Below, piece by piece: positions 1-64,000 of a DNA stretch of 64,000 nucleotides. The DNA lies in assembly GCF_024721305.1 (NCBI RefSeq), contig NZ_JAMXOD010000017.1, forward strand, positions 1 to 64,000, given 5' to 3'. Each line of letters opens with the position of its first letter. The first letter of the stretch is position 1. The notes under the pieces are model-generated. The model made no database searches, was not told the DNA's origin, and saw only the letters and a list, made by a program, of their open reading frames with translations. This DNA comes from Aequitasia blattaphilus. GTDB taxonomy: Bacteria > Bacillota > Clostridia > Lachnospirales > Lachnospiraceae. A program made the position numbers and the translations under genes.

Positions 1-30
1 TAATAATTAAAATTCAAGTAGTTAATTAAG

Positions 31-92
31 AAGTGACATTTTCTCAAGTTAATGTCGCTCTCAAAAAGTGACATTTTCATAAGTTATTGACA
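31..92 (+). promoter_or_regulatory. Direct repeat pair and -35-like box upstream of redox operon
   Basis: Two 21-bp near-identical direct repeats (31-51 and 66-86, 19 of 21 bases matching, both starting AAGTGACATTTTC) are spaced 35 bp start to start. A TTGACA hexamer follows directly at 87-92. A -10 is less clear: TAAGAG at 110-115 gives 17-bp spacing, TAAAAT at 105-110 gives only 12. The arrangement suggests an activator that binds side by side just upstream of the promoter. Inference only; the regulator is not in the window. Confidence 0.4.
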
Positions 93-143
93 GGGAATCT
101 ACGTTAAAATAAGAGTATAAAAAAAAGAAATGGAGGTTTTTAG

Positions 144-644
144 ATGGCAGAATTAATTGTATTTTTTTCACGTCGGGATGAAAATTATGTAAATGGCATG
201 ATAAAAACACTGGACATCGGTAACACCGAGGTGGCTGCCGGTATCATCCAGGAGCTGACTGGGGCAGAAATGTTTAAGATCGAGCCATTACAGGCATATT
301 CAAAGGACTACAATGAATGTATTGCCCAGGCTCAGGCTGACCAGAAAAGGGATGCCCGTCCGGAATTGAAAGGTTATCCTAAGAGTCTGTCACCATATGA
401 TGTTATTTACCTTGGTTACCCGAATTATTGGGGAACTATGCCGATGGCGGTTTTTACCTTCTTAGAAAAGTTCGACTTCTCTGGCAAAATAATCAAGCCC
501 TTCTGCACCCATGAAGGCAGTGGCATGGGCAGCAGCCAGACAGACATCAAGAGGCTCTGCGCCGGTGCCCGAATAGACAAGGGACTGGCAATTCAGGGCG
601 GCAGGGTCAAGGATTCAAGAGCAGCTATAAAACAATGGATTTAG
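144..644 (+). CDS. Flavodoxin family protein
   Basis: A 166-residue cytoplasmic flavodoxin-like protein, the usual length for a single-domain FMN electron carrier. The N-terminal strand LIVFFSRR leads into the phosphate-binding region. The middle has the YDVIYLGYPNYWGTMPMAV stretch typical of flavodoxin_4 proteins, where the aromatic residues flank the flavin, and FCTHEGSGMGSS forms the second FMN loop. The ATG is preceded by TGGAGG (131-136). It is first gene of an operon with aldo/keto reductases, a pairing common in Clostridia redox and detoxification clusters. The specific redox partner is unknown. Confidence 0.85.
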   Translation: MAELIVFFSRRDENYVNGMIKTLDIGNTEVAAGIIQELTGAEMFKIEPLQAYSKDYNECIAQAQADQKRDARPELKGYPKSLSPYDVIYLGYPNYWGTMPMAVFTFLEKFDFSGKIIKPFCTHEGSGMGSSQTDIKRLCAGARIDKGLAIQGGRVKDSRAAIKQWI

Positions 645-659
645 AGAAAGGAGATTTTT

Positions 660-1502
660 ATGGATTATATAACATTAAATAACGGCGTTAAGATGCCCGT
701 ACTGGGTTACGGTGTATACCAGGTGACTCCTGAAGAATGTGAAAGATGTGTACTGGATGCAATCAGCATCGGATATCGTTCTATCGATACGGCACAGGCA
801 TATGGGAACGAAGAGGGCGTAGGAAGAGCTATAACAAAATGTGGGATTTCCCGGTCAGAACTGTTCATCACTACTAAGGTCTGGATTAGCAATGCCGGTT
901 ATGAAAAAGCGAAAGAATCAATTGAGGAATCCTTGCAAAAACTTCAATCGGAGTATATTGATCTGCTGCTGATTCACCAGCCTTTTAATGATTATTACGG
1001 GACTTACCGTGCAATGGAGGAGGCTTATAAAGCTGGTAAAGTAAAAGCTATCGGCGTCAGCAATTTCTATCCGGATCGGTTTATTGACCTATCTCATTTT
1101 GCGGGAATTAAACCGGCAGTAAATCAGGTGGAAGGGCATGTATTCCAGCAGCAGAAAACAGCACATGAAGTGATAAAAAAACATGATGCCAGAATGATGT
1201 CATGGGGACCCTTCGCAGAGGGAAAGAATGATTTCTTTCAGAATCCAGTATTGGCAGAAGTGGGTGCCAGATATGGAAAGACAGTAGCGCAGGTAGCTCT
1301 GCGCTTTCTGATTCAACAGGGAATTGTGGTGATACCAAAATCGACTCATAAAGAGCGGATGATGGAAAATTTCGATGTATTTGATTTCGTTCTCTCGGAG
1401 GAAGATATGAGCCGGATTGAGGCACTTGATACTGGGGAAAGCCTATTCTTCTCCCATCAGGATCCGCAAACGGTGGAATGGTTTATGTCTATTTTGGATT
1501 AG
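660..1502 (+). CDS. Aldo/keto reductase, intact
   Basis: A complete 280-residue NADPH-dependent aldo/keto reductase (TIM barrel) that reduces aldehydes or ketones. The full catalytic tetrad is visible: Asp43, Tyr48 (DTAQAYGN), Lys73 (TTKVW) and His106 (LLIHQP). GVSNF and the C-terminal IPKSTHKERMMEN cofactor-phosphate loop are also present. It starts 15 bp after the flavodoxin stop, with AAAGGAG at 646-652, so the two are co-transcribed. The substrate cannot be read from the sequence. It is the only intact reductase in the operon; the second one, at 1940, has lost its active site. Confidence 0.9.
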   Translation: MDYITLNNGVKMPVLGYGVYQVTPEECERCVLDAISIGYRSIDTAQAYGNEEGVGRAITKCGISRSELFITTKVWISNAGYEKAKESIEESLQKLQSEYIDLLLIHQPFNDYYGTYRAMEEAYKAGKVKAIGVSNFYPDRFIDLSHFAGIKPAVNQVEGHVFQQQKTAHEVIKKHDARMMSWGPFAEGKNDFFQNPVLAEVGARYGKTVAQVALRFLIQQGIVVIPKSTHKERMMENFDVFDFVLSEEDMSRIEALDTGESLFFSHQDPQTVEWFMSILD

Positions 1503-1613
1503 GAGGAGCCGATACCGGACGGGGAATTTGTAGCAGTTGCGGATGCAGTGATGCACTATGTTTCGGTAGACCCTTCCGGAAAGCTGGGATGGGAAAGCAA
1601 TGTGCTTCGGTAG
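1503..1613 (+). pseudogene. Orphan C-terminal fragment fused in frame behind the reductase stop
   Basis: Immediately after the reductase TAG, the same frame stays open for 36 codons (EEPIPDGEFVAVADAV...) and ends at TAG 1611-1613. There is no start codon or ribosome site of its own. The composition looks like real protein, so I read it as the 3' end of a lost gene left by a deletion. I do not recognise the parent family. It could be a fortuitous open frame, but it sits in a stretch where two neighbouring genes also show internal losses. Confidence 0.4.
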
Positions 1614-1649
1614 GCTACGTTATAAAGTGAAACAGAGGGAGGGTAAATA

Positions 1650-1928
1650 ATGGAAAAAGTAACAGCAGGAAGAGAGGCTCTTGGTGCGTTTGCTCCTAAG
1701 TTTGCACAGCTGAATGATGATGTGCTGTTTGGTGAAGTCTGGGCGAGGGAAAAGGAACTTCCTCTCCGTGACCGCAGCTTAATCACGATCCCTGCCGGAG
1801 TGAAGCACTGGCATGGGGCAAAAGCCGATTCCTGGTTCAGCCATATTGCCGTTGAGATTCCGGGGGATGATACCCGGAATGAATGGTGTGAACCGGTATC
1901 GGATGAGGAATATAGAAAATTGGGATAA
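1650..1928 (+). pseudogene. CMD-cupin protein collapsed by an in-frame internal deletion
   Basis: The 92-residue reading frame is a chimera. Residues 1-46 (AGREALGAFAPKFAQLNDD... RDRSLITI) match the start of carboxymuconolactone-decarboxylase-like (CMD) proteins. From about residue 47 (IPAGVKHWHGAKADSWFSH) it is the C-terminal half of a cupin barrel. Known CMD-cupin fusions are roughly 250 residues, so about 150 residues, including the CMD CxxC/His site and the first cupin motif, are missing at a seamless junction. It keeps a good ribosome site (GAGGG, 1636-1640) and is probably still translated, but unlikely to be active. Confidence 0.65.
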
Positions 1929-1939
1929 GGAGAGAAAGT

Positions 1940-2626
1940 ATGATTTTAAACGAAACGTATACGCTTTCCAATAGCGTAAAGATACCGAAACTTGGACTGG
2001 GAACATGGTTTATTGAAGATGGCGATGCAGTCACTGCCATTGATGGTTCTCTAAAGAAGCTGGGGCTTGAAACGATTGACCTGATGCTCATTCACAGTCC
2101 GCAGCCATGGGATGACTTCCGGGGTGGTGACTATGCAGAGGGAAACAGGGAAGCATGGAGAGCTTTGGAGGATGCTTATAAGGCGGGAAAACTCCGGGCG
2201 ATTGGCGTTTCCAACTTTACTGAACAAGATATTAAAAATATCCTGCATTCCTGTACAGTAGCACCCATGGTGAACCAGCTGCTGGTGCATATCGGGAATA
2301 CACCGACGAAACTGATTGAATATTGTCACAGCAAAAATATTCTTGTTGAGGCATATTCACCGATTGCACATGGGGAGATGCTCAAAAATTCCAAGGTGAC
2401 AGCCATGGCCGCCAAGTATGGCATGACGGTTCCGCAGTTATGTATCCGCTATGCGCTGCAGATTGGTACACTGCCGTTGCCTAAAACGGCAAACCCTGAA
2501 CACATGCAGAGCAATGCGCGGGTCGACACTGAGATTTCTGAAGCTGATATGGATCAGCTTAAGGAAATGAATTCTATTAGGGATTATGGAGAGTATAGTG
2601 CATTTCCTGTTTTTAGTGGTAAGTAA
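1940..2626 (+). pseudogene. Aldo/keto reductase lacking its catalytic core
   Basis: A 228-residue aldo/keto reductase relative. It starts normally (VKIPKLGLGTWFIEDGDA), then jumps at about residues 30-35 to IDGSLKKLGLETIDLMLIHSP, a part normally about 55 residues further on. The catalytic Asp, Tyr (AYGNE motif) and Lys (TTK) are therefore deleted; only the active-site His52 remains. The rest, including GVSNF and the LPKTANPEHM cofactor region, is intact and in frame. A good ribosome site (AAGGAGAG) precedes the ATG. It is most likely a non-catalytic remnant, the third damaged gene in a row. Confidence 0.7.
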
Positions 2627-2652
2627 TGTTAGCGTTCTGATTTAAATAACCA

Positions 2653-2700
2653 AAGCGGTAGTTTTCTTGATTTAAAATTGAGAGGACTACCGTTTATTTT
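2653..2700 (+). terminator. Terminator of the redox operon
   Basis: A 10-bp stem (2653-2662 with 2686-2695; core CGGTAG/CTACCG) is followed by TTTATTTT. It lies 27 bp after the last stop codon. The 23-base loop is long, so efficiency is uncertain. Confidence 0.6.
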
Positions 2701-2709
2701 ATAATAAGA

Positions 2710-2731
2710 AATTCCGCCAAATGGCGGAATT
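2710..2731. repeat. Perfect short inverted repeat
   Basis: A 9-bp perfect stem, AATTCCGCC/GGCGGAATT, with a 4-base loop, lies in the 358-bp gap between the redox operon and the ArsR-type gene. The remainder of that gap (2732-2920) shows no gene or RNA that I recognise. It could be a small terminator without a T-run or a protein-binding dyad. Confidence 0.4.
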
Positions 2732-2921
2732 GACTAAAAAAGCCAGCAATAGCGGGCAGGCAAATAAGCTTAAAAGCCATTTTAGTTGAATGCTCTAAAA
2801 TGTATTCTCGATATTTTCTAGTTCAACCGGACGAGGATACATAGAGTATTTATGATTTCAAAATAGTCATTGAAAATACGCTGCAATATATTCATATGAC
2901 TATTATGAGATAAATTGAAGC

Positions 2922-2962
2922 AAAAGAAAACCCTTTCCCTCAAAGATTGAGGGGCAGGGAGA
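2922..2962 (-). terminator. Terminator of the ArsR-type regulator gene
   Basis: On the minus strand, a 13-bp stem (2931-2943 with 2947-2959, one mismatch) closes a 3-base loop and is followed by TTTTCTTTT. It lies just downstream of the regulator stop at 2985. Confidence 0.85.
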
Positions 2963-2984
2963 GGTGAAGTGCCGAAAGGCGCTA

Positions 2985-3944
2985 CTATTTTTCGGAATAT
3001 TTTTGAGGCGAATCGATAAGAACTTTGTTGCTACGGGTTGACTTGCTTATATTAGGTTTCTCATAGTCAACCTTTACCTGGATGCTTTGAGGATAGTCGC
3101 CAAAAGATTCGCCGAATATGGTGAGACCTCCGGGGCGCATATGCTCTTTTGAGACTTCAAAGCGTAAGGTCCAGTGATCCCTGTCTAAATCGAAATTCTC
3201 GATGGTATCTTTGCTTTTTCTTTCCTTGTTTAGAAACACGCCTTCTTGGTTAATCTCATAACATTTTAACACGCCGTATTGTGCTGAGAGCCACCAGCTT
3301 GGTGTGTATTTTCCAGGGCGGTCGCCAAAATCACCAGGTGAAATCCAAGGACAGATAAGCTTGCCGTTTAGGTAAATATTGATTTCGGATTGCCAGTTGT
3401 TCCTGATGTCGGGATATTCTGAGCACATTTCGGCAGAGATTTCAAGAGCAAGAGCTTTACAATTTGGCGGGATGTAATTAGGAATTTCGTATTCCACATA
3501 ACCATCTGTGAACCAAACTAGCTGAGCCTCGAATCTTTTGGGGTCGTGAAAATAAACGGCGCTGTCATAGCCACCGATAATGTTATCAGGTGTGGCTAGT
3601 CCGCAAGTGGGGGTTACATCAGCTTTAACAAACTGTCCAACACCTAGTGAGATATCATAATGTTGAATGTGGTGGTAGGCGTGGGTAGGCATGCGCAAAT
3701 TGTACCATGTACTGACTAAGACACAGACCTTTCCGTGCTGTTTAGAACGCGTGGTGATAATGAAGCCTGCTTGCTCTAATTTTGCTATATGGCTACTCAT
3801 CATAGCGCTTGATATACCAATGTGTGTAGCGAGTTCCTTTATGTTAGCCTCCCCTTCGGCTAAGCGTTCGATGATTCTGATGCGAACAGAGCTTGCTAGT
3901 GCTTCGAAAAATGGCAAATTTTCCTCTGAAACCCAAATATCCAT
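2985..3944 (-). CDS. ArsR-type regulator with C-terminal sensing domain (COG4189-like)
   Basis: A 319-residue transcription factor. Residues about 10-75 form an ArsR-like winged helix (SSVRIRIIERLAEGEANIKE, then IGISSAMMSSHIAKLEQAGF). The remaining ~240 residues are beta-rich, with Trp/Gly-rich stretches such as INIYLNGKLICPWISPGDFG, probably a ligand-binding jelly-roll-like domain. ArsR metal-site cysteines are absent, so a carbohydrate ligand is more likely than a metal. I chose the ATG at 3944 because AAAGGAGAT sits 4 bp upstream; a longer start at 3980 lacks such a site. It diverges from the arabinofuranosidase operon, which it probably regulates (inference). Confidence 0.75.
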   Translation of the reverse strand: MDIWVSEENLPFFEALASSVRIRIIERLAEGEANIKELATHIGISSAMMSSHIAKLEQAGFIITTRSKQHGKVCVLVSTWYNLRMPTHAYHHIQHYDISLGVGQFVKADVTPTCGLATPDNIIGGYDSAVYFHDPKRFEAQLVWFTDGYVEYEIPNYIPPNCKALALEISAEMCSEYPDIRNNWQSEINIYLNGKLICPWISPGDFGDRPGKYTPSWWLSAQYGVLKCYEINQEGVFLNKERKSKDTIENFDLDRDHWTLRFEVSKEHMRPGGLTIFGESFGDYPQSIQVKVDYEKPNISKSTRSNKVLIDSPQKYSEK

Positions 3945-4103
3945 AATTATCTCCTTTTTTAAAGTTAATATTTTATTCATAAAACAGAATGCTCAAAAGT
4001 GGGTAGAATTAATGTTTGCATTAATCATATCAGAGTTATTTATAAAAAACAAGGAATAAAAATGTGAATATTATACAAAAATTTCACTTGATAATTATAT
4101 TAA

Positions 4104-4132
4104 TTGACGTAAGATACAATGGACACTATAAT
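4104..4132 (+). promoter_or_regulatory. Sigma-A promoter of arabinofuranosidase operon
   Basis: TTGACG (4104-4109) and TATAAT (4127-4132) are separated by exactly 17 bp. Transcription would start near 4139, giving a leader of about 125 bases that holds the dyad at 4144-4180 and the hairpin at 4205-4228. Confidence 0.8.
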
Positions 4133-4143
4133 TAAATTAACCT

Positions 4144-4180
4144 AAATGTAAATATATAAAAAGAAAAGATGTTTACATTT
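4144..4180. promoter_or_regulatory. Candidate operator dyad
   Basis: AAATGTAAA (4144-4152) and TTTACATTT (4172-4180) are perfect inverted 9-mers with 19 bp between them. They start about 5 bp after the predicted transcription start, where a repressor would block the promoter. The divergent ArsR-type regulator is the obvious candidate to bind here. No experimental basis. Confidence 0.45.
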
Positions 4181-4204
4181 TGTTAATACATGTATTGGAA
4201 ATCT

Positions 4205-4228
4205 GAGAAAATACTGCAGGATTTTCTC
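4205..4228 (+). promoter_or_regulatory. Leader hairpin before the binding-protein ribosome site
   Basis: GAGAAAAT (4205-4212) and ATTTTCTC (4221-4228) form an 8-bp perfect stem with an 8-base loop, ending some 23 bases before the ribosome site at 4251. It may stabilise the leader or act as a second operator. Confidence 0.4.
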
Positions 4229-4264
4229 GGAGGAAGCTAAGAAGACTTGACGGAGGAAAGAAAA

Positions 4265-5632
4265 ATGAAAAAACGAATTCTCAGTGTTTTACTTTGTTTA
4301 GTAATGACAATGTCGCTTATGAGTGCGTGTAGCAAAAAAAGTGCGGATACTAGTAGTGAAGGAGAGAGCAGCAGTGGAACTGAGGCTGGCATGACTCAAG
4401 GGAAAAACAATCATGTAGATGGTGGCACAGATTTATCTTTGTGGACTTTCCAGGAATTACATGTTGGATTTTATACTGAAATGGCTGATGTATGGAATGA
4501 AAAAAATCCAGATAAGCCCATTAATATAACAGTAACTACAGGAGAATCTCATTCGCTGCATCAAAAGCTGCTGGTTGCTTGCCAGGCAGGTGAAGGAACT
4601 CCGGATATTGCAGATATTGAAGTGGGTTATTATGGATCCTTTATGAAGGATAACTATCTACTGCCAATTAATGATGTAGTCGAGCCTTATGAAGATGAAG
4701 TTGTTATGTCTCGTGTTGAGATGTATGGAGACAATGAGGGAAACTGGTATGGAGCAGATTTCCATCTGGGTGCATCCGTTACCTACTACAATATGGACAT
4801 TATGAATGAAGCAGGAGTCGATCCTGCATCGATAGTAACTTGGGATGATTATGTTGAAGCGGGAAAAGTTGTCAAAGAAAAAACAGGAAAACCAATGTGT
4901 GCTGTAGAGTCTACAGACTTGTTTTTGCCCCAGTTAATGATGCTGGAAAAGAAAACCCAATATGTAACAGATGATGGACAACCAAACATAGCTAATGATG
5001 ATCATGCAGAGGTTATTGATTATATACGGATGATGATTGATGAAGGAATTTGTGAAATCGCACCAGGCGGATTCTTCCATGCAGAGGAATGGTATGGACA
5101 TCTTAATGATGGAGGAGTAGCGTCGATTTCAATGCCATTGTGGTACATGGGGCGTTTTACGGACTATTGTGGTGATTTAGAAGGTAAAATAGGGATTTAT
5201 GAAATTCCGGTTTGGAATGAGGGAGATACAAGAGAAGTGCTTCAAGGAGGAACGGGGACATCAGTTCTTAAGTTCACAGAGCAAGAGGACTTGGCGAAGG
5301 AATTCTTAGCCTTTTGTAAATTATCTGAAGAAGGTTGTACTTATGAATGGGAAGTGTTAGGATTTGACCCTATTCGTACCTCTCTTTGGGATGATCCTGC
5401 GATTACAGAAAATCCAGATAATAAATATTTGAAATATTTTACAACCAATCCATTTGATATCTTGAAAAAGAATGGTACGGATTTAACAGCACCAAATATT
5501 TCTGGAGCTTACTCAGCGACATATAGCGTTTTAGTATCAACAACATATACGAATGCCTTCGAAAATGCGACGGATCAAGATGCAAAAGAGTTATTAGAAA
5601 CGGAACAATCAACAATTATTTACGAAGAATAG
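4265..5632 (+). CDS. ABC sugar-binding lipoprotein (arabinosaccharide-type candidate)
   Basis: A 455-residue extracellular solute-binding protein, family 1. A Lys-rich signal peptide ends in the lipobox LMSAC, so Cys22 would be lipidated and the protein anchored outside the membrane. A Ser/Gly-rich linker follows, then the mature domain (DLSLWTFQELHVGF...). Start chosen at ATG 4265, which has CGGAGGAAAG just upstream; an upstream TTG at 4247 lies before that site. Being first in an operon with two permeases and a GH51 arabinofuranosidase, it probably captures arabinose-containing oligosaccharides. The ligand is inferred from context only. Confidence 0.85.
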   Translation: MKKRILSVLLCLVMTMSLMSACSKKSADTSSEGESSSGTEAGMTQGKNNHVDGGTDLSLWTFQELHVGFYTEMADVWNEKNPDKPINITVTTGESHSLHQKLLVACQAGEGTPDIADIEVGYYGSFMKDNYLLPINDVVEPYEDEVVMSRVEMYGDNEGNWYGADFHLGASVTYYNMDIMNEAGVDPASIVTWDDYVEAGKVVKEKTGKPMCAVESTDLFLPQLMMLEKKTQYVTDDGQPNIANDDHAEVIDYIRMMIDEGICEIAPGGFFHAEEWYGHLNDGGVASISMPLWYMGRFTDYCGDLEGKIGIYEIPVWNEGDTREVLQGGTGTSVLKFTEQEDLAKEFLAFCKLSEEGCTYEWEVLGFDPIRTSLWDDPAITENPDNKYLKYFTTNPFDILKKNGTDLTAPNISGAYSATYSVLVSTTYTNAFENATDQDAKELLETEQSTIIYEE

Positions 5633-5640
5633 GTCATTAA

Positions 5641-5670
5641 GGAGGCGGATAAAATAATGCGTCTCCTTTT
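5641..5670 (+). terminator. Attenuator hairpin between binding protein and permease
   Basis: GGAGGCG (5641-5647) pairs with CGTCTCC (5660-5666, one G-T pair), followed by TTTT. Only four Ts, so read-through is expected. Such a hairpin lets the binding-protein mRNA accumulate over the permease part. Confidence 0.5.
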
Positions 5671-5690
5671 CAAAAAGAATGGAGAAAAAC

Positions 5691-6593
5691 ATGAAGAAGA
5701 AAGGTGTATTCAGTCGATTTTTATATTCTCAAAAAGTAGCACCCTATGTTTTTGTTTTACCCTTTGTCCTAACCTTCTTAATCTTTTTTGCATATCCTGT
5801 GATTAGTACCATTTATATGAGTTTTTGCAAGGTTAGTGGAGGAGAAACGGTTTTTATAGGACTAAAAAATTATAAAACATTAACGAATCCGGTTTTCATT
5901 AAAGCACTTAAAAATAGCATGTTTTATATGGTTGTTACTTGTGCCATTATGATTCCAATACCTATGATTTTAGCCACTATGCTTAATAGTCGTCATATGA
6001 AAGGAAAGGGATTCTATCGTTCTGTAATGTTTATCCCGGCATTGACTTCTGTGGTTGTAGCGGGTATTGTATTTCGCTTAATGTTCGGAGAGGTATCAGG
6101 TTCTTTTATGAATCAGATATTGGGACTGTTTGGTCATGATCCTTTGGTTTGGTTAAGACGTCCATTTACCGTATGGATTGTACTCTTTGCACTGTGTATA
6201 TGGCGGTGGACCGGAGTGAATATGATGTATTATCTATCAGGACTGCAGCAGATTCCAAAGGACTTATATGAATCGGCAGACATAGATGGTGCAGGACGAT
6301 TTCAACAGTTCCGTTACATTACATTGCCCTTACTTAAGCCCACAACAATTTATGTTCTTACGATTTCGATTTTTGGTGGACTTGCAATGTTTACGGAATC
6401 CTATCTGATTTTTAATGGCAATAACTCGCCAAATAATGTGGGGACTACTATTGTAGGATATCTTTATCGAGTAGGATTGCAGCAAAATAATATAGGAATC
6501 GGTAGTGCTATAGGAGTAGTACTTTTGATTATTGTTCTATTGCTAAATGTGATTCAACTGGCTCTTAATGGAACCTTTAAGAAAGGAGAATAG
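5691..6593 (+). CDS. ABC sugar permease (LplB/UgpA type)
   Basis: A 300-residue inner-membrane permease with about six transmembrane helices and the cytoplasmic coupling loop YESADIDGAGRFQQF near the C-terminal third, which docks the ATPase. The first helix reads VAPYVFVLPFVLTFLIFF. Start chosen at ATG 5691 because GGAGAA lies 5 bases upstream; the in-frame ATG at 5679 overlaps that site. It pairs with the next gene to form the channel. No ATPase is encoded in this operon, so a shared MsmK-like ATPase from elsewhere, or one of those at 16-18 kb, must energise it (inference). Confidence 0.88.
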   Translation: MKKKGVFSRFLYSQKVAPYVFVLPFVLTFLIFFAYPVISTIYMSFCKVSGGETVFIGLKNYKTLTNPVFIKALKNSMFYMVVTCAIMIPIPMILATMLNSRHMKGKGFYRSVMFIPALTSVVVAGIVFRLMFGEVSGSFMNQILGLFGHDPLVWLRRPFTVWIVLFALCIWRWTGVNMMYYLSGLQQIPKDLYESADIDGAGRFQQFRYITLPLLKPTTIYVLTISIFGGLAMFTESYLIFNGNNSPNNVGTTIVGYLYRVGLQQNNIGIGSAIGVVLLIIVLLLNVIQLALNGTFKKGE

Positions 6594-6596
6594 AAA

Positions 6597-7433
6597 ATGA
6601 AGAAGAAAAAAAATACGCAAACTATTCTCTTGGTGATATTCTTTAGTGTATTGGCTTTGATTACATTGCTGCCGTTGCTATTACTGTTTGTTTCATCTTT
6701 TAGACCAGGAGCAGAACTGATTCGCTATGGGTTAAACTTTAATATTGATTTTGCAAATGCCAATATTGATACGTATCGTCTACTCTTTAGCGGACAGAAT
6801 AATTACTTTATCTGGTATAAGAATAGTTTAGTTATTACTGTTGTACAAGTTTTTTTGGCATTGTTATTAAGTGCATTTGTGGGATACGGCTTCGCTATGT
6901 ATGATTTCAAATTTAAGAATCTGATTTTTGCAGGTGTCTTAATTGTTATGATGATTCCTACGGAAGTGATTATTTTACCTTTGTACCAGCTGATTATAAA
7001 GCTGGGAATCATGGATAATATGTGGGGAATTATGTTGCCCTATCTCGTTATACCGATGTTGATTTTTTTCTTTCGTCAGTATTTATCGGGGATACCAAGA
7101 GACTTTTTGGACGCGGCTCGTGTAGATGGTTGCTCGGAATATGGAATATTTGCACGAATAATGGTTCCGCTAATGAAGCCATCATTTGCGGCAATGGGTA
7201 TCTATCAGGGAATGCAAAGCTGGAATAATTTTTTGTGGCCAATGATAGTGATTCGTTCTCAAGAGAAGATTACTTTGCCTGTTGGTTTGCAAAGTCTCCT
7301 GTCACCATATGGTAATAATTATGATATTTTGATTGCAGGATCTTGCTTTGCAATTGTACCGATTCTTATTCTGTTTATCTGTTTCCAATCATACTTTATT
7401 GAAGGCATGACAGCAGGAGGAGTAAAGGGATAA
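6597..7433 (+). CDS. ABC sugar permease (AraQ/UgpE type)
   Basis: A 278-residue partner permease with six predicted membrane helices. The coupling loop LDAARVDGCSEYGIF precedes IMVPLMKP, and the protein ends in the family-typical EGMTAGGVKG. It starts three bases after the previous stop with AAGGAGAA overlapping that gene's end, and its own stop shares an A with the start of the next gene. Translationally coupled operon member; forms a heterodimeric channel with the 5691 product. Confidence 0.88.
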   Translation: MKKKKNTQTILLVIFFSVLALITLLPLLLLFVSSFRPGAELIRYGLNFNIDFANANIDTYRLLFSGQNNYFIWYKNSLVITVVQVFLALLLSAFVGYGFAMYDFKFKNLIFAGVLIVMMIPTEVIILPLYQLIIKLGIMDNMWGIMLPYLVIPMLIFFFRQYLSGIPRDFLDAARVDGCSEYGIFARIMVPLMKPSFAAMGIYQGMQSWNNFLWPMIVIRSQEKITLPVGLQSLLSPYGNNYDILIAGSCFAIVPILILFICFQSYFIEGMTAGGVKG

Positions 7434-8062
7434 TGGAAATAATAAAAGAAAATTTAGGAAGTAAACTTAGCTGGTTGTGTGATATTTTCATTTTGAATAT
7501 TGTTTATGTGGTTACATGCATTCCGTTGATAACCATTGGAGCGGCTAACACGGCTCTTTACACAGTGGTATTTAGAATGGTAAAAGGTGAACGCTATGAA
7601 GTTCTTGTGGATTATAAAAGAGCATTTCGCGAGAACTTTAAGCAGGGAACCGTCATATGGTTGTTTGTAGCAGTAGTATCAGGAGTGTTAATTGTCGATT
7701 TTTTGATTGCCCCGGGCTTTTCCAGACAGTTGGCGACGATCTTTGTAATGATTATTTTAGTGCTGGGAATAATTTGTATGATGACGGGCGTATACGTTTT
7801 CCCATTATTAGCAACATTTTCAAATGGTACGATGACAATGTTAAAAAATGCACTTTTAATCAGTGTAAGACATTTGCCAAAAACTATCGTAGTAATTTTA
7901 ATTCATAGCATTCCCTATTTATTGCTGTTTATATCGGTGTCTGCGTTTATAAGGGGATACGGAGTGGTAATGCTATTTTTGGCAGGAATTATTGCCTATG
8001 GAGAATGCAGTATATTGCTGCCTATATTTAAAAAATATTTTCCGAAAGTGGAAAGAAACTAG
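7433..8062 (+). CDS. YesL-like DUF624 membrane protein
   Basis: A 209-residue protein with about five hydrophobic helices. The N-terminus (GSKLSWLCDIFILNIVYVVTCIPLITIGAANTAL, residues about 8-41) is the signature of the DUF624/YesL family. Members sit next to glycan ABC importers in many Firmicutes, but their biochemical role is not established. Its ATG overlaps the permease stop (TAATG), so it is made with the transporter. It may assist assembly or energising of the importer, which is speculation. Confidence 0.8.
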   Translation: MEIIKENLGSKLSWLCDIFILNIVYVVTCIPLITIGAANTALYTVVFRMVKGERYEVLVDYKRAFRENFKQGTVIWLFVAVVSGVLIVDFLIAPGFSRQLATIFVMIILVLGIICMMTGVYVFPLLATFSNGTMTMLKNALLISVRHLPKTIVVILIHSIPYLLLFISVSAFIRGYGVVMLFLAGIIAYGECSILLPIFKKYFPKVERN

Positions 8063-10671
<2,609 letters not shown>

Positions 10672-10686
10672 TATGAGTAAAGAAAA

Positions 10687-10724
10687 AGTTGGAAGTGACT
10701 CTTATAGTCCTTCTGACTTTTTTT
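10687..10724 (+). terminator. Terminator of the arabinofuranosidase operon
   Basis: A stem (10687-10700 with 10706-10718, some G-T pairs and one bulge) is followed by a run of seven Ts. It lies 15 bp past the dehydrogenase stop. Confidence 0.8.
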
Positions 10725-10784
10725 GCGCTATTGTCCTAAAGGGCATATTGTGTTAACATCTAGTCAAATTAAATGGAGAGATGA

Positions 10785-12518
10785 GTGAAAAGAATGAATA
10801 AAGGAATGTTAAAAGGGTCTATATCAATACGCATATTTGTGGGAGTATTTATCTTATTCTCTTTTATATTGGGAATATTTATCTACGTAACCACCAGTAT
10901 ATACGGTGAAAAGCTTAAAGAGATGGAAATCGACTATCATATTGAAACGACCAATAGTACCATTGAACAGTTCAATGTTTTGACAGATGTTATTGACGGA
11001 TATTCTTACTCCTTGGTAAGCAGTGAGATTGTGCGGCAGGCGGTTAAAAGCGAAGCGGAGACGGAAGACAAAGACACAATACAGGTGGATATAAATGCGA
11101 TTGCCAGTGTAAATGAAAATATAAATCAAGTTACTATTTTGGGGAAAAATGGATTTATGATTTCCACGGAAGAAAAGACAAATTACAGATTTTACCAAGG
11201 TTTTTTGGAACAGTATGAAATGAATGATAACCGAAGGGCGATATGGACAAAGTTTCATACGACACAAGGAGATGAATATTTAAGCAGTACCTCTTATATA
11301 CGGCCTATTTTCAATAGTGAAACAAAAGAAATATACGGAATCGTTGTGATGGATGTTTCTTATGAAAGCTTACATAAATTATTTACCTCATCATCGATAA
11401 GATTGAAAGATAAGGCTGTGATTGTAAATAGTACAGGAGATGTTTTGTTTCAATATCCTCTATCAACTGATTACAAGGTGGTTTTAGAGACTTTCCCCCA
11501 GGTCATTGATAAAAGTGGAGAGATTGAAGGGGAGCTCTTTAATAAAGATGTAATCATTGTATCTCAAAGCATAGACTTATCCGACTGGATGCTGGTTCGC
11601 TTTGTACAAAGAGATGCGGCAACGGAATCATTTCGCCAAATGTTAAGTAGTATAAAAATAATTATTGTTGCAATGGCTGTTATTTCTTTGATTTATACGC
11701 TATGGCTGACGCGAACGATTACGAAACCAATCAAGGAGTTAATGAGAGTTTGTGGTCAGGTGGTAACAGGTGATTTTAGTGCTCACGTATCTTTTAAGCG
11801 ACATGATGAATTTGGGAGATTAGGTGATGTGTTTAATAGTATGATAACAAAAATTAATGACTTGTTTGATCAGGAAAGAAGAGATCAAAAAAGAAAGGCC
11901 GAGATGGAATATCAGATATTACAGGCTCAGATTAATCCCCATTTTTTATACAATACTTTAGATTCAATAAAATGGTTGGCGGTTATGCAGGGAACTGATA
12001 ATATAGCAGAAATGAGCACGGCACTTATTAATTTGCTCCAATATAATTTGGGAAAGGTAGAAGGAGAGACCACCCTTAAAAACGAAGTTGAGAGTGTTAA
12101 AAACTATATCACTATACAAAAATATCGTTATGCAGATACCTTTGAATTCACAACGATGATTGACGCAGAAGCGGAGGACTGTAAGGTTCTTAGATTTATT
12201 CTGCAGCCACTGGTAGAGAATTCGATTATACATGGATTTAATGAAGAGCGTGGCAATTATAGAATACATATTGCAGCATTGATTTTGGATGGAATGCTGC
12301 ATATTAAAGTCATCGATAATGGAGTTGGTATGGATAAGACCAGTACAGATGAATTAAATCAAGGTATCAAAAAGACCACAAGATTCAGCAAAATAGGAGT
12401 AACAAATATAAAGGAGAGAATCCAATTATATTTTGGTGAGGAGGCCAACTTGATATTTGATAGCCGGCCAAACGTGGCAACAATTGCAGAGGTCATTTTG
12501 CCAATTAAAAAATCATAG
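10785..12518 (+). CDS. YesM-type sensor histidine kinase
   Basis: A 577-residue membrane kinase. An N-terminal helix (about 12-35) is followed by an extracellular sensing region of roughly 250 residues, a second helix (about 290-310), a HAMP linker (LTRTITKPIKEL...), and a His_kinase domain whose phospho-acceptor is His386 in QAQINPHFLYNTLDSI. The C-terminal ATP domain shows LVENSIIHGF and DNGVGM. Start is GTG, the only in-frame codon well spaced from GGAGAG at 10775. No response regulator is adjacent; the YesN-type gene at 21026 is the likely partner. It probably senses an extracellular sugar or binding-protein complex. Confidence 0.88.
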   Translation: MKRMNKGMLKGSISIRIFVGVFILFSFILGIFIYVTTSIYGEKLKEMEIDYHIETTNSTIEQFNVLTDVIDGYSYSLVSSEIVRQAVKSEAETEDKDTIQVDINAIASVNENINQVTILGKNGFMISTEEKTNYRFYQGFLEQYEMNDNRRAIWTKFHTTQGDEYLSSTSYIRPIFNSETKEIYGIVVMDVSYESLHKLFTSSSIRLKDKAVIVNSTGDVLFQYPLSTDYKVVLETFPQVIDKSGEIEGELFNKDVIIVSQSIDLSDWMLVRFVQRDAATESFRQMLSSIKIIIVAMAVISLIYTLWLTRTITKPIKELMRVCGQVVTGDFSAHVSFKRHDEFGRLGDVFNSMITKINDLFDQERRDQKRKAEMEYQILQAQINPHFLYNTLDSIKWLAVMQGTDNIAEMSTALINLLQYNLGKVEGETTLKNEVESVKNYITIQKYRYADTFEFTTMIDAEAEDCKVLRFILQPLVENSIIHGFNEERGNYRIHIAALILDGMLHIKVIDNGVGMDKTSTDELNQGIKKTTRFSKIGVTNIKERIQLYFGEEANLIFDSRPNVATIAEVILPIKKS

Positions 12519-12533
12519 TCTATCTGTTTGTTA

Positions 12534-12585
12534 AATACGGCTATATCTGAGGTGTTTTATTTTGCATCTTAGATATAGCCGTATT
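12534..12585 (+). terminator. Long-stem hairpin after the kinase gene
   Basis: A 15-bp perfect stem (12534-12548 with 12571-12585; AATACGGCTATATCT arms) closes a 22-base loop. The tail, AATTTGTTG, is weak in T, so it may be a transcript-stabilising or bidirectional element rather than a strong terminator. Confidence 0.6.
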
Positions 12586-12613
12586 AATTTGTTGAATTAT
12601 TTTACGAAAATCG

Positions 12614-12650
12614 TAATATATTTTCAAAACACCATTTTGAAAATATATTA
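12614..12650. repeat. 16-bp perfect inverted repeat
   Basis: TAATATATTTTCAAAA (12614-12629) is mirrored perfectly at 12635-12650 around a 5-base loop. It lies between the kinase hairpin and the promoter of the next operon. It could be an operator for a dimeric regulator, a cruciform, or an RNA stem; no terminal T-run follows. Confidence 0.6.
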
Positions 12651-12687
12651 CTGTAGAATTTTTCTAATTTTTGATGAATTATCTATT

Positions 12688-12737
12688 TTGATAATGAGGA
12701 AGTGTTTATATAATAAACTTACATTCAATGCATTGAA
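12688..12737 (+). promoter_or_regulatory. Promoter with palindromic operator, second ABC operon
   Basis: TTGATA (12688-12693) and TATAAT (12709-12714) are 15 bp apart, slightly short of ideal. The 14-bp perfect palindrome TTCAATGCATTGAA (12724-12737) covers the predicted transcription start, a classic repressor position. The ribosome site AGGAGGAAAGG follows at 12755. Confidence 0.5.
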
Positions 12738-12769
12738 CAGCGCTAAAGTAAATAGGAGGAAAGGGTTAA

Positions 12770-14197
12770 ATGAAAAATAATATTGTTAAGAAATTGATTT
12801 CACTTTCATTAGTAACAGTTATGAGCCTTGGACTATTAGTAGGATGTGGACCAAAGTCAGAGAGTGGAAGCTCCGAAGGAGGAGCGGCAGAAAAAAGCGG
12901 CGAGTTTGATTGGCGGGCATACGAAGGGACGACGATTGAAATTCAAATGGTACAACATACTGCTTCAGAGGCTATGGTAAATAAACTAGAAGAATTTGAA
13001 GAGTTGACAGGTATACAGGTAGAGTATTCAATTACGCCGGAAAGCAGTTATTTTGATAAGGTGTCAACCTCTTTGGCCAGTGGTTCAGGAAGTCCAGATT
13101 TATTTATGTCAGGAGCTTATCAATTATGGGATTATTCAGCATCTGGATATGTAGAAGATCTTACTCCGTATTTGGAAAACGCTTCAATGGTTTCAGAAGA
13201 TTACGATGCAGATGACTTTGTGGCAAGTGCAGTAGATGCTCTTAAATGGAGTGGAGTTCCGGGAGAAGCAGTAGGTAGTGGACAGCAATTAGGCCTTCCC
13301 CTGGCGTTTGAAGTTTATACAATGGCTTATAACAAGAAAGCATTAGAGGATAATGGTCTCGAGGTTCCAAAAACCTATGATGAACTTCTCACAGTCTGTG
13401 ATGCTCTTCAAAAATGGAATGGAGAAAACTCCTATGCTGTTGCAGTCCGAGGCGCAAGAGACTGGGGAACGATACATCCAGCATATATGAGTATGTTTTC
13501 TGCATTTGGCGGAAAAGATTTTGAAGTAAAGGATGATAAATTGGTATCTGAAGTAAATTCAAAAGAAGCAATTGAAATGACGGAGTTCTATGTAGATATG
13601 ATTAAACGAGGTGGAAGCTCTTCGTGGTCAAAATATACATGGTACGATTGTGGTGTGGATTTAGGAACAGGAAATGCTGCGATTGTATTAGATGCGGATA
13701 ATAATCCGGTTCATCAGAATTGGGATGGCGCATCGGAAGAAGCTGGAAATATTGCGTATGCACCATTGCCGGTTGCAAAAGAAGGTGATCCACAGATTTC
13801 AAATTATTGGACATGGTCAATTGCGATGAATTCTGCTTCTCAAAATAAAGGTGCGGCTTGGTATTATATCATGTATTTTACAAGCAAGGAATTCGCACAA
13901 TACGCAACAATAGAGGGAAATAGTCTGGATCCAGCCCGTACCTCTGTATGGGAATCAGATGAATTTAAGAAAATGATGGAAAGTCAGCCCGGTTATATAG
14001 AGGCGTATGAGGCAACAATTGAAAACACAACGATACTGTTTACTCCTCAGCCATACTTTTTTGAGACAACAACTGAATGGGCAGCTACACTTCAAGACAT
14101 TGTCGCAGGCAAATACAGCTCTGCGGAAGAAGGCCTTAATCAGCTAAAAACAAAAATGGATAAAGCTGTAGAAGATATTGATTTATCCCAGTATTAA
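12770..14197 (+). CDS. ABC sugar-binding lipoprotein, second system
   Basis: A 475-residue extracellular solute-binding protein. The signal peptide (KKLISLSLVTVMSLGLLVGC) ends at the lipobox LVGC, followed by a Gly/Ser/Glu linker. The mature part has the family-1 features (FEELTGIQVEYSITP, GSGSPDLFMSG, then a hinge and a C-terminal Trp-rich stretch). A strong AGGAGGAAAGG site lies 5 bases before the ATG. It heads the operon with two permeases, two ATPases and a pentose/pentitol pathway, so its ligand is probably a pentitol or small pentoside rather than a long glycan. The ligand is inferred. Confidence 0.85.
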   Translation: MKNNIVKKLISLSLVTVMSLGLLVGCGPKSESGSSEGGAAEKSGEFDWRAYEGTTIEIQMVQHTASEAMVNKLEEFEELTGIQVEYSITPESSYFDKVSTSLASGSGSPDLFMSGAYQLWDYSASGYVEDLTPYLENASMVSEDYDADDFVASAVDALKWSGVPGEAVGSGQQLGLPLAFEVYTMAYNKKALEDNGLEVPKTYDELLTVCDALQKWNGENSYAVAVRGARDWGTIHPAYMSMFSAFGGKDFEVKDDKLVSEVNSKEAIEMTEFYVDMIKRGGSSSWSKYTWYDCGVDLGTGNAAIVLDADNNPVHQNWDGASEEAGNIAYAPLPVAKEGDPQISNYWTWSIAMNSASQNKGAAWYYIMYFTSKEFAQYATIEGNSLDPARTSVWESDEFKKMMESQPGYIEAYEATIENTTILFTPQPYFFETTTEWAATLQDIVAGKYSSAEEGLNQLKTKMDKAVEDIDLSQY

Positions 14198-14220
14198 ATA
14201 AATTAAAGTGTTTACAAAGG

Positions 14221-14249
14221 CGAGCCGCATCCGAACAAGATGCGGCTCG
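14221..14249 (+). terminator. Stable intergenic hairpin after binding protein
   Basis: CGAGCCGCATC (14221-14231) pairs perfectly with GATGCGGCTCG (14239-14249) around a 7-base loop. No T-run follows, so it probably protects the 3' end of the binding-protein message and raises its level over the permeases. Confidence 0.6.
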
Positions 14250-14281
14250 ATTAAAAAAGCAGGACGAATTGGAGGTAACAC

Positions 14282-15211
14282 ATGTTCGTAAAAAGTGAAA
14301 AGAAAGTATCCGGAGAAGTGAATTATAATAAAATTCCGGCTCATATTCGAAGACGCCCATATTATATTATTGCACCGGGACTAATCATATTGATTGGGAT
14401 ATTAATTCCCTTTGTCACAGCAATTTTTCTATCCTTTACTAACTATTCTTTCAGACTTCCTAAATGGGGTTTTGTGGGATTGAAGAACTGGATTAACATG
14501 TTCAAAAGCAAAGAGTTCTACCATGCAGTATGGGTGACGTTAAAGTATGGAATCCTGGCAACAGGTGTAGAGATGCTCCTTGGTACAGGAGTCGCACTAT
14601 TATTAAGAAAGGATACAAGGTATAGTCGTATTTTAAAAGTGCTTTTTACTTTTCCACTGATGGTGGCACCAGCAATTGCAGTGCTGATTTGGCAGCTGAT
14701 GACTTCGAATACAGTTGGAGTATTGGAGAAAGTCTTGAATATCTTTGGGGTCTATAACTTCCCATGGGCAGCATCTCACAGTACGGCAATGTTTACGGCA
14801 ATACTTATTGACGCGTGGGTAAACACGTCTTTCGTAATTCTTTTAGTATTAGCGGGAATACAATCTCTTCCGAAATCACCGTTCGAGGCGGCAGCAGTTG
14901 ACGGTGCGGGCGGATGGTTTACATTCAAAACCCTAACATTTCCTATGCTGAAGCCATTTATGTATATTGCATTACTGTTCAGGCTTATGGCTTCGTTACA
15001 GGAATTTGGAATCATATATGCCTTATCAAAAGGTGGTCCTGGAGATACCTTGATGAATATATCACTGTCAGGGTATATCAATGGATTTACATACCAGAAG
15101 CTTGCAGGTGCTCTGCCTTACTTATTGGTGCTCTGGTTCATTATTAACAAAACGGCAAAGTTCCTGGTTAAACGGCAAAGATTTTTAGCAAATCAGGCAG
15201 CAGGCAGATGA
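14282..15211 (+). CDS. ABC sugar permease (MalF/UgpA type)
   Basis: A 309-residue permease with about six membrane helices and a short Lys/Arg-rich N-terminal tail. The coupling loop reads FEAAAVDGAGGWFTF, then LTFPMLKP. GGAGG lies 5 bases upstream of the ATG at 14282. It forms the channel with the next product and is energised by one or both ATPases encoded just downstream. Confidence 0.88.
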   Translation: MFVKSEKKVSGEVNYNKIPAHIRRRPYYIIAPGLIILIGILIPFVTAIFLSFTNYSFRLPKWGFVGLKNWINMFKSKEFYHAVWVTLKYGILATGVEMLLGTGVALLLRKDTRYSRILKVLFTFPLMVAPAIAVLIWQLMTSNTVGVLEKVLNIFGVYNFPWAASHSTAMFTAILIDAWVNTSFVILLVLAGIQSLPKSPFEAAAVDGAGGWFTFKTLTFPMLKPFMYIALLFRLMASLQEFGIIYALSKGGPGDTLMNISLSGYINGFTYQKLAGALPYLLVLWFIINKTAKFLVKRQRFLANQAAGR

Positions 15212-15224
15212 TGGAGGAGAGAAA

Positions 15225-16061
15225 ATGGAAAAGAGAAAAGTAAGTATAGGAAATATACTGGAAGCAATCGGTAGAAATCTGGGGTTGACCTTATTTGCCA
15301 TGTTTGCATTATTTCCTCTTATATGGATGGTGATTTGTGCCTTTAAGTCAGATGCACAGATGTACAATACCGTTTTTAGATTTACGCCAACGTTAGAAAA
15401 CTTCAAAGCAGTATTAGTGGGAACCGACTATTTTAAAGCGTTTTTTCAAAACCTTATAGTGGCAGGTGGTGCCGTTATTATTACGGTGCTGGCAGGAGTT
15501 CCTTGTGCTTATGCTCTGGCAAGATATAACTTTAAGAAAAAAGAAGATGTGGCTTTTCAGATTTTATCCTTTAAATTCGCACCGGAAATTATGGTTATTC
15601 TTCCGATCTTCTTAATCTTTCAGAAGATACATTTATATGACACTTATTTTGGATTGATTTGGGTGTATCAGCTTATTACAATGCCTTTACTGATTTGGGT
15701 GGTAAGAGGTTATTTCGAAGACATTAGTGTAGAAGTAGAACAAGCAGCCCAGTTAGATGGTTATGCCTGGTATGAAATCTTCTTGAAAACTTTAGTACCA
15801 TTGATTAAGCCAGGACTGGTTGCATCTGCATTATTAGCATTTATTTTTGCATGGAACAGCTTTACATTTCCGCTTATCTTAAGTGGTTTTAAGATTCAGA
15901 CAATAACAATTACGGCACTAAGATACATTGCATCAGACACTGTTCATTACGGACAAGTCGCGGTAGCATCAACAATCGCAGTATTACCGGAAGTAATTGT
16001 AGCACTATTTATTCAGAAGCATTTAGTTAGAGGGTTGAGCTTTGGTGCAGTAAAAGGATAA
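15225..16061 (+). CDS. ABC sugar permease (MalG/UgpE type)
   Basis: A 278-residue partner permease with six predicted helices. The coupling loop EQAAQLDGYAWYEIF precedes TLVPLIKP, and the C-terminus is KHLVRGLSFGAVKG, the family ending. GGAGAG precedes the ATG, 13 bp after the first permease. The stop codon overlaps an ATG at 16061, but the next gene most likely starts at 16085. Confidence 0.88.
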   Translation: MEKRKVSIGNILEAIGRNLGLTLFAMFALFPLIWMVICAFKSDAQMYNTVFRFTPTLENFKAVLVGTDYFKAFFQNLIVAGGAVIITVLAGVPCAYALARYNFKKKEDVAFQILSFKFAPEIMVILPIFLIFQKIHLYDTYFGLIWVYQLITMPLLIWVVRGYFEDISVEVEQAAQLDGYAWYEIFLKTLVPLIKPGLVASALLAFIFAWNSFTFPLILSGFKIQTITITALRYIASDTVHYGQVAVASTIAVLPEVIVALFIQKHLVRGLSFGAVKG

Positions 16062-16084
16062 TGTCCCAGACAGGAGGAAATAAA

Positions 16085-17239
16085 ATGGCACAAATAGAGC
16101 TGGAAGGAATCACGAAAAGGTTCGGGAAAATCAGCGCACTTAATAATATAAATTTAAAGGTAGAAGACAATGAATTTTTTGTTTTATTTGGACCGGCAGG
16201 AGCTGGGAAAACCACACTGCTAAAGACAATTGCCGGGGCAGAATTCCCAGAGGAAGGTCTGGTTCGAATTGATGGTAAGATTGTAAATCATGTGGAATCA
16301 AAGGATCGAAATGTTTCCATGGTATTTGAAAACTATGCTCTTTACCCCAATCTTTCGGTCTATGACAATATTGCTTCACCAATGAGAAGCAAATTGTATA
16401 AGAAGGATGAGGAATACATAAAAAAAGCCGTGAATAAAGTTACGGAAATGATGAAAATCAATCATTTATTAGATCGTCGTCCCAGTCAATTGTCCAACGG
16501 ACAAAGACAACGTGTTGCTCTGGGGAGATGCTTAGTGCGGGAACCAAATGTATTTTTAATGGATGAACCATTAGCGCATCTGGATGCAAAATTAAGACAT
16601 TTCATGAGAGGCGAGTTAAAAGAGATGCAGACCTCTATTAATTCTACAACCATATACGTTACCCATGATTATATGGAAGCTATGTCTCTTGCGGATCGAA
16701 TTGCAGTGTTAAATCACGGGGAAATTGTACAAATAGGAACAGCCCAGGAAATGTATTACACCCCTTGTAACGAGTTCGTGGCCTGTTTGTTTGGAGAACC
16801 GGAGATCAATCTGTTAGAAGGGAAGAAATGTGTATGCAGCAGAACCGGAGAGATGAGCTTAAGTATTGTTGGAAGTGATAAAGCTTTAGAATTAGAAGCA
16901 GATGTACGGAATGTACTGGCACAGCACGGAGCAGATAATATTCATATTGGAATTAGAGGAAATGATATACAGTTTGCTTTTGAAGATTTAGGAGATGAAT
17001 GGATTAAGGGCAGTGTTTATGCGAATGAGCCAATTGGAAATAAGGTAATTATGACAATTATGGTTGCAGATAAGAAAATTGCAATAACCTGTCCCAATGA
17101 TACTGTTGCTGATATGGATCAGGATGTGTACATAAAGTTAAATCTAAAAAAAGCATTGATTTTTGATGGAAATACAGAAGAGTTTATTACCAGACACAAT
17201 ATTGATAGTTTCAAAAAGCAAGGAAAGGGGGTGCAATAG
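16085..17239 (+). CDS. ABC ATPase A of a two-ATPase importer (MalK-like)
   Basis: A 384-residue MalK-family ATPase with a C-terminal TOBE/regulatory region. Walker A is GPAGAGKTT (residues 37-44), Walker B ends at Asp160-Glu161, and the switch His is His194. Two departures from the family stand out: the Q-loop Gln is Glu82 (FENYALYP), and the signature is LSNGQ instead of LSGGQ. Start at ATG 16085, which has AGGAGG 6 bases upstream. It is followed at once by a second, different ATPase, so the two probably form a heterodimer with unequal ATP sites, as proposed for GlpS/GlpT-type importers. Confidence 0.85.
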   Translation: MAQIELEGITKRFGKISALNNINLKVEDNEFFVLFGPAGAGKTTLLKTIAGAEFPEEGLVRIDGKIVNHVESKDRNVSMVFENYALYPNLSVYDNIASPMRSKLYKKDEEYIKKAVNKVTEMMKINHLLDRRPSQLSNGQRQRVALGRCLVREPNVFLMDEPLAHLDAKLRHFMRGELKEMQTSINSTTIYVTHDYMEAMSLADRIAVLNHGEIVQIGTAQEMYYTPCNEFVACLFGEPEINLLEGKKCVCSRTGEMSLSIVGSDKALELEADVRNVLAQHGADNIHIGIRGNDIQFAFEDLGDEWIKGSVYANEPIGNKVIMTIMVADKKIAITCPNDTVADMDQDVYIKLNLKKALIFDGNTEEFITRHNIDSFKKQGKGVQ

Positions 17240-17242
17240 AGG

Positions 17243-18379
17243 ATGGCACAATTAGTCCTAAAGAATGTTTTTAAACGATATGAACATCAGAAAAAAAATA
17301 TATTTGAAAAGAAAAAAGTATTGGATTTTGCGGTAAAGGACGTAAGCTATACCTGTGAGGATGGCGAGTTTATCGGAATACTAGGTCCTTCAGGGTGTGG
17401 AAAATCTACAACCCTTCGAATGGTTGCAGGTTTAGAAAGCATTACCAACGGAGAGATGTATATTGGAGATGTTTTAATTAATGATCTGCTTCCAAAAGAT
17501 CGAAACATCGGCCTTGCCTTTGAAGATTATGCTCTGTATCCACCATTGAGTGTGTATGAAAACCTGGCTTTTAATATGCGGGCAAAAAATAAATCAGAGG
17601 AAGAAATTAAGCAGGCAATTGATTACGTTGCACCTTTAATGAAAATTGATGATTTGCTAAATGAAAAACCGACAGGGTTATCGGGGGGACAAAAGCAGCG
17701 TGTGAATATAGCCAGAGCAATTGTTAGAAGACCGGGTCTTTTATTGCTTGATGAGCCTCTGAGCCACTTGGATGGAAAGATGCGCCAGCAGCTAAGACAG
17801 GAAATCAAACGAATGCATCATGAAATTAAGTGTACGACGATTATTGTTACCCATGATCAAATGGAAGCGATGTCCTTGGCAGATAGAATTATAATTATGA
17901 AAGATGGAGAGGTTCAGCAAATTGGAACACCGTTGGAGGTTTACGATAATCCGGAAAATGAATTTGTGGCTGGATTTATAGGAGAGCCGCCTATGAATCT
18001 TATGAAATCAACCATTGTGAAAAGCGATAAAGGGTTTATGTTTACATTTGAAAATAGTGAACTAAAGGTGGAGGTTCCCAAAAGATACACGGAAGTGGTA
18101 AGGGACGGAATGAAGATTACATTAGGAGTAAGACCTGTAGATGTAATTATTGCAAAGACGCCGGTAAACTCTACTCCCGTTCCAATTGCCATATTTGAAA
18201 ATCTCGGTGATGAGAGAAGAATATCTGTCCGGGTTGGAGATATGCTTCTTAGTATGACAACGGCAGAAGACGTATATTATACACCGGGAGAAGAGGTTCA
18301 ATTGATTTTCCAAGAAGAGAGAACCCATTTGTTTGACCCGGAGACAGGTGAACGCATACGCCCAAGAGGAGAGCAATAA
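17243..18379 (+). CDS. ABC ATPase B of a two-ATPase importer (MalK-like)
   Basis: A 378-residue MalK-family ATPase. Walker A is GPSGCGKST (48-56), signature LSGGQ (146-150), Walker B Asp170-Glu171, His204 switch. The Q-loop Gln is replaced by Glu94 (FEDYALYP), as in its neighbour, but the signature is canonical. A Lys-rich insertion (about residues 14-27, EHQKKNIFEKKK) lengthens the first strand loop. TOBE region at the C-terminus. It starts 3 bases after ATPase A and its stop overlaps the kinase ATG (TAATG), so all three are co-translated. Confidence 0.87.
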   Translation: MAQLVLKNVFKRYEHQKKNIFEKKKVLDFAVKDVSYTCEDGEFIGILGPSGCGKSTTLRMVAGLESITNGEMYIGDVLINDLLPKDRNIGLAFEDYALYPPLSVYENLAFNMRAKNKSEEEIKQAIDYVAPLMKIDDLLNEKPTGLSGGQKQRVNIARAIVRRPGLLLLDEPLSHLDGKMRQQLRQEIKRMHHEIKCTTIIVTHDQMEAMSLADRIIIMKDGEVQQIGTPLEVYDNPENEFVAGFIGEPPMNLMKSTIVKSDKGFMFTFENSELKVEVPKRYTEVVRDGMKITLGVRPVDVIIAKTPVNSTPVPIAIFENLGDERRISVRVGDMLLSMTTAEDVYYTPGEEVQLIFQEERTHLFDPETGERIRPRGEQ

Positions 18380-19869
18380 TGGATAAGTATGTAATTGGAT
18401 TGGATAATGGTGGAACAATTATAAAAGCTGCACTCTTTGATTTAAGTGGCAAAGAGATAATGGTTGCATCGAGACAGACCCCCATTCTTACTCCAAAATC
18501 CGGATATACCGAACGGGATATGGAGTATCTCTGGCAGTGCAACTGTGCATGTGTAAAAGAAATAATTGACAGCAGGATAATTGAGGCAAAAGATGTAATC
18601 GGAATTGCAGTTTGCGGACATGGAAAGGGATTATATGCTTGGGGAAAAGAGGACGCACCTGCAAGAATGGGTATTGTATCAACCGATGGAAGAGCCTGGG
18701 AATACCCGAAGAAATGGAAAGAAGATGGAACGTATGAAGAAATACATCCACAGATTTGTCAAGACTTAATGGCCTGCCAGCAAGTTTCACTGTTAGCTTG
18801 GCTAAAAGATAATGAACGAGAAGTTTACGATAATATCAAATGGGTTTTTTCTGTCAAAGATTACATTCGGTTTCGACTGACTGGAGAAGCTTATTGCGAG
18901 GCTACAGATATTTCGGGATCTGGTTTGATGGATGTAAAAAATGCACGGTTTGATAAGGAGCTTCTTAAAAAATATGGAATTGATGAGGTATATGAAAAAC
19001 TTGCTCCAATCAAATATTCTTATGAAAAATGTGGAAGCATTACAGAAGAAGCAGCAATAAACACAGGTTTATTAAAGGGAACTCCCGTTGCAGGTGGAAT
19101 GTTTGATATTGATGCATCTGCAATTGCACTTAGTGTAACAACTCCACGGGAAATGTGCACAATAGCAGGAACCTGGAGCATCAATGAGTATATTGCGAAA
19201 GCACCCGTTATGGATGGAAGTATTGCGATGAATTCATTATATGCAATACCGGGATATTATCTTGTGGAGGAGTGCAGCGCAACCAGTGCGGGAAACCTGG
19301 AGTGGTTTATCAAGGAATTTTTAGACGAGGATACGACTTATGATCAAATTAATCAGTGGGTATCCGAGACAAAACCAGAGGAAACAGATATTTATTTCCT
19401 TCCTTTTCTCTATGCATCAAATGCACATCCCTTAGGGAAAGGAAGCTTTGTAGGAATGACTTTGTTCCACAAAAGAAGACATATTGTAAGAGCAATTTAT
19501 GAGGGCGTTGCATATTCTCATAAAACACATATTGATCGTCTCTTATCGGCAAGAGATAAGCCGGAATGTATACGAATGGCAGGAGGAGTAGTGAACTCGA
19601 AAGTCTGGGTTCAGATGTTTGCAGATATCTTAAACATGCCAATTGAAACAGTTAATGTGAAAGAACTGGGAGCCTTGGGGTGTGGAATGGCGGCATCGGT
19701 AGCAGCAGAGGTTTATGAAAATTATGAAGAGGCAGCACAAAAGATGGTACACATTTCTCAAAGGATAATGCCAAATCCGGAGAATGTAAAAATATACCAA
19801 AAAAAATATGAAAAGTACAAGAAGGTAAGCGGGGCCTTGGACACCGTGTGGAGTGAATTTACTGTGTAA
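18379..19869 (+). CDS. FGGY-family carbohydrate kinase (pentulokinase candidate)
   Basis: A 496-residue cytoplasmic sugar kinase of normal FGGY length. The N-terminal phosphate loop is GLDNGGTIIKAALFD; the second half has AGTWSINEY and the ADP-binding MAGGVVNSKVWVQMFADILNMP block, then LGALGCGMAA. Family members phosphorylate L-xylulose, L-ribulose, D-xylulose or glycerol; the exact substrate is not readable. With the 3- and 4-epimerases downstream, L-xylulose or L-ribulose is the best guess (inference). It overlaps the ATPase B stop by one base. Confidence 0.87.
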   Translation: MDKYVIGLDNGGTIIKAALFDLSGKEIMVASRQTPILTPKSGYTERDMEYLWQCNCACVKEIIDSRIIEAKDVIGIAVCGHGKGLYAWGKEDAPARMGIVSTDGRAWEYPKKWKEDGTYEEIHPQICQDLMACQQVSLLAWLKDNEREVYDNIKWVFSVKDYIRFRLTGEAYCEATDISGSGLMDVKNARFDKELLKKYGIDEVYEKLAPIKYSYEKCGSITEEAAINTGLLKGTPVAGGMFDIDASAIALSVTTPREMCTIAGTWSINEYIAKAPVMDGSIAMNSLYAIPGYYLVEECSATSAGNLEWFIKEFLDEDTTYDQINQWVSETKPEETDIYFLPFLYASNAHPLGKGSFVGMTLFHKRRHIVRAIYEGVAYSHKTHIDRLLSARDKPECIRMAGGVVNSKVWVQMFADILNMPIETVNVKELGALGCGMAASVAAEVYENYEEAAQKMVHISQRIMPNPENVKIYQKKYEKYKKVSGALDTVWSEFTV

Positions 19870-19893
19870 TAAAAGGGAAAGGTGGTATTATTT

Positions 19894-20967
19894 TTGAAAG
19901 CAAAAACAATGAAAGCATTAGTGGCATACGATAAAGACAAATACGTACTTGAAATGGAGTACCCCACACCAGAATGTGGACCAGACGATATCATTATTAA
20001 AACAGAGGCATGTGGAATATGTGCTGGAGATTTAAAATGCAGTCATGGTGCGGCAATGTTCTGGGGAGATGAGGTACAGCCATCATGGGTAAAACCCCCC
20101 TTTATTCCAGGACATGAGTTTTTTGGAAGAATTGTAGAAATGGGAGAAAATGTAAAGGGCTATGAGCTGGGAGATCGCATTATTGCTGATCAGATTGTTC
20201 CATGCGGAGAGTGTCGTTTTTGTAAGGATGGTCACTATTGGATGTGCCAGCCCCATAATATTTTTGGGTTTCAAAAGGAAAATAACGGTGGAATGGCAGA
20301 ATATGTACGATTCCCTAAGACAGCAGTAATCAGTAGGGTTCCAGAGGAAATGAGTATTGATGACGCCTTACTTATTGAACCTTATGGATGCTCAAAACAT
20401 GCGGTGGATCGAGGCAGTATTACCAATGAAGATGTAGTGGTAATATCGGGAGCTGGAACCTTGGGCTTAGGAATGGTTACCTATGCAAGAATGAAAAATC
20501 CGAAGCTGTTAATTGTTTTGGATATGGTAGAAGAAAGATTGAAAAAAGCCAAAGAGTTTGGTGCAGACATGGTATTCAATCCAGGTGAAGTTGATGTGGT
20601 AAAAGAGATTGAAGATTTAACAGAAGGTTATGGCTGTGATGTCTACATTGAAGCCACGGGACATCCCTCCAGTGTGGTACAAGGGCTTGGAATGATAAGA
20701 AAGCTGGGCAGATTTGTTGAGTTCAGTGTGTTTAGCGCACCTACCAGTGTAGACTGGTCCATTATTGGAGATCGAAAGGAATTAGACATTTTAGGAGCAC
20801 ATCTGAGTCCCTATGCATATCCTTTTGTAATTGAAAACATTCAAAAGGGAAATCTAAAAACCGATGGAGTAATATCCAGTAAGTTTACAATTGAAGAGTG
20901 GGAAAAAGCTTTTGAATATGCCACTGGTAAGAATGGAGATTTTAAGGTGGCGCTAGTGTTTGAATAG
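19894..20967 (+). CDS. Zinc-dependent alcohol/polyol dehydrogenase, copy 2
   Basis: A medium-chain dehydrogenase of about 357 residues and near-copy of the 9586 product. Same zinc and nucleotide motifs (GHEFFG, CGECRFCKDGHYWMC, SGAGTLGLG); GVCASD here is GICAGD. Probable start is TTG 19894, 9 bases after AAAGGTGG; the ATG at 19909 is 24 bases from that site. In this operon it would oxidise a polyol to the ketose that the preceding kinase phosphorylates. Family assignment is firm, substrate is inference. Confidence 0.85.
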   Translation: MKAKTMKALVAYDKDKYVLEMEYPTPECGPDDIIIKTEACGICAGDLKCSHGAAMFWGDEVQPSWVKPPFIPGHEFFGRIVEMGENVKGYELGDRIIADQIVPCGECRFCKDGHYWMCQPHNIFGFQKENNGGMAEYVRFPKTAVISRVPEEMSIDDALLIEPYGCSKHAVDRGSITNEDVVVISGAGTLGLGMVTYARMKNPKLLIVLDMVEERLKKAKEFGADMVFNPGEVDVVKEIEDLTEGYGCDVYIEATGHPSSVVQGLGMIRKLGRFVEFSVFSAPTSVDWSIIGDRKELDILGAHLSPYAYPFVIENIQKGNLKTDGVISSKFTIEEWEKAFEYATGKNGDFKVALVFE

Positions 20968-21025
20968 TGTGTATGATACAATTAGCACAGATAAATGAAC
21001 GTGAAAAGCTGTGGAGGATGTAGTA

Positions 21026-22600
21026 ATGTACCGCATATTAATAGTGGATGATGAATTCTTAGTTCGGTTAGGTCTTAAGACGACAATTGACTGGGAAGCA
21101 AATGGATATGAAGTTGTTGGAGAGGCATCCAATGGAAAAGAGGCCATGGAAATGGTTCATCGGTTAAATCCGGATATCGTGCTTGTGGATATCAAAATGC
21201 CTGTTATGGACGGATTAGAGTTTATGAAAAAAGTCCGTGAAACCAATCAAGAGGTATCCTTCATTATTCTAAGTAATTATGGTGACTTTAAGTATGCAAA
21301 AGATGCAATGAAGATGGGTGTATCTCAGTATATGCTAAAGTCAGAAATTAATGGGGAAATATTACTCAAAACTCTGGAGTCCGTTTTAACAGAAAGAGAA
21401 GTAAAAGGTGTAAGACCAGATCAGTCTGAGCAGAAAAAGAAAGAATATCTTAAAGATATTTTTTCGAAAATTCATGGAAATGGTAATTACAGATTAGAAG
21501 AGCTCAAGGCTCCGAAAGAAGGGGTTTTTAAAGAAGCCCGGTATATTACGATGAAAATGTACTGCAATGAAAGTTTTTTGAATGACAAGAGTAAGGATAT
21601 GCTGCAGAACATGCTCATTTCTCTTATTGAAGACGCATTTGTTGATTCGGCAATTTTTGAAACAACGATTCAAAAAAACTTCTATGTTATGGTTGTATAC
21701 CCGGTTGAACGACAACAAGATATTGAAAACTATTGCAAAGAAAAAGGCGAGTTTATTAAAAGAAAGATAAAGCACTATTTTGATGTAGCATTAAAAGGTG
21801 GAATTAGTCTGACTGGAAAAGCAGATACACTACCGGAATTATTTAAACAGGCAGAAACCTCCAGACAGTTATGCTTTTTTGGAGAAAAGAATTTTGAAAT
21901 ATATAATTCGTCGATGGATAGCGAAATGTCTACCGATATCAGCTACAGTGTGAGTATAGCCAAAATCTCAGAATATATGGCAAATAATGATACTGCAGGC
22001 ATGAAAGAATACGTTGAAGCAGTGGTCCAGGAGTTGATTCAGGCAAGAGCCTACTTTCAAATGCGCCATGTGTTTATTGACTTTTTATCAATTGCAAAAA
22101 GCTATATCAAGCAATTGAAAGATGAAGATATGGCTACGGCACTGAAAAAGCTGGATTATGACAATTGGTATTGTTTAGATTCAGCAAGAGAGGTTTTGGA
22201 CTATATCGTTGCTATTTATACGAATATAGTAGATGCAAAGAACAAATCCAGACCTGGGTACAATGCCAGCGTTCAAAAGACGATTTTATATATTGAAAAA
22301 AATTATAAGGATAATATCACGTTGGAGGATATGGCTGATTATGTAGGGATAAGTAAGAACTATCTGTCTATGCTCTTTAAACAGGAAACCGGGCAAAATC
22401 TGGTGACTTATTTAAATCAGATACGTATAGAGAAAGGAAAAAAACTTTTACAAACGACGAATTATAGGATTTATGAAGTGGCCGAGCAGGTAGGATTTGG
22501 AAGTCCTTATTATTTCAGCAAAATGTTTAAAGAAATTACAGGAATGCAGTGCAAAGAATATAGAGACGCCTTTCTAGATATCAGTAATCAAGGAGAATAA
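21026..22600 (+). CDS. YesN-type response regulator, AraC output
   Basis: A 525-residue regulator. The receiver domain occupies residues 1-120 with phospho-acceptor Asp55 (IVLVDIKMP) and acidic DDE at 8-10. A linker of about 290 residues follows, then two AraC helix-turn-helix units at the C-terminus (LEDMADYVGISKNYLSMLF, and VAEQVGFGSPYYFSKMFK). ATG 21026 is preceded by GGAGG at 21013-21017. No kinase is adjacent; the YesM kinase at 10785 lies upstream of the same operon and is the natural partner. It probably activates the second ABC operon. Confidence 0.87.
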   Translation: MYRILIVDDEFLVRLGLKTTIDWEANGYEVVGEASNGKEAMEMVHRLNPDIVLVDIKMPVMDGLEFMKKVRETNQEVSFIILSNYGDFKYAKDAMKMGVSQYMLKSEINGEILLKTLESVLTEREVKGVRPDQSEQKKKEYLKDIFSKIHGNGNYRLEELKAPKEGVFKEARYITMKMYCNESFLNDKSKDMLQNMLISLIEDAFVDSAIFETTIQKNFYVMVVYPVERQQDIENYCKEKGEFIKRKIKHYFDVALKGGISLTGKADTLPELFKQAETSRQLCFFGEKNFEIYNSSMDSEMSTDISYSVSIAKISEYMANNDTAGMKEYVEAVVQELIQARAYFQMRHVFIDFLSIAKSYIKQLKDEDMATALKKLDYDNWYCLDSAREVLDYIVAIYTNIVDAKNKSRPGYNASVQKTILYIEKNYKDNITLEDMADYVGISKNYLSMLFKQETGQNLVTYLNQIRIEKGKKLLQTTNYRIYEVAEQVGFGSPYYFSKMFKEITGMQCKEYRDAFLDISNQGE

Positions 22601-22601
22601 A

Positions 22602-23468
22602 GTGAAGGAATATTCGTTAGGTCTTTATGAGAAAGCAATGCCGAAGGAGTTATCCTGGAAGGAAAAATTAGAGGCTGCAAAAGAGGCAGGATATGACTAT
22701 GTGGAAATTAGTATTGACGAAACGGAGGAAAAGATTAATCGTATCTATATGTCGAAAGAAGAACGGTTGAATATGCTGCAAAGTATGTTTGAGACAGGCA
22801 TACATGTAAGGTCTATGTGTGTAAGTGCTCTGACAAAATATTCTCTGGGAAATGAGGATGAGAATATGTGCAGCCGGGGCATGGAGATTATTGAAAAATC
22901 AATTGAACTGGCAGATGATCTTGGAATCCGATTAATTATGATACCGGGCTATGATGTATATTATGACAAATCCACACCGGAAACCCAAAGAAGGTTTGGG
23001 AAAAATTTGGAAAAAGTTGTAATGATGGCGGCTTCCTACGGTGTGTTGATAGAATTGGAAACAATGGAAAATAATTTTATGAACACAGTATGGAAGGCGA
23101 TGTATTATGTTAAGAAAATAGAATCGGTATATTTAGGTGTATATCCGGATTCTGGAAATATAAAAAATGCAGCGGTGGCTCTTGGAGGAGACGAGGAAGA
23201 GGATATCCGATCTGGGAAGGGGCATATCAGCTCTCTTCACCTAAAGGAAACAATGCCGGGACTTTTTCGGGAGGTTCCATATGGTACAGGCCATGTGGAT
23301 TTTGAGAAAGTAATACGTGCAGCCTGGGACGTAGGGGTTCGGCGATACGTAACAGAGTTTTGGTATATTGGAGATAATAAGTGGAGAGATGACTTGAAAG
23401 CGGCAAATACCAAAATGCGGGAAATTTTAAATAGAATTCAAAGAGAACATGAGGAAGTAGTATGTTAG
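22602..23468 (+). CDS. ulaE: UlaE-type L-xylulose-5-phosphate 3-epimerase (candidate)
   Basis: A 288-residue TIM-barrel epimerase of the UlaE/SgbU family, which interconverts L-xylulose-5-phosphate and L-ribulose-5-phosphate. Likely metal ligands are visible in order: Glu in [11 protein letters not shown], Asp in GVYPDSGNI, His in SSLHLKE, and Glu in YVTEFWYIG. It starts with GTG 1 base after the regulator stop, with CAAGGAGAA overlapping that gene, and overlaps the next gene by 7 bases. Family is clear; the exact phosphosugar is inferred from the following AraD-type gene. Confidence 0.82.
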
Positions 23469-24163
23469 AAAAGCTAAAGAAAGAAGTGTATGAAGCAAAT
23501 ATGCTTTTGCCAGACTATAAGTTAATTACTTTTACATGGGGAAACGTTAGCGGTATTGACAGAGAAAAGAATTTGGTAGTGATAAAACCCAGTGGGATTG
23601 AGTACCATAATTTAAAACCAGAGGATATGGTTGTTTTAGATTTGGAAGGCAATCACGTGGAAGGGGAATATAATCCATCTTCAGACACAGCAACGCATCT
23701 AGAGTTGTATAGGCGATCACCTCAGATTAATGGAATTGTCCATACCCATTCACCATGGGCAACAAGTTGGGCTCAGGCCGGAAGGGAAATTCCTTGTTAT
23801 GGCACAACCCATGCAGACTATATCTATGGTTCCATCCCTTGTGTACGAAATCTCACACAGGAAGAAGTGGATGAAGGATATGAGAAGAATACTGGGAAGC
23901 TGATTGTAGATAGCTTTGACAGACAGGAATTGGACTATGAAGCAGTACCGGCGGTCTTGTGTAAAAATCATGGAGTTTTTACTTGGGGAAAATCTTCTCA
24001 TGAAGCGGTTCATAATGCAGTTGTTGTGGAAGAGGTGGCAAAGATGGCAGCCCGAAGCGAAATGATTAATCAAAGGATACAGCCTGCACCTCAATATTTA
24101 CTGGACAAACATTATTATAGAAAGCATGGTGCGAATGCTTATTATGGCCAAGGCGGTAAGTGA
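23462..24163 (+). CDS. araD: L-ribulose-5-phosphate 4-epimerase
   Basis: A 233-residue class II aldolase/epimerase that converts L-ribulose-5-phosphate to D-xylulose-5-phosphate, feeding the pentose phosphate route. Zinc ligands His94 and His96 (VHTHSPWA) and His170 (CKNHGVF) fall at essentially the E. coli AraD positions; KPSGI and SSDTATH form the phosphate-binding and catalytic region. It overlaps the 3-epimerase and ends the operon before a strong terminator. SgbE/UlaF homologues do the same reaction, so the araD symbol is by function, not a proven orthology. Confidence 0.9.
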
Positions 24164-24180
24164 TTACACAATACTGGAAC

Positions 24181-24207
24181 AAAAGAGAAGCGAAAGCTTC
24201 TCTTTTT
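24181..24207 (+). terminator. Strong terminator of the second ABC operon
   Basis: AAAAGAGAAGC and GCTTCTCTTTT pair perfectly over 11 bp with a GAAA tetraloop and a terminal T-run. It lies 17 bp after the AraD-type stop. Confidence 0.9.
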
Positions 24208-24250
24208 GTGTTATGATATATAAAATGCAATAAGGAGAGTATAGAGAAAT

Positions 24251-24562
24251 ATGAATAGAGAAGAAACTGATTTCGAAGTGAGCTTGGAGGAGCGTCTATT
24301 GAAAGAGATAATTGATTTGGCAAAACAATTTGCGTTACATAAAGTGATTTTGTTTGGCTCAAGGGCAAGAGGAGATTGTTATCCAACAAGTGATATTGAT
24401 CTGGCAGTTTCAGGAGGCAATATTGTAGGTTTTACGCTAGCGGTTAACGAGCAAACAGCAACGCTATTAGAGTTTGATGTTGTATCACTGGATGGAAGTA
24501 TAGAGAGGGAGTTGGAGAAGGAAATTCAAAGAGAGGGGAAGATGATTTATGAAAAAATATGA
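24251..24562 (+). CDS. mntA: MNT-type nucleotidyltransferase antitoxin
   Basis: A 103-residue minimal nucleotidyltransferase. GSRARGDCYPTSDIDLAV contains the GSx10DxD active-site pattern of MntA-type proteins, which inactivate a partner HEPN toxin by transferring AMP to it. AAGGAGAG lies 12 bases upstream of the ATG. It overlaps the HEPN gene by 14 bp, so the two are made together. Established for the family; not tested here. Confidence 0.82.
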   Translation: MNREETDFEVSLEERLLKEIIDLAKQFALHKVILFGSRARGDCYPTSDIDLAVSGGNIVGFTLAVNEQTATLLEFDVVSLDGSIERELEKEIQREGKMIYEKI

Positions 24563-24941
24563 TAACTTTATTTCGGCTTTAATCAATTTAAAAGATATAT
24601 ACGATTATGAGGAACCATACAACACCGTCGTTTTAACCGGGCTTGTAGGTTTATATGAAATTTGCTTTGAACAGTCATGGAAGGCAATGAAAGAGATATT
24701 GTCTTTTAATGGTTTTGAAGAGAGCCAGACAGGCTCGCCTAGACAAATTTTGAAGCTGGCGTATAGCGTTGGAATGATTAAAGACCAAGAGAAGTGGTTG
24801 GCGGCGTTAGTGTCTAGAAACAACGTTTCTCATGCATATAATAAGTTGATTGCACAAGATATTATCAAAGCCACAAAGGATGTGTACTATAGTATGTTTA
24901 TTGAGTTAAAAGAAGAGCTGGCTCAAAAATGGGTTGAATAA
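24549..24941 (+). CDS. hepT: HEPN toxin (HI0074-like nucleotidyltransferase partner)
   Basis: A 130-residue all-helical protein of the HI0074/HepT group. Arg90 to His95 (RNNVSH) followed by Tyr97 gives the RX4HxY pattern that marks active HEPN RNases. It lies between two metabolic operons and is preceded by the terminator at 24181, so the pair has its own transcription. The combination fits a toxin-antitoxin or defence unit. Many HI0074-type pairs are poorly studied, so an RNase role is inferred from the motif. Confidence 0.8.
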   Translation: MKKYDNFISALINLKDIYDYEEPYNTVVLTGLVGLYEICFEQSWKAMKEILSFNGFEESQTGSPRQILKLAYSVGMIKDQEKWLAALVSRNNVSHAYNKLIAQDIIKATKDVYYSMFIELKEELAQKWVE

Positions 24942-24952
24942 TATTTATCTGA

Positions 24953-25012
24953 AAAAAGTGGAAATATATCGTAGGATAGTGGAAGTAAGGTCTGGATTCA
25001 TTGTGGTATATT
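24953..25012 (+). promoter_or_regulatory. Extended -10 promoter with upstream AAAAAGTG box
   Basis: TGGTATATT (25004-25012) is an extended -10 element; no proper -35 is seen 17 bp upstream. AAAAAGTGGAAATATA starts at 24953, 46 bp before the -10. A similar box stands before the 27921 gene at a similar distance, which suggests activation by a shared regulator. Confidence 0.4.
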
Positions 25013-25047
25013 CACCTCATAGAAAAGTATAGCGGAGGTTGAATAAA

Positions 25048-26415
25048 ATGAAGAAAAAAGCAATGGACGAAAAAATTGTTGTAAGACCAATTGTAGGATG
25101 CCTGACCCATTCCCACTTCTGGGAAGGACCTTGTCGCGCAGGACGTGCAGAGAACATGACCGTAGAAGCAGAAACAAAAGAGGCAGATGAGAAATTTGCA
25201 GAGGCAAAGGAGATATTAAAAGGTGTAATCGATGAAGTAGAACTTCTTAATCCAATTGATGCAAGATATGATGAAAAATTTGTAGTGGGCGAAGATGTGT
25301 TTGCACAAATTGAAGAGGACATGGATAAGGTAGACTTCTTTCTATGCATGAACTGGAGAATACCAAAGCTGGAACGGTACAAAAAACCAATCGTCATTAT
25401 GCAAAATGGAAATGAAGGAATCGACTTTGCTGCATACTGCCGTAACATTGGTGTCGAAGCATATGTTGCAATGGATATGCAGGACTTAAATGAAATTGCA
25501 CACATTCTCTGGGTGCGAAAAGCAGTGGCAAATACAAGGGCGTTAGTTTTAACAGCAGGCGGACAGCCAACATTTGGAATCCAAAGTCTGATAAGAGACC
25601 CGGAAGTACTACGTCAAAAATATGGATTCGAGGTAATTAAACTTCCTTTCCATGACATCTTCAAATACATGGATGAAATCACAGACGAAGAAGCAAAACC
25701 AATTGCAGATCAGTTGATTAATGGTTCCAATGATACAAAGGTAAACACCGAGTGGTTTATCAACGATATCAAATATTACCTGGCTGCAAAAAAGATGATG
25801 GATGTTTATCAGTGTAATGCTTTCTCTACTGCATGCCATGAGCTGTGTACCTCTGAGATTCCACAGAATAGAAAGTTCACTCCCTGTGTATGTCATTCCA
25901 TTATGAAGGATGAAGGAATTCCAAGTGGGTGTGAAGAAGATTTGAATGCCATGATGGCAATGATGATTATGCAGTATGGTGCACATCGTCCAGCCTTTAT
26001 GGGAAATCCCAATCATGAAACAGATGAATTGTTACGTATTCATCATGCAGTACCAGCTCTTTGCATGAATGGATTTGGAACCAAAAAGCTTCAATATAAA
26101 TTGTGGGCATTTACTGGACAAGGCTTTGGCGGAAAGCTTCAAGTTGATTTTACAGAAAATGATGAAGACTATGTAACTTTGGGAAGATTCAATCCGGCAG
26201 GGGATACCATCTGTATTAAAAAAGGGGAAGTATTAAGATCGGAGTATGACGAAGTATATTGCAGTCCTTATTACTACATTCAAATGGATGATGTAAGAAC
26301 GTATATGCATAATCTGGCGGGATTTGGACATCATCAAGTTTTGATATTTGGTGACTATATCGATATGATTAAAAAAGTAGGAAAAGTAATGGGATTTGAA
26401 GTATTGGAGGGATAG
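25048..26415 (+). CDS. L-fucose/L-arabinose isomerase-like protein
   Basis: A 455-residue protein with the layout of the FucI/AraA isomerase superfamily: an N-terminal flavodoxin-like half (VDFFLCMNWRIPKLERYKKP) and a C-terminal half with conserved Glu/Asp/His-rich segments (ACHELCTSE, PSGCEEDLNAMMAMM, FMGNPNH). Many members are not true FucI or AraA and have unknown sugars. ATG 25048 has GGAGG 9 bases upstream; a TTG at 25039 lies on the site itself. It is grouped with a cysteine-desulfurase-like gene. Isomerase activity is inferred from the fold; the substrate is unknown. Confidence 0.65.
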   Translation: MKKKAMDEKIVVRPIVGCLTHSHFWEGPCRAGRAENMTVEAETKEADEKFAEAKEILKGVIDEVELLNPIDARYDEKFVVGEDVFAQIEEDMDKVDFFLCMNWRIPKLERYKKPIVIMQNGNEGIDFAAYCRNIGVEAYVAMDMQDLNEIAHILWVRKAVANTRALVLTAGGQPTFGIQSLIRDPEVLRQKYGFEVIKLPFHDIFKYMDEITDEEAKPIADQLINGSNDTKVNTEWFINDIKYYLAAKKMMDVYQCNAFSTACHELCTSEIPQNRKFTPCVCHSIMKDEGIPSGCEEDLNAMMAMMIMQYGAHRPAFMGNPNHETDELLRIHHAVPALCMNGFGTKKLQYKLWAFTGQGFGGKLQVDFTENDEDYVTLGRFNPAGDTICIKKGEVLRSEYDEVYCSPYYYIQMDDVRTYMHNLAGFGHHQVLIFGDYIDMIKKVGKVMGFEVLEG

Positions 26416-26416
26416 A

Positions 26417-27547
26417 ATGATTTATTTAAATCAGGCTGCAACTTCTTATCCAAAACCACAGCGTGTGCAAATAGCACACGCTGCCTCACTATCTGCTCCT
26501 CCTGTGGGGCAGTACAGAAGCAGTCTTACAGCGGAAAAAGACATTTTTGATACGTGTAGAGAAAATTTAGGGAAGCTTTTTGGAATCGAAAAAGACAGCC
26601 GCATTTTCTTTGCTTCGGGAGCCACAGAAGCTTCGAATGTCTTGATTCATGGAATGGATTTCCTGCAAAAGCATGTGGTAACAACGGCAACGGAGCACAA
26701 TAGCATTTTGCGTCCTCTTTTGAATCGGAAGGAAGGCAAAAAGTATACGACAATAGTGGGATGTGATGGAAAAGGCCGGGTAGATCCAAAGGAAATTGAG
26801 AAAGGAATCAAAGAAGATACGAAAGCAGTGTTTCTAAATCACTGTTCCAATGTTACAGGGATGATACAGGACGTGGAAGCAATCAGTCGGATTGCCCATG
26901 AAAAAGGAGTCCTTCTGATTCTTGATGCATCGCAAAGCGCAGGCTGTATCCCGATTAATGTGGATGAGTGGGGAGTTGATGGACTTATCTTTACCGGACA
27001 CAAAAGCTTGTTTGGAAGTCAGGGAATGGGAGGTTATTATCTCCGGGAGGAGATTGCATTAAAGCCTCTTCTCTATGGAGGCACAGGACTGGACAGCAGC
27101 CGGATTATCTATTATGAGCCTCCCTATGAATACGAGGTGGGTACGCAGAATACTCCGGGAATCATTGCATTAAATGAAGGGGTTTCCTATGTGTTGGAGC
27201 GTGGAATTGAAAATATTAAAATCAAAGAGCAGGGGCTGCTTAGGGAGATTTACGAAAGACTCGCTATCATAGAAGAAATCACCTTGTATGGAAGCCATCA
27301 GACAAACAAAGGTCCTGTACTGAGTTTTAATATCAATGGACTAAACCCATCGGATGTTGCTTATATTCTTCAAAATGGATACAATATTGTAATCCGGGCA
27401 GGTTTACACTGTGCACCTTTAATTCATCAATACATTGGAAGTGAAGCAAAGGGTACTTGTCGAGTGAGCATTTCAGATCTCACAACGGAGGATGATGTGG
27501 AAGCTTTTTTAAGCGCAATAAAAGATATTGTAAGGAGCATGGGGTGA
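26417..27547 (+). CDS. Cysteine desulfurase-like class V aminotransferase
   Basis: A 376-residue PLP enzyme. ASGATEASN binds PLP phosphate, TATEHNSILRP and LDASQSAGC are conserved, Lys196 in TGHKSLFG is the PLP lysine, and Cys332 in GLHCAPLIH is at the position of the persulfide cysteine. It therefore can be expected to release sulfur from cysteine. Start at ATG 26417 with TTGGAGGGAT upstream; it directly follows the isomerase-like gene. A sulfur enzyme in a sugar locus is odd. It could serve Fe-S assembly or a thio-modification linked to the neighbours. Confidence 0.8.
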   Translation: MIYLNQAATSYPKPQRVQIAHAASLSAPPVGQYRSSLTAEKDIFDTCRENLGKLFGIEKDSRIFFASGATEASNVLIHGMDFLQKHVVTTATEHNSILRPLLNRKEGKKYTTIVGCDGKGRVDPKEIEKGIKEDTKAVFLNHCSNVTGMIQDVEAISRIAHEKGVLLILDASQSAGCIPINVDEWGVDGLIFTGHKSLFGSQGMGGYYLREEIALKPLLYGGTGLDSSRIIYYEPPYEYEVGTQNTPGIIALNEGVSYVLERGIENIKIKEQGLLREIYERLAIIEEITLYGSHQTNKGPVLSFNINGLNPSDVAYILQNGYNIVIRAGLHCAPLIHQYIGSEAKGTCRVSISDLTTEDDVEAFLSAIKDIVRSMG

Positions 27548-27550
27548 CGT

Positions 27551-27832
27551 ATGAAAGTAATTGGAAAAACAGAATCAAAAGAACGGTGTACGGAAGCAGG
27601 ATGGTATGCGTATGATATTTTGCTGGATGAAGACATAGACGAAGAATTTATCAAGAACCTGAAAAGGTTCGGTTCACTGCTTTATATGCCAATGCTTAAG
27701 AAACCTTTCTTTAAGGTTGAGTCTTCTAACTATTTACTAAAGGGGATGAAGGGGGAACCTTTCTTTCGGCTGGCCATCCATAAAGACTACGAGGAGTTGG
27801 TGGAGAATATTGTCCAAGATATTAATGGTTAA
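27551..27832 (+). CDS. Small conserved-looking protein beside desulfurase
   Basis: A 93-residue acidic/basic mixed protein that I do not recognise. It is not secreted and has one Cys (Cys14, ESKERCTEAGW). Predicted alpha/beta, with MLKKPFFKVESSNYLLKGM in the middle. It starts 3 bases after the desulfurase stop and is surely co-transcribed. A sulfur-acceptor or accessory role to the desulfurase is possible but unsupported beyond position. Confidence 0.6.
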   Translation: MKVIGKTESKERCTEAGWYAYDILLDEDIDEEFIKNLKRFGSLLYMPMLKKPFFKVESSNYLLKGMKGEPFFRLAIHKDYEELVENIVQDING

Positions 27833-27891
27833 AAAGTGACAAAAACTTGGAAGAATCTTACATGTAGTTTTGGGAGAAGAGTTGGTATGAT
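27831..27891 (+). promoter_or_regulatory. Extended -10 promoter with upstream AAAAAGTG box
   Basis: TGGTATGAT (27883-27891) is an extended -10 without a good -35. AAAAAGTG at 27831-27838 lies 48 bp before the -10, overlapping the stop of the upstream gene. Same design as at 24953-25012, so both may be switched on by the YesN-type regulator encoded at 29296. Confidence 0.4.
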
Positions 27892-27920
27892 GGAAAAAAC
27901 CACAAAGGGAGGAACGAGAT

Positions 27921-29243
27921 ATGAAGAAAAGAATTGTTGCGGTATGTATGATTCTTTCCATGACCGCCGCTGTAATTGCAGGATGCAGCAATAAGAGCGG
28001 GGAAGCAGATAATGGAGAGAAAAAGGACAGCAAAAAGGGAAAGACGATTTCGATTATGGCAAGTCAGGACTGGGTATATGATGCAGAGATGGAGCTAGGC
28101 AAGCAATTTGAAGAAGAGACGGGGATAAAGGTTGATTATCAGATTGTACCGGCAGATCAGTATTATAATCTTTTGATGACAAAGCTAAACAGTGGGGAAG
28201 GTCCGGATATATTCGGTGGACAATCCGGAAGCTTTGACTTAGTATCTCAGTACAAAATTCAGGATAATGCGATGGATTTATCCGATCAACCATGGGTAGA
28301 GTACTATGATGAATTTGCGAAGGAGCAAACTTCTGTAGACGGGAAGGTGTATGGAGCAACCTTCTATGACACTACAACAGACTATTACATTGTATATAAT
28401 AAGAAGCTGTTTCAAGAAAACAATCTAGAAGTACCAAAGAGCTTCTCTGAATTTGAAAGCGCTTGTCAGACTCTTTTAGATGCAGGGATTACTCCATTCT
28501 ATCAACCGGTTGGGGATGGGTGGCATCACGTAATGTGGTTCTGTGAAATCGGTGGAAAATACGAGGAACTGGTTCCCAATATTGTAGATGATTTAAATAA
28601 CAATAAAACAACCTTCGCCGAAACCAATGAATTCAAGAAAGTATTAGAGCAAGTAAATGGTTTGGCACAAAAGGGATATTTCGGAGACAATTATCTATCT
28701 GACGAATTTTCAGATATGGGTACTTACCTGGGCAGTGGTGAATTTGCAATGAGTGCCTGTAAAGCAGGAGCAATAGCCGAAATTGTCGCAGCGTCAGAGG
28801 GGGCTTATACAGAAGAGGATTTTGGATTCTTCCTTTATCCTGTACTGGATAATGACGTATTAAATGAGCATCCTTGTGGACCATCCAGATTTATTTATTC
28901 TGGATCTGAAAATGCAGAGGAAGCAAAGCAGTACCTTGAGTATATTACGAAAAAAGATAGCATACAATCTATGATTGATAATGAACCAAGAGTTGAAAAC
29001 CTCCCTTACGATGCAGGACAAACTCCGGCATACAGTGAAGAGACCGAAAAGTTCTTAGAATCCTTCGACAAAAGAGGAGTGGTTTTTCAGGATTCAATTA
29101 AGTACTTAAATCCTCAATGGATGGAAATTGGACAAGACATGGTATCCATGTTTATTGAAGATATGACACCGGAACAAGTGTTAAAAGGAATTGATGACAG
29201 AAGAGCAACACAGGCGGAAGCAGCAGGTGATGAAGCCTGGTAA
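27921..29243 (+). CDS. ABC sugar-binding lipoprotein, third system
   Basis: A 440-residue extracellular solute-binding protein with lipobox VIAGC (Cys22), followed by a Lys/Glu/Gly linker and the mature domain (FEEETGIKVDYQIVPADQYYN, NSGEGPDIFGGQSG). GGGAGGAACG precedes the ATG. It has its own terminator. Its permeases are not adjacent but 2.7 kb downstream, behind a kinase/regulator pair on the opposite strand. The GH31 gene of that cluster suggests an alpha-linked gluco- or xylo-oligosaccharide ligand (inference). Confidence 0.85.
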   Translation: MKKRIVAVCMILSMTAAVIAGCSNKSGEADNGEKKDSKKGKTISIMASQDWVYDAEMELGKQFEEETGIKVDYQIVPADQYYNLLMTKLNSGEGPDIFGGQSGSFDLVSQYKIQDNAMDLSDQPWVEYYDEFAKEQTSVDGKVYGATFYDTTTDYYIVYNKKLFQENNLEVPKSFSEFESACQTLLDAGITPFYQPVGDGWHHVMWFCEIGGKYEELVPNIVDDLNNNKTTFAETNEFKKVLEQVNGLAQKGYFGDNYLSDEFSDMGTYLGSGEFAMSACKAGAIAEIVAASEGAYTEEDFGFFLYPVLDNDVLNEHPCGPSRFIYSGSENAEEAKQYLEYITKKDSIQSMIDNEPRVENLPYDAGQTPAYSEETEKFLESFDKRGVVFQDSIKYLNPQWMEIGQDMVSMFIEDMTPEQVLKGIDDRRATQAEAAGDEAW

Positions 29244-29249
29244 GATAGG

Positions 29250-29292
29250 AAAAGGCGTTTCACATTATATATTTGATGTGAAGCGCCTTTTT
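29250..29292. terminator. Bidirectional terminator between convergent genes
   Basis: A 16-bp stem (29250-29265 with 29276-29291, one G-T pair) has an A-run on the left and T-run on the right, so it can stop transcription from the binding-protein gene on the plus strand and the regulator gene on the minus strand. Confidence 0.85.
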
Positions 29293-29295
29293 AAA

Positions 29296-30057
29296 TTAAC
29301 TATTTTTTGCGGTCTGTTCTTTGCGGTAGCAGGTGGGGTTTACACCGGTAAGCTTCCGAAAGGTCTTACTGAAATGGAACTGGTCAGGATAGCCCACCTT
29401 TTCCCCTACCTTTTGTATTGGTAAGGAGGTATTAATCAGGAGATGCTTTGCCTCATTAATTCTTATGTTCGTGAGATATTTAAGGGGAGATTCTCCAATG
29501 TACCGATTGAAGAGTTTTGTCAGATAGGCGGAACTAAATCCCATGTTGATGGATACGGTTGAAAAATCAATTGCTTCCATATAATGTTCCCGTAGATAAA
29601 GAGCAGCATATTCTACGATTCGCTGGGTATCACGCCCCAAGGATACATCTTCTTCAATCGAGAAGGAATCATCCAGGTGAACCCGTACTTTGTTGAGACA
29701 ATCTTCTAACTCCTCTGGATTTAATGGCTTTAGCAAATATTCAAATACATGATATTTCAATGCTTTTCTGGCATACTCAAAGTCTGCATATCCACTCATA
29801 ATAATGGTTAAAATATGAGGAAAGCGTTCATGAATCGTCTGGGCAAGAGTCAAACCATCCATAAGGGGCATGCGGATATCGGTAATGACCACATGGACAT
29901 TTTCATGATTTAAAAAATCAATAGCCTCAACACCATTTGAACTTTTTCCGACGACCTTAAAGCAAGTTTCCAGGGAGTTAATATGCCGCTCTAAGGATTT
30001 TAAAATAAGCGGTTCATCTTCTACAAGAAGGATATTGTAATTACTGATTTTCTTCAT
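29296..30057 (-). CDS. YesN-type response regulator, short form
   Basis: A 253-residue response regulator: receiver domain 1-125 with Asp60 (VVITDIRMP), then AraC-type helix-turn-helix units (FSTVSINMGFSSAYLTKLF and VGEKVGYPDQFHFSKTFR) after a short linker. It lacks the long central region of the 21026 regulator. It overlaps the 3' end of its kinase gene by 17 bp, so the pair is translationally coupled. Likely targets are the binding-protein and permease promoters on either side. Confidence 0.88.
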   Translation of the reverse strand: MKKISNYNILLVEDEPLILKSLERHINSLETCFKVVGKSSNGVEAIDFLNHENVHVVITDIRMPLMDGLTLAQTIHERFPHILTIIMSGYADFEYARKALKYHVFEYLLKPLNPEELEDCLNKVRVHLDDSFSIEEDVSLGRDTQRIVEYAALYLREHYMEAIDFSTVSINMGFSSAYLTKLFNRYIGESPLKYLTNIRINEAKHLLINTSLPIQKVGEKVGYPDQFHFSKTFRKLTGVNPTCYRKEQTAKNS

Positions 30058-31774
30058 AAGGTCCCCCTATTCTGACAACGGCACCACCGTTCTCTAAATT
30101 TCCAAAATCAAATACAAAGTCAATGCCATACAAAAGATATAAGCGGATAAAAACATTTAGAATCCCCATTCCATCAAGCTCAAGGCTTGGAAGTAAGCCG
30201 TTGGCTAATATCTCATCCATCTTTTTCCGTAATCGAAGGGAAGTATTATCATCAAATCCGGGTCCGTTATCCTTTACATCCACATACCAGAATCCATCCT
30301 TTATCTCTCCTTCAATAGAGATGTGCCAGGGAGGGAGCGTTTCGGATGTGAACTTACAGGCATTTTCAACCAGAAGCTGAATACAGAGCTTTGGAACCTG
30401 TAAATCTAAGATGTCATCACACACATGGAAGGAATAGGAAAGGATATCGGCGTAGCGCAGCTTTATGCATTTTAAATATAATTCGCAATGTTCCAATTCC
30501 TCTTCCAGAGAAGAGGTCTGTTCCTTATTGGAGGAGATATAGCGGAGAATAGAGGTAATATCTCGACTCATCTGAATCGTCTCCGGGTATAACCCTTCTT
30601 CAATCATTGCACTAATGGTATTCAGTGAATTGTAGAGAAAGTGGGGATTCATCTGTGATTGAAAAGCAAGCATCTGTGCCTGAAGTTCCTGTTCTTTTAG
30701 AAGCATCATTGAGTTCATGCTTTCTTGTCGGAAGGTAAGAGAATCATTCAACGCATTTTTAAGCTTTTCAATCTCAATAATATGGGAGTCCTCTAATGCA
30801 ATCTCCTCAAAGTGCTCATTAAACTCAGGCCGTTGCAGTTGACGGTAAATGTTTTTAATCGGAGCACTTAATCGTTTGGAAAGTATTTTTGAAATAAAGT
30901 AACAAGCAGCCACTCCGGAAATTAATATGATCAAAATAGGCAATAATTTCTGATAAATTGTAGAGAAAAACTCTCTGGAGGGAATTGCTGTAACTACAGT
31001 GAGGTCTGAATAATCTGTTGTTGCATAGTAAAGCTGACAATCCTCCTGTTCTTTGGAGGGGTCAAGGGGAAAAACAATCTTCTTGTTTTCGTCATATATG
31101 GTTACATTAATAGGATAGTTGGTTTCAGGTTCATAAGCACGGTGGAAGAGAATATCATAATACTTCAATACTTCTACGTAGCCTTTGGGGGTATGGTAGT
31201 CACCGTAAAACATGCGAACCAGGGAAAAATAATACCGATTCTCATTGGTTCCAACTCCTTCGGAATAAATCTGGTTTTTCCGGGCTCCGGGATAATAACG
31301 AAGACCTTGCGCCTTTGTGGCTGCATCAAACCAGGGAAGCTTGTCTACATTTGTCTGAAGAGAACCGGTATAATTTCCGGCACCAAATCCTTCTCCATCT
31401 GTATTAAAAACGTTAATCTGACGGATAGAAGTATCAACACCACGAATTGATATAAGGACATTGGACAGCTCATTCCGAAAAAGACTGATTTCGTAGGAAG
31501 ATGAGTCAGCACTGTTCATGTAATTCGAAAAGCTATCTTTCATGGAAGTGGAATTAATGGTATTGAGACAGACCGTATCCAGTTGTTGGAGTTGTAAGTC
31601 GATGTCTTTAGCTATGGCGTTACAGGTGCGCTGCATTTCACTTTCTAAGAAGTTCTTCTGACTGGTATATTCCATAAGAGAAAAGACGCAGGTAAAAAGC
31701 ACGATAAGAAAAACCATGCTTACAAGCAAGGTGGATTTCAAAATGCTTTGAATGCTTTTGGGTCCTTTTGCCAT
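30041..31774 (-). CDS. YesM-type sensor histidine kinase
   Basis: A 577-residue membrane kinase partner of the 29296 regulator. An N-terminal helix (STLLVSMVFLIVLFTCVF) precedes a ~250-residue extracellular sensing domain, a second helix (LPILIILISGVAACYFI), a HAMP-like linker, the phospho-acceptor region FQSQMNPHFLYNSLNTI, and an ATP domain with LLVENACKF and DNGPGF. Start at the second ATG of a pair (31774), which sits 6 bases from AGGAGG; the first ATG (31777) is only 3 bases away. It reads out toward the binding-protein gene. Confidence 0.87.
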   Translation of the reverse strand: MAKGPKSIQSILKSTLLVSMVFLIVLFTCVFSLMEYTSQKNFLESEMQRTCNAIAKDIDLQLQQLDTVCLNTINSTSMKDSFSNYMNSADSSSYEISLFRNELSNVLISIRGVDTSIRQINVFNTDGEGFGAGNYTGSLQTNVDKLPWFDAATKAQGLRYYPGARKNQIYSEGVGTNENRYYFSLVRMFYGDYHTPKGYVEVLKYYDILFHRAYEPETNYPINVTIYDENKKIVFPLDPSKEQEDCQLYYATTDYSDLTVVTAIPSREFFSTIYQKLLPILIILISGVAACYFISKILSKRLSAPIKNIYRQLQRPEFNEHFEEIALEDSHIIEIEKLKNALNDSLTFRQESMNSMMLLKEQELQAQMLAFQSQMNPHFLYNSLNTISAMIEEGLYPETIQMSRDITSILRYISSNKEQTSSLEEELEHCELYLKCIKLRYADILSYSFHVCDDILDLQVPKLCIQLLVENACKFTSETLPPWHISIEGEIKDGFWYVDVKDNGPGFDDNTSLRLRKKMDEILANGLLPSLELDGMGILNVFIRLYLLYGIDFVFDFGNLENGGAVVRIGGPYEENQ

Positions 31775-31852
31775 CATGTTTCCTCCTGTTTTATTCATAG
31801 ATAAAGTATACCATATTCAAAAATATCTATGGGTGAATGGTTAAAAATATAC

Positions 31853-31903
31853 ATAAAGTGGAATGGGAATTGCATGTAAATTAAGGGATGGCAGAGGTAG
31901 AAT
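31853..31903 (+). promoter_or_regulatory. Candidate activator box and -10, permease operon
   Basis: ATAAAGTGGAA starts at 31853 in the divergent gap between kinase and permease. A -10-like TAGAAT lies at 31898-31903, 38 bp downstream. The AAAGTGGAA core resembles the boxes before 25048 and 27921. Weak evidence on its own. Confidence 0.3.
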
Positions 31904-31936
31904 TGATTCAAATATAAGAAATGGGAGGAATGGAAA

Positions 31937-32812
31937 TTGAAAAAATCGAAACTTTATCCATGGTACTTTGCTCTGGGAGCAATCTTGCTCTATACGGCTC
32001 TGTGTGTGGTGCCGGGAATTATTGGAATTGGATATTCCTTTACGGATTGGTCAGCATATTCCAAAGAGGTGAATTTTGTGGGGCTGGATAACTTTAAAAA
32101 AGTGTTTAGTGCAGACGATAATTACTTGGGATATATCAAAAACACGTTATTGTTTACCGGTGTAACGACGGTGGCGAAAACGGGACTGGGATTACTTTTA
32201 GCGTTGGCTCTCAGCCGAAATGTAAAGGCAAAGAACTTTCATAGAGGTGTTATGTATATGCCCTCCGTTCTTTCTGTTTTAATTGTGGGCTTGGTATTTA
32301 CTTCCATTTTAAATCCCAAAACAGGATTTTTAAATGAATTATTAAGAGGGATAGGATTAGAATCTTTCACACAAAAATGGCTTACCGACCCAGCAATTGC
32401 ATTTGGGTCTGTGATGGGAGTGGATATTTGGAGAGGAACGGGATATATTATGACCATTCTGATTGTAGGAATCCTTGCAATACCAAATGTTTACTATGAA
32501 GCTGCAAGTATTGATGGGGCAAGTGGGTTTCAGAAGTTTAAGAGCATTACTTTTCCAATGCTTAAGCCCACTCTTGCCGTGACAATCGTGTTAAATGTTT
32601 TATACGGATTGAAGGTCTTTGATTTGGTCTATGTTTTGACGAATGGAGGACCGGGGCACAAAACAGAAGTAATGTACACGGCTGTGTTCAAACAATTCTC
32701 TCAAGGCCTCTATGCCGAGGGAACAACAATCAGTTCCGTAATGTTTGTGTTTATGGTGATAATTGGTTTCTTTATGATTAAAATACTGACGAAGGATGAG
32801 GTGGTCGAATAA
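31937..32812 (+). CDS. ABC sugar permease, third system (UgpA type)
   Basis: A 291-residue permease with six predicted helices; coupling loop YEAASIDGASGFQKF, then ITFPMLKP. It starts with TTG at 31937, 8 bases after GGAGG; the nearby ATG at 31930 is out of frame. The stop overlaps the partner's ATG (TAATG). It diverges from the kinase gene and faces the same way as the binding-protein gene. No ATPase accompanies it. Confidence 0.87.
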   Translation: MKKSKLYPWYFALGAILLYTALCVVPGIIGIGYSFTDWSAYSKEVNFVGLDNFKKVFSADDNYLGYIKNTLLFTGVTTVAKTGLGLLLALALSRNVKAKNFHRGVMYMPSVLSVLIVGLVFTSILNPKTGFLNELLRGIGLESFTQKWLTDPAIAFGSVMGVDIWRGTGYIMTILIVGILAIPNVYYEAASIDGASGFQKFKSITFPMLKPTLAVTIVLNVLYGLKVFDLVYVLTNGGPGHKTEVMYTAVFKQFSQGLYAEGTTISSVMFVFMVIIGFFMIKILTKDEVVE

Positions 32813-33642
32813 TGAATGCAAGACATAAAAAGATTGTAAACTATGGACTTAAGAATATTTTAGCATGGATTATTTCATTGATTATGCTTATTCCATTAAC
32901 ACTGATTGTAATCAATGCATTTAAACCGGCAGAGGAATGTTTTACCATGACATTTGCCTTGCCAAAGAACATTACACTAGAAAACTTTTCTACTGTTATT
33001 GAAAAAGGAAAGCTGGGAAGAAGTTTTTTGAATAGTTTGGTTTATGCCAGCAGTGCAACGGTTATTACCGTAATATTAGGCTCAATGGCGGCCTATGTTT
33101 TTTCCAGAAGACGTGGAAAAGCAATGAATGCCATATACATGTATCTTGTTTTGGGGATTGTAATACCGATTAATTATGTGGCACTGATGAAGGTAATGCA
33201 GGTGACCCATTTGAATAATACAATGCCGGGGATTATTTTGCTGTATGGAGCGATTCAATTGCCCTTTACGGTATTTCTCCTTTATGGGTTTGTATCAAAG
33301 ATTCCCACAGATTTGGATGAGGCGGCGATTATCGATGGGTGTGGTCCGATTCGTTTGTTCTTTAATATTATTTTACCCCTCTTAAAGCCGAGTCTGATTA
33401 CGGCAGCAGTCCTATGTTTTTTGAATACGTGGAATGAGTTTGTAATGCCACTTTATTTTTTGAATTCTTCTGAAAAATGGCCGATGACTTTAGCAATTTA
33501 CAATTTCTTCGGACAGTTTGAAAAGAGCTGGAATCTAATCTGTGCGGATATCCTTCTTACGTGTCTGCCGGTAATTGCGATGTATATTATTTGCCAGAAG
33601 TATATTGTAGGCGGATCAACTGCCGGTGCTGTGAAGGGTTAG
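32812..33642 (+). CDS. ABC sugar permease, third system (UgpE type)
   Basis: A 276-residue partner permease with six predicted helices; coupling loop DEAAIIDGCGPIRLF, then ILPLLKP, and the typical ending GGSTAGAVKG. Translationally coupled to the first permease by a one-base overlap. The GH31 gene follows 7 bp later in the same operon. Confidence 0.88.
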   Translation: MNARHKKIVNYGLKNILAWIISLIMLIPLTLIVINAFKPAEECFTMTFALPKNITLENFSTVIEKGKLGRSFLNSLVYASSATVITVILGSMAAYVFSRRRGKAMNAIYMYLVLGIVIPINYVALMKVMQVTHLNNTMPGIILLYGAIQLPFTVFLLYGFVSKIPTDLDEAAIIDGCGPIRLFFNIILPLLKPSLITAAVLCFLNTWNEFVMPLYFLNSSEKWPMTLAIYNFFGQFEKSWNLICADILLTCLPVIAMYIICQKYIVGGSTAGAVKG

Positions 33643-33649
33643 GTGAAGT

Positions 33650-36022
33650 ATGAAAATAAAAATAGATACGTTAAAGGGAAGCTTTCGTTTATATGGGGTG
33701 CAGGAAAATATCATCCGCTGTGTCTGTACAAAGAGAGAAGAAGAGGATTTGTCACCAATCGGAATTGAAAGAGGCGAAGGGGTACCACTGATGGTACAGG
33801 AAGAGGAAGAGAAATTCTATGTGCAGACGAAAAGAATTTTTCTGGAAATCGAGAAAGCGACTGGAATCTTCACATGGAAGGAGAAAGGTTCCGGGAAAAT
33901 GCTTCTTGAGGAAGATGGAAAAGAACTAAGAGAAATCCCTCTGGCAGTGTATACCACAGGAGGAGAAGAGCCGGATATTGAAACGGTACAGACGGTAGAC
34001 GGTGAACGAAACTTCGTGAGGAATTTAAGAGAAGAAATAAAGGGAAGTATTTATAAAGGGAAACTCAAATTCAAGTTTCAAGAGGAGGAATCGATTCACG
34101 GATTGGGACAAGGAGAAGAAGGGATTTATAATTATAGAGGAAAAACGCAGTACCTCTATCAACATAATATGCGAATCCCTATGCCTTTTTTTGTATCATC
34201 TAATCAATATGGAATTCTTTTTGATACTACAAGTTTGATGTATTTTAATGATGATGAAAGAGGGAGCTATATGTATCTGGATGCCATCCGTCAGTTAGAT
34301 TACTACTTTATTGCAGGGACGGAGATGGATGAAGTGATTGCAGGATACCGGGAACTTACAGGAAGGGCTTCTATGCTGCCCAAGTATGCTTTTGGTTATG
34401 TGCAGTCCAAAGAAGCTTATCACACGCAGAAAGAAGTTCTTGAGGTGGCAGCAGAGTATCGAAAGAGAAATATCCCTCTTGATTTAATCGTTCAGGATTG
34501 GAACACATGGGAGGAGGGGAAATGGGGAAATAAAAAAGTTGATAAAGAACGTTATCCCAACTTAAGTGAGATGAATCAAAAGCTTCATGACATGAATGTG
34601 CACTCTATGGTTTCTGTTTGGCCAAATACGAATTCGGGAACCGAAAATTATGCCCAGATGAAAAAGGCAGGATGTCTTTTGAATGACCTGTCAACCTATG
34701 ATGCTTTTAAGGAAGAAGGGAGAACTCTTTATTGGCAACAGGCAAACGAAGAACTTTTTAGCGGAGGCTTTGATGCATGGTGGTGTGATTCTACGGAGCC
34801 ATTTTCAGGTCCGGACTGGAATGGAGAGTTTTTAAGAGAACCCTGGGAACGTTTTCAATTGGTAGGAGAAGAGCATAAGAAGTTTCTGGGGACAGAAAAG
34901 GCAAACTTTTATGCCACACTTCATAGCAAAGGAATATATGAGAATCAAAGAAAAGAAAAGAAAGAGAAACGAGTGCTAAATTTAACAAGATCTGGCTACG
35001 CTTCCATTCAAAAATACGGTGCTGTTCTTTGGTCTGGGGATATCACTGCAACATGGGACACCCTTCAAAGGCAAATAAGGGAAGGTCTTAATATGGCAAT
35101 GAGTGGGATTCCTTATTGGACACTGGACGTAGGAGGTTTTTTTACAGTACATGAAAAGTGGAAAAACAGAGGCTGCAATTGTAATACGGATTCTACACCT
35201 AAGTGGTTTTGGCAGGGAGACTATGAAGAAGGAGTTGCCGATCCGGCCTATCGTGAATTGTATGTGCGATGGTTAGGATATGCTCTATTTCTTCCGATGT
35301 TTCGTTCTCACGGTACAGATACACCGCGGGAAATCTGGAACTTTGGTGAGAAGGGTGATCTGTTTTACGATTCCATAGCATCCATTATCAGAATGAGATA
35401 TCGATTGATGCCTTATATTTACTCTTTGGCAGGAGGAGTACATTTCAATCATGAGACCATGCTTCGCAGTTTACTTTTTGATTTTCCTCACGACAAAGAG
35501 GCGGCACAAAGAAGCGATACTTTTTTGCTGGGACGAAATATTTTGGTTTGTCCAGTTACAAAATCACTAGAAAAAGATGAAAAATGGGAATGTTATCTCC
35601 CAAAGAGCTGTCAATGGACCCATCTTTTCACGGGAGAGAAGTACGAGGGAGGACAGGTGATTTCGGTATCCGCTCCTTTGGGACAGGTTCCGGCATTTGT
35701 AAGAAGTGGAGCAATCCTTCCGATGGAGGTGGGATTGACTTATGCAACGGAAAAAGTGGATACACCCTTTGAAATTCACATCTATGAGGGGGCGGACGCA
35801 GAGTTTTTATACTATGAGGATGCTGGGGACGGGTACGCGTATGAAGAGGGCATCTACAATGCAATACCAATGAAATGGAATGATGCCGAGAGTATTCTTA
35901 CAATTGGGGAAGCAAAGCATCGATTTGAAAATGGACTAGTAAATAGGAAGTGTGTAGCAATCTTAAAGGAAGCGAAAAGTGAGTTTATTTATCAGGGAGA
36001 GGCGATAGACGTATGCTTGTAA
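33650..36022 (+). CDS. GH31 alpha-glycosidase (glucosidase or xylosidase)
   Basis: A 790-residue GH31 enzyme without a signal peptide, so it hydrolyses imported oligosaccharides. The nucleophile Asp380 lies in FDAWWCDSTEP and the acid/base Asp464 in VLWSGDITATWDTL. The barrel entry LPKYAFGYVQSKEAYHTQKE and the wall FRSHGTD are also conserved. C-terminal beta domains run to the end. The WWCDSTEP context differs from the common DxNE or DFGE forms, so alpha-glucosidase, alpha-xylosidase or another GH31 specificity cannot be chosen here. It overlaps the AraC gene by 10 bp. Confidence 0.9.
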   Translation: MKIKIDTLKGSFRLYGVQENIIRCVCTKREEEDLSPIGIERGEGVPLMVQEEEEKFYVQTKRIFLEIEKATGIFTWKEKGSGKMLLEEDGKELREIPLAVYTTGGEEPDIETVQTVDGERNFVRNLREEIKGSIYKGKLKFKFQEEESIHGLGQGEEGIYNYRGKTQYLYQHNMRIPMPFFVSSNQYGILFDTTSLMYFNDDERGSYMYLDAIRQLDYYFIAGTEMDEVIAGYRELTGRASMLPKYAFGYVQSKEAYHTQKEVLEVAAEYRKRNIPLDLIVQDWNTWEEGKWGNKKVDKERYPNLSEMNQKLHDMNVHSMVSVWPNTNSGTENYAQMKKAGCLLNDLSTYDAFKEEGRTLYWQQANEELFSGGFDAWWCDSTEPFSGPDWNGEFLREPWERFQLVGEEHKKFLGTEKANFYATLHSKGIYENQRKEKKEKRVLNLTRSGYASIQKYGAVLWSGDITATWDTLQRQIREGLNMAMSGIPYWTLDVGGFFTVHEKWKNRGCNCNTDSTPKWFWQGDYEEGVADPAYRELYVRWLGYALFLPMFRSHGTDTPREIWNFGEKGDLFYDSIASIIRMRYRLMPYIYSLAGGVHFNHETMLRSLLFDFPHDKEAAQRSDTFLLGRNILVCPVTKSLEKDEKWECYLPKSCQWTHLFTGEKYEGGQVISVSAPLGQVPAFVRSGAILPMEVGLTYATEKVDTPFEIHIYEGADAEFLYYEDAGDGYAYEEGIYNAIPMKWNDAESILTIGEAKHRFENGLVNRKCVAILKEAKSEFIYQGEAIDVCL

Positions 36023-36867
36023 AAGATCAAAAGGAGCTGCCGAAGGAATTTCCGGTAGAGATACAGCGGTATAAGGAAAAGAGAAGAAAGATGCAGGTGA
36101 CACCAATTTCTCATTGGCATGATTTTATGGAAATTACTTATATCGAAAAGGGAGAGGCAACTTATTACGTAAACGGAAATGCTTATTTCGTTTCATCGGG
36201 AGATATGATTATATTTAATCATATGGAGTCTCATTACTGGGAGCTTGAAGCAGAGGAGTTGGAGTTGATGATTCTGACTTTTTCACCAAGAATTATAAAC
36301 GAGAGTATGAATGCGATGGATTTGGAATATCTTATCCCTTTTTTGAAACGAGGAAGTAATTTTAAGAACAAAATTTCCAAGGAAGAACCTTTTGTGTCGG
36401 AAATGAAGGTGATGATGGAGGAGATTTTGGAAGAATTCATTCTTCAGCAGCCTGGAAGCTCTCTTATGATTAAGGCAGATATTTTAAGGCTTCTTACGAT
36501 TATGGTGCGTCATTACCGGCAGGTTCAAGGAGGCACAAAGAAGGATGCAGGGGAAGACATACACCGAATAGAGCAGGCGATTTGTTACATTCGAAATAAT
36601 TATGAAAATAAAGTGACCCTGGAAGAAGTGGCATCTTTAGTCTGCATGTCTCCCAACTACTTTTCAGGCTTTTTCAAGAAGACGATGGGTCAGAATTTCC
36701 AGGAATACGTGACCGGCCTGCGGATGGAGAAGGCAAAAGAATTATTGAAAGAAACAAACTACAATATATTGGATATCTCTCAAAGATGTGGCGTATCCAG
36801 TATTGCTAATTTTTATAAGCTGTACCGCAAAATTTTTGGGATTGCGCCGGGAGCAGAGCGACAATAG
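36013..36867 (+). CDS. AraC-family regulator with cupin sensor
   Basis: A 284-residue regulator. The N-terminal cupin (about 30-110) includes HWHDFMEITYIEKGEATYYV and the SGDMIIF turn, a common sugar-sensing fold. Two helix-turn-helix motifs are at the C-terminus (LEEVASLVCMSPNYFSGFF and ISQRCGVSSIANFYKLYRKIFG). It is last in the third sugar operon and overlaps the GH31 stop, with GGGAGAGG upstream. It probably controls this operon alongside the two-component pair. Confidence 0.87.
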   Translation: MLVKDQKELPKEFPVEIQRYKEKRRKMQVTPISHWHDFMEITYIEKGEATYYVNGNAYFVSSGDMIIFNHMESHYWELEAEELELMILTFSPRIINESMNAMDLEYLIPFLKRGSNFKNKISKEEPFVSEMKVMMEEILEEFILQQPGSSLMIKADILRLLTIMVRHYRQVQGGTKKDAGEDIHRIEQAICYIRNNYENKVTLEEVASLVCMSPNYFSGFFKKTMGQNFQEYVTGLRMEKAKELLKETNYNILDISQRCGVSSIANFYKLYRKIFGIAPGAERQ

Positions 36868-36884
36868 TATAGGATTTTAGAATG

Positions 36885-36916
36885 ATAAGGAAGGAGTATA
36901 ACTCTTTCCTTATTTT
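36885..36916 (+). terminator. Terminator of the third sugar operon
   Basis: A 13-bp stem (36885-36897 with 36901-36913, one mismatch) and a 3-base loop end in TTTT. It separates the sugar operon from the type VII secretion locus. Confidence 0.8.
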
Positions 36917-36990
36917 AGTGTAATAAAACGAAATATATGAAAAAAAAACCAAATAGAAAAAAATAAAGAATATATGGATAAAATAATTTG

Positions 36991-37019
36991 TTGACATTAC
37001 TATGAAGATAGAATATATT
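36991..37019 (+). promoter_or_regulatory. Promoter of the type VII secretion locus
   Basis: TTGACA (36991-36996) and TATATT (37014-37019) with 17-bp spacing give a near-consensus sigma-A promoter. The start would be near 37026, leaving a leader of about 80 bases before the EsaA-like gene. Confidence 0.8.
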
Positions 37020-37105
37020 TAAAAAGTGACGGATAAAATTTGCAGAATATATGATATACAAAGAGTATTGAAGGAAATTTTTTGTTTTGAGAGAGGAGAA
37101 AAAGG

Positions 37106-39403
37106 ATGAAGAGAGTATGGTCGGCAGTAGTCATTACGCTATGCTTTAGTATGCTATTGGCGTCTGGGTTAAAGGAACCTGCAGCAGAGGCAAAAGAAAT
37201 ATTAAAGCTTGCAGTGGTGAACTTGGATGAAGGAATTGTGACAGGTGGGGTGTTACAAAATTATGGCAGCAGCCTTTTAAATCTTTTAGGAAAGGACATC
37301 AGTGTAACTGGGCTGGAGGATGCAAGAAGAGGAACCGAAGAGGGGAGTTATCTGGGTTATCTGATTATTCCAAATACCTTTTCGAGTCATGTGAATTCGC
37401 TGAATACAAAGCCGGAGAAATCCAATCTTACCTATGCAATCGCACCAACACTTCATGGAGAAGAAAGAGAAGAAGCAATTGCCGAGGTATATGAGATCTA
37501 TCAATCTTTTAGTAGAAACTTAAGTCAGGTTTATACCTCCTCAATACTAAAAGAAGTTCATCAAATTCAAGATTCCTCCAGTGCGTTGATGGCACGAGAT
37601 CAAAGAGATTTGGACACGTTAGACGGAATTAGGGGATATGATTTAAGAGACACCATAGTGATTCCCGTAATGGAGCGTGTAGATAAGAATATTCCACCGC
37701 TGAACTTAGAGACCTATTATGCAAAGAGTCAAAGTGATGTGGATCAGATTGATGCTTCCTATGAAAAATTTTTAAGGGAAGGGAATATGGGAGTGGATGA
37801 AATCCGGAAGCTTTCCGAGGTGACGACAGGAACATTAAACGATGTAGAAGCGCGTCTCAGTAATTTACAAGGCGAGGTTGGAACGCTGCCAGATAGTTTT
37901 GCAGACACCAGCGAAGAAGAGAAGGTAAAGCTTGAAAGTCTGTCTCAGGAAGCAAAAACTGATATATCCTCTTATAATGCTAATGTCTTGGCGAAGAATA
38001 CAGAGATTAAAAAAGAGCAGGACAAAGCAGATGTACAGATCCAGAACTATAAGACTCTTATTGAAGAGCTGGAAACAGATTTTCAAGTGACGGATGAAGA
38101 GGGGACGAGACTGGAGGCCTATTCAAAAGGACAGATGGAAGAGCATCAGGAAAACTGGATTGAAGAGACCGATAAAATCACAGAATATGTAGATGCAGTA
38201 ACCGCCTATAAAGATGCAGTAGAGGATTATGAGAAGAGCGTAAAGGCTTATCAGGCTTCGATTGAAGCTTATCAAGTAAATATGGGTATCTATCAGGCCG
38301 AATTGGACACTTATCAGGCCGATTTAGAAGCGGCCATTGTAAATCGGTTAATGGATAATTACGAAGTGTTTGCAGACGAGCCAGAGGAAACGAGAGAAGA
38401 CGCTATAGAATACTATGTGTTAGGTACTGATGCTATTGGTTGGCCAGTGATGCCAAGCATCCCGGAAATTCCGAAACCAACAGATGAGTATGGAAGTGAG
38501 ATTGAAGCACCAACAGAAGTGCACGAAGTACCACCAGAACCAATTACACCTCCAGATGTGCCGGCAAGTATAGAAATAAATATAACGAAACCAACAATGG
38601 AAAGTCTTCCTAGCTGGCCAGGAGCACAGGTCCGTGTAAAAGAGGACGAACTAAGTGGGAAAATTGATGGCGTTGTAAATTATGGAGTCGAAATTGGAAA
38701 TAATGGAAGAAGCACTTTGGCGGCATTAACACCACAGATTCAAAATGTAAAGACAAAAGAAAATGAATTGGCGGAAGGGTTTGATAACCAGAAGGAAAGT
38801 TACAATGTATTAACTGGGAATTTGGAGAAATTCGATTTGCTTTCTTACATAGACAGTAGTGAAATTAATGGACACATGAGCAGCTTGAATGGAAATCAGG
38901 GAGATATGGAAAAAGCCATTGGAGAGCAAAACAAAGAATATGAAACTTATGTTTCAGCTGTGTTAACAAGTACAGGTGACCAGGTCACGAAGCTTCAGGA
39001 GAATATCCGTGAAGGGCAAGAGAAATCAGAAGAAAAGTTAGAGGATGGTTTAGCAGGAGCGAAAGCTTCCAGAAAAGAGAGCAATCGAGCGAATAGTATT
39101 GTTCTCAGTGATTTTACCACGCGCTTTCCCTATTCCCGAATCGGTGAAATCGAGAACAAGGAAGTCTATGATTTTATAGCAGAACCTGTTGTGCTTATCA
39201 ATCAATCAGAGAGTCAGGATGTACCGAAAGAAGTAGAGAAGAAATCGATGGGTGCCGCAACTGGAACAAGTACTGGAAACCAAGTACAGGAAGGCCAAAG
39301 CAACACGTTACTTATACTATTGGCTGTGGCTGTAGCACTCATTTTGATGGGTGGGGGGATTTATAAAATCAGCAAGAAACCAAAGGAAAATGAAGAATTT
39401 TAA
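37106..39403 (+). CDS. EsaA-like type VII secretion protein, short form
   Basis: A 765-residue envelope protein. An N-terminal signal or anchor (VVITLCFSMLLASG) is followed by the YhgE/Pip-like strand LKLAVVNLDEGIV, long helical regions, a Pro-rich stretch (about 440-510), more helix, and one C-terminal membrane segment (LLILLAVAVALILMGGGIY) with a basic tail. EsaA/YueB proteins are about 1000 residues with several C-terminal helices, so this form has lost most of the membrane part. Residues about 365-405 carry a regular tyrosine repeat every seven residues (YKDAVEDY, YEKSVKAY, YQASIEAY, YQAELDTY). First gene of the locus. Confidence 0.7.
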   Translation: MKRVWSAVVITLCFSMLLASGLKEPAAEAKEILKLAVVNLDEGIVTGGVLQNYGSSLLNLLGKDISVTGLEDARRGTEEGSYLGYLIIPNTFSSHVNSLNTKPEKSNLTYAIAPTLHGEEREEAIAEVYEIYQSFSRNLSQVYTSSILKEVHQIQDSSSALMARDQRDLDTLDGIRGYDLRDTIVIPVMERVDKNIPPLNLETYYAKSQSDVDQIDASYEKFLREGNMGVDEIRKLSEVTTGTLNDVEARLSNLQGEVGTLPDSFADTSEEEKVKLESLSQEAKTDISSYNANVLAKNTEIKKEQDKADVQIQNYKTLIEELETDFQVTDEEGTRLEAYSKGQMEEHQENWIEETDKITEYVDAVTAYKDAVEDYEKSVKAYQASIEAYQVNMGIYQAELDTYQADLEAAIVNRLMDNYEVFADEPEETREDAIEYYVLGTDAIGWPVMPSIPEIPKPTDEYGSEIEAPTEVHEVPPEPITPPDVPASIEINITKPTMESLPSWPGAQVRVKEDELSGKIDGVVNYGVEIGNNGRSTLAALTPQIQNVKTKENELAEGFDNQKESYNVLTGNLEKFDLLSYIDSSEINGHMSSLNGNQGDMEKAIGEQNKEYETYVSAVLTSTGDQVTKLQENIREGQEKSEEKLEDGLAGAKASRKESNRANSIVLSDFTTRFPYSRIGEIENKEVYDFIAEPVVLINQSESQDVPKEVEKKSMGAATGTSTGNQVQEGQSNTLLILLAVAVALILMGGGIYKISKKPKENEEF

Positions 39404-39459
39404 TCAAGGTAACAACACAATTATGTGTTTCGTTATAAAAAAAATTAGGAGGAAAAGAC

Positions 39460-39738
39460 ATGTTAAGAGTGGATTATGATGCTCTGGCGTATGCGTCAAG
39501 AACATTAAGCGAGCAAGGTGATACTTTTGAATCTTGTATTGGTACTATGACAAGTGTGGTAAATGGCTTACCGGATATTTGGGAGGCAGATACTTGTGAT
39601 CGTTACGTAGAGCAATACAACGAAGCAAGCAAGACCTTAAACGAAGTGCGTGAACTTATTCGTGAAATGTCCGAGCAAATGCAGAAAATCTCTGATAACT
39701 TCCGAGGTGCTGATGTGGACATGGCAGGTCAGATGTAA
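39460..39738 (+). CDS. WXG100-family protein (EsxA-like)
   Basis: A 92-residue helical-hairpin protein of standard WXG100 length. The turn carries Trp in PDIWEADTCDRYVEQY, so the motif is W-E-A rather than W-x-G, and a YxxxD/E-like tail is not obvious. AGGAGGAAA lies before the ATG. As the second gene after EsaA it is the probable core secreted substrate of the system. A hairpin after it would raise its level over the following genes. Confidence 0.82.
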   Translation: MLRVDYDALAYASRTLSEQGDTFESCIGTMTSVVNGLPDIWEADTCDRYVEQYNEASKTLNEVRELIREMSEQMQKISDNFRGADVDMAGQM

Positions 39739-39742
39739 CATA

Positions 39743-39781
39743 AAGAGAGGGCTGTATTTTTAATAGTACAGCCTCTTTTTT
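39743..39781 (+). terminator. Attenuator after the WXG100 gene
   Basis: AGAGGGCTGTA pairs with TACAGCCTCT (one bulged G), loop of about 12 bases, then TTTTTT. It lies inside the operon, so partial termination is expected and would boost WXG100 expression. Confidence 0.7.
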
Positions 39782-39794
39782 GAAAGGGAAAGAT

Positions 39795-40196
39795 ATGGAA
39801 ACAGAGTTTGAATTGGATTTGGAAGTAATTGAAAAGCAGGGAAGTACAACGACGTCTCTCGGGAGTCAGTACGGTTACCCTGTGTTTAGCGAAGAATTCC
39901 AGGAAGCTGTAAAGCGAAAGAAAAGAGAAGAAAAAGAAGAAAAGACAGCTCAGATGCATCAGGTGTTTGAGGGAACAAAGAAAACGGAAACAGAAGCCAC
40001 CTTTCAGAGAGTAATGCGGGCAGAGACGGTGGGCATCGTAAAGGAAGAATCAATTGCAGAAGTAGAGGGAAGAAGCTTGACAGAGAATCTTGGATTCGCT
40101 CTATTAGGAGCCTTATTGACAGGTGGAATTCTATACTTAATCGATAAACGACTAAAGAAGGGTAAAAAGAGCCATGAATATCAAGATAACCATTGA
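39795..40196 (+). CDS. EssA-like membrane protein
   Basis: A 133-residue protein: a long charged, helical N-terminal part (about 1-95, many Glu and Lys) and one C-terminal membrane helix (LGFALLGALLTGGILYLI) with a basic cytoplasmic tail. This and its position between WXG100 and the YukD-like gene match EssA, a small T7SSb membrane component with low sequence conservation. ATG 39795 chosen for AAAGGGAAAG upstream. It overlaps the next gene by 23 bp. EssA is named by topology and order rather than by clear motif. Confidence 0.6.
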   Translation: METEFELDLEVIEKQGSTTTSLGSQYGYPVFSEEFQEAVKRKKREEKEEKTAQMHQVFEGTKKTETEATFQRVMRAETVGIVKEESIAEVEGRSLTENLGFALLGALLTGGILYLIDKRLKKGKKSHEYQDNH

Positions 40197-40434
40197 GGTT
40201 CCAACAAGAGAAAACAAAATTGATATAAGAGTAAATCAAGAACAGCGAATGAAGACGACCCTTGGGGTATTAAATGAGAATAGAAAAGGGTTTATACCCT
40301 TATCAAATATAGAAACAGTACGAATAAAGGAAACAGGAAGACAAGTCGATATAAGAGAAACTTATGAGGAGGCCGGTATATACACGGGAGCCATCCTGGT
40401 AGTGGAGGAAAAGGGAGGAGAATATGGCGAATAA
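40174..40434 (+). CDS. EsaB/YukD-like ubiquitin-fold protein
   Basis: An 86-residue beta-grasp-like protein: IKITIEVPTRENKIDIRVN at the start, and GAILVVEEKGGEYGE at the end. Size, pattern and T7SSb order fit YukD/EsaB, a cytoplasmic regulator or structural component needed for secretion. It overlaps the EssA-like gene by 23 bp and the following small gene by 11 bp. Confidence 0.75.
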   Translation: MNIKITIEVPTRENKIDIRVNQEQRMKTTLGVLNENRKGFIPLSNIETVRIKETGRQVDIRETYEEAGIYTGAILVVEEKGGEYGE

Positions 40435-40711
40435 AGTAGGATTAAGTGAAGAAGAATATGCAAACGTGGTACAAAGCCTAAAAAGTGCACATAACAATAG
40501 TGTTTCTTTAGTGGAGAATGCAATATCCCAAATTGGTGGTCTAAATGGCCCAGGAGCAGCATTTGATACAGAGAAGATTACACCTCAGATACAGCGAGTT
40601 ATAGGAGAATTGAATCGATTAAAGGGACAACTGGAAAATGTATATCACACACATGAGGAAGTAGTAGACAGTTTTCAAAGATCAATTGACGAATGCGATT
40701 CTATCTGTTAA
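40424..40711 (+). CDS. Small helical T7SS-associated protein (WXG100-like size)
   Basis: A 95-residue all-helical protein (SEEEYANVVQSLKSAHNN, then FDTEKITPQIQRVIGELN). It has no W-x-G turn but has the size and helical-hairpin look of T7SS small partners encoded directly before LXG- or Rhs-type substrates. GGAGG precedes the ATG. It probably pairs with the helical N-terminus of the Rhs protein two genes later (inference). Confidence 0.65.
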   Translation: MANKVGLSEEEYANVVQSLKSAHNNSVSLVENAISQIGGLNGPGAAFDTEKITPQIQRVIGELNRLKGQLENVYHTHEEVVDSFQRSIDECDSIC

Positions 40712-40724
40712 TGGAGGGATAAAA

Positions 40725-41012
40725 ATGGGAAATTTGAATGTAAATTATGAAGAAATAGAAGCAGTGATTAGCTCGCTCCGTGCAAGCCTGGCATCGGAAC
40801 AATCAGAAATCAATGGAATCTATAATCAATTAATCGGATATTTCAGTATATCCCGTGGTGAAGAAGCTGATGCACTGAAAGAACTGCAAAGAGCCGAGAA
40901 AAGAATGATGACAGAAGTCGCTACTTTTTTGCAGAGATTTTCAACAAGTGTGCTATTTGCGTCCAATGAGTTTAAGAAGTTTGATGCTTCCGGTGCAAAG
41001 AGTATGAAATAG
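40725..41012 (+). CDS. Second small helical T7SS-associated protein
   Basis: A 95-residue helical protein (MGNLNVNYEEIEAVISSL... then EEADALKELQRAEKRMMTEV). ATG 40725 has GGAGGG 8 bases upstream; a longer frame from 40686 overlaps the previous gene without such a site. Like the preceding protein it has the form of a chaperone or co-secretion partner for the large Rhs protein that begins 25 bp later. Confidence 0.65.
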   Translation: MGNLNVNYEEIEAVISSLRASLASEQSEINGIYNQLIGYFSISRGEEADALKELQRAEKRMMTEVATFLQRFSTSVLFASNEFKKFDASGAKSMK

Positions 41013-41037
41013 GAAGAGGGAAAGAGAGGAGAAAAGA

Positions 41038-44000
41038 ATGGATCGAGTGTTTGACCAAGACTATATTAATGAGACCTGTTCTCAGGCCAAAAGTGCGTTA
41101 GAAGAAATCAAAGATGCCATGGAGTATGTAAGGGAGTTAGCAGGGGAAGTAGAGGCAGTAATCGGAAGAGTCCCAGCGGATGTCCGTAATAATAACGCGT
41201 ACACATCCATAAGCGGACTGCGCCAGGCAATTGACGCAATTGATATCGACTCGATGCTTCACAAGCTGGATGACTGCCGTGAGAATGCCAGGCTTATCCA
41301 AAGGATGGATACCCAGTACGCAGCAGAGACGAAAGCATTAACACAGACCATTAATCAGATTAAAGAAAGAGCTGCTTCCATGGGGGAGTTCTTGGTTACT
41401 ACTTCTTTGAATTCACCGGACTTTATGGCGAAGTTTGATGTGGAGCAAAGGAAGTGGAATCAAGTAATGGAGGATGCAGATGCTGCCCTTGATACTATAC
41501 TTTCCAATGTAAAAGGTGCAGAGACTATCAGTGCAATCTTTTCAAAGGACCCGGTAAACTTAAGTACTGGGAACTTTATCTATGATAAAACGGATTTGGA
41601 GATACAGAACCCAGTTCCTTTTACTTTCCGGCGTTTCTATAATAGCATCAATCGGCGAAAGGGGAGTCTTGGAAGAGACTGGAACCACAACTATGAGGTA
41701 CGCCTTCTGTTTGAAGGGGAAGAAGTAATTCTTCTGTTGGAAGAGGGAAAGGAAGAACGGTTTCTCCTACAAGAAGGGAAAGAAAAGCTTTTCTCTATTT
41801 ACCATAGTAAGGGAGAATTATCTAAGAGCGGTGACACCTATATTTATGAGAAAAAGGGTGGAATGAAATACTTCTTCGACGGAAAGGGACGGTGTCAAAA
41901 GGTTGAGAATCAAAAAGGACTACTGTTTCAATATACTTATGCAGGAGAGAGTCTCTCAGTAGCAAAAGTAGAAAAAGAAACGGGAGAATACTTTGCCTTT
42001 ACTTATGAGCAAGATGGATACCTGCAGACTGTATCGGATCATAATCAGCGAACTGTTACCTATGAAATCGAGAAGGGACTTCTAAAAAACGTTGTATCCC
42101 CAAAGGGGAATCAATACCGATATGAGTATGACTCCAAGAGAAAGCTTCAAAAAGTCATTAATCCAAGAGGAATCACTCTGGTTGAAAATACCTTCGATGA
42201 AGGAAATAGAACCATCCACCAGGCATTCCCCGATGAGGGAAGTATGTCCTATGATTACGATGATGAGAAGCGGAAGGTAACCTTAACGGAGAGAAACGGA
42301 AGTCAGGTTTCCTATTATCATGATGAAAAGTTTCGGGATATCCGTCACGTATACCACAACGGGGAAGAGAAGTTCACCTACAATCAGCTGAATCAGAAGA
42401 CCTCTGTAACGGATAAGCTGGGAAGAAAGACTCAGTACAATTACGATGAAAAAGGAAACCTCACCCGCATCATCAATCCTCTGGGGCTAAAGACAGAGAT
42501 TACTTATAATGAGAAGAATCTTCCCACCTCTTTACGCATTGGAGGACAGGAGAAATTTCGTAACCGGTATGATGAAACCGGGAACTTGATACAGACCATT
42601 GATGCCTTAGGAAACCGTCAGCTCTTCCAATACGAAAAGCCGGGTCTCCCTCAAAAGATACAGATGCCAAACGGAGGCGAGATTACCCTCTGTTATGACA
42701 AAAGAGGAAACATCCTTCGCATTGTAGAAGCTGATGGGGATACCACGGAGTATGCGTACGATTGCCAGAACCGTGTCATCGCAACGAAGGATGCTTTCGG
42801 AAACACCACCAAATATACTTATGATGCAGAAGACAACCTATTGGAGGTGGAAAATGCCAAGGGTGAAAAGCGTCATTATGAATACAATCAAGGGAACAAG
42901 GTCACTCAGATCTGTGACTTTGATAAGACCATCTTAAAAAGAGAATACAATGAGCTTGGAAAGCCTTGTAAAATCATTGATCAGGAAGGCAGGGAAACCC
43001 TCCTGCATTACGACAGGATGTGGAACCTGGCAAGGGTAACGGAGGCAAATGGAGCGAAGACCACATACGTTTACAATGAAGACAATCTTCTGGGACGGGT
43101 GCGAAATGGGAATGGAGAGGCCATTCGCTACACCTATGATCCAGTGGGAAACCGCACCAGCATCAAGGATGAGGAAGGGAATCAAACCTTCTTTGCTTAT
43201 GATGCCTTAAACCGCCTTGTGGAAGTAAAGGATGAGAAGGGAGTAAAGGAATCCTACGCCTACGATGGGGAAGGGAATCTAATCGAGGTGCGGGATGCTT
43301 TGGGACTCAGCCTGACCCTTACTTATGATGCCATGGGAAACCTTATAAGAGAAGAAGGTCGAGAAGGAGAGAAGCGGGAATACACCTACAATGCAAACGG
43401 AGTCATTACAGAGATTTGGGATGAAGCAGGAGGCGTTACGAAGTATGACTATACTCTTGGAGGGAAGCTAAGAGAAGTAAGTTACCCGGATCAAACGAAG
43501 GAAATCTATACGTATAATCAAGTGGGAGAGGTGGAGACCTATACGAACCGGAAGGAGTATGTCTATACCTATTATTATGATTGCCTTCATCAGCTTATCA
43601 AGATAGAAGGAGCACAAGGAGAGACGAGAGCGTATACCTACGATGCTGTTGGAAACTTAACAGGCTTTACGGATGAAGAAGGCAATGCAACAACGTACCG
43701 GTATTCACCGTCAGGACAATTAGTGGGAGTGGTAGATGCCTTAGGTCATGAAACCACGTATACTTATGATGCAGTGGGAAGATTGGAAAGTGTTCCGGGA
43801 ACCACTTATCAAAGAGACTTAATGGGGAACATCACAAAGGTAATTGATGGAGTGGGAAATGAAGAAAGCTATCACTACGATTCAAGAGGTTTGCTTCTCT
43901 CGAAAGTGGATCAAGAAGGTTACCTGACTTCTTATGCATACAACCGTGAGGGAGACCTGCAAAAGATTACTTATGAGGATGGAAAGGAAGTTAAGCTGTC

Positions 44001-45822
44001 CTACGATGCCCTGAGACATCTGAAAGAAATCGAAGACTGGGGAGGAATCACCAGAATTGAAAATGATACCAGAGGAAGAGCGAAAAAGGTCACTTATCCG
44101 GACGGAAAAGAAGTGTCTTATACTTATGGACCATCGGGAGAGCGAAGAAGCATCCGGTACCCCGATGGGAAAGAAGTTTTCTACTCTTATGACAAGAGCT
44201 TGCGCTTAAAGGGATTAAAATCAGAAGAACAAGAGCTGACCTATGCTTATGACCAGAGAGGGAATCTTATCGAGAAGAAATCGAATCTCGGGTTTGCGAC
44301 CTCTTATGCGTATAATCAAAAGGGACAGATGGAAAGCCTCGTCCATCAAAAGGGAGAAGAGGTTTTAGACTCTTACACTTATGCTTACAATCAAATGGGA
44401 TTAAAGAGCAAGGTTCATAAGAATGAGGAAGAATTATCCTATACCTATGACCCTATTGGGCGTTTACTAGGTGTGGAAAAAGCAGGAAATAAAATCCGGG
44501 AATACGCATATGACCATCTGAGCAATCGCATCCGTAAGATACAAGAAAATCAGAAGACGGAGTATACTTATAACAGCCAGAACCAACTCATCAAAGAGAC
44601 GGATGGTGTATTGGAAAAAGAATACGCATATGATAAACGGGGGAACCTAAAGGCGATAACGGAAAACAACCAGTTGACTCATCAGTATACTTTCGGAGCG
44701 ATGAATCGTCTGGAGAAGGCACAGAACTTCACCTTAAATCAATCTGCAGCCTACCTGTACAATGGTCTGGGACACCGGGTTGGAAAAAGAGTTGGAGAGA
44801 AGGAAGTCTTGGATATCCTGGACTTAACGAAGGACTATCATAACTTATTGGAAAGAAGTGAAGGAGAGGAACACACTAGCTTTACCTGGGACTTCCAGGT
44901 GGTAAGTGGAAGGAAAAAGGAAGAGAGCTTCTTCTACTTCCAGGATGATTTGGGGAGTCCAATTCACCTACTGAGCTCCAATGGACAAGAGGACGTATAT
45001 CAGTATGATGAGTTTGGGAATCAGATGATGAACCAAGAATCAAGTATACCACAGCCATTCACCTATACCGGGTATCAGATGGATTCGATTGCTGGAACTT
45101 ATTATGCTCAGGCGAGAGAGTATCAGCCACAGGTGGGTAGGTTTATCAGTGAGGATGTGATTAAGGGAAATGGAATAAATCCAGTTACAATGAATCAATA
45201 TACCTACTGTTGGAATCGGCCGATGGATTTGGTGGATCGAGATGGAAAAATGCCGGATGGATTAACCCATGATGACATAATAATGTTCTATGAACATCCA
45301 GAGTATTTGGTGCCATATAGTATCGAGGGAAATGGCCCGGGAGGGTATGATGATGATGTGTTATATCATAGTGACGTTAAAGGACCAAGTTTAAAAATTA
45401 AGCCAAGTACAGTTGATATAGGTAAGGAGGTTAAAAAAGATTCAACAATAGGACTAAACATTATAAGCGTTGATGGAGGAATAGGTAAAGTTAGTTATAA
45501 GGATAATAAAGGATTGTTGCAATCGATACTCGAATTAGAAGTTGTTCATGGGGGAGCCAATATAGGAATAAATACTAAAAATGTGGGAGCAAAGTTGTAT
45601 GGGACATTGGTATCTTTACGTGGAAAGGTACTTGCATTAGAGGTGTTGGACAAAAGAATTTATATAGGTGCAGATTTAGATCTTTTTTCTGTAGGTATTA
45701 AGGCCAGTTTGGATATCAAAAAAAAGGAATTTACAATGGGAGCTTCAGAAGGGGTAGGATTTGCGATTAATATCACATGGGAAGAGAGGGGACAAGTTAA
45801 CGATGAGTGTGAGGTGGATTAA
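41038..45822 (+). CDS. Giant Rhs/YD-repeat polymorphic toxin with T7SS-type N-terminus
   Basis: A 1594-residue effector. Residues 1-165 are helical and LXG-like, with no signal peptide, which suggests export by the adjacent T7SS. DPVNLSTGNFIYDKTDL (from residue 171) opens a DUF6531-type Rhs start, followed by several dozen YD repeats (YDxxGN patterns) that would form the cocoon shell. The core ends at GRFISEDV... and VDRDG (1400-1403), where Rhs tips are cleaved. The 190-residue tip (1404-1594) is beta-rich and unknown to me. The last 500 bp of the core recur three times downstream. Two immunity candidates follow. Confidence 0.85.
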   Translation: MDRVFDQDYINETCSQAKSALEEIKDAMEYVRELAGEVEAVIGRVPADVRNNNAYTSISGLRQAIDAIDIDSMLHKLDDCRENARLIQRMDTQYAAETKALTQTINQIKERAASMGEFLVTTSLNSPDFMAKFDVEQRKWNQVMEDADAALDTILSNVKGAETISAIFSKDPVNLSTGNFIYDKTDLEIQNPVPFTFRRFYNSINRRKGSLGRDWNHNYEVRLLFEGEEVILLLEEGKEERFLLQEGKEKLFSIYHSKGELSKSGDTYIYEKKGGMKYFFDGKGRCQKVENQKGLLFQYTYAGESLSVAKVEKETGEYFAFTYEQDGYLQTVSDHNQRTVTYEIEKGLLKNVVSPKGNQYRYEYDSKRKLQKVINPRGITLVENTFDEGNRTIHQAFPDEGSMSYDYDDEKRKVTLTERNGSQVSYYHDEKFRDIRHVYHNGEEKFTYNQLNQKTSVTDKLGRKTQYNYDEKGNLTRIINPLGLKTEITYNEKNLPTSLRIGGQEKFRNRYDETGNLIQTIDALGNRQLFQYEKPGLPQKIQMPNGGEITLCYDKRGNILRIVEADGDTTEYAYDCQNRVIATKDAFGNTTKYTYDAEDNLLEVENAKGEKRHYEYNQGNKVTQICDFDKTILKREYNELGKPCKIIDQEGRETLLHYDRMWNLARVTEANGAKTTYVYNEDNLLGRVRNGNGEAIRYTYDPVGNRTSIKDEEGNQTFFAYDALNRLVEVKDEKGVKESYAYDGEGNLIEVRDALGLSLTLTYDAMGNLIREEGREGEKREYTYNANGVITEIWDEAGGVTKYDYTLGGKLREVSYPDQTKEIYTYNQVGEVETYTNRKEYVYTYYYDCLHQLIKIEGAQGETRAYTYDAVGNLTGFTDEEGNATTYRYSPSGQLVGVVDALGHETTYTYDAVGRLESVPGTTYQRDLMGNITKVIDGVGNEESYHYDSRGLLLSKVDQEGYLTSYAYNREGDLQKITYEDGKEVKLSYDALRHLKEIEDWGGITRIENDTRGRAKKVTYPDGKEVSYTYGPSGERRSIRYPDGKEVFYSYDKSLRLKGLKSEEQELTYAYDQRGNLIEKKSNLGFATSYAYNQKGQMESLVHQKGEEVLDSYTYAYNQMGLKSKVHKNEEELSYTYDPIGRLLGVEKAGNKIREYAYDHLSNRIRKIQENQKTEYTYNSQNQLIKETDGVLEKEYAYDKRGNLKAITENNQLTHQYTFGAMNRLEKAQNFTLNQSAAYLYNGLGHRVGKRVGEKEVLDILDLTKDYHNLLERSEGEEHTSFTWDFQVVSGRKKEESFFYFQDDLGSPIHLLSSNGQEDVYQYDEFGNQMMNQESSIPQPFTYTGYQMDSIAGTYYAQAREYQPQVGRFISEDVIKGNGINPVTMNQYTYCWNRPMDLVDRDGKMPDGLTHDDIIMFYEHPEYLVPYSIEGNGPGGYDDDVLYHSDVKGPSLKIKPSTVDIGKEVKKDSTIGLNIISVDGGIGKVSYKDNKGLLQSILELEVVHGGANIGINTKNVGAKLYGTLVSLRGKVLALEVLDKRIYIGADLDLFSVGIKASLDIKKKEFTMGASEGVGFAINITWEERGQVNDECEVD

Positions 45823-46195
45823 GCGAAAAAAACAATTTGCATGTTTTATGGTGGTGCTTGTATTTGAACTTTGTGCCATAATTATTAAATCATTTAGTTA
45901 TTATGGGATATGGCTATATGTTTTACTAGCATTAATCTTTGGAATTATTGCTAGTGTAGGGACTATTGTTGTGGTATGGTGTCTTGACAAAGTACTTGAT
46001 AAACTTTTCAAAATTGATTTTGTTAAATTCTATATTGCAACAATTCGAATTGTTATGTTCATTTCTGTACTGGGTATGCTTCCAATTATCATATTATCAA
46101 AAGTGGATGGAGATATGGTTATTGCAATAGGAGTTACTACAGGAACATATGTAGGAATGAATTTAGTATCAGAGAAACGAGAAAATAAACTATGA
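45803..46195 (+). CDS. Four-helix membrane protein, immunity candidate for Rhs tip
   Basis: A 130-residue protein with about four membrane helices (ACFMVVLVFELCAIII, IWLYVLLALIFGIIASVGTIVVV, FYIATIRIVMFISVLGMLPIII and a short last one). ATG 45803 overlaps the Rhs stop by 20 bp and is preceded by GAGGGG. Position right behind the toxin tip, tight overlap and lack of other function suggest an immunity protein. If right, the tip acts at the membrane. No family recognised. Confidence 0.55.
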   Translation: MSVRWIKRKKQFACFMVVLVFELCAIIIKSFSYYGIWLYVLLALIFGIIASVGTIVVVWCLDKVLDKLFKIDFVKFYIATIRIVMFISVLGMLPIIILSKVDGDMVIAIGVTTGTYVGMNLVSEKRENKL

Positions 46196-46776
46196 AAAAG
46201 ATATATAGCATTGTTCGTAAACGGGAAGAAAGTGATATGGGAAGTCTCTATAAATACTTTATAGGTGATTTTCCAATGATGTATTCATATACAAACTATC
46301 ATAGAGGTGCGGCATATATATATTGGCACGCTGAGATAAACCATAGATATGAAGTAAAGCAAAAAAATAAATATTATAGATTTCTGGAATTTATTCCTGT
46401 GATAAATACAATTTATGCTTGGTTTTATAGTCGGAAATATGAAGTTTTATTAGATGATAAGTTGGTTGGATATTCCGATATGGTCAAAGTAGGACGGATT
46501 TTGGAAAGAGAAAGAGTAATGGTAAATGGTATTGAATATATCAATAAGGCTGGAAATACATCCGTAAAACGTCCGGGCAAAGATTATGAATGGACTATTG
46601 AAACAAGTACTGGACATAAGGTGGCCATAATTACTAAAAGAAGAAAGGACGAGGAATTGGCTATCGAATTTGTTGATGAAAAGGTTGATTTAGAAATAGT
46701 AATTATTTTGGTTATGATGGCTGATATGACTTCCTTTTCCCCAGAACGAACCGGACAAGTAAGTATGTACGATTAG
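46192..46776 (+). CDS. Unknown protein coupled to immunity candidate
   Basis: A 194-residue protein with an ATGA overlap with the previous gene. It has aromatic-rich N-terminal residues (MMYSYTNYHRGAAYIYWHAE), a central hydrophobic stretch (FLEFIPVINTIYAWFY) and a beta-rich second half (YEVLLDDKLVGYSDMVKVG...), faintly like LURP/tubby-type barrels. It may be the actual immunity protein or a second one. I cannot assign a family. Confidence 0.5.
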   Translation: MKKIYSIVRKREESDMGSLYKYFIGDFPMMYSYTNYHRGAAYIYWHAEINHRYEVKQKNKYYRFLEFIPVINTIYAWFYSRKYEVLLDDKLVGYSDMVKVGRILERERVMVNGIEYINKAGNTSVKRPGKDYEWTIETSTGHKVAIITKRRKDEELAIEFVDEKVDLEIVIILVMMADMTSFSPERTGQVSMYD

Positions 46777-47165
46777 AGTGAAAATGTGTTTCCTTATTAG
46801 GCGAATCAAATATCTATTATAGAAATGAGTCGGCTATGATAAATCAGTCTGCGGATAAAATATACTTTTCTGGTATTACGATGTATAGGATTGGAGTCAA
46901 GAGCCTCACCAAATTGATTTATCTGAACTTACATTAGAAGAAGTAAGAGAAAAGCTTGATATACAAACAGAAGATAGAAAGAGGGGAAGCATAAATAAAT
47001 AAATAAATAAAACAAGAAGAAGCATATAGATATGAAACTATCATTTAAAGAATAGGTTAAACGTTTTGAAGGTGAAAATGATGTGATTCTTTTTTATACG
47101 GTAATAAAGGATAAAAATACAGAAGAATTGATATGTGCAAAGATTAGTAAAAAAATAATGAAGTT
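46777..47165 (+). pseudogene. Immunity-gene debris, first copy (start codon lost)
   Basis: No intact gene. 46875-46998 encodes a degraded C-terminal end (WSQEPHQIDLSELTLEEV... ending in a stop), an older immunity remnant. From 46981 the sequence parallels the leader of the intact gene at 48389, but the ATG is replaced by a TAAA repeat (46991-47010). 47066-47155 then encodes RFEGEN followed by LFYTVIKDKNTEELICAK, the same as residues 93 onward of that gene, with the middle deleted and stops in frame. It joins abruptly to Rhs core sequence at 47166. Confidence 0.65.
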
Positions 47166-48368
47166 AATCAATCTGCAGCCTACCTTTACAATGGTCTGGG
47201 ACATCGGGTTGGAAAAAGAGTTGGAGAGAAGGAAGTCTTGGATATCCTGGACTTAACGAAGGACTATCATAACTTATTGGAAAGAAGTGAAGGAGAGGAA
47301 CACACTAGCTTTACCTGGGACTTCCAGGTGGTAAGTGGAAGGAAAAAGGAAGAGAGCTTCTTCTACTTCCAGGATGATTTGGGGAGTCCAATTCACCTAC
47401 TGAGCTCCAATGGACAAGAGGACGTATATCAGTATGATGAGTTTGGGAATCAGATGATGAACCAAGAATCAAGTATACCACAGCCATTCACCTATACCGG
47501 GTATCAGATGGATTCGATTGCTGGAACTTATTATGCTCAGGCGAGAGAGTATCAGCCACAGGTGGGTAGGTTTATCAGTGAGGATGTGATTAAGGGAAAT
47601 GGAGTATATCCAGTTACAATGAATCATTATGCTTATTGTTGGAATCGGCCGATGGATTTGGTGGATCGGGATGGACGGATGCCAGATATTAGTATAGCCG
47701 ATATTGAAAACATGAAGGTTCTAAAAGATGAAGTTACCGAGTTTATGGTACAAAATGTATTTGGAGTGACGAGGACACACTATGAAGATAGTGATGGTGA
47801 GCTAACTAATATAAGTATCACATCGCATCAAGGTGGAAATATAGTAGTAGCCAATATTAATACTAAAAAAAGGTTTACAGGTTATTCAGTAAATTTCAGT
47901 ACTCCCCAAATGTGGAAATTCAAGGCTTCCGCATCAGCAAATGTGAACTTTAATGATTGGAAAAAATGTGGAATATCCTCTTCCTTATCTATGAACGAGG
48001 GACAGGTTACAACGGCTTTTGGGATGCAAATCAGTTGGGATAAATCTGAATTTTATGGTAAAATTTCGGATTCCTATCATACAGGAGATTTGAAAATACC
48101 TGGATTAGATGATTTGCCGAATATTCCATTAGGGGCTACGATATCTGTAAAAACAACTCAACATGATTTCACAAATCTTGTAAGAGGATATTGTATTGTA
48201 GCGCCGATAGTAGCAGCTGGCTGTGCTGCGTTGGCTTGTGCTAGTCCCGCACTTGTGGGTGTAGCAGGAACAGGCGGTGTAAAACTTTTGATTGATGTAC
48301 TAGAGATAATGCTTAAGCAGGCACCTAAATATTTGGGGCTAAAAGATACGAGCGATTGTAATTCCTAG
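47166..48368 (+). CDS. Orphan Rhs core end with alternative toxin tip
   Basis: Bases 47166-47676 repeat the 3' end of the Rhs core (44745-45250), almost identical until GNG, then slightly diverged up to VDRDG. There is no start codon for the core part; the frame is open from 47151, and TTG at 47238 is the earliest start-like codon. The ~230-residue tip after VDRDG is unrelated to the main tip. It contains a beta-rich part and a C-terminal hydrophobic region (CIVAPIVAAGCAALACASPA) that may insert in membrane. It is a silent spare cassette that could replace the main tip by recombination. Confidence 0.7.
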   Translation, partial: NQSAAYLYNGLGHRVGKRVGEKEVLDILDLTKDYHNLLERSEGEEHTSFTWDFQVVSGRKKEESFFYFQDDLGSPIHLLSSNGQEDVYQYDEFGNQMMNQESSIPQPFTYTGYQMDSIAGTYYAQAREYQPQVGRFISEDVIKGNGVYPVTMNHYAYCWNRPMDLVDRDGRMPDISIADIENMKVLKDEVTEFMVQNVFGVTRTHYEDSDGELTNISITSHQGGNIVVANINTKKRFTGYSVNFSTPQMWKFKASASANVNFNDWKKCGISSSLSMNEGQVTTAFGMQISWDKSEFYGKISDSYHTGDLKIPGLDDLPNIPLGATISVKTTQHDFTNLVRGYCIVAPIVAAGCAALACASPALVGVAGTGGVKLLIDVLEIMLKQAPKYLGLKDTSDCNS

Positions 48369-48388
48369 GTGAAAGAGGGGAAGTATAA

Positions 48389-49072
48389 ATGAATAAAACA
48401 AGAAGAAATATAATAATAATAATAATAATAGTAATTGCATGTGTCTTTGGCATTCTAACAATTCTTTTTTATGGAGTATATAAATCTCTTGCAAGTATGG
48501 AAATGAAGAGTATAGACCAGATAATAAAAGAAAGTGAAGAAGCTCATAAAAATGCGCAATATTATGATTCAATAGATAAAGCTATGGAGTTGTGGGATGT
48601 GGCAGAAGAATATGAATATCGGATTGATATTAAAGAGGAGATAATACGCTTTGAGGGTGAAAATAACGCCATTCTCTTTTATACAGTAATAAAAGATAAA
48701 AACACTGAAGAATTAATATGTGCAAAAATCAGTAAAAAAAGTAATGAGAATAGTCAACCTGTTTATGCTGGGAAAAGGATGCTGATTTTTGGTGATAATA
48801 GAAAAGGAATAATTGTGGGTTCAAATGAAGATTTGATACGCGACTATATTGATACTAGTTACTCAAGAGTAGATTTTAGATTTAATCCCGACGAACAGTT
48901 TATTTGGGGCATCAGCCGGACAGAGAAGGTAAGGGATTTAAAGATAGAAAACCAAAAACCAACCGAAGTGATTATATATGACTGCTTTGGTGAAAAGGAA
49001 TATTTTTGGTACTATGAGAACTTAGATGCAACCGGCTCACCTCAAGACTGGGATATTGAATTAGAAGAATAA
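48389..49072 (+). CDS. Immunity protein candidate for orphan tip, copy A
   Basis: A 227-residue protein anchored by one N-terminal helix (residues 8-31, starting with a run of Ile) and an extracytoplasmic-looking alpha/beta domain (YEYRIDIKEEIIRFEGENNAI... EQFIWGISRTEKV). GAGGGGAAG precedes the ATG, 20 bp after the orphan tip stop. Position directly behind a toxin tip marks it as the immunity gene. A second copy lies at 49432 and a dead copy at 46991. The Ile run is encoded by an ATA triplet repeat (48412-48431). Confidence 0.65.
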   Translation: MNKTRRNIIIIIIIVIACVFGILTILFYGVYKSLASMEMKSIDQIIKESEEAHKNAQYYDSIDKAMELWDVAEEYEYRIDIKEEIIRFEGENNAILFYTVIKDKNTEELICAKISKKSNENSQPVYAGKRMLIFGDNRKGIIVGSNEDLIRDYIDTSYSRVDFRFNPDEQFIWGISRTEKVRDLKIENQKPTEVIIYDCFGEKEYFWYYENLDATGSPQDWDIELEE

Positions 49073-49431
49073 ATAGGTGAAGAAAAAATTTAATTAATTA
49101 CAAAGGAAGTACATAGTACTAAAAAGGAAAAGATTTTTCGTTTTAAATGGACAAGAGGACATATATCAGTATGATGAGTCAAGAATCAAGCATACCACAG
49201 CCATTCACCTATCACAAATTTTGTAAGAGGATACTGTATTGTAGCGCCGATAGTAGCAGCTGGCTGTGCTGCGTTGGCTTGTGCTAGTCCCGCACTTGTG
49301 GGTGTAGCAGGAACAGGCGGTGTAAAACTTTTGATTGATGTACTAGAGATAATGCTTAAGCAGGCGCCTAAATATTTGGGGCTAAAAGATACGAGCGATT
49401 GTAATTCCTGGGTGAGAGAGGGGAAGTATAA
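49073..49431 (+). pseudogene. Rhs core and toxin-tail fragments, second unit
   Basis: 49146-49212 repeats Rhs core sequence (NGQEDIYQYDE) but lacks about 22 bases, breaking the frame. At 49213 it joins the last ~65 codons of the orphan tip (from 48170), through the same VAAGCAALACASP region. The tip stop TAG is TGG here, so the frame runs to the TGA at 49433. With the following gene this is a tandem duplication of the tip-tail plus immunity unit. 49073-49145 shows nothing else. Confidence 0.7.
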
Positions 49432-50106
49432 ATGAATAAAACAAACAGAAATATAATAATCATAGTAATTGTATGTGGCTTTGGCATTCTAACAATCCTT
49501 TTTTGTGGAATATATAAATCTTTTGCAAACATGGAAATGAAGAGTATAGACCAGATAATAGAAGAAAGTGAAGAAGCCCATAAAAATGCGCAATATTATG
49601 ATTCAATAGATAAAGCCATGGAGTTGTGGAATGTGGCAGAAGAATATGAATATCGGATTGATATCAAAGAGGAGATAATACGCTTTGAAGGTGAAAATAA
49701 CGCCATCCTCTTTTATACAGTAATAAAGGATAAAAACACTGAAGAATTAATATGTGCAAAAATCAGTAAAAAAAGTAATGAAGACAATCAATATGTTTAT
49801 GCGGCAGAGAAGATAATTATTATTAGTGGTAGTAGAAAGGGAATAAGAATAGGTACAAATGAAAACTTGATACGTAAATTTATTAACACCAGTTATCTCG
49901 AAACAGATTTTAGAGCTAATCCCGATGAACAGTTTATTTGGGGTATTAGCCGAACAGAGAAGGTGAGGGATTTAAAGATAGAGAACCAAAAACCAACCGA
50001 AGTGATTATATATGATTATTTTGGGGAAAAGGAATATTTTTGGTATTACGAGAATTTGGATGCAACCGGCTCACCTCAAGACTGGGATATTGAATTAGAA
50101 GAATAG
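49432..50106 (+). CDS. Immunity protein candidate, copy B
   Basis: A 224-residue paralogue of the 48389 product, identical over long blocks (RIDIKEEIIRFEGENNAI; EQFIWGISRTEKVRDLKIEN; the whole C-terminus) and diverged in the middle (about residues 125-170, ISGSRKGIRIG... ). It keeps the anchor helix, with a shorter Ile run, and the same GAGGGGAAGTATAA leader. Divergence confined to the middle could mean altered toxin specificity. No intact toxin precedes it. Confidence 0.65.
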   Translation: MNKTNRNIIIIVIVCGFGILTILFCGIYKSFANMEMKSIDQIIEESEEAHKNAQYYDSIDKAMELWNVAEEYEYRIDIKEEIIRFEGENNAILFYTVIKDKNTEELICAKISKKSNEDNQYVYAAEKIIIISGSRKGIRIGTNENLIRKFINTSYLETDFRANPDEQFIWGISRTEKVRDLKIENQKPTEVIIYDYFGEKEYFWYYENLDATGSPQDWDIELEE

Positions 50107-50301
50107 GCAAAGCAAAAATCAGTATGAAGAGTTTGGAAATCAGATGATGAACCAAGGATACCACAGCCATTCACTTATACCGGGTATCAGAAGGATTCGA
50201 TTGCTGGAACTTATTATGCTCAGGTGAGAGAGTATTTGCCACAGGTGGGTAGATTTATCAGTGAGGATATTGTGAAAGGATTTAAAAATATTGGTGAATG
50301 A
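50107..50301 (+). pseudogene. Rhs core remnant, third unit, tip deleted
   Basis: 50119-50272 repeats Rhs core 3' sequence (QYEEFGNQMMNQ, then AGTYYAQVREYLPQVGRFISEDI) with a small frame-breaking deletion near 50156. After GRFISEDIVKG it ends within about 10 codons at TGA; no tip follows. It stands before the 50336 gene, which is therefore probably an orphan immunity gene. Confidence 0.7.
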
Positions 50302-50335
50302 AGTCAAGTGTGCATCATAAAAGAAGAAGGAAATT

Positions 50336-50854
50336 ATGTGGAGAAGTATAGCAAGAGTATTACCATGGATAGGAGCAGTTGTTGTAATTAGATTATTATT
50401 TATTTTACAACATAAGAGCAATAAAAAAATGGAACAGAAAAGTGATTATATTATAAAGAACAGTGGCCTGATACTAATTATCGGAGGAGTAGGTGTTGTG
50501 GTTTTTGGTGCACTTATCGTATTGGCTGTATGGACGAAACAAACGAGTCCAGGAATATTAGTAGTATTTGGAGGAATGTTTTTAGTGAGTCTATACGGAC
50601 TAGTTGAATGCTTACTTTACTATGTAGAAGTAAAGGGTGATGAGATAATATATAGATCTTTTATAGGGGTCACAAAAAGATACACATTTGCGATGATAAC
50701 GAGTGGGAAATACACGAAAAGTGGTAGTTTTAAGGTTTATGTAGGAACAAAGACCATCATTAAATTCAGTGACAATATGCCATTTCAAAGGTTTGTAGAG
50801 CAAATGATAGAGAGGGGTATTCCAGTAGAAGTCTATAAATCAAAAAAAGCATAA
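50336..50854 (+). CDS. Membrane protein with PH-like tail, orphan immunity candidate
   Basis: A 172-residue protein with three hydrophobic helices (VLPWIGAVVVIRLLFIL; LILIIGGVGVVVFGALIVLAV; GILVVFGGMFLVSLYGLVE) and a soluble C-terminal beta domain (VEVKGDEIIYRSFIGVTKRYTF...), resembling small PH-like domains. GGAAATT precedes the ATG weakly. It follows an Rhs remnant without toxin tip, so it may be an immunity gene retained after its toxin was lost. Family not recognised. Confidence 0.5.
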   Translation: MWRSIARVLPWIGAVVVIRLLFILQHKSNKKMEQKSDYIIKNSGLILIIGGVGVVVFGALIVLAVWTKQTSPGILVVFGGMFLVSLYGLVECLLYYVEVKGDEIIYRSFIGVTKRYTFAMITSGKYTKSGSFKVYVGTKTIIKFSDNMPFQRFVEQMIERGIPVEVYKSKKA

Positions 50855-51032
50855 ATTGAAGAGATAAAGGTTAGTTCTGGAGAGCTGGAAGTAGAATTCA
50901 TAATCCCCTAGATTATGTGGAAGAGATACAGAAAAATCAGAGGAGGATGTTTACGGAATATATGTGAGAAATAAGTCTATTAAAGAGGTTGATTTAATAA
51001 ATTTCATGTAAGAAAATTTCGAGGATATAGAC
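50855..51032 (+). pseudogene. Short degraded coding scraps
   Basis: Short in-frame pieces such as IKVSSGELEVEFIIP (50883-50927) and EDVYGIYVRNKSIKEVDLIN (50945-51007) are separated by stops and look like the remains of another immunity-type gene. No intact gene or RNA seen. Confidence 0.35.
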
Positions 51033-51440
51033 ATGTCACGTCTAAAGATATATGGATGGAATGAACTATCAAATGGTATATACATAGAAGTTTCGTATGA
51101 TGATTATAGTCTTAATCCCCTAATAAAGGGAAGAATGAAAGAAAAGGGATTAATTAAAGAGTTTGAGAACTATGATTTTAACGTAAATGACTATGTTGGA
51201 TTTAATTATGCTATGTCAAAGATAGATGAACTGGATAATCCAATAGAAATCATAAAACATGATATAGCAGCATTAGAACATTGGCTAATTAGATTTACAT
51301 TTAACAAGAGTCCTATGAACAAAATATCGATGAAAGAGGAACAGTTGAAAGAGTATTTTCGTGAAAAGATTGTGAAAATAGGATTAGATTTAAACAAAGT
51401 TAGATTTGAGTGCAAGAAGAGCTTTTTTCATCCGATATGA
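51033..51440 (+). CDS. Unknown soluble protein, possible immunity gene
   Basis: A 135-residue acidic soluble protein (SRLKIYGWNELSNGIYIEVS..., FNYAMSKIDELDNPIEII) without motifs that I recognise. GAGGATATAG lies just upstream. It has an ATGA overlap with a 41-codon frame at 51437. Its place in the cassette region suggests an immunity protein whose toxin is gone. It may be the 5' part of a longer gene split by a frameshift. Confidence 0.45.
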   Translation: MSRLKIYGWNELSNGIYIEVSYDDYSLNPLIKGRMKEKGLIKEFENYDFNVNDYVGFNYAMSKIDELDNPIEIIKHDIAALEHWLIRFTFNKSPMNKISMKEEQLKEYFREKIVKIGLDLNKVRFECKKSFFHPI

Positions 51441-51562
51441 AATTTGAAATATATTATAGTGGATATCCTGTTTCACTCTATTTAATGGGATTATTAAGAG
51501 ATTTAAAAGATCCGGACATAGAATCTGAAATTTTTTCAAAGATAAGATACTCAAAATGGTAA
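51437..51562 (+). CDS. 41-residue frame overlapping the preceding gene
   Basis: ATG 51437 overlaps the previous TGA (ATGA) and encodes MKFEIYYSGYPVSLYLMG followed by a charged tail. It is either a small coupled gene or the C-terminal part of the 51033 product after a frameshift. The ATGA junction makes both possible. Confidence 0.35.
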   Translation: MKFEIYYSGYPVSLYLMGLLRDLKDPDIESEIFSKIRYSKW

Positions 51563-51577
51563 AAGGAGGATACAAAT

Positions 51578-52009
51578 ATGGATTTTGATGCAATTGAACT
51601 AAGAAGGAATGCAGAAAGAAGAGAGGCGGAAAGAAGAGAGGCCGAAAGAGTAGCGCAAATCTATCAGGAAGTAGCCAACATAGAGGATGAGATTGCGATG
51701 TATACTGGGGCGAGAGAAGATGTGGCATGGGTAGAGGGAAGCTTCGAGCCTGGAAGAGAATCCTGGTCGAATGCATTCCAAAGACTAAATGGGAATAGTG
51801 ATGCAAAAGAAATCGAGAAGAAATCTCAGTTCGAAGGAGAGATGGCAAAGTCCCTTAGGCAATCAATGTCCGAATTAGTGAATAATATTACAAACGGGGT
51901 GAGTAATGCTGCCAGTGTAGCAGGAGATATTTCCTATCAGATTATGCTAATTGATAATAAGATATCCGAGCTAGATACAAGTCGATACAACCTATTATGT
52001 CAGATATAA
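51578..52009 (+). CDS. YwqH-like coiled-coil T7SS accessory protein
   Basis: A 143-residue helical protein. The start repeats ERREAERREAERVAQI, a strongly charged coiled coil; the end (SYQIMLIDNKISELDTSRYN) also predicts coil. Size and helical pattern are like YwqH/DUF5082 proteins found next to LXG toxins. AAAGGAGG precedes the ATG. Its 3' end overlaps essB by 13 bp, so the secretion operon resumes here after the cassette region. Confidence 0.6.
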   Translation: MDFDAIELRRNAERREAERREAERVAQIYQEVANIEDEIAMYTGAREDVAWVEGSFEPGRESWSNAFQRLNGNSDAKEIEKKSQFEGEMAKSLRQSMSELVNNITNGVSNAASVAGDISYQIMLIDNKISELDTSRYNLLCQI

Positions 52010-53130
52010 AGGAGCCAGAAGAGATGGAGAATAGAGTAAAGAAATCCAGTCTAAATGCCAAAGAGTTTTACGACTATGAAAGACTGGTACATAAAACAGA
52101 AGGATTTATTCCAGCAAGATATGAGGAGGAACTGGAAGAGCTTATTTTTCATTATGAGATGGAAGGATTAAAGCCGATTACAGAAATTAAAGGTGAGAGT
52201 CGGGAGAATCAATACCGTCTGCTTATTAATATGGTAAAACTGGCGTCTCTTACAAAGATTTATGAGATTTCCTTTACACCGGGAAATCTTTTCTATGATG
52301 AAAATTTCTTGGTTTTAATTCAACAAAGAGACCTCTATTCCAAAGGAGTGGAGGGAAATGAAGAAGCTTTTATGGAAGTGTATCGTGCATATGTGGGAGG
52401 TGTTCTTGGGAAGAAGTATACGACAACGATGCTTCTGCAAAGTGGAAGCAACCTTCTAAAGAAAGAACAAGATTTTATTCCTTATCTAAACGCACAGACG
52501 CCAGAGGAGATGGCGGGGCTTTTAAGGGAAAAGCGAGATGCCCTGCAAAAGGAGATGAAAGAAAAAAAGGTTGTAATTACCAAGAGTTCAAACCGAATCA
52601 AAACAACAGTTTCCATTCTATCAACAGTGCTTCTAATTGGATGCTTGGTAGGCATGGGTTATTTAAGCTTAAAGATACTGCCAAAGCAAAGGCAATTGAT
52701 TCAGGCCAATGAAAGCTTTATCGCAAGAGACTTTGTTGGCTGCATTGACCAGATGAAGGAAACAGAGGTAGAGGAGATGGATGCATCCACCAAATATATC
52801 CTGGCAACCTCTTACGCAAGAAGTGAGAGTTTGAAAAAAGAAGAAATAGAAAGTATTGTGGCAAAGCTCTCTACCTCAAGCAATGAAAAAGAATTGGAGT
52901 ACTGGATTTATTTGGGACGTTTACAGTCGGATAAGGCTCAGGACATGGCGCAGGCTCTTTCCGATGATCAGCTATTGATGTATGCCTATATGAAGGAATT
53001 GAGTTTATTGGAAACGAACACGAAAATAGCAGGAGAAGAAAAAAGCCAGCGTATCCAGACCTTGGAGGATAATATCAATAAACTTGGGAAGAAGTATGAA
53101 GAGAATGTAGAGAATAACGAGGAGAAATAA
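51997..53130 (+). CDS. essB: EssB/YukC-like T7SS component
   Basis: A 377-residue membrane protein. The cytoplasmic N-terminal part (about 1-200) is a pseudokinase-like domain (LINMVKLASLTKIYEISFTP, FLVLIQQRDLY), then a single helix (VSILSTVLLIGCLVGMGYLSL, about 205-228) and an outer helical C-terminal part with a long coiled tail. This is the EssB topology. The ATG at 51997 overlaps the previous gene; ATG 52024, 11 bases after AAGGAG, is an alternative. essC follows 4 bp later. Confidence 0.87.
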   Translation: MSDIKEPEEMENRVKKSSLNAKEFYDYERLVHKTEGFIPARYEEELEELIFHYEMEGLKPITEIKGESRENQYRLLINMVKLASLTKIYEISFTPGNLFYDENFLVLIQQRDLYSKGVEGNEEAFMEVYRAYVGGVLGKKYTTTMLLQSGSNLLKKEQDFIPYLNAQTPEEMAGLLREKRDALQKEMKEKKVVITKSSNRIKTTVSILSTVLLIGCLVGMGYLSLKILPKQRQLIQANESFIARDFVGCIDQMKETEVEEMDASTKYILATSYARSESLKKEEIESIVAKLSTSSNEKELEYWIYLGRLQSDKAQDMAQALSDDQLLMYAYMKELSLLETNTKIAGEEKSQRIQTLEDNINKLGKKYEENVENNEEK

Positions 53131-53134
53131 AGGG

Positions 53135-56100
53135 ATGATGTTTGAGCGAAAACAACAGATGATTTTATCAGGGAATGCAAAAGATCCATTTGTAGATATC
53201 CTCATTCCAAATGGGGAGGAGATTACCCTAAGAATAGATGGCTCTTATATGGAGTTGAAAAGAGAAATGATGGGCATACTGCTTCACAATCAAAAGCCGG
53301 TAACCCAAGAACGTATCCAAATCCAAAAGGGAGATGAATTCCTTATTGCAGGTCTTCGTTTCACTTTTTTTGCCGATCGCATCGAGATAGAGGGTGAAGG
53401 AGTAAAAGACATTCAAACAACTCTTGCTCCTATGCCAAAGGAGGATGGAAGATTTCCGGAGTATCCCTTCTACAAGCGCTCTCCAAGAGTGATTCATACC
53501 ATTACACAGGATAAAATCGAATTGAAGGCGCCGCCCAGGAAGCAAAGTATGGAAAAGGGTGGAATACTTACGCTCTTAGTTCCGACGCTGAGTACGATGG
53601 CATTTACGCTTTTGATGGGATTTATGTTAAAGAGAGGACCTTACATCTATATGAGTGTTGGTATGACTGTGATTACCACCATTTTTTCTGTCCAAAATTT
53701 TATCAAGCAGAGAAAAGAGATGAAAGCATCCAATCTGCGACGAGAAGAGGTTTATCGAGAATATCTTTTAAATACGAGGAAAACCATTAAAGAAAAACGA
53801 AAAAAAGAAGAAGAATCTTTTGCCTATCAGTATCCAAGAGCGAAAACCATAGAGCGTATGGTAGAGCAGTACAGCAGCCGTCTCTATGAACGAACACCTT
53901 TAGAGGAGGATTTTTTGGAAGTCAATCTCGGTTTCTATAAAGGAGAATCCTTTGTAGCGGTTGGTTATGATAACAAAGAGCTGGAACTGGAAGTAGACGA
54001 ATTAAGTCTGGAAGCAAAAGAAGTTGCCAAGGAGTATAAAGCAGTACCTTACCTACCCTTAAATGTGGAATTGGGAAAGTCTCATTTAGGATTGGTTGGA
54101 TACAAAAAGAATGTACATGAGCAGATTAAATATTTGCTTTTACAGCTTACCTTTTTCCATAGTTACCATGATCTGCAGATTATAATGATTTATCACCAGC
54201 GTTACCAGGAGGAGTTTTCTTATCTCAAATGGTACCCTCATCTTCAGATTCAAAGTCTGAATGTAACGGGAGAGATTTGTAAGGAACAGGCAAGAGATCA
54301 GATTGTTGGCAGCATTCAACAGATTTTAAAGGAACGGAAACAAAAACAGGAAGAAGAGCAGGCAGCAGTAACCTTTAGCCCTCATTTTCTGTTCATTATT
54401 GATGAGCCATCATTGATTGTGAATCATACCATTATGGAATATCTTCAGGAAAAAGAATTAAACTTAGGCTATAGCTTTATCTATACCACAGATCAACAGG
54501 AGAACCTCCCGGAAAATGTAAAGACACTTTGTTTTATTGAAAACAAAGAAGAAGGAAGACTTCTCTTAAATCAAGGAGAGCATGTGAATCAGCGGTTTGC
54601 AATCCAACATCTGGAGGACATTGAGCTGGAGAAAATGGCAAGACGTCTCAGTGGTATTGTGCATCAGCAGGGAATGAAAAGCCAGATACCAGAATCGATT
54701 ACTTTTTTTGATTTATATAAAATTGAACATCCATACGAATTGGAGATTCAAAAAAGATGGGAGAGTCATCAGTCTCACAAATCCCTGTCTGTACCTTTGG
54801 GAGTCCGTGCAAAGGAAGATTATGTGGAATTAAATCTTCATGAAAAGGCTCACGGTCCTCATGGGTTAGTTGCCGGAACCACTGGCTCGGGAAAATCAGA
54901 AATTGTTCAATCTTATATCCTATCCTTAGCAGCAAACTTTCATCCTTATGAAGTGGGATTCTTGCTCATTGACTACAAAGGAGGAGGAATGGCGAATCTT
55001 TTTTCTGACCTTCCTCATCTTCTTGGAACCATCACCAACTTAGATAAGGCAGAAAGTATGCGGGCAATGGTCTCTATTAAAGCAGAATTATCCAGAAGAC
55101 AGAAAATATTTGGAGAGCATAATGTAAACCATATCAATGGATACAATCAGCTTTTCCGTTTAGGAGAAGTGAAAGAACCTCTTCCGCATCTGTTTTTGAT
55201 TAGTGATGAGTTTGCTGAGTTAAAGAAGGAGCAACCGGAATTTATGAGTGAGCTGGTTTCAGCAGCCCGAATCGGACGAAGCCTGGGAATCCATTTGATT
55301 TTAGCAACACAAAAGCCCAGTGGTGTAGTAGATGATCAAATCTGGACCAACAGTAAGTTTAAGCTCTGTTTAAAGGTGCAAAATGCCGGAGACAGTAAAG
55401 AAATGCTCAAAACACCGGATGCAGCCAATATTACACAGGCCGGCCGTGCTTATTTACAGGTGGGGAATAATGAAATCTATGAGCTGTTTCAGTCCGCATG
55501 GAGTGGTGCTACCTATCAAAAGGAAGCCTCAAAGGAAGCGAAGGAAGATGACCGGGTTTATGAAATCAATGAGATTGGACAGGGTGAACTGATTAATCAA
55601 GACCTTGGAGGAACAAGAGAAAGCAACCAGATGAAAGAAACACAGTTAGATGCAATTGTCTCTCATATTCATGAAGTATATCAAGGGATGGAGACGGTAG
55701 AGGTGAAAAAGCCCTGGCTGCCATCCTTGCCTGGCGCTCTTCTTTCCCCTTACACCAAGGAAGTAAGAGACAGCAGTTCATTTAACGTTTTAGATTTAAC
55801 ACTTGGAATTGGACGAGTAGACATTCCGGAGGAACAGGATCAAAGAGAATATTTCCTTGACTTTGAAAAGCAAGGGCATCTTCTATATATGTCCTCATCA
55901 GGGTATGGGAAATCCATGTTCTTAGGTCAGATTATACTTGGTCTTGCAATGAAAAATGCTGTTCAGAACTTAAATATGTATATTCTTGATTTAGGAAATA
56001 GTGCATTAATTCCTTATAAAGGCTTGCCTCACGTAGCAGATTATATGGGATTTGATGACGGAGAAAAGCTTCGAAAATTTCAAAAAATGATTTTAGATGA

Positions 56101-57289
56101 AATGGCGGATCGAAAACGATGTCTTGCAAAGACCATGACACAGAATTTCCATGTTTACAACCAGAGTCAGGAAGAGAAGATGAAGGCCATTGTTATTCTG
56201 GTGGATCAATATGATGTGGTAAGTGAATTAGGAGATGAGGTAGTGGCTTTTATTCAAAAGGTGTCCAGAGATGGCGCTAGTCTTGGAATTTATTTGGCGG
56301 TTACGATGACTCGAGACAATGTAATGCGGGGAGCGACAAAAGGAAACTTCAAGGAACGAATTGCAGGATTTAATTTTGTAGAAGGAGAAAACTTTGCATT
56401 TATTGGGCGAAGTTCAATCAGTCTTCAGGAAGAAGATAAAGGTAGGGTCTTAATTAAAACAGATCAGATTCATCAGATGCAGCTTTACTTGGCGGTGCCC
56501 TTTACTGATGAGTTAAATTACAATGAGGAATTGAAAAAGAAAATTGAAGAAGTCGCTCAAAAGAGCAGTGAGGAGAGGGCGCAAGAAATCGCAACACTGC
56601 CGGAAGTTCTGACTTACGATATGCTGCCAAGATATCCGGGATACCAAAAGGATGCAGACAAAATACCGGTGGGTATTGATGCAGAGACTTTAGAGGTGCG
56701 GTATCTGGATATTCAAAGAGGAACAGGCCTTCTAATCGGCGGACAGGGAATGGGACGAACAAATGGAATTAAGAACATACTAAACCATCTAAAAGATGAG
56801 AAAGTATATCTGTTTGATGCCAGAAATGAGGAACTGCGAGAACATGAGAAGTACCCAAAGCATCTATATGGAGGAACACGTAGGGAATATGAAACACTTT
56901 TCGAAGAGATTGCCAAGGAAGTGGAAAAAAGAGAGGAGCATTCTCTAATAGAGGGAACTCATCAGCGGGAATCACAATACATTGTGATTGATGTAATACA
57001 AGAGTTTATGGAGACCATCGATGACAACGAAGAGATTGTTCAACTGTTTGTGAGTGCTATGAAATGTGGGATTCGTTTGGTTGCAAGTGCGGATGCCAAG
57101 CTTCGGGCGAGGACGAATAAAGTCCTGACTCTTTTGGTAGAAAGTCAGGGCGGTTTAATTCTTGGAAATATTAAGGAACAAAGTGTCTTTTCTTATACAG
57201 GTATACGAGAAGAAAACAGAAGCGTGGAATGGGGATACTACTCTATGCGGGGTGAAAATAGAAAAGTAAAAGTTATCGAGCATAAGTAG
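53135..57289 (+). CDS. essC: EssC-type FtsK/SpoIIIE ATPase, T7SS motor
   Basis: A 1384-residue motor protein. An FHA-like N-terminal region (about 1-105) is followed by two membrane helices (about 145-190) and three ATPase domains. Walker A motifs: GTTGSGKS (581-588), SGYGKS (922-927), and GGQGMGRT (1202-1209), where Arg replaces the Lys. Domain 1 has Walker B FLISDEFAEL; domain 2 has VILVDQYD without a Glu; domain 3 VIDVIQEF. So only domain 1 looks fully active, as known for the family. Shorter N-terminus than the usual two FHA domains. Start may be either of two ATGs (53135, 53138). Confidence 0.93.
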   Translation: MMFERKQQMILSGNAKDPFVDILIPNGEEITLRIDGSYMELKREMMGILLHNQKPVTQERIQIQKGDEFLIAGLRFTFFADRIEIEGEGVKDIQTTLAPMPKEDGRFPEYPFYKRSPRVIHTITQDKIELKAPPRKQSMEKGGILTLLVPTLSTMAFTLLMGFMLKRGPYIYMSVGMTVITTIFSVQNFIKQRKEMKASNLRREEVYREYLLNTRKTIKEKRKKEEESFAYQYPRAKTIERMVEQYSSRLYERTPLEEDFLEVNLGFYKGESFVAVGYDNKELELEVDELSLEAKEVAKEYKAVPYLPLNVELGKSHLGLVGYKKNVHEQIKYLLLQLTFFHSYHDLQIIMIYHQRYQEEFSYLKWYPHLQIQSLNVTGEICKEQARDQIVGSIQQILKERKQKQEEEQAAVTFSPHFLFIIDEPSLIVNHTIMEYLQEKELNLGYSFIYTTDQQENLPENVKTLCFIENKEEGRLLLNQGEHVNQRFAIQHLEDIELEKMARRLSGIVHQQGMKSQIPESITFFDLYKIEHPYELEIQKRWESHQSHKSLSVPLGVRAKEDYVELNLHEKAHGPHGLVAGTTGSGKSEIVQSYILSLAANFHPYEVGFLLIDYKGGGMANLFSDLPHLLGTITNLDKAESMRAMVSIKAELSRRQKIFGEHNVNHINGYNQLFRLGEVKEPLPHLFLISDEFAELKKEQPEFMSELVSAARIGRSLGIHLILATQKPSGVVDDQIWTNSKFKLCLKVQNAGDSKEMLKTPDAANITQAGRAYLQVGNNEIYELFQSAWSGATYQKEASKEAKEDDRVYEINEIGQGELINQDLGGTRESNQMKETQLDAIVSHIHEVYQGMETVEVKKPWLPSLPGALLSPYTKEVRDSSSFNVLDLTLGIGRVDIPEEQDQREYFLDFEKQGHLLYMSSSGYGKSMFLGQIILGLAMKNAVQNLNMYILDLGNSALIPYKGLPHVADYMGFDDGEKLRKFQKMILDEMADRKRCLAKTMTQNFHVYNQSQEEKMKAIVILVDQYDVVSELGDEVVAFIQKVSRDGASLGIYLAVTMTRDNVMRGATKGNFKERIAGFNFVEGENFAFIGRSSISLQEEDKGRVLIKTDQIHQMQLYLAVPFTDELNYNEELKKKIEEVAQKSSEERAQEIATLPEVLTYDMLPRYPGYQKDADKIPVGIDAETLEVRYLDIQRGTGLLIGGQGMGRTNGIKNILNHLKDEKVYLFDARNEELREHEKYPKHLYGGTRREYETLFEEIAKEVEKREEHSLIEGTHQRESQYIVIDVIQEFMETIDDNEEIVQLFVSAMKCGIRLVASADAKLRARTNKVLTLLVESQGGLILGNIKEQSVFSYTGIREENRSVEWGYYSMRGENRKVKVIEHK

Positions 57290-57303
57290 GGAGTAGGTGG
57301 AGG

Positions 57304-57981
57304 ATGAAAGCACAAGAATATCGTATGAATTTGTGGAATGAGTTTTTAGGAAGCGATAAGAGCAGATCGGAATTAGAAAGAGGAATCTTAAAGGAAATTG
57401 GGGAAAGGTATTCTGAAAATATAGGGACATTACTTAAGATTTATGAGGCCTTTGTAGAAAAGGATCGTTTTTATGAAGATGAAGGGAATCACATTCGATA
57501 TGAAAGAGAAGGAGAAGATTACTATCTTATCATAGAAGACCAGGAGGTTGCTTTTGCAGAAGAAAGCTTTCGGCATATGCTGGTTACCATGTTGGATATA
57601 ATGGAGGATACTTTGCCGCTTGGAACGGTAGTGGATTTGCGAAAGGAAATCTATCAGGCAGCACCGGATATAAACAAGGTGGATCACATTCGAATGGTAA
57701 TTACGCACCGGTTTCTGGGAGAAGAGGGAAAACACTATTATTTTCCATATGGTGCAGTTGTGTATCCTACCGGGATGCTGGGACAAGCAGAAATTATGTA
57801 TTTTACGAGAGCGGCGGTGCAACAGATTGTTAGAAAGGGATATCGGGATGAGGAAGAGGATGGTTTTGTTTATCTAATGAAGCAAGATTTAATTCTGAAT
57901 CAAGGAAAAAGTTCTTTCGGTTATGCTCAGAAAGAAGAGATTGAAGCTTTCAACAGGAAAGTAAAGAAGGAGGGAAGGTAG
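57304..57981 (+). CDS. DUF4176-like T7SS-associated protein
   Basis: A 225-residue protein. The second half (PLGTVVDLRKEIYQ..., YYFPYGAVVYPTGML, ending with EEEDGFVYLMKQDLI) matches DUF4176, a family found in Firmicutes T7SS loci; the first 95 residues are helical and unassigned. Start at ATG with GTAGGTGGAGG just upstream. Function of the family is not established; it may regulate secretion or act as an adaptor to LXG substrates. Confidence 0.65.
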   Translation: MKAQEYRMNLWNEFLGSDKSRSELERGILKEIGERYSENIGTLLKIYEAFVEKDRFYEDEGNHIRYEREGEDYYLIIEDQEVAFAEESFRHMLVTMLDIMEDTLPLGTVVDLRKEIYQAAPDINKVDHIRMVITHRFLGEEGKHYYFPYGAVVYPTGMLGQAEIMYFTRAAVQQIVRKGYRDEEEDGFVYLMKQDLILNQGKSSFGYAQKEEIEAFNRKVKKEGR

Positions 57982-57982
57982 A

Positions 57983-58300
57983 ATGGACAAGGATTTAAAG
58001 CTTGATGAGACCGGTCTGATTAAAAGGACAGTGAACCTAGAAGAAGCAATCGCCACATATAAGAATTTTGCCCATAGACCTTTTACTCAAGAGGTATCTT
58101 TACTTGAAGGAATGAACTCGGATTTTTTGGCCAAGTTTAAAAACATGTTAGAAGATTTAAATGAGAGTAATACAAAGGTCATTGAAAATCTGCAGGGAGT
58201 TGCGGTAAAAGGAAAAGAGATTGCAGATACCTTTGAAGATATTGATGACGAAGCCAAGGAGAAGTTGGGGTATCAAAAAAGCAGCGGAGGTGTAAGATGA
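57983..58300 (+). CDS. Small helical partner protein before second toxin (a)
   Basis: A 105-residue helical protein (NLEEAIATYKNFAHRPFTQE... FEDIDDEAKEKLGYQK). It overlaps the next small gene by 4 bp (ATGA) and lies two genes before the LXG-like toxin, the usual place of targeting partners that dimerise with the toxin N-terminus. GGAGGGAAGG precedes the ATG. No defined family recognised. Confidence 0.65.
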   Translation: MDKDLKLDETGLIKRTVNLEEAIATYKNFAHRPFTQEVSLLEGMNSDFLAKFKNMLEDLNESNTKVIENLQGVAVKGKEIADTFEDIDDEAKEKLGYQKSSGGVR

Positions 58301-58506
58301 GTGTATTAGCAGCATGGGAAGCATCCAATCAAGTTTCTGCTTACATCAGAGAAGTTGAGCACCTAAAATATGCTGTGCGGCAGAATTTTGAGGACATGGA
58401 TTTAGAAAATAATTATAGAAGGGATGAAATGGAGGATCGGGTGATTGCGGTCGAAGCGGAGTGCGATAGTATTATTGGAATATTGAATTCTCTAAACTTC
58501 GAGTAG
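58297..58506 (+). CDS. Small helical partner protein before second toxin (b)
   Basis: A 69-residue helical protein (SVLAAWEASNQVSAYIREVE, then a Glu/Asp-rich second helix), coupled by ATGA to the previous gene. Like its neighbour it is probably a co-secretion partner of the toxin that starts 11 bp later. Confidence 0.6.
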   Translation: MSVLAAWEASNQVSAYIREVEHLKYAVRQNFEDMDLENNYRRDEMEDRVIAVEAECDSIIGILNSLNFE

Positions 58507-58517
58507 GGAGGGTATAG

Positions 58518-60002
58518 ATGAGAACAGACTTAAAAATCAATTATTCACATTTGGATGAGATAATAGATCGAATCAGAAATTATACAAATGCGGTAGAAGA
58601 ATTGGAAGACAGCCTGCTTGATATGAAGAGATTCCTAAATGAGCAAAAATCAGATGCAGTGAGTGAGTTAGAGAGTAGCATTGGAAAAGTTAGTTCCGAA
58701 CTTGTAAACCGAAAAGAGAAGCTGAGACATCTGGAAAATATGCTGCGAAGCTATCTGGGTGAGATGGAAGGCACGGTACCTGCAAGAAATCGCGAAAGCC
58801 AAGTGCGTGTGGACACCTATGATACAGCTTTTAATATTATGCAGATGGAGACCGAGGTAAATAGTGTAGAACAGAGCTGGAATACGAATGTATGGAGTGG
58901 ATTCTACTTTGGTATTGGAGAAGATGCAGACGAGGAAAGAGAAAGACGAGAAAGAAATTATCAGCAAATAGAAGATATAAGAGCAAATTCGTTGGTGTAC
59001 CTTGCAGCGATTACGAGAGATAATGTTCAAGAAATCAGAGATATTTATGAGAATCATTTAAAGACTTATGAGCAAAGAGATGATGAATTTCGTACCCAGA
59101 TTAATGCAACTTATGATACACTTACAAGTGAAAAAGACAAGTGGGATAACTGTTGGGAGCTTTTTGGTTCAATCAGTAAATCAGCAATAAAGGGTCTTGC
59201 GACAGGATTGATTACAACCTTAGTAGTGGTTTTATTCCCGGAAGTAGCTTTGATAGGTGCGGCAGTAGTCGTAGTCGTTGGAGTTAAGGGTGTAGAAATG
59301 TTGGGGAAGGTGCCGAAAGAAGCTTTGCCAAGCTGGCTGCATGGTGCAAAAGACGTCAGCGACCGGTTAGAGAAAAATCCTCTTTCTATCGTTACGATGG
59401 CAGGTCAGGGGCTTATGGATACAATTCAAACCCCGGAGGGCGCCGCGACAGTAACCGGTACATTTATAGGTAGTCTGGTAGGTGCTAAAATAGGAGTGAA
59501 GCTCAAACCAAAGGTTGATGCTAAGATTGCAGATTTAAAGGCAAAGAGAGCGGAAACTAAGAAGCTGGATGGAACAACTCCGAAGACGAAGGATGTGAAG
59601 AGTCCGAAGATAAAGGACGGGGTGGTTGAGAAGGTTGAGGGAGTTAGTGGAGCTGATGTTGATAATTTTATTAAGAACAACGTAAATTCTATCTTTCAAA
59701 AGAACGTTAAAAATGCATTTACATCAGATGCTAAAGTAACAGTGCTTATAGAAGATAAGATAGTTTATAGATATCATGGTGGCGATTCTGGTGCAAAAAG
59801 TTATTGGTACACACCAAATAAAACAGCGAATCCTGGTGCTGATTTAGCATTACCAAGCGGTAACTCATATACACAGGTTGATAAGCTAGTTATTCCAAAA
59901 GGAACTGAAATAATGGAAGGTACAGTTGCCCCAAACTTTGGACAACCAGGAGGAGGGTATCAATATTATGTTCCTGACCCATCAGTTGTTAAAAAATATT
60001 AG
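58518..60002 (+). CDS. LXG-like polymorphic toxin with ART-like (type-46-like) tip
   Basis: A 494-residue effector. Residues 1-215 are helical (YSHLDEIIDRIRNYTNAVEE at the start), the T7SS-type export region; about 222-265 is a hydrophobic segment (AIKGLATGLITTLVVVLFPE); then a Lys-rich linker. The last ~110 residues (VYRYHGGDSGAKSYWYTP... GTEIMEGTVAPNFGQPGGG) resemble polymorphic toxin type 46, where Arg, Ser/Tyr and Gln positions recall ADP-ribosyltransferase folds. GGAGGG precedes the ATG. An immunity candidate follows at 60016. Enzyme activity is inferred from pattern recall, not tested. Confidence 0.75.
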   Translation: MRTDLKINYSHLDEIIDRIRNYTNAVEELEDSLLDMKRFLNEQKSDAVSELESSIGKVSSELVNRKEKLRHLENMLRSYLGEMEGTVPARNRESQVRVDTYDTAFNIMQMETEVNSVEQSWNTNVWSGFYFGIGEDADEERERRERNYQQIEDIRANSLVYLAAITRDNVQEIRDIYENHLKTYEQRDDEFRTQINATYDTLTSEKDKWDNCWELFGSISKSAIKGLATGLITTLVVVLFPEVALIGAAVVVVVGVKGVEMLGKVPKEALPSWLHGAKDVSDRLEKNPLSIVTMAGQGLMDTIQTPEGAATVTGTFIGSLVGAKIGVKLKPKVDAKIADLKAKRAETKKLDGTTPKTKDVKSPKIKDGVVEKVEGVSGADVDNFIKNNVNSIFQKNVKNAFTSDAKVTVLIEDKIVYRYHGGDSGAKSYWYTPNKTANPGADLALPSGNSYTQVDKLVIPKGTEIMEGTVAPNFGQPGGGYQYYVPDPSVVKKY

Positions 60003-60015
60003 AAAGGACAAAGTT

Positions 60016-60309
60016 ATGGAAGAATATAAAAAAGAACTTTTAAAGTGTATAGATTTATGTGAGAATGAAATGTTAAGTCGCACTCAAGGTGTCAAAGGTG
60101 AAAGCACTGTTGAGCAATTAAAGGAAGTTATTTTGCCTGAATTAAACAAATTATTGGAAATCATTGAAAGTAATCAATTACCACCCAAAGAAAGCAGATA
60201 TCTTAATTCATTTGCTAATGCATTTACAGTTTGGGGATGGGACATGCAAAATCCTACAGAATTATTTGTGTTACTTAATAAACTAAATAATGATTACAAA
60301 GAGCTGTAA
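60016..60309 (+). CDS. Immunity candidate for the ART-like toxin
   Basis: A 97-residue soluble helical protein (YKKELLKCIDLCENEMLSRT..., FANAFTVWGWDMQNPTELF). It starts 13 bp after the toxin stop, with AAAGGACAAAG before ATG 60016. Size and place fit an immunity protein binding the toxin tip in the cytoplasm. No family recognised. Confidence 0.65.
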   Translation: MEEYKKELLKCIDLCENEMLSRTQGVKGESTVEQLKEVILPELNKLLEIIESNQLPPKESRYLNSFANAFTVWGWDMQNPTELFVLLNKLNNDYKEL

Positions 60310-60457
60310 ATATTATGAGTTTGTATAGGGGTTAAAAAAGCTATAGAGAGTATTTTCTTTCAACAGATGACCAAGAAATAGTAGATCAACGAGCTGATGA
60401 AGAAAAGTAAATGCTCCATAGCCGGTATCTAGCCGTCCGTTAGGATTTAACCTTGAT
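60310..60457 (+). pseudogene. Degraded coding scrap after immunity gene
   Basis: 60341-60409 encodes YREYFLSTDDQEIVDQRADE and ends at a TAA after two more codons, without a start. It looks like the C-terminal end of a former toxin or immunity protein. The rest up to 60457 shows no feature that I can name. Confidence 0.35.
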
Positions 60458-60464
60458 AATTAAA

Positions 60465-60556
60465 AAATGCGATGCTAAACTGAATAACCGATGAAAAAAG
60501 AAATATATTCTTGAGTTTCTCATCCGTCGGTGAAAACGGTCAAGCATCGTTTTTTT
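60465..60556 (+). terminator. Structured terminator-like element
   Basis: CGATGCT (60470-60476) pairs with AGCATCG (60543-60549), directly followed by seven Ts. The 66 bases inside can form alternative helices: ACCGA/TCGGT (60487-60491 with 60527-60531) or CCGT/ACGG (60524-60527 with 60536-60539). It may simply be a long terminator of the toxin operon, or a regulatory RNA with a switching stem. I match it to no known riboswitch. Confidence 0.5.
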
Positions 60557-60599
60557 GATTGTCAAGGGTGGCGAAAGCTGAGAAAGTGCATAATAACAG

Positions 60600-60760
60600 A
60601 GCGTCTTATATGGCTATGTATACGGATGGTTTACCGTATACGAACAGAGAAGATGAGACTTATGATACAATTACCAATGAAAAGATAGGAGTGAAGCTCA
60701 AGCTAAAGGTCTGAAGAGCTCAAAGATAAAGGATGAGGTGGTTGGACTTATACAGAGAAT
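60600..60760 (+). pseudogene. Remnant of a second copy of the LXG-like toxin
   Basis: 60658-60690 nearly repeats 59107-59136 (TYDT.TSEK) and then jumps to sequence like 59487-59633 (IGVKLK..., SSKIKDEVV), with stops and gaps. So a second toxin copy once stood here and has collapsed. 60761-60828 shows only the leader of the next gene. Confidence 0.6.
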
Positions 60761-60828
60761 AATGGATTATCAATTCCATAAGTTATATAATGGATAAATA
60801 AACAGATTGAATAAGGAATGATGAATGT

Positions 60829-61398
60829 ATGAGTAAAACGATTACACTTTATACAAGACAGGTTGACAAGGTATGGAAAGAGCTTCAAAAGCAAGGAGAG
60901 TATACTGTAAAAAAAGAGTATGTTTTGGAGAAAAATGACAGCATTGCAGACTATTATCTGGATTTATATCAGTGGTATACAAAAGAAGGAAGAAAGCATA
61001 TTGAGATTGATAAGAATCTGGAATACCCAATTTGGTTATCCTTAGACAAAGCCTCTATGCTGCAGCAAACGGAAGGAACCATTATTTTGAAGCTTGAAAT
61101 CCCAAGGGAAGAAGTGCTGCTATGTAATAATGAAGCATGGGGTTATCGTGTGAATTATTGGTATATTCCCCTGGACAAAGAGGATGAGAAAAGGCATAAT
61201 GAAGAGCTGAAACGATATGGTATATCCTGTGAAGCAGATATAATTTCAGGAGATAAAGGGAATTTCTACCCTTTGCTAAAGAGGAAGATTCTAAATAGTT
61301 GGGAGAGAGTTTTTACGTTAAAGCCGGATAAAGAATCCGATTACGTTGCAACAGTTTGGAAAATAAAAAAAGAATGGGTTAAGGGGCAGGAGCCGTGA
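60829..61398 (+). CDS. DUF3841 domain protein
   Basis: A 189-residue cytoplasmic protein. ITLYTRQVDKVWKELQKQGE at the start, YPIWLSLDKASMLQQTEG, and the closing FTLKPDKESDYVATVWKI are typical of DUF3841, a family of unknown role in Firmicutes. A weak ribosome site (AAGGAATGATGA) precedes the ATG. It overlaps the start region of the LytS-type kinase and may be co-transcribed with it. Confidence 0.75.
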   Translation: MSKTITLYTRQVDKVWKELQKQGEYTVKKEYVLEKNDSIADYYLDLYQWYTKEGRKHIEIDKNLEYPIWLSLDKASMLQQTEGTIILKLEIPREEVLLCNNEAWGYRVNYWYIPLDKEDEKRHNEELKRYGISCEADIISGDKGNFYPLLKRKILNSWERVFTLKPDKESDYVATVWKIKKEWVKGQEP

Positions 61399-63071
61399 TG
61401 AGTCTACCAATATTTGAACGAATATTATTTAATATAAGTATGCTGATTTTACTAGCTGGCCTGTTGACAAAATTGCAGCCGGTGCGGCAATTTTTGTCAG
61501 AGGGAAAGCAGACAAAAAAGTCCCAGATATTATTGGCACTGCTATTTGGAGGAATCGGAATAATTGCAACATATACAGGGATACCGGTAGAGGGGGCAAT
61601 TGCAAATGTGCGGGTGATTGGCGTTGTGTCAGCTGGAATTCTGGGTGGCCCTGTGGTAGGAGGACTGGCTGGAATTGTAGCCGGTGTCCATAGATATGTA
61701 ATTGATGTTCATGGAATAACGGCAGTAGCCTGTGCTATTTCAACAGTTATGGAGGGATTAATTGGAGGACTGCTTTCGAATCGATTACGTTATGCGAAAA
61801 GACGCAGCTTGTGGGTGGGGGCAACAGCGTGTTTGGTAGAGATTATGCAGATGATTCTTATTTTGTTAATCGCCAAACCTTTTGAAGAGGCATGGAAACT
61901 GGTAAAATTGATTTCGGTCCCTATGATTTTATTTAATTCTCTGGGAGTCGTACTTTTTATTGGATTGTTTGACGCAGTACTGAATGAACAAAGCCGGGCT
62001 GCTGCTATGCGTATTAAGCTTGCATTTCAGATAGCAGAACGTTGCCTCCCTTATTTAAGAAAAGGCTTCTATGATGTGAAAGAGCTGCAAGGAGCAATGG
62101 ATATTATTTTAGAAATGTCAGGGCTTTACGAGGTAGGGATAACAGACCAGGAAAGAATACTGTGCCGGGCAGGAAAAGATGATACGTCAATGGAAGCAGA
62201 CTCTAGTCTTCCAGATATTGCAAAGCAAGTAATTGAGGAAGGTGATACAACAAAGGTCAGAACTCAAATTTACAATCATCAGCTTGCTATTTGTGCTCCC
62301 CTTACCCAAAAGGATGAAACAATTATGGGAACCCTTCTCCTTCGTACAAACAAAAGAGGGTGGTCTCAGATGGTAGAGAGCGAATTTGCAAGGGGATTGG
62401 CAAGGTTGTTCTCTACTCAGTTGGAGCTTTCTCAACTGGATCAGCAAAAGGCTCTACGGCAAAAAGCGGAACTTGAGGCATTACAAAGTCAGATAAATCC
62501 TCATTTTTTGTTTAACGCACTGTCAACAATCACGATGTTTTGCAGAGAAAAACCTGAGCGAGCCAGAGAACTTTTGCTTTCTTTGAGCTCCTATTTTCGA
62601 AATACACTTCAGACAGGAAAGAGTATGATTACAATCTATGACGAGCTGGAGCATGTGAGAGCTTATGTTGAGTTAGAGAAGGCACGATTTGGAGAAAAGT
62701 TGGTGGTTTCGGAAGATATTCCAAAAGATTTGAATTGTATTTTGCCAGCCTTTACGTTGCAGCCAATTGTGGAAAATGCAATTAAGCATGGAGCAATGAA
62801 GCAGGCAGGAGTAGGAAGGGTAAAAATTAGTGCTTACCGAACGCAAAAGGAAACAGTGATTCTTGTACGGGATAATGGACCGGGAATACCCAGTCAGGTT
62901 GTTCGAAATTTGTATGAGAATAACATGAGCGATGAATCGGTAGGTTTAACCAATGTGTATAACAGACTAAAGAATATTTATGGCGAGAAAAACTGTTTCA
63001 TTGTGGAATCTGGAAACTATGGTGGGGTTGTAACAATACGAATCCCGACCTTGGCCAGAGGAACTACTTAA
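61398..63071 (+). CDS. LytS/BtsS-type sensor histidine kinase
   Basis: A 557-residue membrane kinase. About 200 N-terminal residues hold the 5TMR-LYT sensor (GGIGIIATYTGIPVEG, VIGVVSAGILGGPVVGGLAG, then further helices). A GAF-like region (about 215-350) and a His_kinase domain with His369 in LQSQINPHFLFNALSTI follow, then LQPIVENAIKHG and DNGPGI of the ATP domain. ATG 61398 is 5 bases after AGGAG. With the LytTR regulator and cstA-like gene downstream it resembles BtsS, which senses pyruvate. Ligand is inferred from that context. Confidence 0.88.
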   Translation: MSLPIFERILFNISMLILLAGLLTKLQPVRQFLSEGKQTKKSQILLALLFGGIGIIATYTGIPVEGAIANVRVIGVVSAGILGGPVVGGLAGIVAGVHRYVIDVHGITAVACAISTVMEGLIGGLLSNRLRYAKRRSLWVGATACLVEIMQMILILLIAKPFEEAWKLVKLISVPMILFNSLGVVLFIGLFDAVLNEQSRAAAMRIKLAFQIAERCLPYLRKGFYDVKELQGAMDIILEMSGLYEVGITDQERILCRAGKDDTSMEADSSLPDIAKQVIEEGDTTKVRTQIYNHQLAICAPLTQKDETIMGTLLLRTNKRGWSQMVESEFARGLARLFSTQLELSQLDQQKALRQKAELEALQSQINPHFLFNALSTITMFCREKPERARELLLSLSSYFRNTLQTGKSMITIYDELEHVRAYVELEKARFGEKLVVSEDIPKDLNCILPAFTLQPIVENAIKHGAMKQAGVGRVKISAYRTQKETVILVRDNGPGIPSQVVRNLYENNMSDESVGLTNVYNRLKNIYGEKNCFIVESGNYGGVVTIRIPTLARGTT

Positions 63072-63090
63072 GAAAGGGAGAAAGTGATAT

Positions 63091-63795
63091 ATGCGTATAT
63101 TAATTATTGACGATGAATATCCCAGTCGCAGCGAATTACGCTTTCTTATCACACATTATTTTCCGGAGATTGATTTGGGCGAGGCTGAAAGTGGAAAAGC
63201 GGCTCTGGAAAAATTTGAGATGGAAAGATATGATGCGGCTTTTGTAGATATACATTTAGGAGATATTACGGGAACAATTCTGGCAGGGGTTTTGAGAGAA
63301 AAGCAGCCAGACTTGAAAATTATATTTGCAACGGCATATGATGATTATGCAGTGCAGGCTTTTGAAATTGGGGCAGTCGATTACATTATGAAACCTTTCG
63401 ATCCGGAACGAGTAAAGGCTAGTATAAATAGAATTCAGACCTCACATAAAGACATCAATCTTCCAGGGAAAATCTGCATTACTTTGAGTAAAAAGAAAGT
63501 GGTGCTGGATATTAATCAGATTGCATATATAGAAAGCAGAGGAAAAAATTGTATTGTACATGCAGAGGGGAAAGAGTATCAAAGTGTTCAGCACTTAGGA
63601 ACGTTTGTGGAAAGATTGCCTGCTTCAATTTTTTTCCGTCCTCATAAAAGTTATCTTGTAAACTTAAATTACATATCCGAGGTAACTCCTTGGGTCAATA
63701 GTGCACTGTCACTTTTGTTGGCGGGTTACCCTGATGAACTGATTCCAGTCAGCCGTAATCAGGTAAAAAGGTTAAAAGATATTTTTGGTCTTTAA
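63091..63795 (+). CDS. LytTR-family response regulator
   Basis: A 234-residue regulator. Receiver domain 1-120 with Asp53 (AAFVDIHLG); LytTR DNA-binding domain from about 130 (CITLSKKKVVLDINQIAYIE..., FFRPHKSYLVNLNYI). It lies 19 bp after the kinase gene, with AGAAAGGGAG upstream. The usual LytTR role is to bind direct repeats upstream of a target; the cstA-like gene 136 bp downstream is the likely target. Confidence 0.9.
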   Translation: MRILIIDDEYPSRSELRFLITHYFPEIDLGEAESGKAALEKFEMERYDAAFVDIHLGDITGTILAGVLREKQPDLKIIFATAYDDYAVQAFEIGAVDYIMKPFDPERVKASINRIQTSHKDINLPGKICITLSKKKVVLDINQIAYIESRGKNCIVHAEGKEYQSVQHLGTFVERLPASIFFRPHKSYLVNLNYISEVTPWVNSALSLLLAGYPDELIPVSRNQVKRLKDIFGL

Positions 63796-63856
63796 TGATA
63801 ATATGATGTTCATGGCGTGATACTGACATCTTGTATTCCAATATCAACATATGAGA

Positions 63857-63894
63857 GAGAGCTTGTTTTATTCAGGGCTCTTTTTTCATATAAT
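63857..63894 (+). promoter_or_regulatory. Hairpin and -10 box before cstA-like gene
   Basis: AGAGC (63858-63862) pairs with GCTCT (63877-63881), followed by a T-run, which ends the regulator transcript. TATAAT at 63889-63894 directly follows and is a probable -10 for the cstA-like gene; no good -35 is present, as expected for an activator-dependent promoter. Confidence 0.5.
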
Positions 63895-63930
63895 GACAGA
63901 AAGCATATAAAATAGAGGAGGAAGAGAGAG

Positions 63931-64000
63931 ATGATAACTTTTATAGCTTGTATCGTATTATTGATTATTGGGTACTTAACCTACGGGAAGTTTGTGGACA
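63931..64000 (+). CDS. cstA: CstA-family transporter, 5' end only
   Basis: Only 23 codons are inside the window (MITFIACIVLLIIGYLTYGK...), running off the right edge. A short hydrophobic helix ending in GYLTYGKFV is the usual start of carbon starvation protein A / BtsT-type pyruvate transporters. GAGGAGGAAG precedes the ATG. Placement behind a LytS/LytTR pair supports this. Confirmation needs the rest of the gene. Confidence 0.7.
   Translation, partial: MITFIACIVLLIIGYLTYGKFVD

Follow-up and report, generated by a model that had tools for sequence, protein, structure and literature searches.

The Rhs effector gene of a type VIIb secretion system (T7SSb) operon in Aequitasia blattaphilus is followed by what we read, with a probability of about 0.88, as a C-terminal displacement array, best described as an immunity archive with one spare tip. 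The window (the whole stretch of DNA analyzed, 64,000 nucleotides from position 1 of contig NZ_JAMXOD010000017.1) contained one full-length rhs gene with core and tip and, downstream on the same strand, three core fragments of 519, approximately 66, and approximately 160 bp. The original prediction of a tip-swapping reservoir held for one usable donor, the first displaced copy, but was overstated, as two of the three displaced ends appeared unusable, the second being frameshifted and the third tip-less. An immunity archive with one spare tip fits better, because the array holds three intact probable immunity genes, imm2, imm2b, and imm3 (DUF6560), against one intact spare tip, tip 2. The features of the locus were as follows.

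39460..39738, + strand: WXG100 protein (EsxA); WXG100 Pfam E 8.5e-12, TIGR03930 above cut-off
41038..45822, + strand: full-length Rhs effector, 1594 aa; DUF6531 E 3.2e-23, RHS_repeat E 7.2e-106, TIGR03696
44737..45255, + strand: Rhs core 3' end, reference copy; DNA repeat comparison
45256..45819, + strand: tip 1, presumed toxin, the C-terminal domain now attached to the effector; no family match, homologues An76 L088 and L070
45803..46195, + strand: imm1a, putative immunity gene overlapping the rhs end; three predicted transmembrane segments
46192..46776, + strand: imm1b, probable tip-1 immunity gene; its L088 homologue (E 1.6e-21) immediately follows that of tip 1
approximately 46977..47165, + strand: third imm2 copy, truncated but retaining the upstream (ribosome-binding) region; sequence comparison
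47166..47684, + strand: first displaced core end, matching the main core perfectly over 399 bp; DNA repeat comparison
47685..48368, + strand: tip 2, presumed toxin, a displaced C-terminal domain that is intact; its frame is open onward from the core repeat
48389..49072, + strand: imm2, probable tip-2 immunity gene, N-terminal transmembrane segment; pairing with tip-2 homologues
49146..49212, + strand: displaced core fragment 2, frameshifted; DNA repeat comparison
49212..49411, + strand: second copy of tip 2, last 67 codons; sequence comparison
49432..50106, + strand: imm2b, intact diverged copy of imm2; 85% amino acid identity
50118..50280, + strand: displaced core fragment 3, tip-less; DNA repeat comparison
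50336..50854, + strand: imm3, putative immunity gene, DUF6560, three predicted transmembrane segments; PF20197 E 1.4e-28
51033..51440, + strand: 135-aa ORF, possible further immunity gene; no family match
51997..57289, + strand: essB and essC of the T7SSb; YukC E 5.8e-76, FtsK_SpoIIIE E 1.4e-52

The core-end repeats are real; the predicted recurrence of the core 3' end at three downstream sites was confirmed, and all four copies were found in the window. DNA comparison of the main core (44737-45255) with the first displaced copy (47166-47684) gave 506 of 519 identical positions, the 13 mismatches consisting of two at the left edge (44757 and 44775) and 11 in the final 81 bp. Between them, 44776-45174 and 47205-47603 matched over 399 bp without a mismatch, with perfect identity ending 81 bp short of the tip; the two copies of this direct repeat share their codon phase. 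The second copy retained approximately 66 bp with an internal deletion (97% identity over 34 bp and 93% over 42 bp) and joined straight onto the final 200 bp or so of tip 2, the match reaching 97% over 258 bp including downstream sequence. The third copy, approximately 160 bp long, was 90% identical in its longest ungapped stretch (132 bp), met a stop within about 10 codons of its end, and was followed by the DUF6560 gene. Decay rose with distance from the effector, from 506/519 with a full tip, through a frameshifted fragment of approximately 66 bp, to a tip-less end at 90%. At E <= 0.001, the Rhs protein had three matches in the A. blattaphilus genome, all in the array. Site-specific recombination was not supported, as the displaced copies begin at differing points (47166, 49146, and 50118), and no integrase was noticed on reading the ORFs of 36000-56000.

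The effector consisted, in order, of an N-terminal region, DUF6531, Rhs repeats, the Rhs-associated core, and tip 1; its N-terminal region matched the T7SS Rhs N-terminus of Lachnoclostridium sp. An76 at 46%, and it is probably a secreted anti-bacterial toxin. We take the product of 37106..39403 (+) to be an EsaA/YueB-like T7SSb membrane protein, a name given from its position; its ABC2_membrane_3 match was weak and sub-threshold, and a homologue with 24% identity stood at the same position in the An76 locus L066. The region 40174..41012 (+) presumably encodes an EsaB-like protein and two small WXG100-like partner proteins, also named from position; their family matches were weak and sub-threshold, the WXG100 match of the partner nearest the effector being below the cut-off, and their homologues adjoined the T7SS Rhs gene in L066. 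The whole array lay in one orientation inside the T7SSb operon, upstream of essB and essC, and gene order together with family matches upheld the predicted placement of displaced Rhs 3' ends between the effector and essB. Because promoter-like and terminator-like sites were not commoner than in shuffles (47 vs 54.2 and 10 vs 10.6, respectively), operon structure here means gene order only.

Tip 2 was an open frame of 227 codons with a hydrophobic stretch near its C-terminus, and the expectation that the first repeat carries a complete, different tip and an immunity gene was borne out by 47685-48368 and, as a probable immunity gene, 48389-49072. Identity between tips 1 and 2 was no higher than background in a DNA profile. 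Apart from the Rhs domains, neither the effector nor the displaced protein matched a toxin family in Pfam or NCBIfam, and PADLOC returned nothing for either. PDB profile searches gave weak matches (best E 0.18 for tip 2; fluorescent proteins at E 0.03 for tip 1) and the structure models of both tips were too poor to serve as search queries (mean pLDDT 48.7 and 34.8); for these reasons, we claim no activity for the tips. Neither tip was found in the 249 other family genomes, only the genome of origin matching among the 250 searched, and a genome-contig scan with the displaced protein matched no relative. In the genus set of three genomes, the other two matched EssC only partially (query approximately 568-770 of 1384), and one of them gave a distant Rhs match with 36% identity.

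We propose that homologous recombination in the 3' core brought in new DNA carrying core, tip, and immunity gene, so that the older tip and immunity genes were shifted downstream. Entry may have occurred by single-crossover integration of a circle, as in the model outlined by Jackson et al. (PMC2935791), or by one-sided homology with a microhomology joint, as in that of Kirchberger et al. (PMC5361080). The tips pushed back would then decay, while the immunity genes would be retained, probably as they are still protective. The original prediction also held that recombination between the repeats would replace the tip and delete what lies between. This appears feasible at the first copy alone, where the 399-bp in-phase repeat is ample for homologous recombination and an exchange would place tip 2 on the effector and excise approximately 2.4 kb containing tip 1, imm1a, imm1b, and the broken imm2 copy. 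Recombination at 49146 or 50118 would leave the effector truncated or without a tip, and the probable immunity genes of the current tip would be lost with any deletion of this kind.

Core-end arrays of this kind were common. Among 145 genomes searched, 47 had matches (the window's own genome included), of which 18 carried at least two same-strand core ends 0.5-10 kb apart. In related Clostridia, L058 and L060 had displaced core ends behind a long Rhs ORF and ahead of essB/essC; in L107 such ends preceded essC, and a full-length effector was not seen there. In Lachnoclostridium sp. An76, 19 core ends were compared and, after five partial ends were dropped, 14 were used for PHI and Mantel tests; PHI gave p <= 0.001, and core distance predicted tip-proximal distance poorly (r 0.16, p 0.15; r 0.24, p 0.08). 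One An76 block, spanning -120 to +240 relative to the core end, was 100% identical whereas its flanks diverged, and a cassette was shared with another species at 91.6% identity over 1653 bp. The An76 core ends are recombinant mosaics. Among 44 within-locus pairs of core ends from 20 loci, only the window's pair reached an identity of 99% or more (1.000 over 330 bp; second-highest 0.958, median 0.85). This set comprised the window and 19 of 30 multi-end loci, 11 loci and several short partial ends having been omitted for want of full-length ends; its tip-side column was unused, as free end gaps made it unreliable. The singular identity of the window's pair makes recent displacement or continuing exchange plausible at this repeat.

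If exchange continues, it could maintain the perfect repeat, and cells could lose the 2.4-kb tip1-imm1 segment through regular excision, perhaps regaining it by re-insertion, giving a mixed tip-1/tip-2 population. We hold this as a tentative alternative. The standing of the window's pair among the 44 agrees with it, as do the confinement of mismatches to both repeat edges and a fusion of a similar kind described in Salmonella (PMC3967940), but one recent displacement would also explain the identity, the two left-edge mismatches are weak evidence, imm1a and imm1b would be lost on excision, and a single displaced end of three is a usable donor. In the one genome of the species that was analyzed, no recombinant junction was seen. 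It is doubtful that tips are switched at an appreciable rate in populations today, and a live reversible switch in the T7SS operon, with recombination keeping 44776-45174/47205-47603 perfect while the 2.4-kb segment is excised and regained, seems unlikely.

The pairing of tips with immunity genes was surveyed in the ORFs of 81 fetched loci using phmmer (E <= 0.01 for tip-2 homologues). Homologues of tip 2 were found in four loci and were distant (21-26% identity, E 5e-7 to 9e-3); an imm2 homologue followed directly in three (L064, L070, and L101), and none was detected after the tip-2 homologue with the best E-value, in L058. Tip-1 homologues occurred in two loci, one of which (L088) had an imm1b homologue after it; imm1a had one weak phmmer match among the fetched loci, and imm3 homologues followed Rhs ORFs in L066 and L080. 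These results suggest that the imm2 family, imm1b, and DUF6560, otherwise anonymous protein types, are probable immunity proteins. A PDB profile search with imm2 gave a weak match to a FliL membrane segment (E 0.003), and the transmembrane segments of the putative immunity proteins suggest an envelope target and no more. Intact putative immunity genes were preceded by effector 3' remnants at 49146-50106 and 50118-50854, and imm2b was intact though most of its tip was gone. Between imm2 and imm2b, dN was 0.082 and dS 0.376 (dN/dS approximately 0.22), with conserved ends and a divergent middle; the two genes appear to have diverged under purifying selection, before and/or after the tip of imm2b was lost. 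It is improbable, then, that the displaced ends are unselected recombination debris and the whole array functionless: breakage has affected two of the three ends, and truncation one copy of imm2, but imm2, imm2b, and imm3 are intact, dN/dS between the first two is approximately 0.22, tip 2 has kept its open frame, and other genomes retain homologues of imm2 and imm3, with a row of immunity-like genes in L044.

The truncated imm2 copy bears on how the array arose. At its 3' edge it meets the first displaced core (47166), AATCAAT being common to both sides of the joint; with imm2/imm2b as stand-in for the true parent, the chance of an overlap of at least 7 at random junctions was 0.0007. The effector end could have been tandemly duplicated in place, the first tip being replaced or diverging later without incoming DNA, as the direct repeats in a single orientation and the short shared joint would allow. 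We consider this quite improbable, as tip 1 and tip 2 are at background identity, and the remnant is 83% identical to imm2 and imm2b (109 bp) against 97.5-100% for the core, which would need later core homogenization. Gene conversion of the core could, alternatively, be the source of that disparity. That an assembler joined the tips of two strains through the 399-bp repeat is very improbable: the assembly is a 60-contig draft and short reads struggle with perfect repeats, but for a two-copy direct repeat with single-copy flanks we reason that main-tip1-...-repeat-tip2 is the sole path using all pieces, neither fragments 2 and 3 nor the imm2 copies are perfect repeats, and comparable arrays occur in many other assemblies.

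Read as an immunity archive with one spare tip, the locus offers a clear layered example, in a Clostridia-type T7SSb operon, of a process of Rhs tip displacement that was established from Gram-negative loci. Immunity genes, the example suggests, persist after their toxins are lost. The perfect 399-bp repeat makes tip switching testable by sequencing alone. If a live switch did exist, sibling cells would deploy different T7SS-delivered toxins, and the extra immunity genes would keep the population mutually tolerant.

The idea of a tip switch is not new, given the Salmonella orphan fusion (PMC3967940) and the displaced tip arrays of 2009 (PMC2935791). Jackson et al. (PMC2935791) described displaced Rhs tip arrays in Enterobacteriaceae in which, as here, a full rhs gene is followed by core fragments of variable length, attached and detached cores being of one clade and nearly identical; each core fragment there is described with a different tip, whereas here one displaced end is intact and the setting is a T7SSb operon. 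In Salmonella LT2, Koskiniemi et al. (2014; PMC3967940) reported an orphan Rhs toxin/immunity pair and experimental evidence of main-orphan fusion. The present locus likewise has, at the first copy only, a downstream orphan tip that lacks its own N-terminus, is followed by a probable cognate immunity gene (judged from pairing), and has core homology permitting fusion; unlike here, the LT2 Rhs is described as type VI exported and its fusion is known by experiment. The T6SS effector arrays of Vibrio cholerae are similar in their orphan immunity genes and displaced 3' ends of former effectors, for which Kirchberger et al. (2017; PMC5361080) proposed homology-facilitated illegitimate recombination; here the system is a T7SS. 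The Rhs orphan arrays described from bee gut bacteria (PMC8125069) are T6SS-linked and Gram-negative, unlike this one. Recombining tandem T7SS immunity paralogues with shared blocks, esaG and tipC, were described by Garrett et al. (2022; PMC9484751) in an abstract that makes no mention of displaced effector fragments; the tipC blocks at both ends recall the conserved ends and divergent middle of imm2 and imm2b. Judged from the published description of LrhA, the effector resembles that member of the Listeria T7SSb Rhs toxin pair LrhA/LrhI (PMC10327511), which shares DUF6531 with Rhs repeats, a T7SSb locus, small WXG100-like partners, and an immunity protein with a transmembrane segment. There, lrhA follows essC, whereas here the effector and array precede essB, and truncated lrhA copies have been suggested as templates for tip variation.

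The array was located inside a T7SSb operon, in which EsaA-like, WXG100, EsaB-like and small partner genes preceded an Rhs effector, the array, essB and essC, in that order. Several of the upstream names (EsaA-like, EsaB-like and small partners) are ones that we presume from position, and their family matches were weak. The predicted placement between the effector and essB was confirmed by the gene order and by the YukC and FtsK_SpoIIIE matches. In the following list, tips 1 and 2 are the attached and the displaced effector C-terminal domains, both presumed toxins.

Features from the Rhs effector to essC
Rhs effector: DUF6531, 20 Rhs-repeat stretches, Rhs-associated core and tip 1 (family searches)
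imm1a: directly after tip 1, putative immunity gene, three predicted transmembrane segments
imm1b: after imm1a, putative immunity gene
46977-47165: truncated imm2-like gene after imm1b, broken at the joint with core copy 1
Tip 2: after core copy 1, open frame of 227 codons
imm2: after tip 2, putative immunity gene
49146-49212: core fragment 2, with an internal deletion, after imm2 and fused to the final 67 codons of tip 2
imm2b: between core fragments 2 and 3, putative immunity gene
50118-50280: core fragment 3, no tip
imm3: after core fragment 3, putative immunity gene (DUF6560)
essB: after the array, YukC, E 5.8e-76
essC: after essB, FtsK_SpoIIIE, E 1.4e-52

The G+C content of tips, immunity genes and spacers was 0.22-0.38, below the 0.44 of the effector core. 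Between imm3 and the small gene preceding essB, an AT-rich ORF (51033-51440, 135 aa, G+C 0.29) without a family may encode another immunity protein, the remnant of its toxin having been lost. No terminator-like site was found on the + strand from 41571 to 55719, such sites being no commoner than chance in the scanned region.

Direct repeats of the Rhs core 3' end were borne out by sequence comparison, which located four copies; when the full effector was used as query against the genome that holds the window (3.2 Mb in 60 contigs), three matches came up, all at this locus. The main core (44737-45255) and its displaced copy (core copy 1, 47166-47684) mismatched at 13 of 519 positions, two by the left edge (44757 and 44775) and 11 in the final 81 bp, with none across the 399 bp from 44776 to 45174. 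That the last 81 bp (45175-45255 vs 47604-47684) differed with the tip whereas the preceding 399 bp were identical suggested an exchange point upstream of the tip border. A promoter-like site, TGGACA-16-TATGAT, was present inside the core repeat (44982, 47411 and 49148), and core fragment 2 starts almost exactly at it; this site is possibly a core-internal promoter driving the downstream immunity genes, but the region does not hold more such sites than expected by chance.

Core-end pairs within the same locus (44 in all) were compared in 20 loci, namely the window and 19 out of 30 loci with several copies that are described below. Identity reached 99% in the window's pair alone (1.000 over 330 bp); the second highest identity was 0.958 and the median 0.85. 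It is therefore plausible that this pair reflects very recent displacement or continuing exchange. Other such pairs may have been missed, since perfect repeats tend to interrupt draft assemblies.

The original prediction of an array of swappable tips held for one displaced end, the first, which carries a complete different tip and the putative immunity gene imm2 and thus a usable tip module, but not for the other two of three: displaced end 2 was frameshifted with most of its tip lost, and end 3 was tipless. Decay was thus greater the further an end lay from the effector, a gradient that would be expected if the outermost layers are the oldest. Putative immunity genes were intact behind all three ends, and the extra imm2-type copy at 46977-47165 was broken. 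Comparison of imm2 with imm2b gave dN 0.082 and dS 0.376, figures that do not date selection on imm2b relative to tip loss. Their ends were conserved and the middle divergent (residues 121-170, dN 0.31, dS 0.70), similar to the block pattern described for T7SS immunity paralogues (PMC9484751).

The array structure fits an origin in which incoming DNA integrated into the core. Either a circle would integrate at the core, following the Jackson 2009 model (PMC2935791), or homology-facilitated illegitimate recombination would occur there, following the Kirchberger 2017 model (PMC5361080); the two models could not be told apart here. AATCAAT is shared by the broken imm2 copy and core copy 1 where they meet, and an overlap of at least 7 at random core-imm2 junctions had a probability of 0.0007, imm2 and imm2b serving as proxies for the true parent. 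A recent, simple tandem duplication fits only with later homogenisation of the core, because the broken imm2 copy showed 83% identity with imm2 and imm2b over 109 bp and the flanking cores 97.5-100%. The apparently non-coding stretch ahead of the broken copy (46776-46976), in which an imm2-like upstream region is kept, may stem from another tip whose 3' end has decayed; among the fetched loci, it convincingly matched nothing but copies of the window.

When named genomes were scanned, the displaced protein gave no match, and the core-end alignment gave 114 matches, the best 80 of which, in 72 loci, were kept. Judged by their record titles, these loci were mostly from Lachnospiraceae or other Clostridia; a T7SS marker gene was present in 17 of the 72, and at least two same-strand core ends in 30. 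Core-end matches occurred in 47 of 145 searched related genomes (the window's own included), 18 of which had at least two same-strand core ends spaced 0.5-10 kb. Locus L066 of Lachnoclostridium sp. An76 contains a T7SS operon with an Rhs effector that was 46% identical to the window's across the N-terminal 240 residues; downstream of this effector came two long displaced Rhs ends, trailed by small genes. Displaced core ends stood between Rhs DNA and essB/essC downstream of a long Rhs ORF in L058 and L060; in L107, which showed no full-length effector, they preceded essC. In L101, which starts just upstream at its contig's end, a core end, a tip, an imm2 homologue and essC followed one another. 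Two An76 Rhs arrays (L070:9181-11396 and L080:10708-11945) each held two adjacent ORFs, insertion-sequence-like by eye.

Tip-2 homologues (phmmer E <= 0.01; distant, 21-26% identity) were present among the ORFs of four out of 81 fetched loci, with an imm2 homologue immediately behind in three (L064, L070 and L101); none was detected after the best-scoring one, in L058. Tip-1 homologues occurred in two loci, with imm1b next in one (L088), and imm3 homologues stood behind Rhs ORFs in L066 and L080. A small-gene run in L044 (bases 1-9000 of contig 45, genome G038), 9 kb without an Rhs match, held an imm2-like gene also matching the YezG-like immunity family, a DUF6560 gene and one with a sub-threshold Imm74 match, by these matches resembling a polyimmunity locus. 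An imm2-like C-terminal fragment (54% identity) lay within a stretch that occurred twice in L093:11160-17477, each copy with a small ORF, transposase-like by eye.

Recombination was strong among 14 complete An76 core ends (PHI 0.575 observed vs 0.787 permuted, p <= 0.001). The last 90 bp gave distances that agreed poorly with distances from the middle core (Mantel r 0.16, p 0.15) and from the 5' half (r 0.24, p 0.08), whereas the two upstream segments agreed mutually (r 0.48, p 0.002); the tip-proximal part was decoupled much as in the window. Within An76, another Rhs end, in L064, matched the L066 effector at 100% identity between -120 and +240 relative to the core end, and the two diverged on either side of this block; An76 also shared a cassette with another species' locus, L107 (91.6%, 1653 bp). 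Together, these results indicated that recombinant junctions exist in related loci; the single genome representing the window's species showed none.

The known system to which the structure corresponds is C-terminal displacement, a name and model dating from 2009 (PMC2935791). Evidence for main-orphan Rhs fusion was given in Salmonella (PMC3967940), a 2012 survey described polymorphic toxin systems that carry cassettes and trailing immunity genes, type VII being among their secretion routes (PMC3482391), and T7SSb Rhs toxins are known in Listeria, where truncated copies were suggested as templates (PMC10327511). In a partial coverage of the literature (titles and abstract openings), we found no description of Rhs displacement arrays with T7SS in Lachnospiraceae or Clostridia. 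Judged by its sequence, the window's array is very probably a further case of the already known C-terminal displacement.
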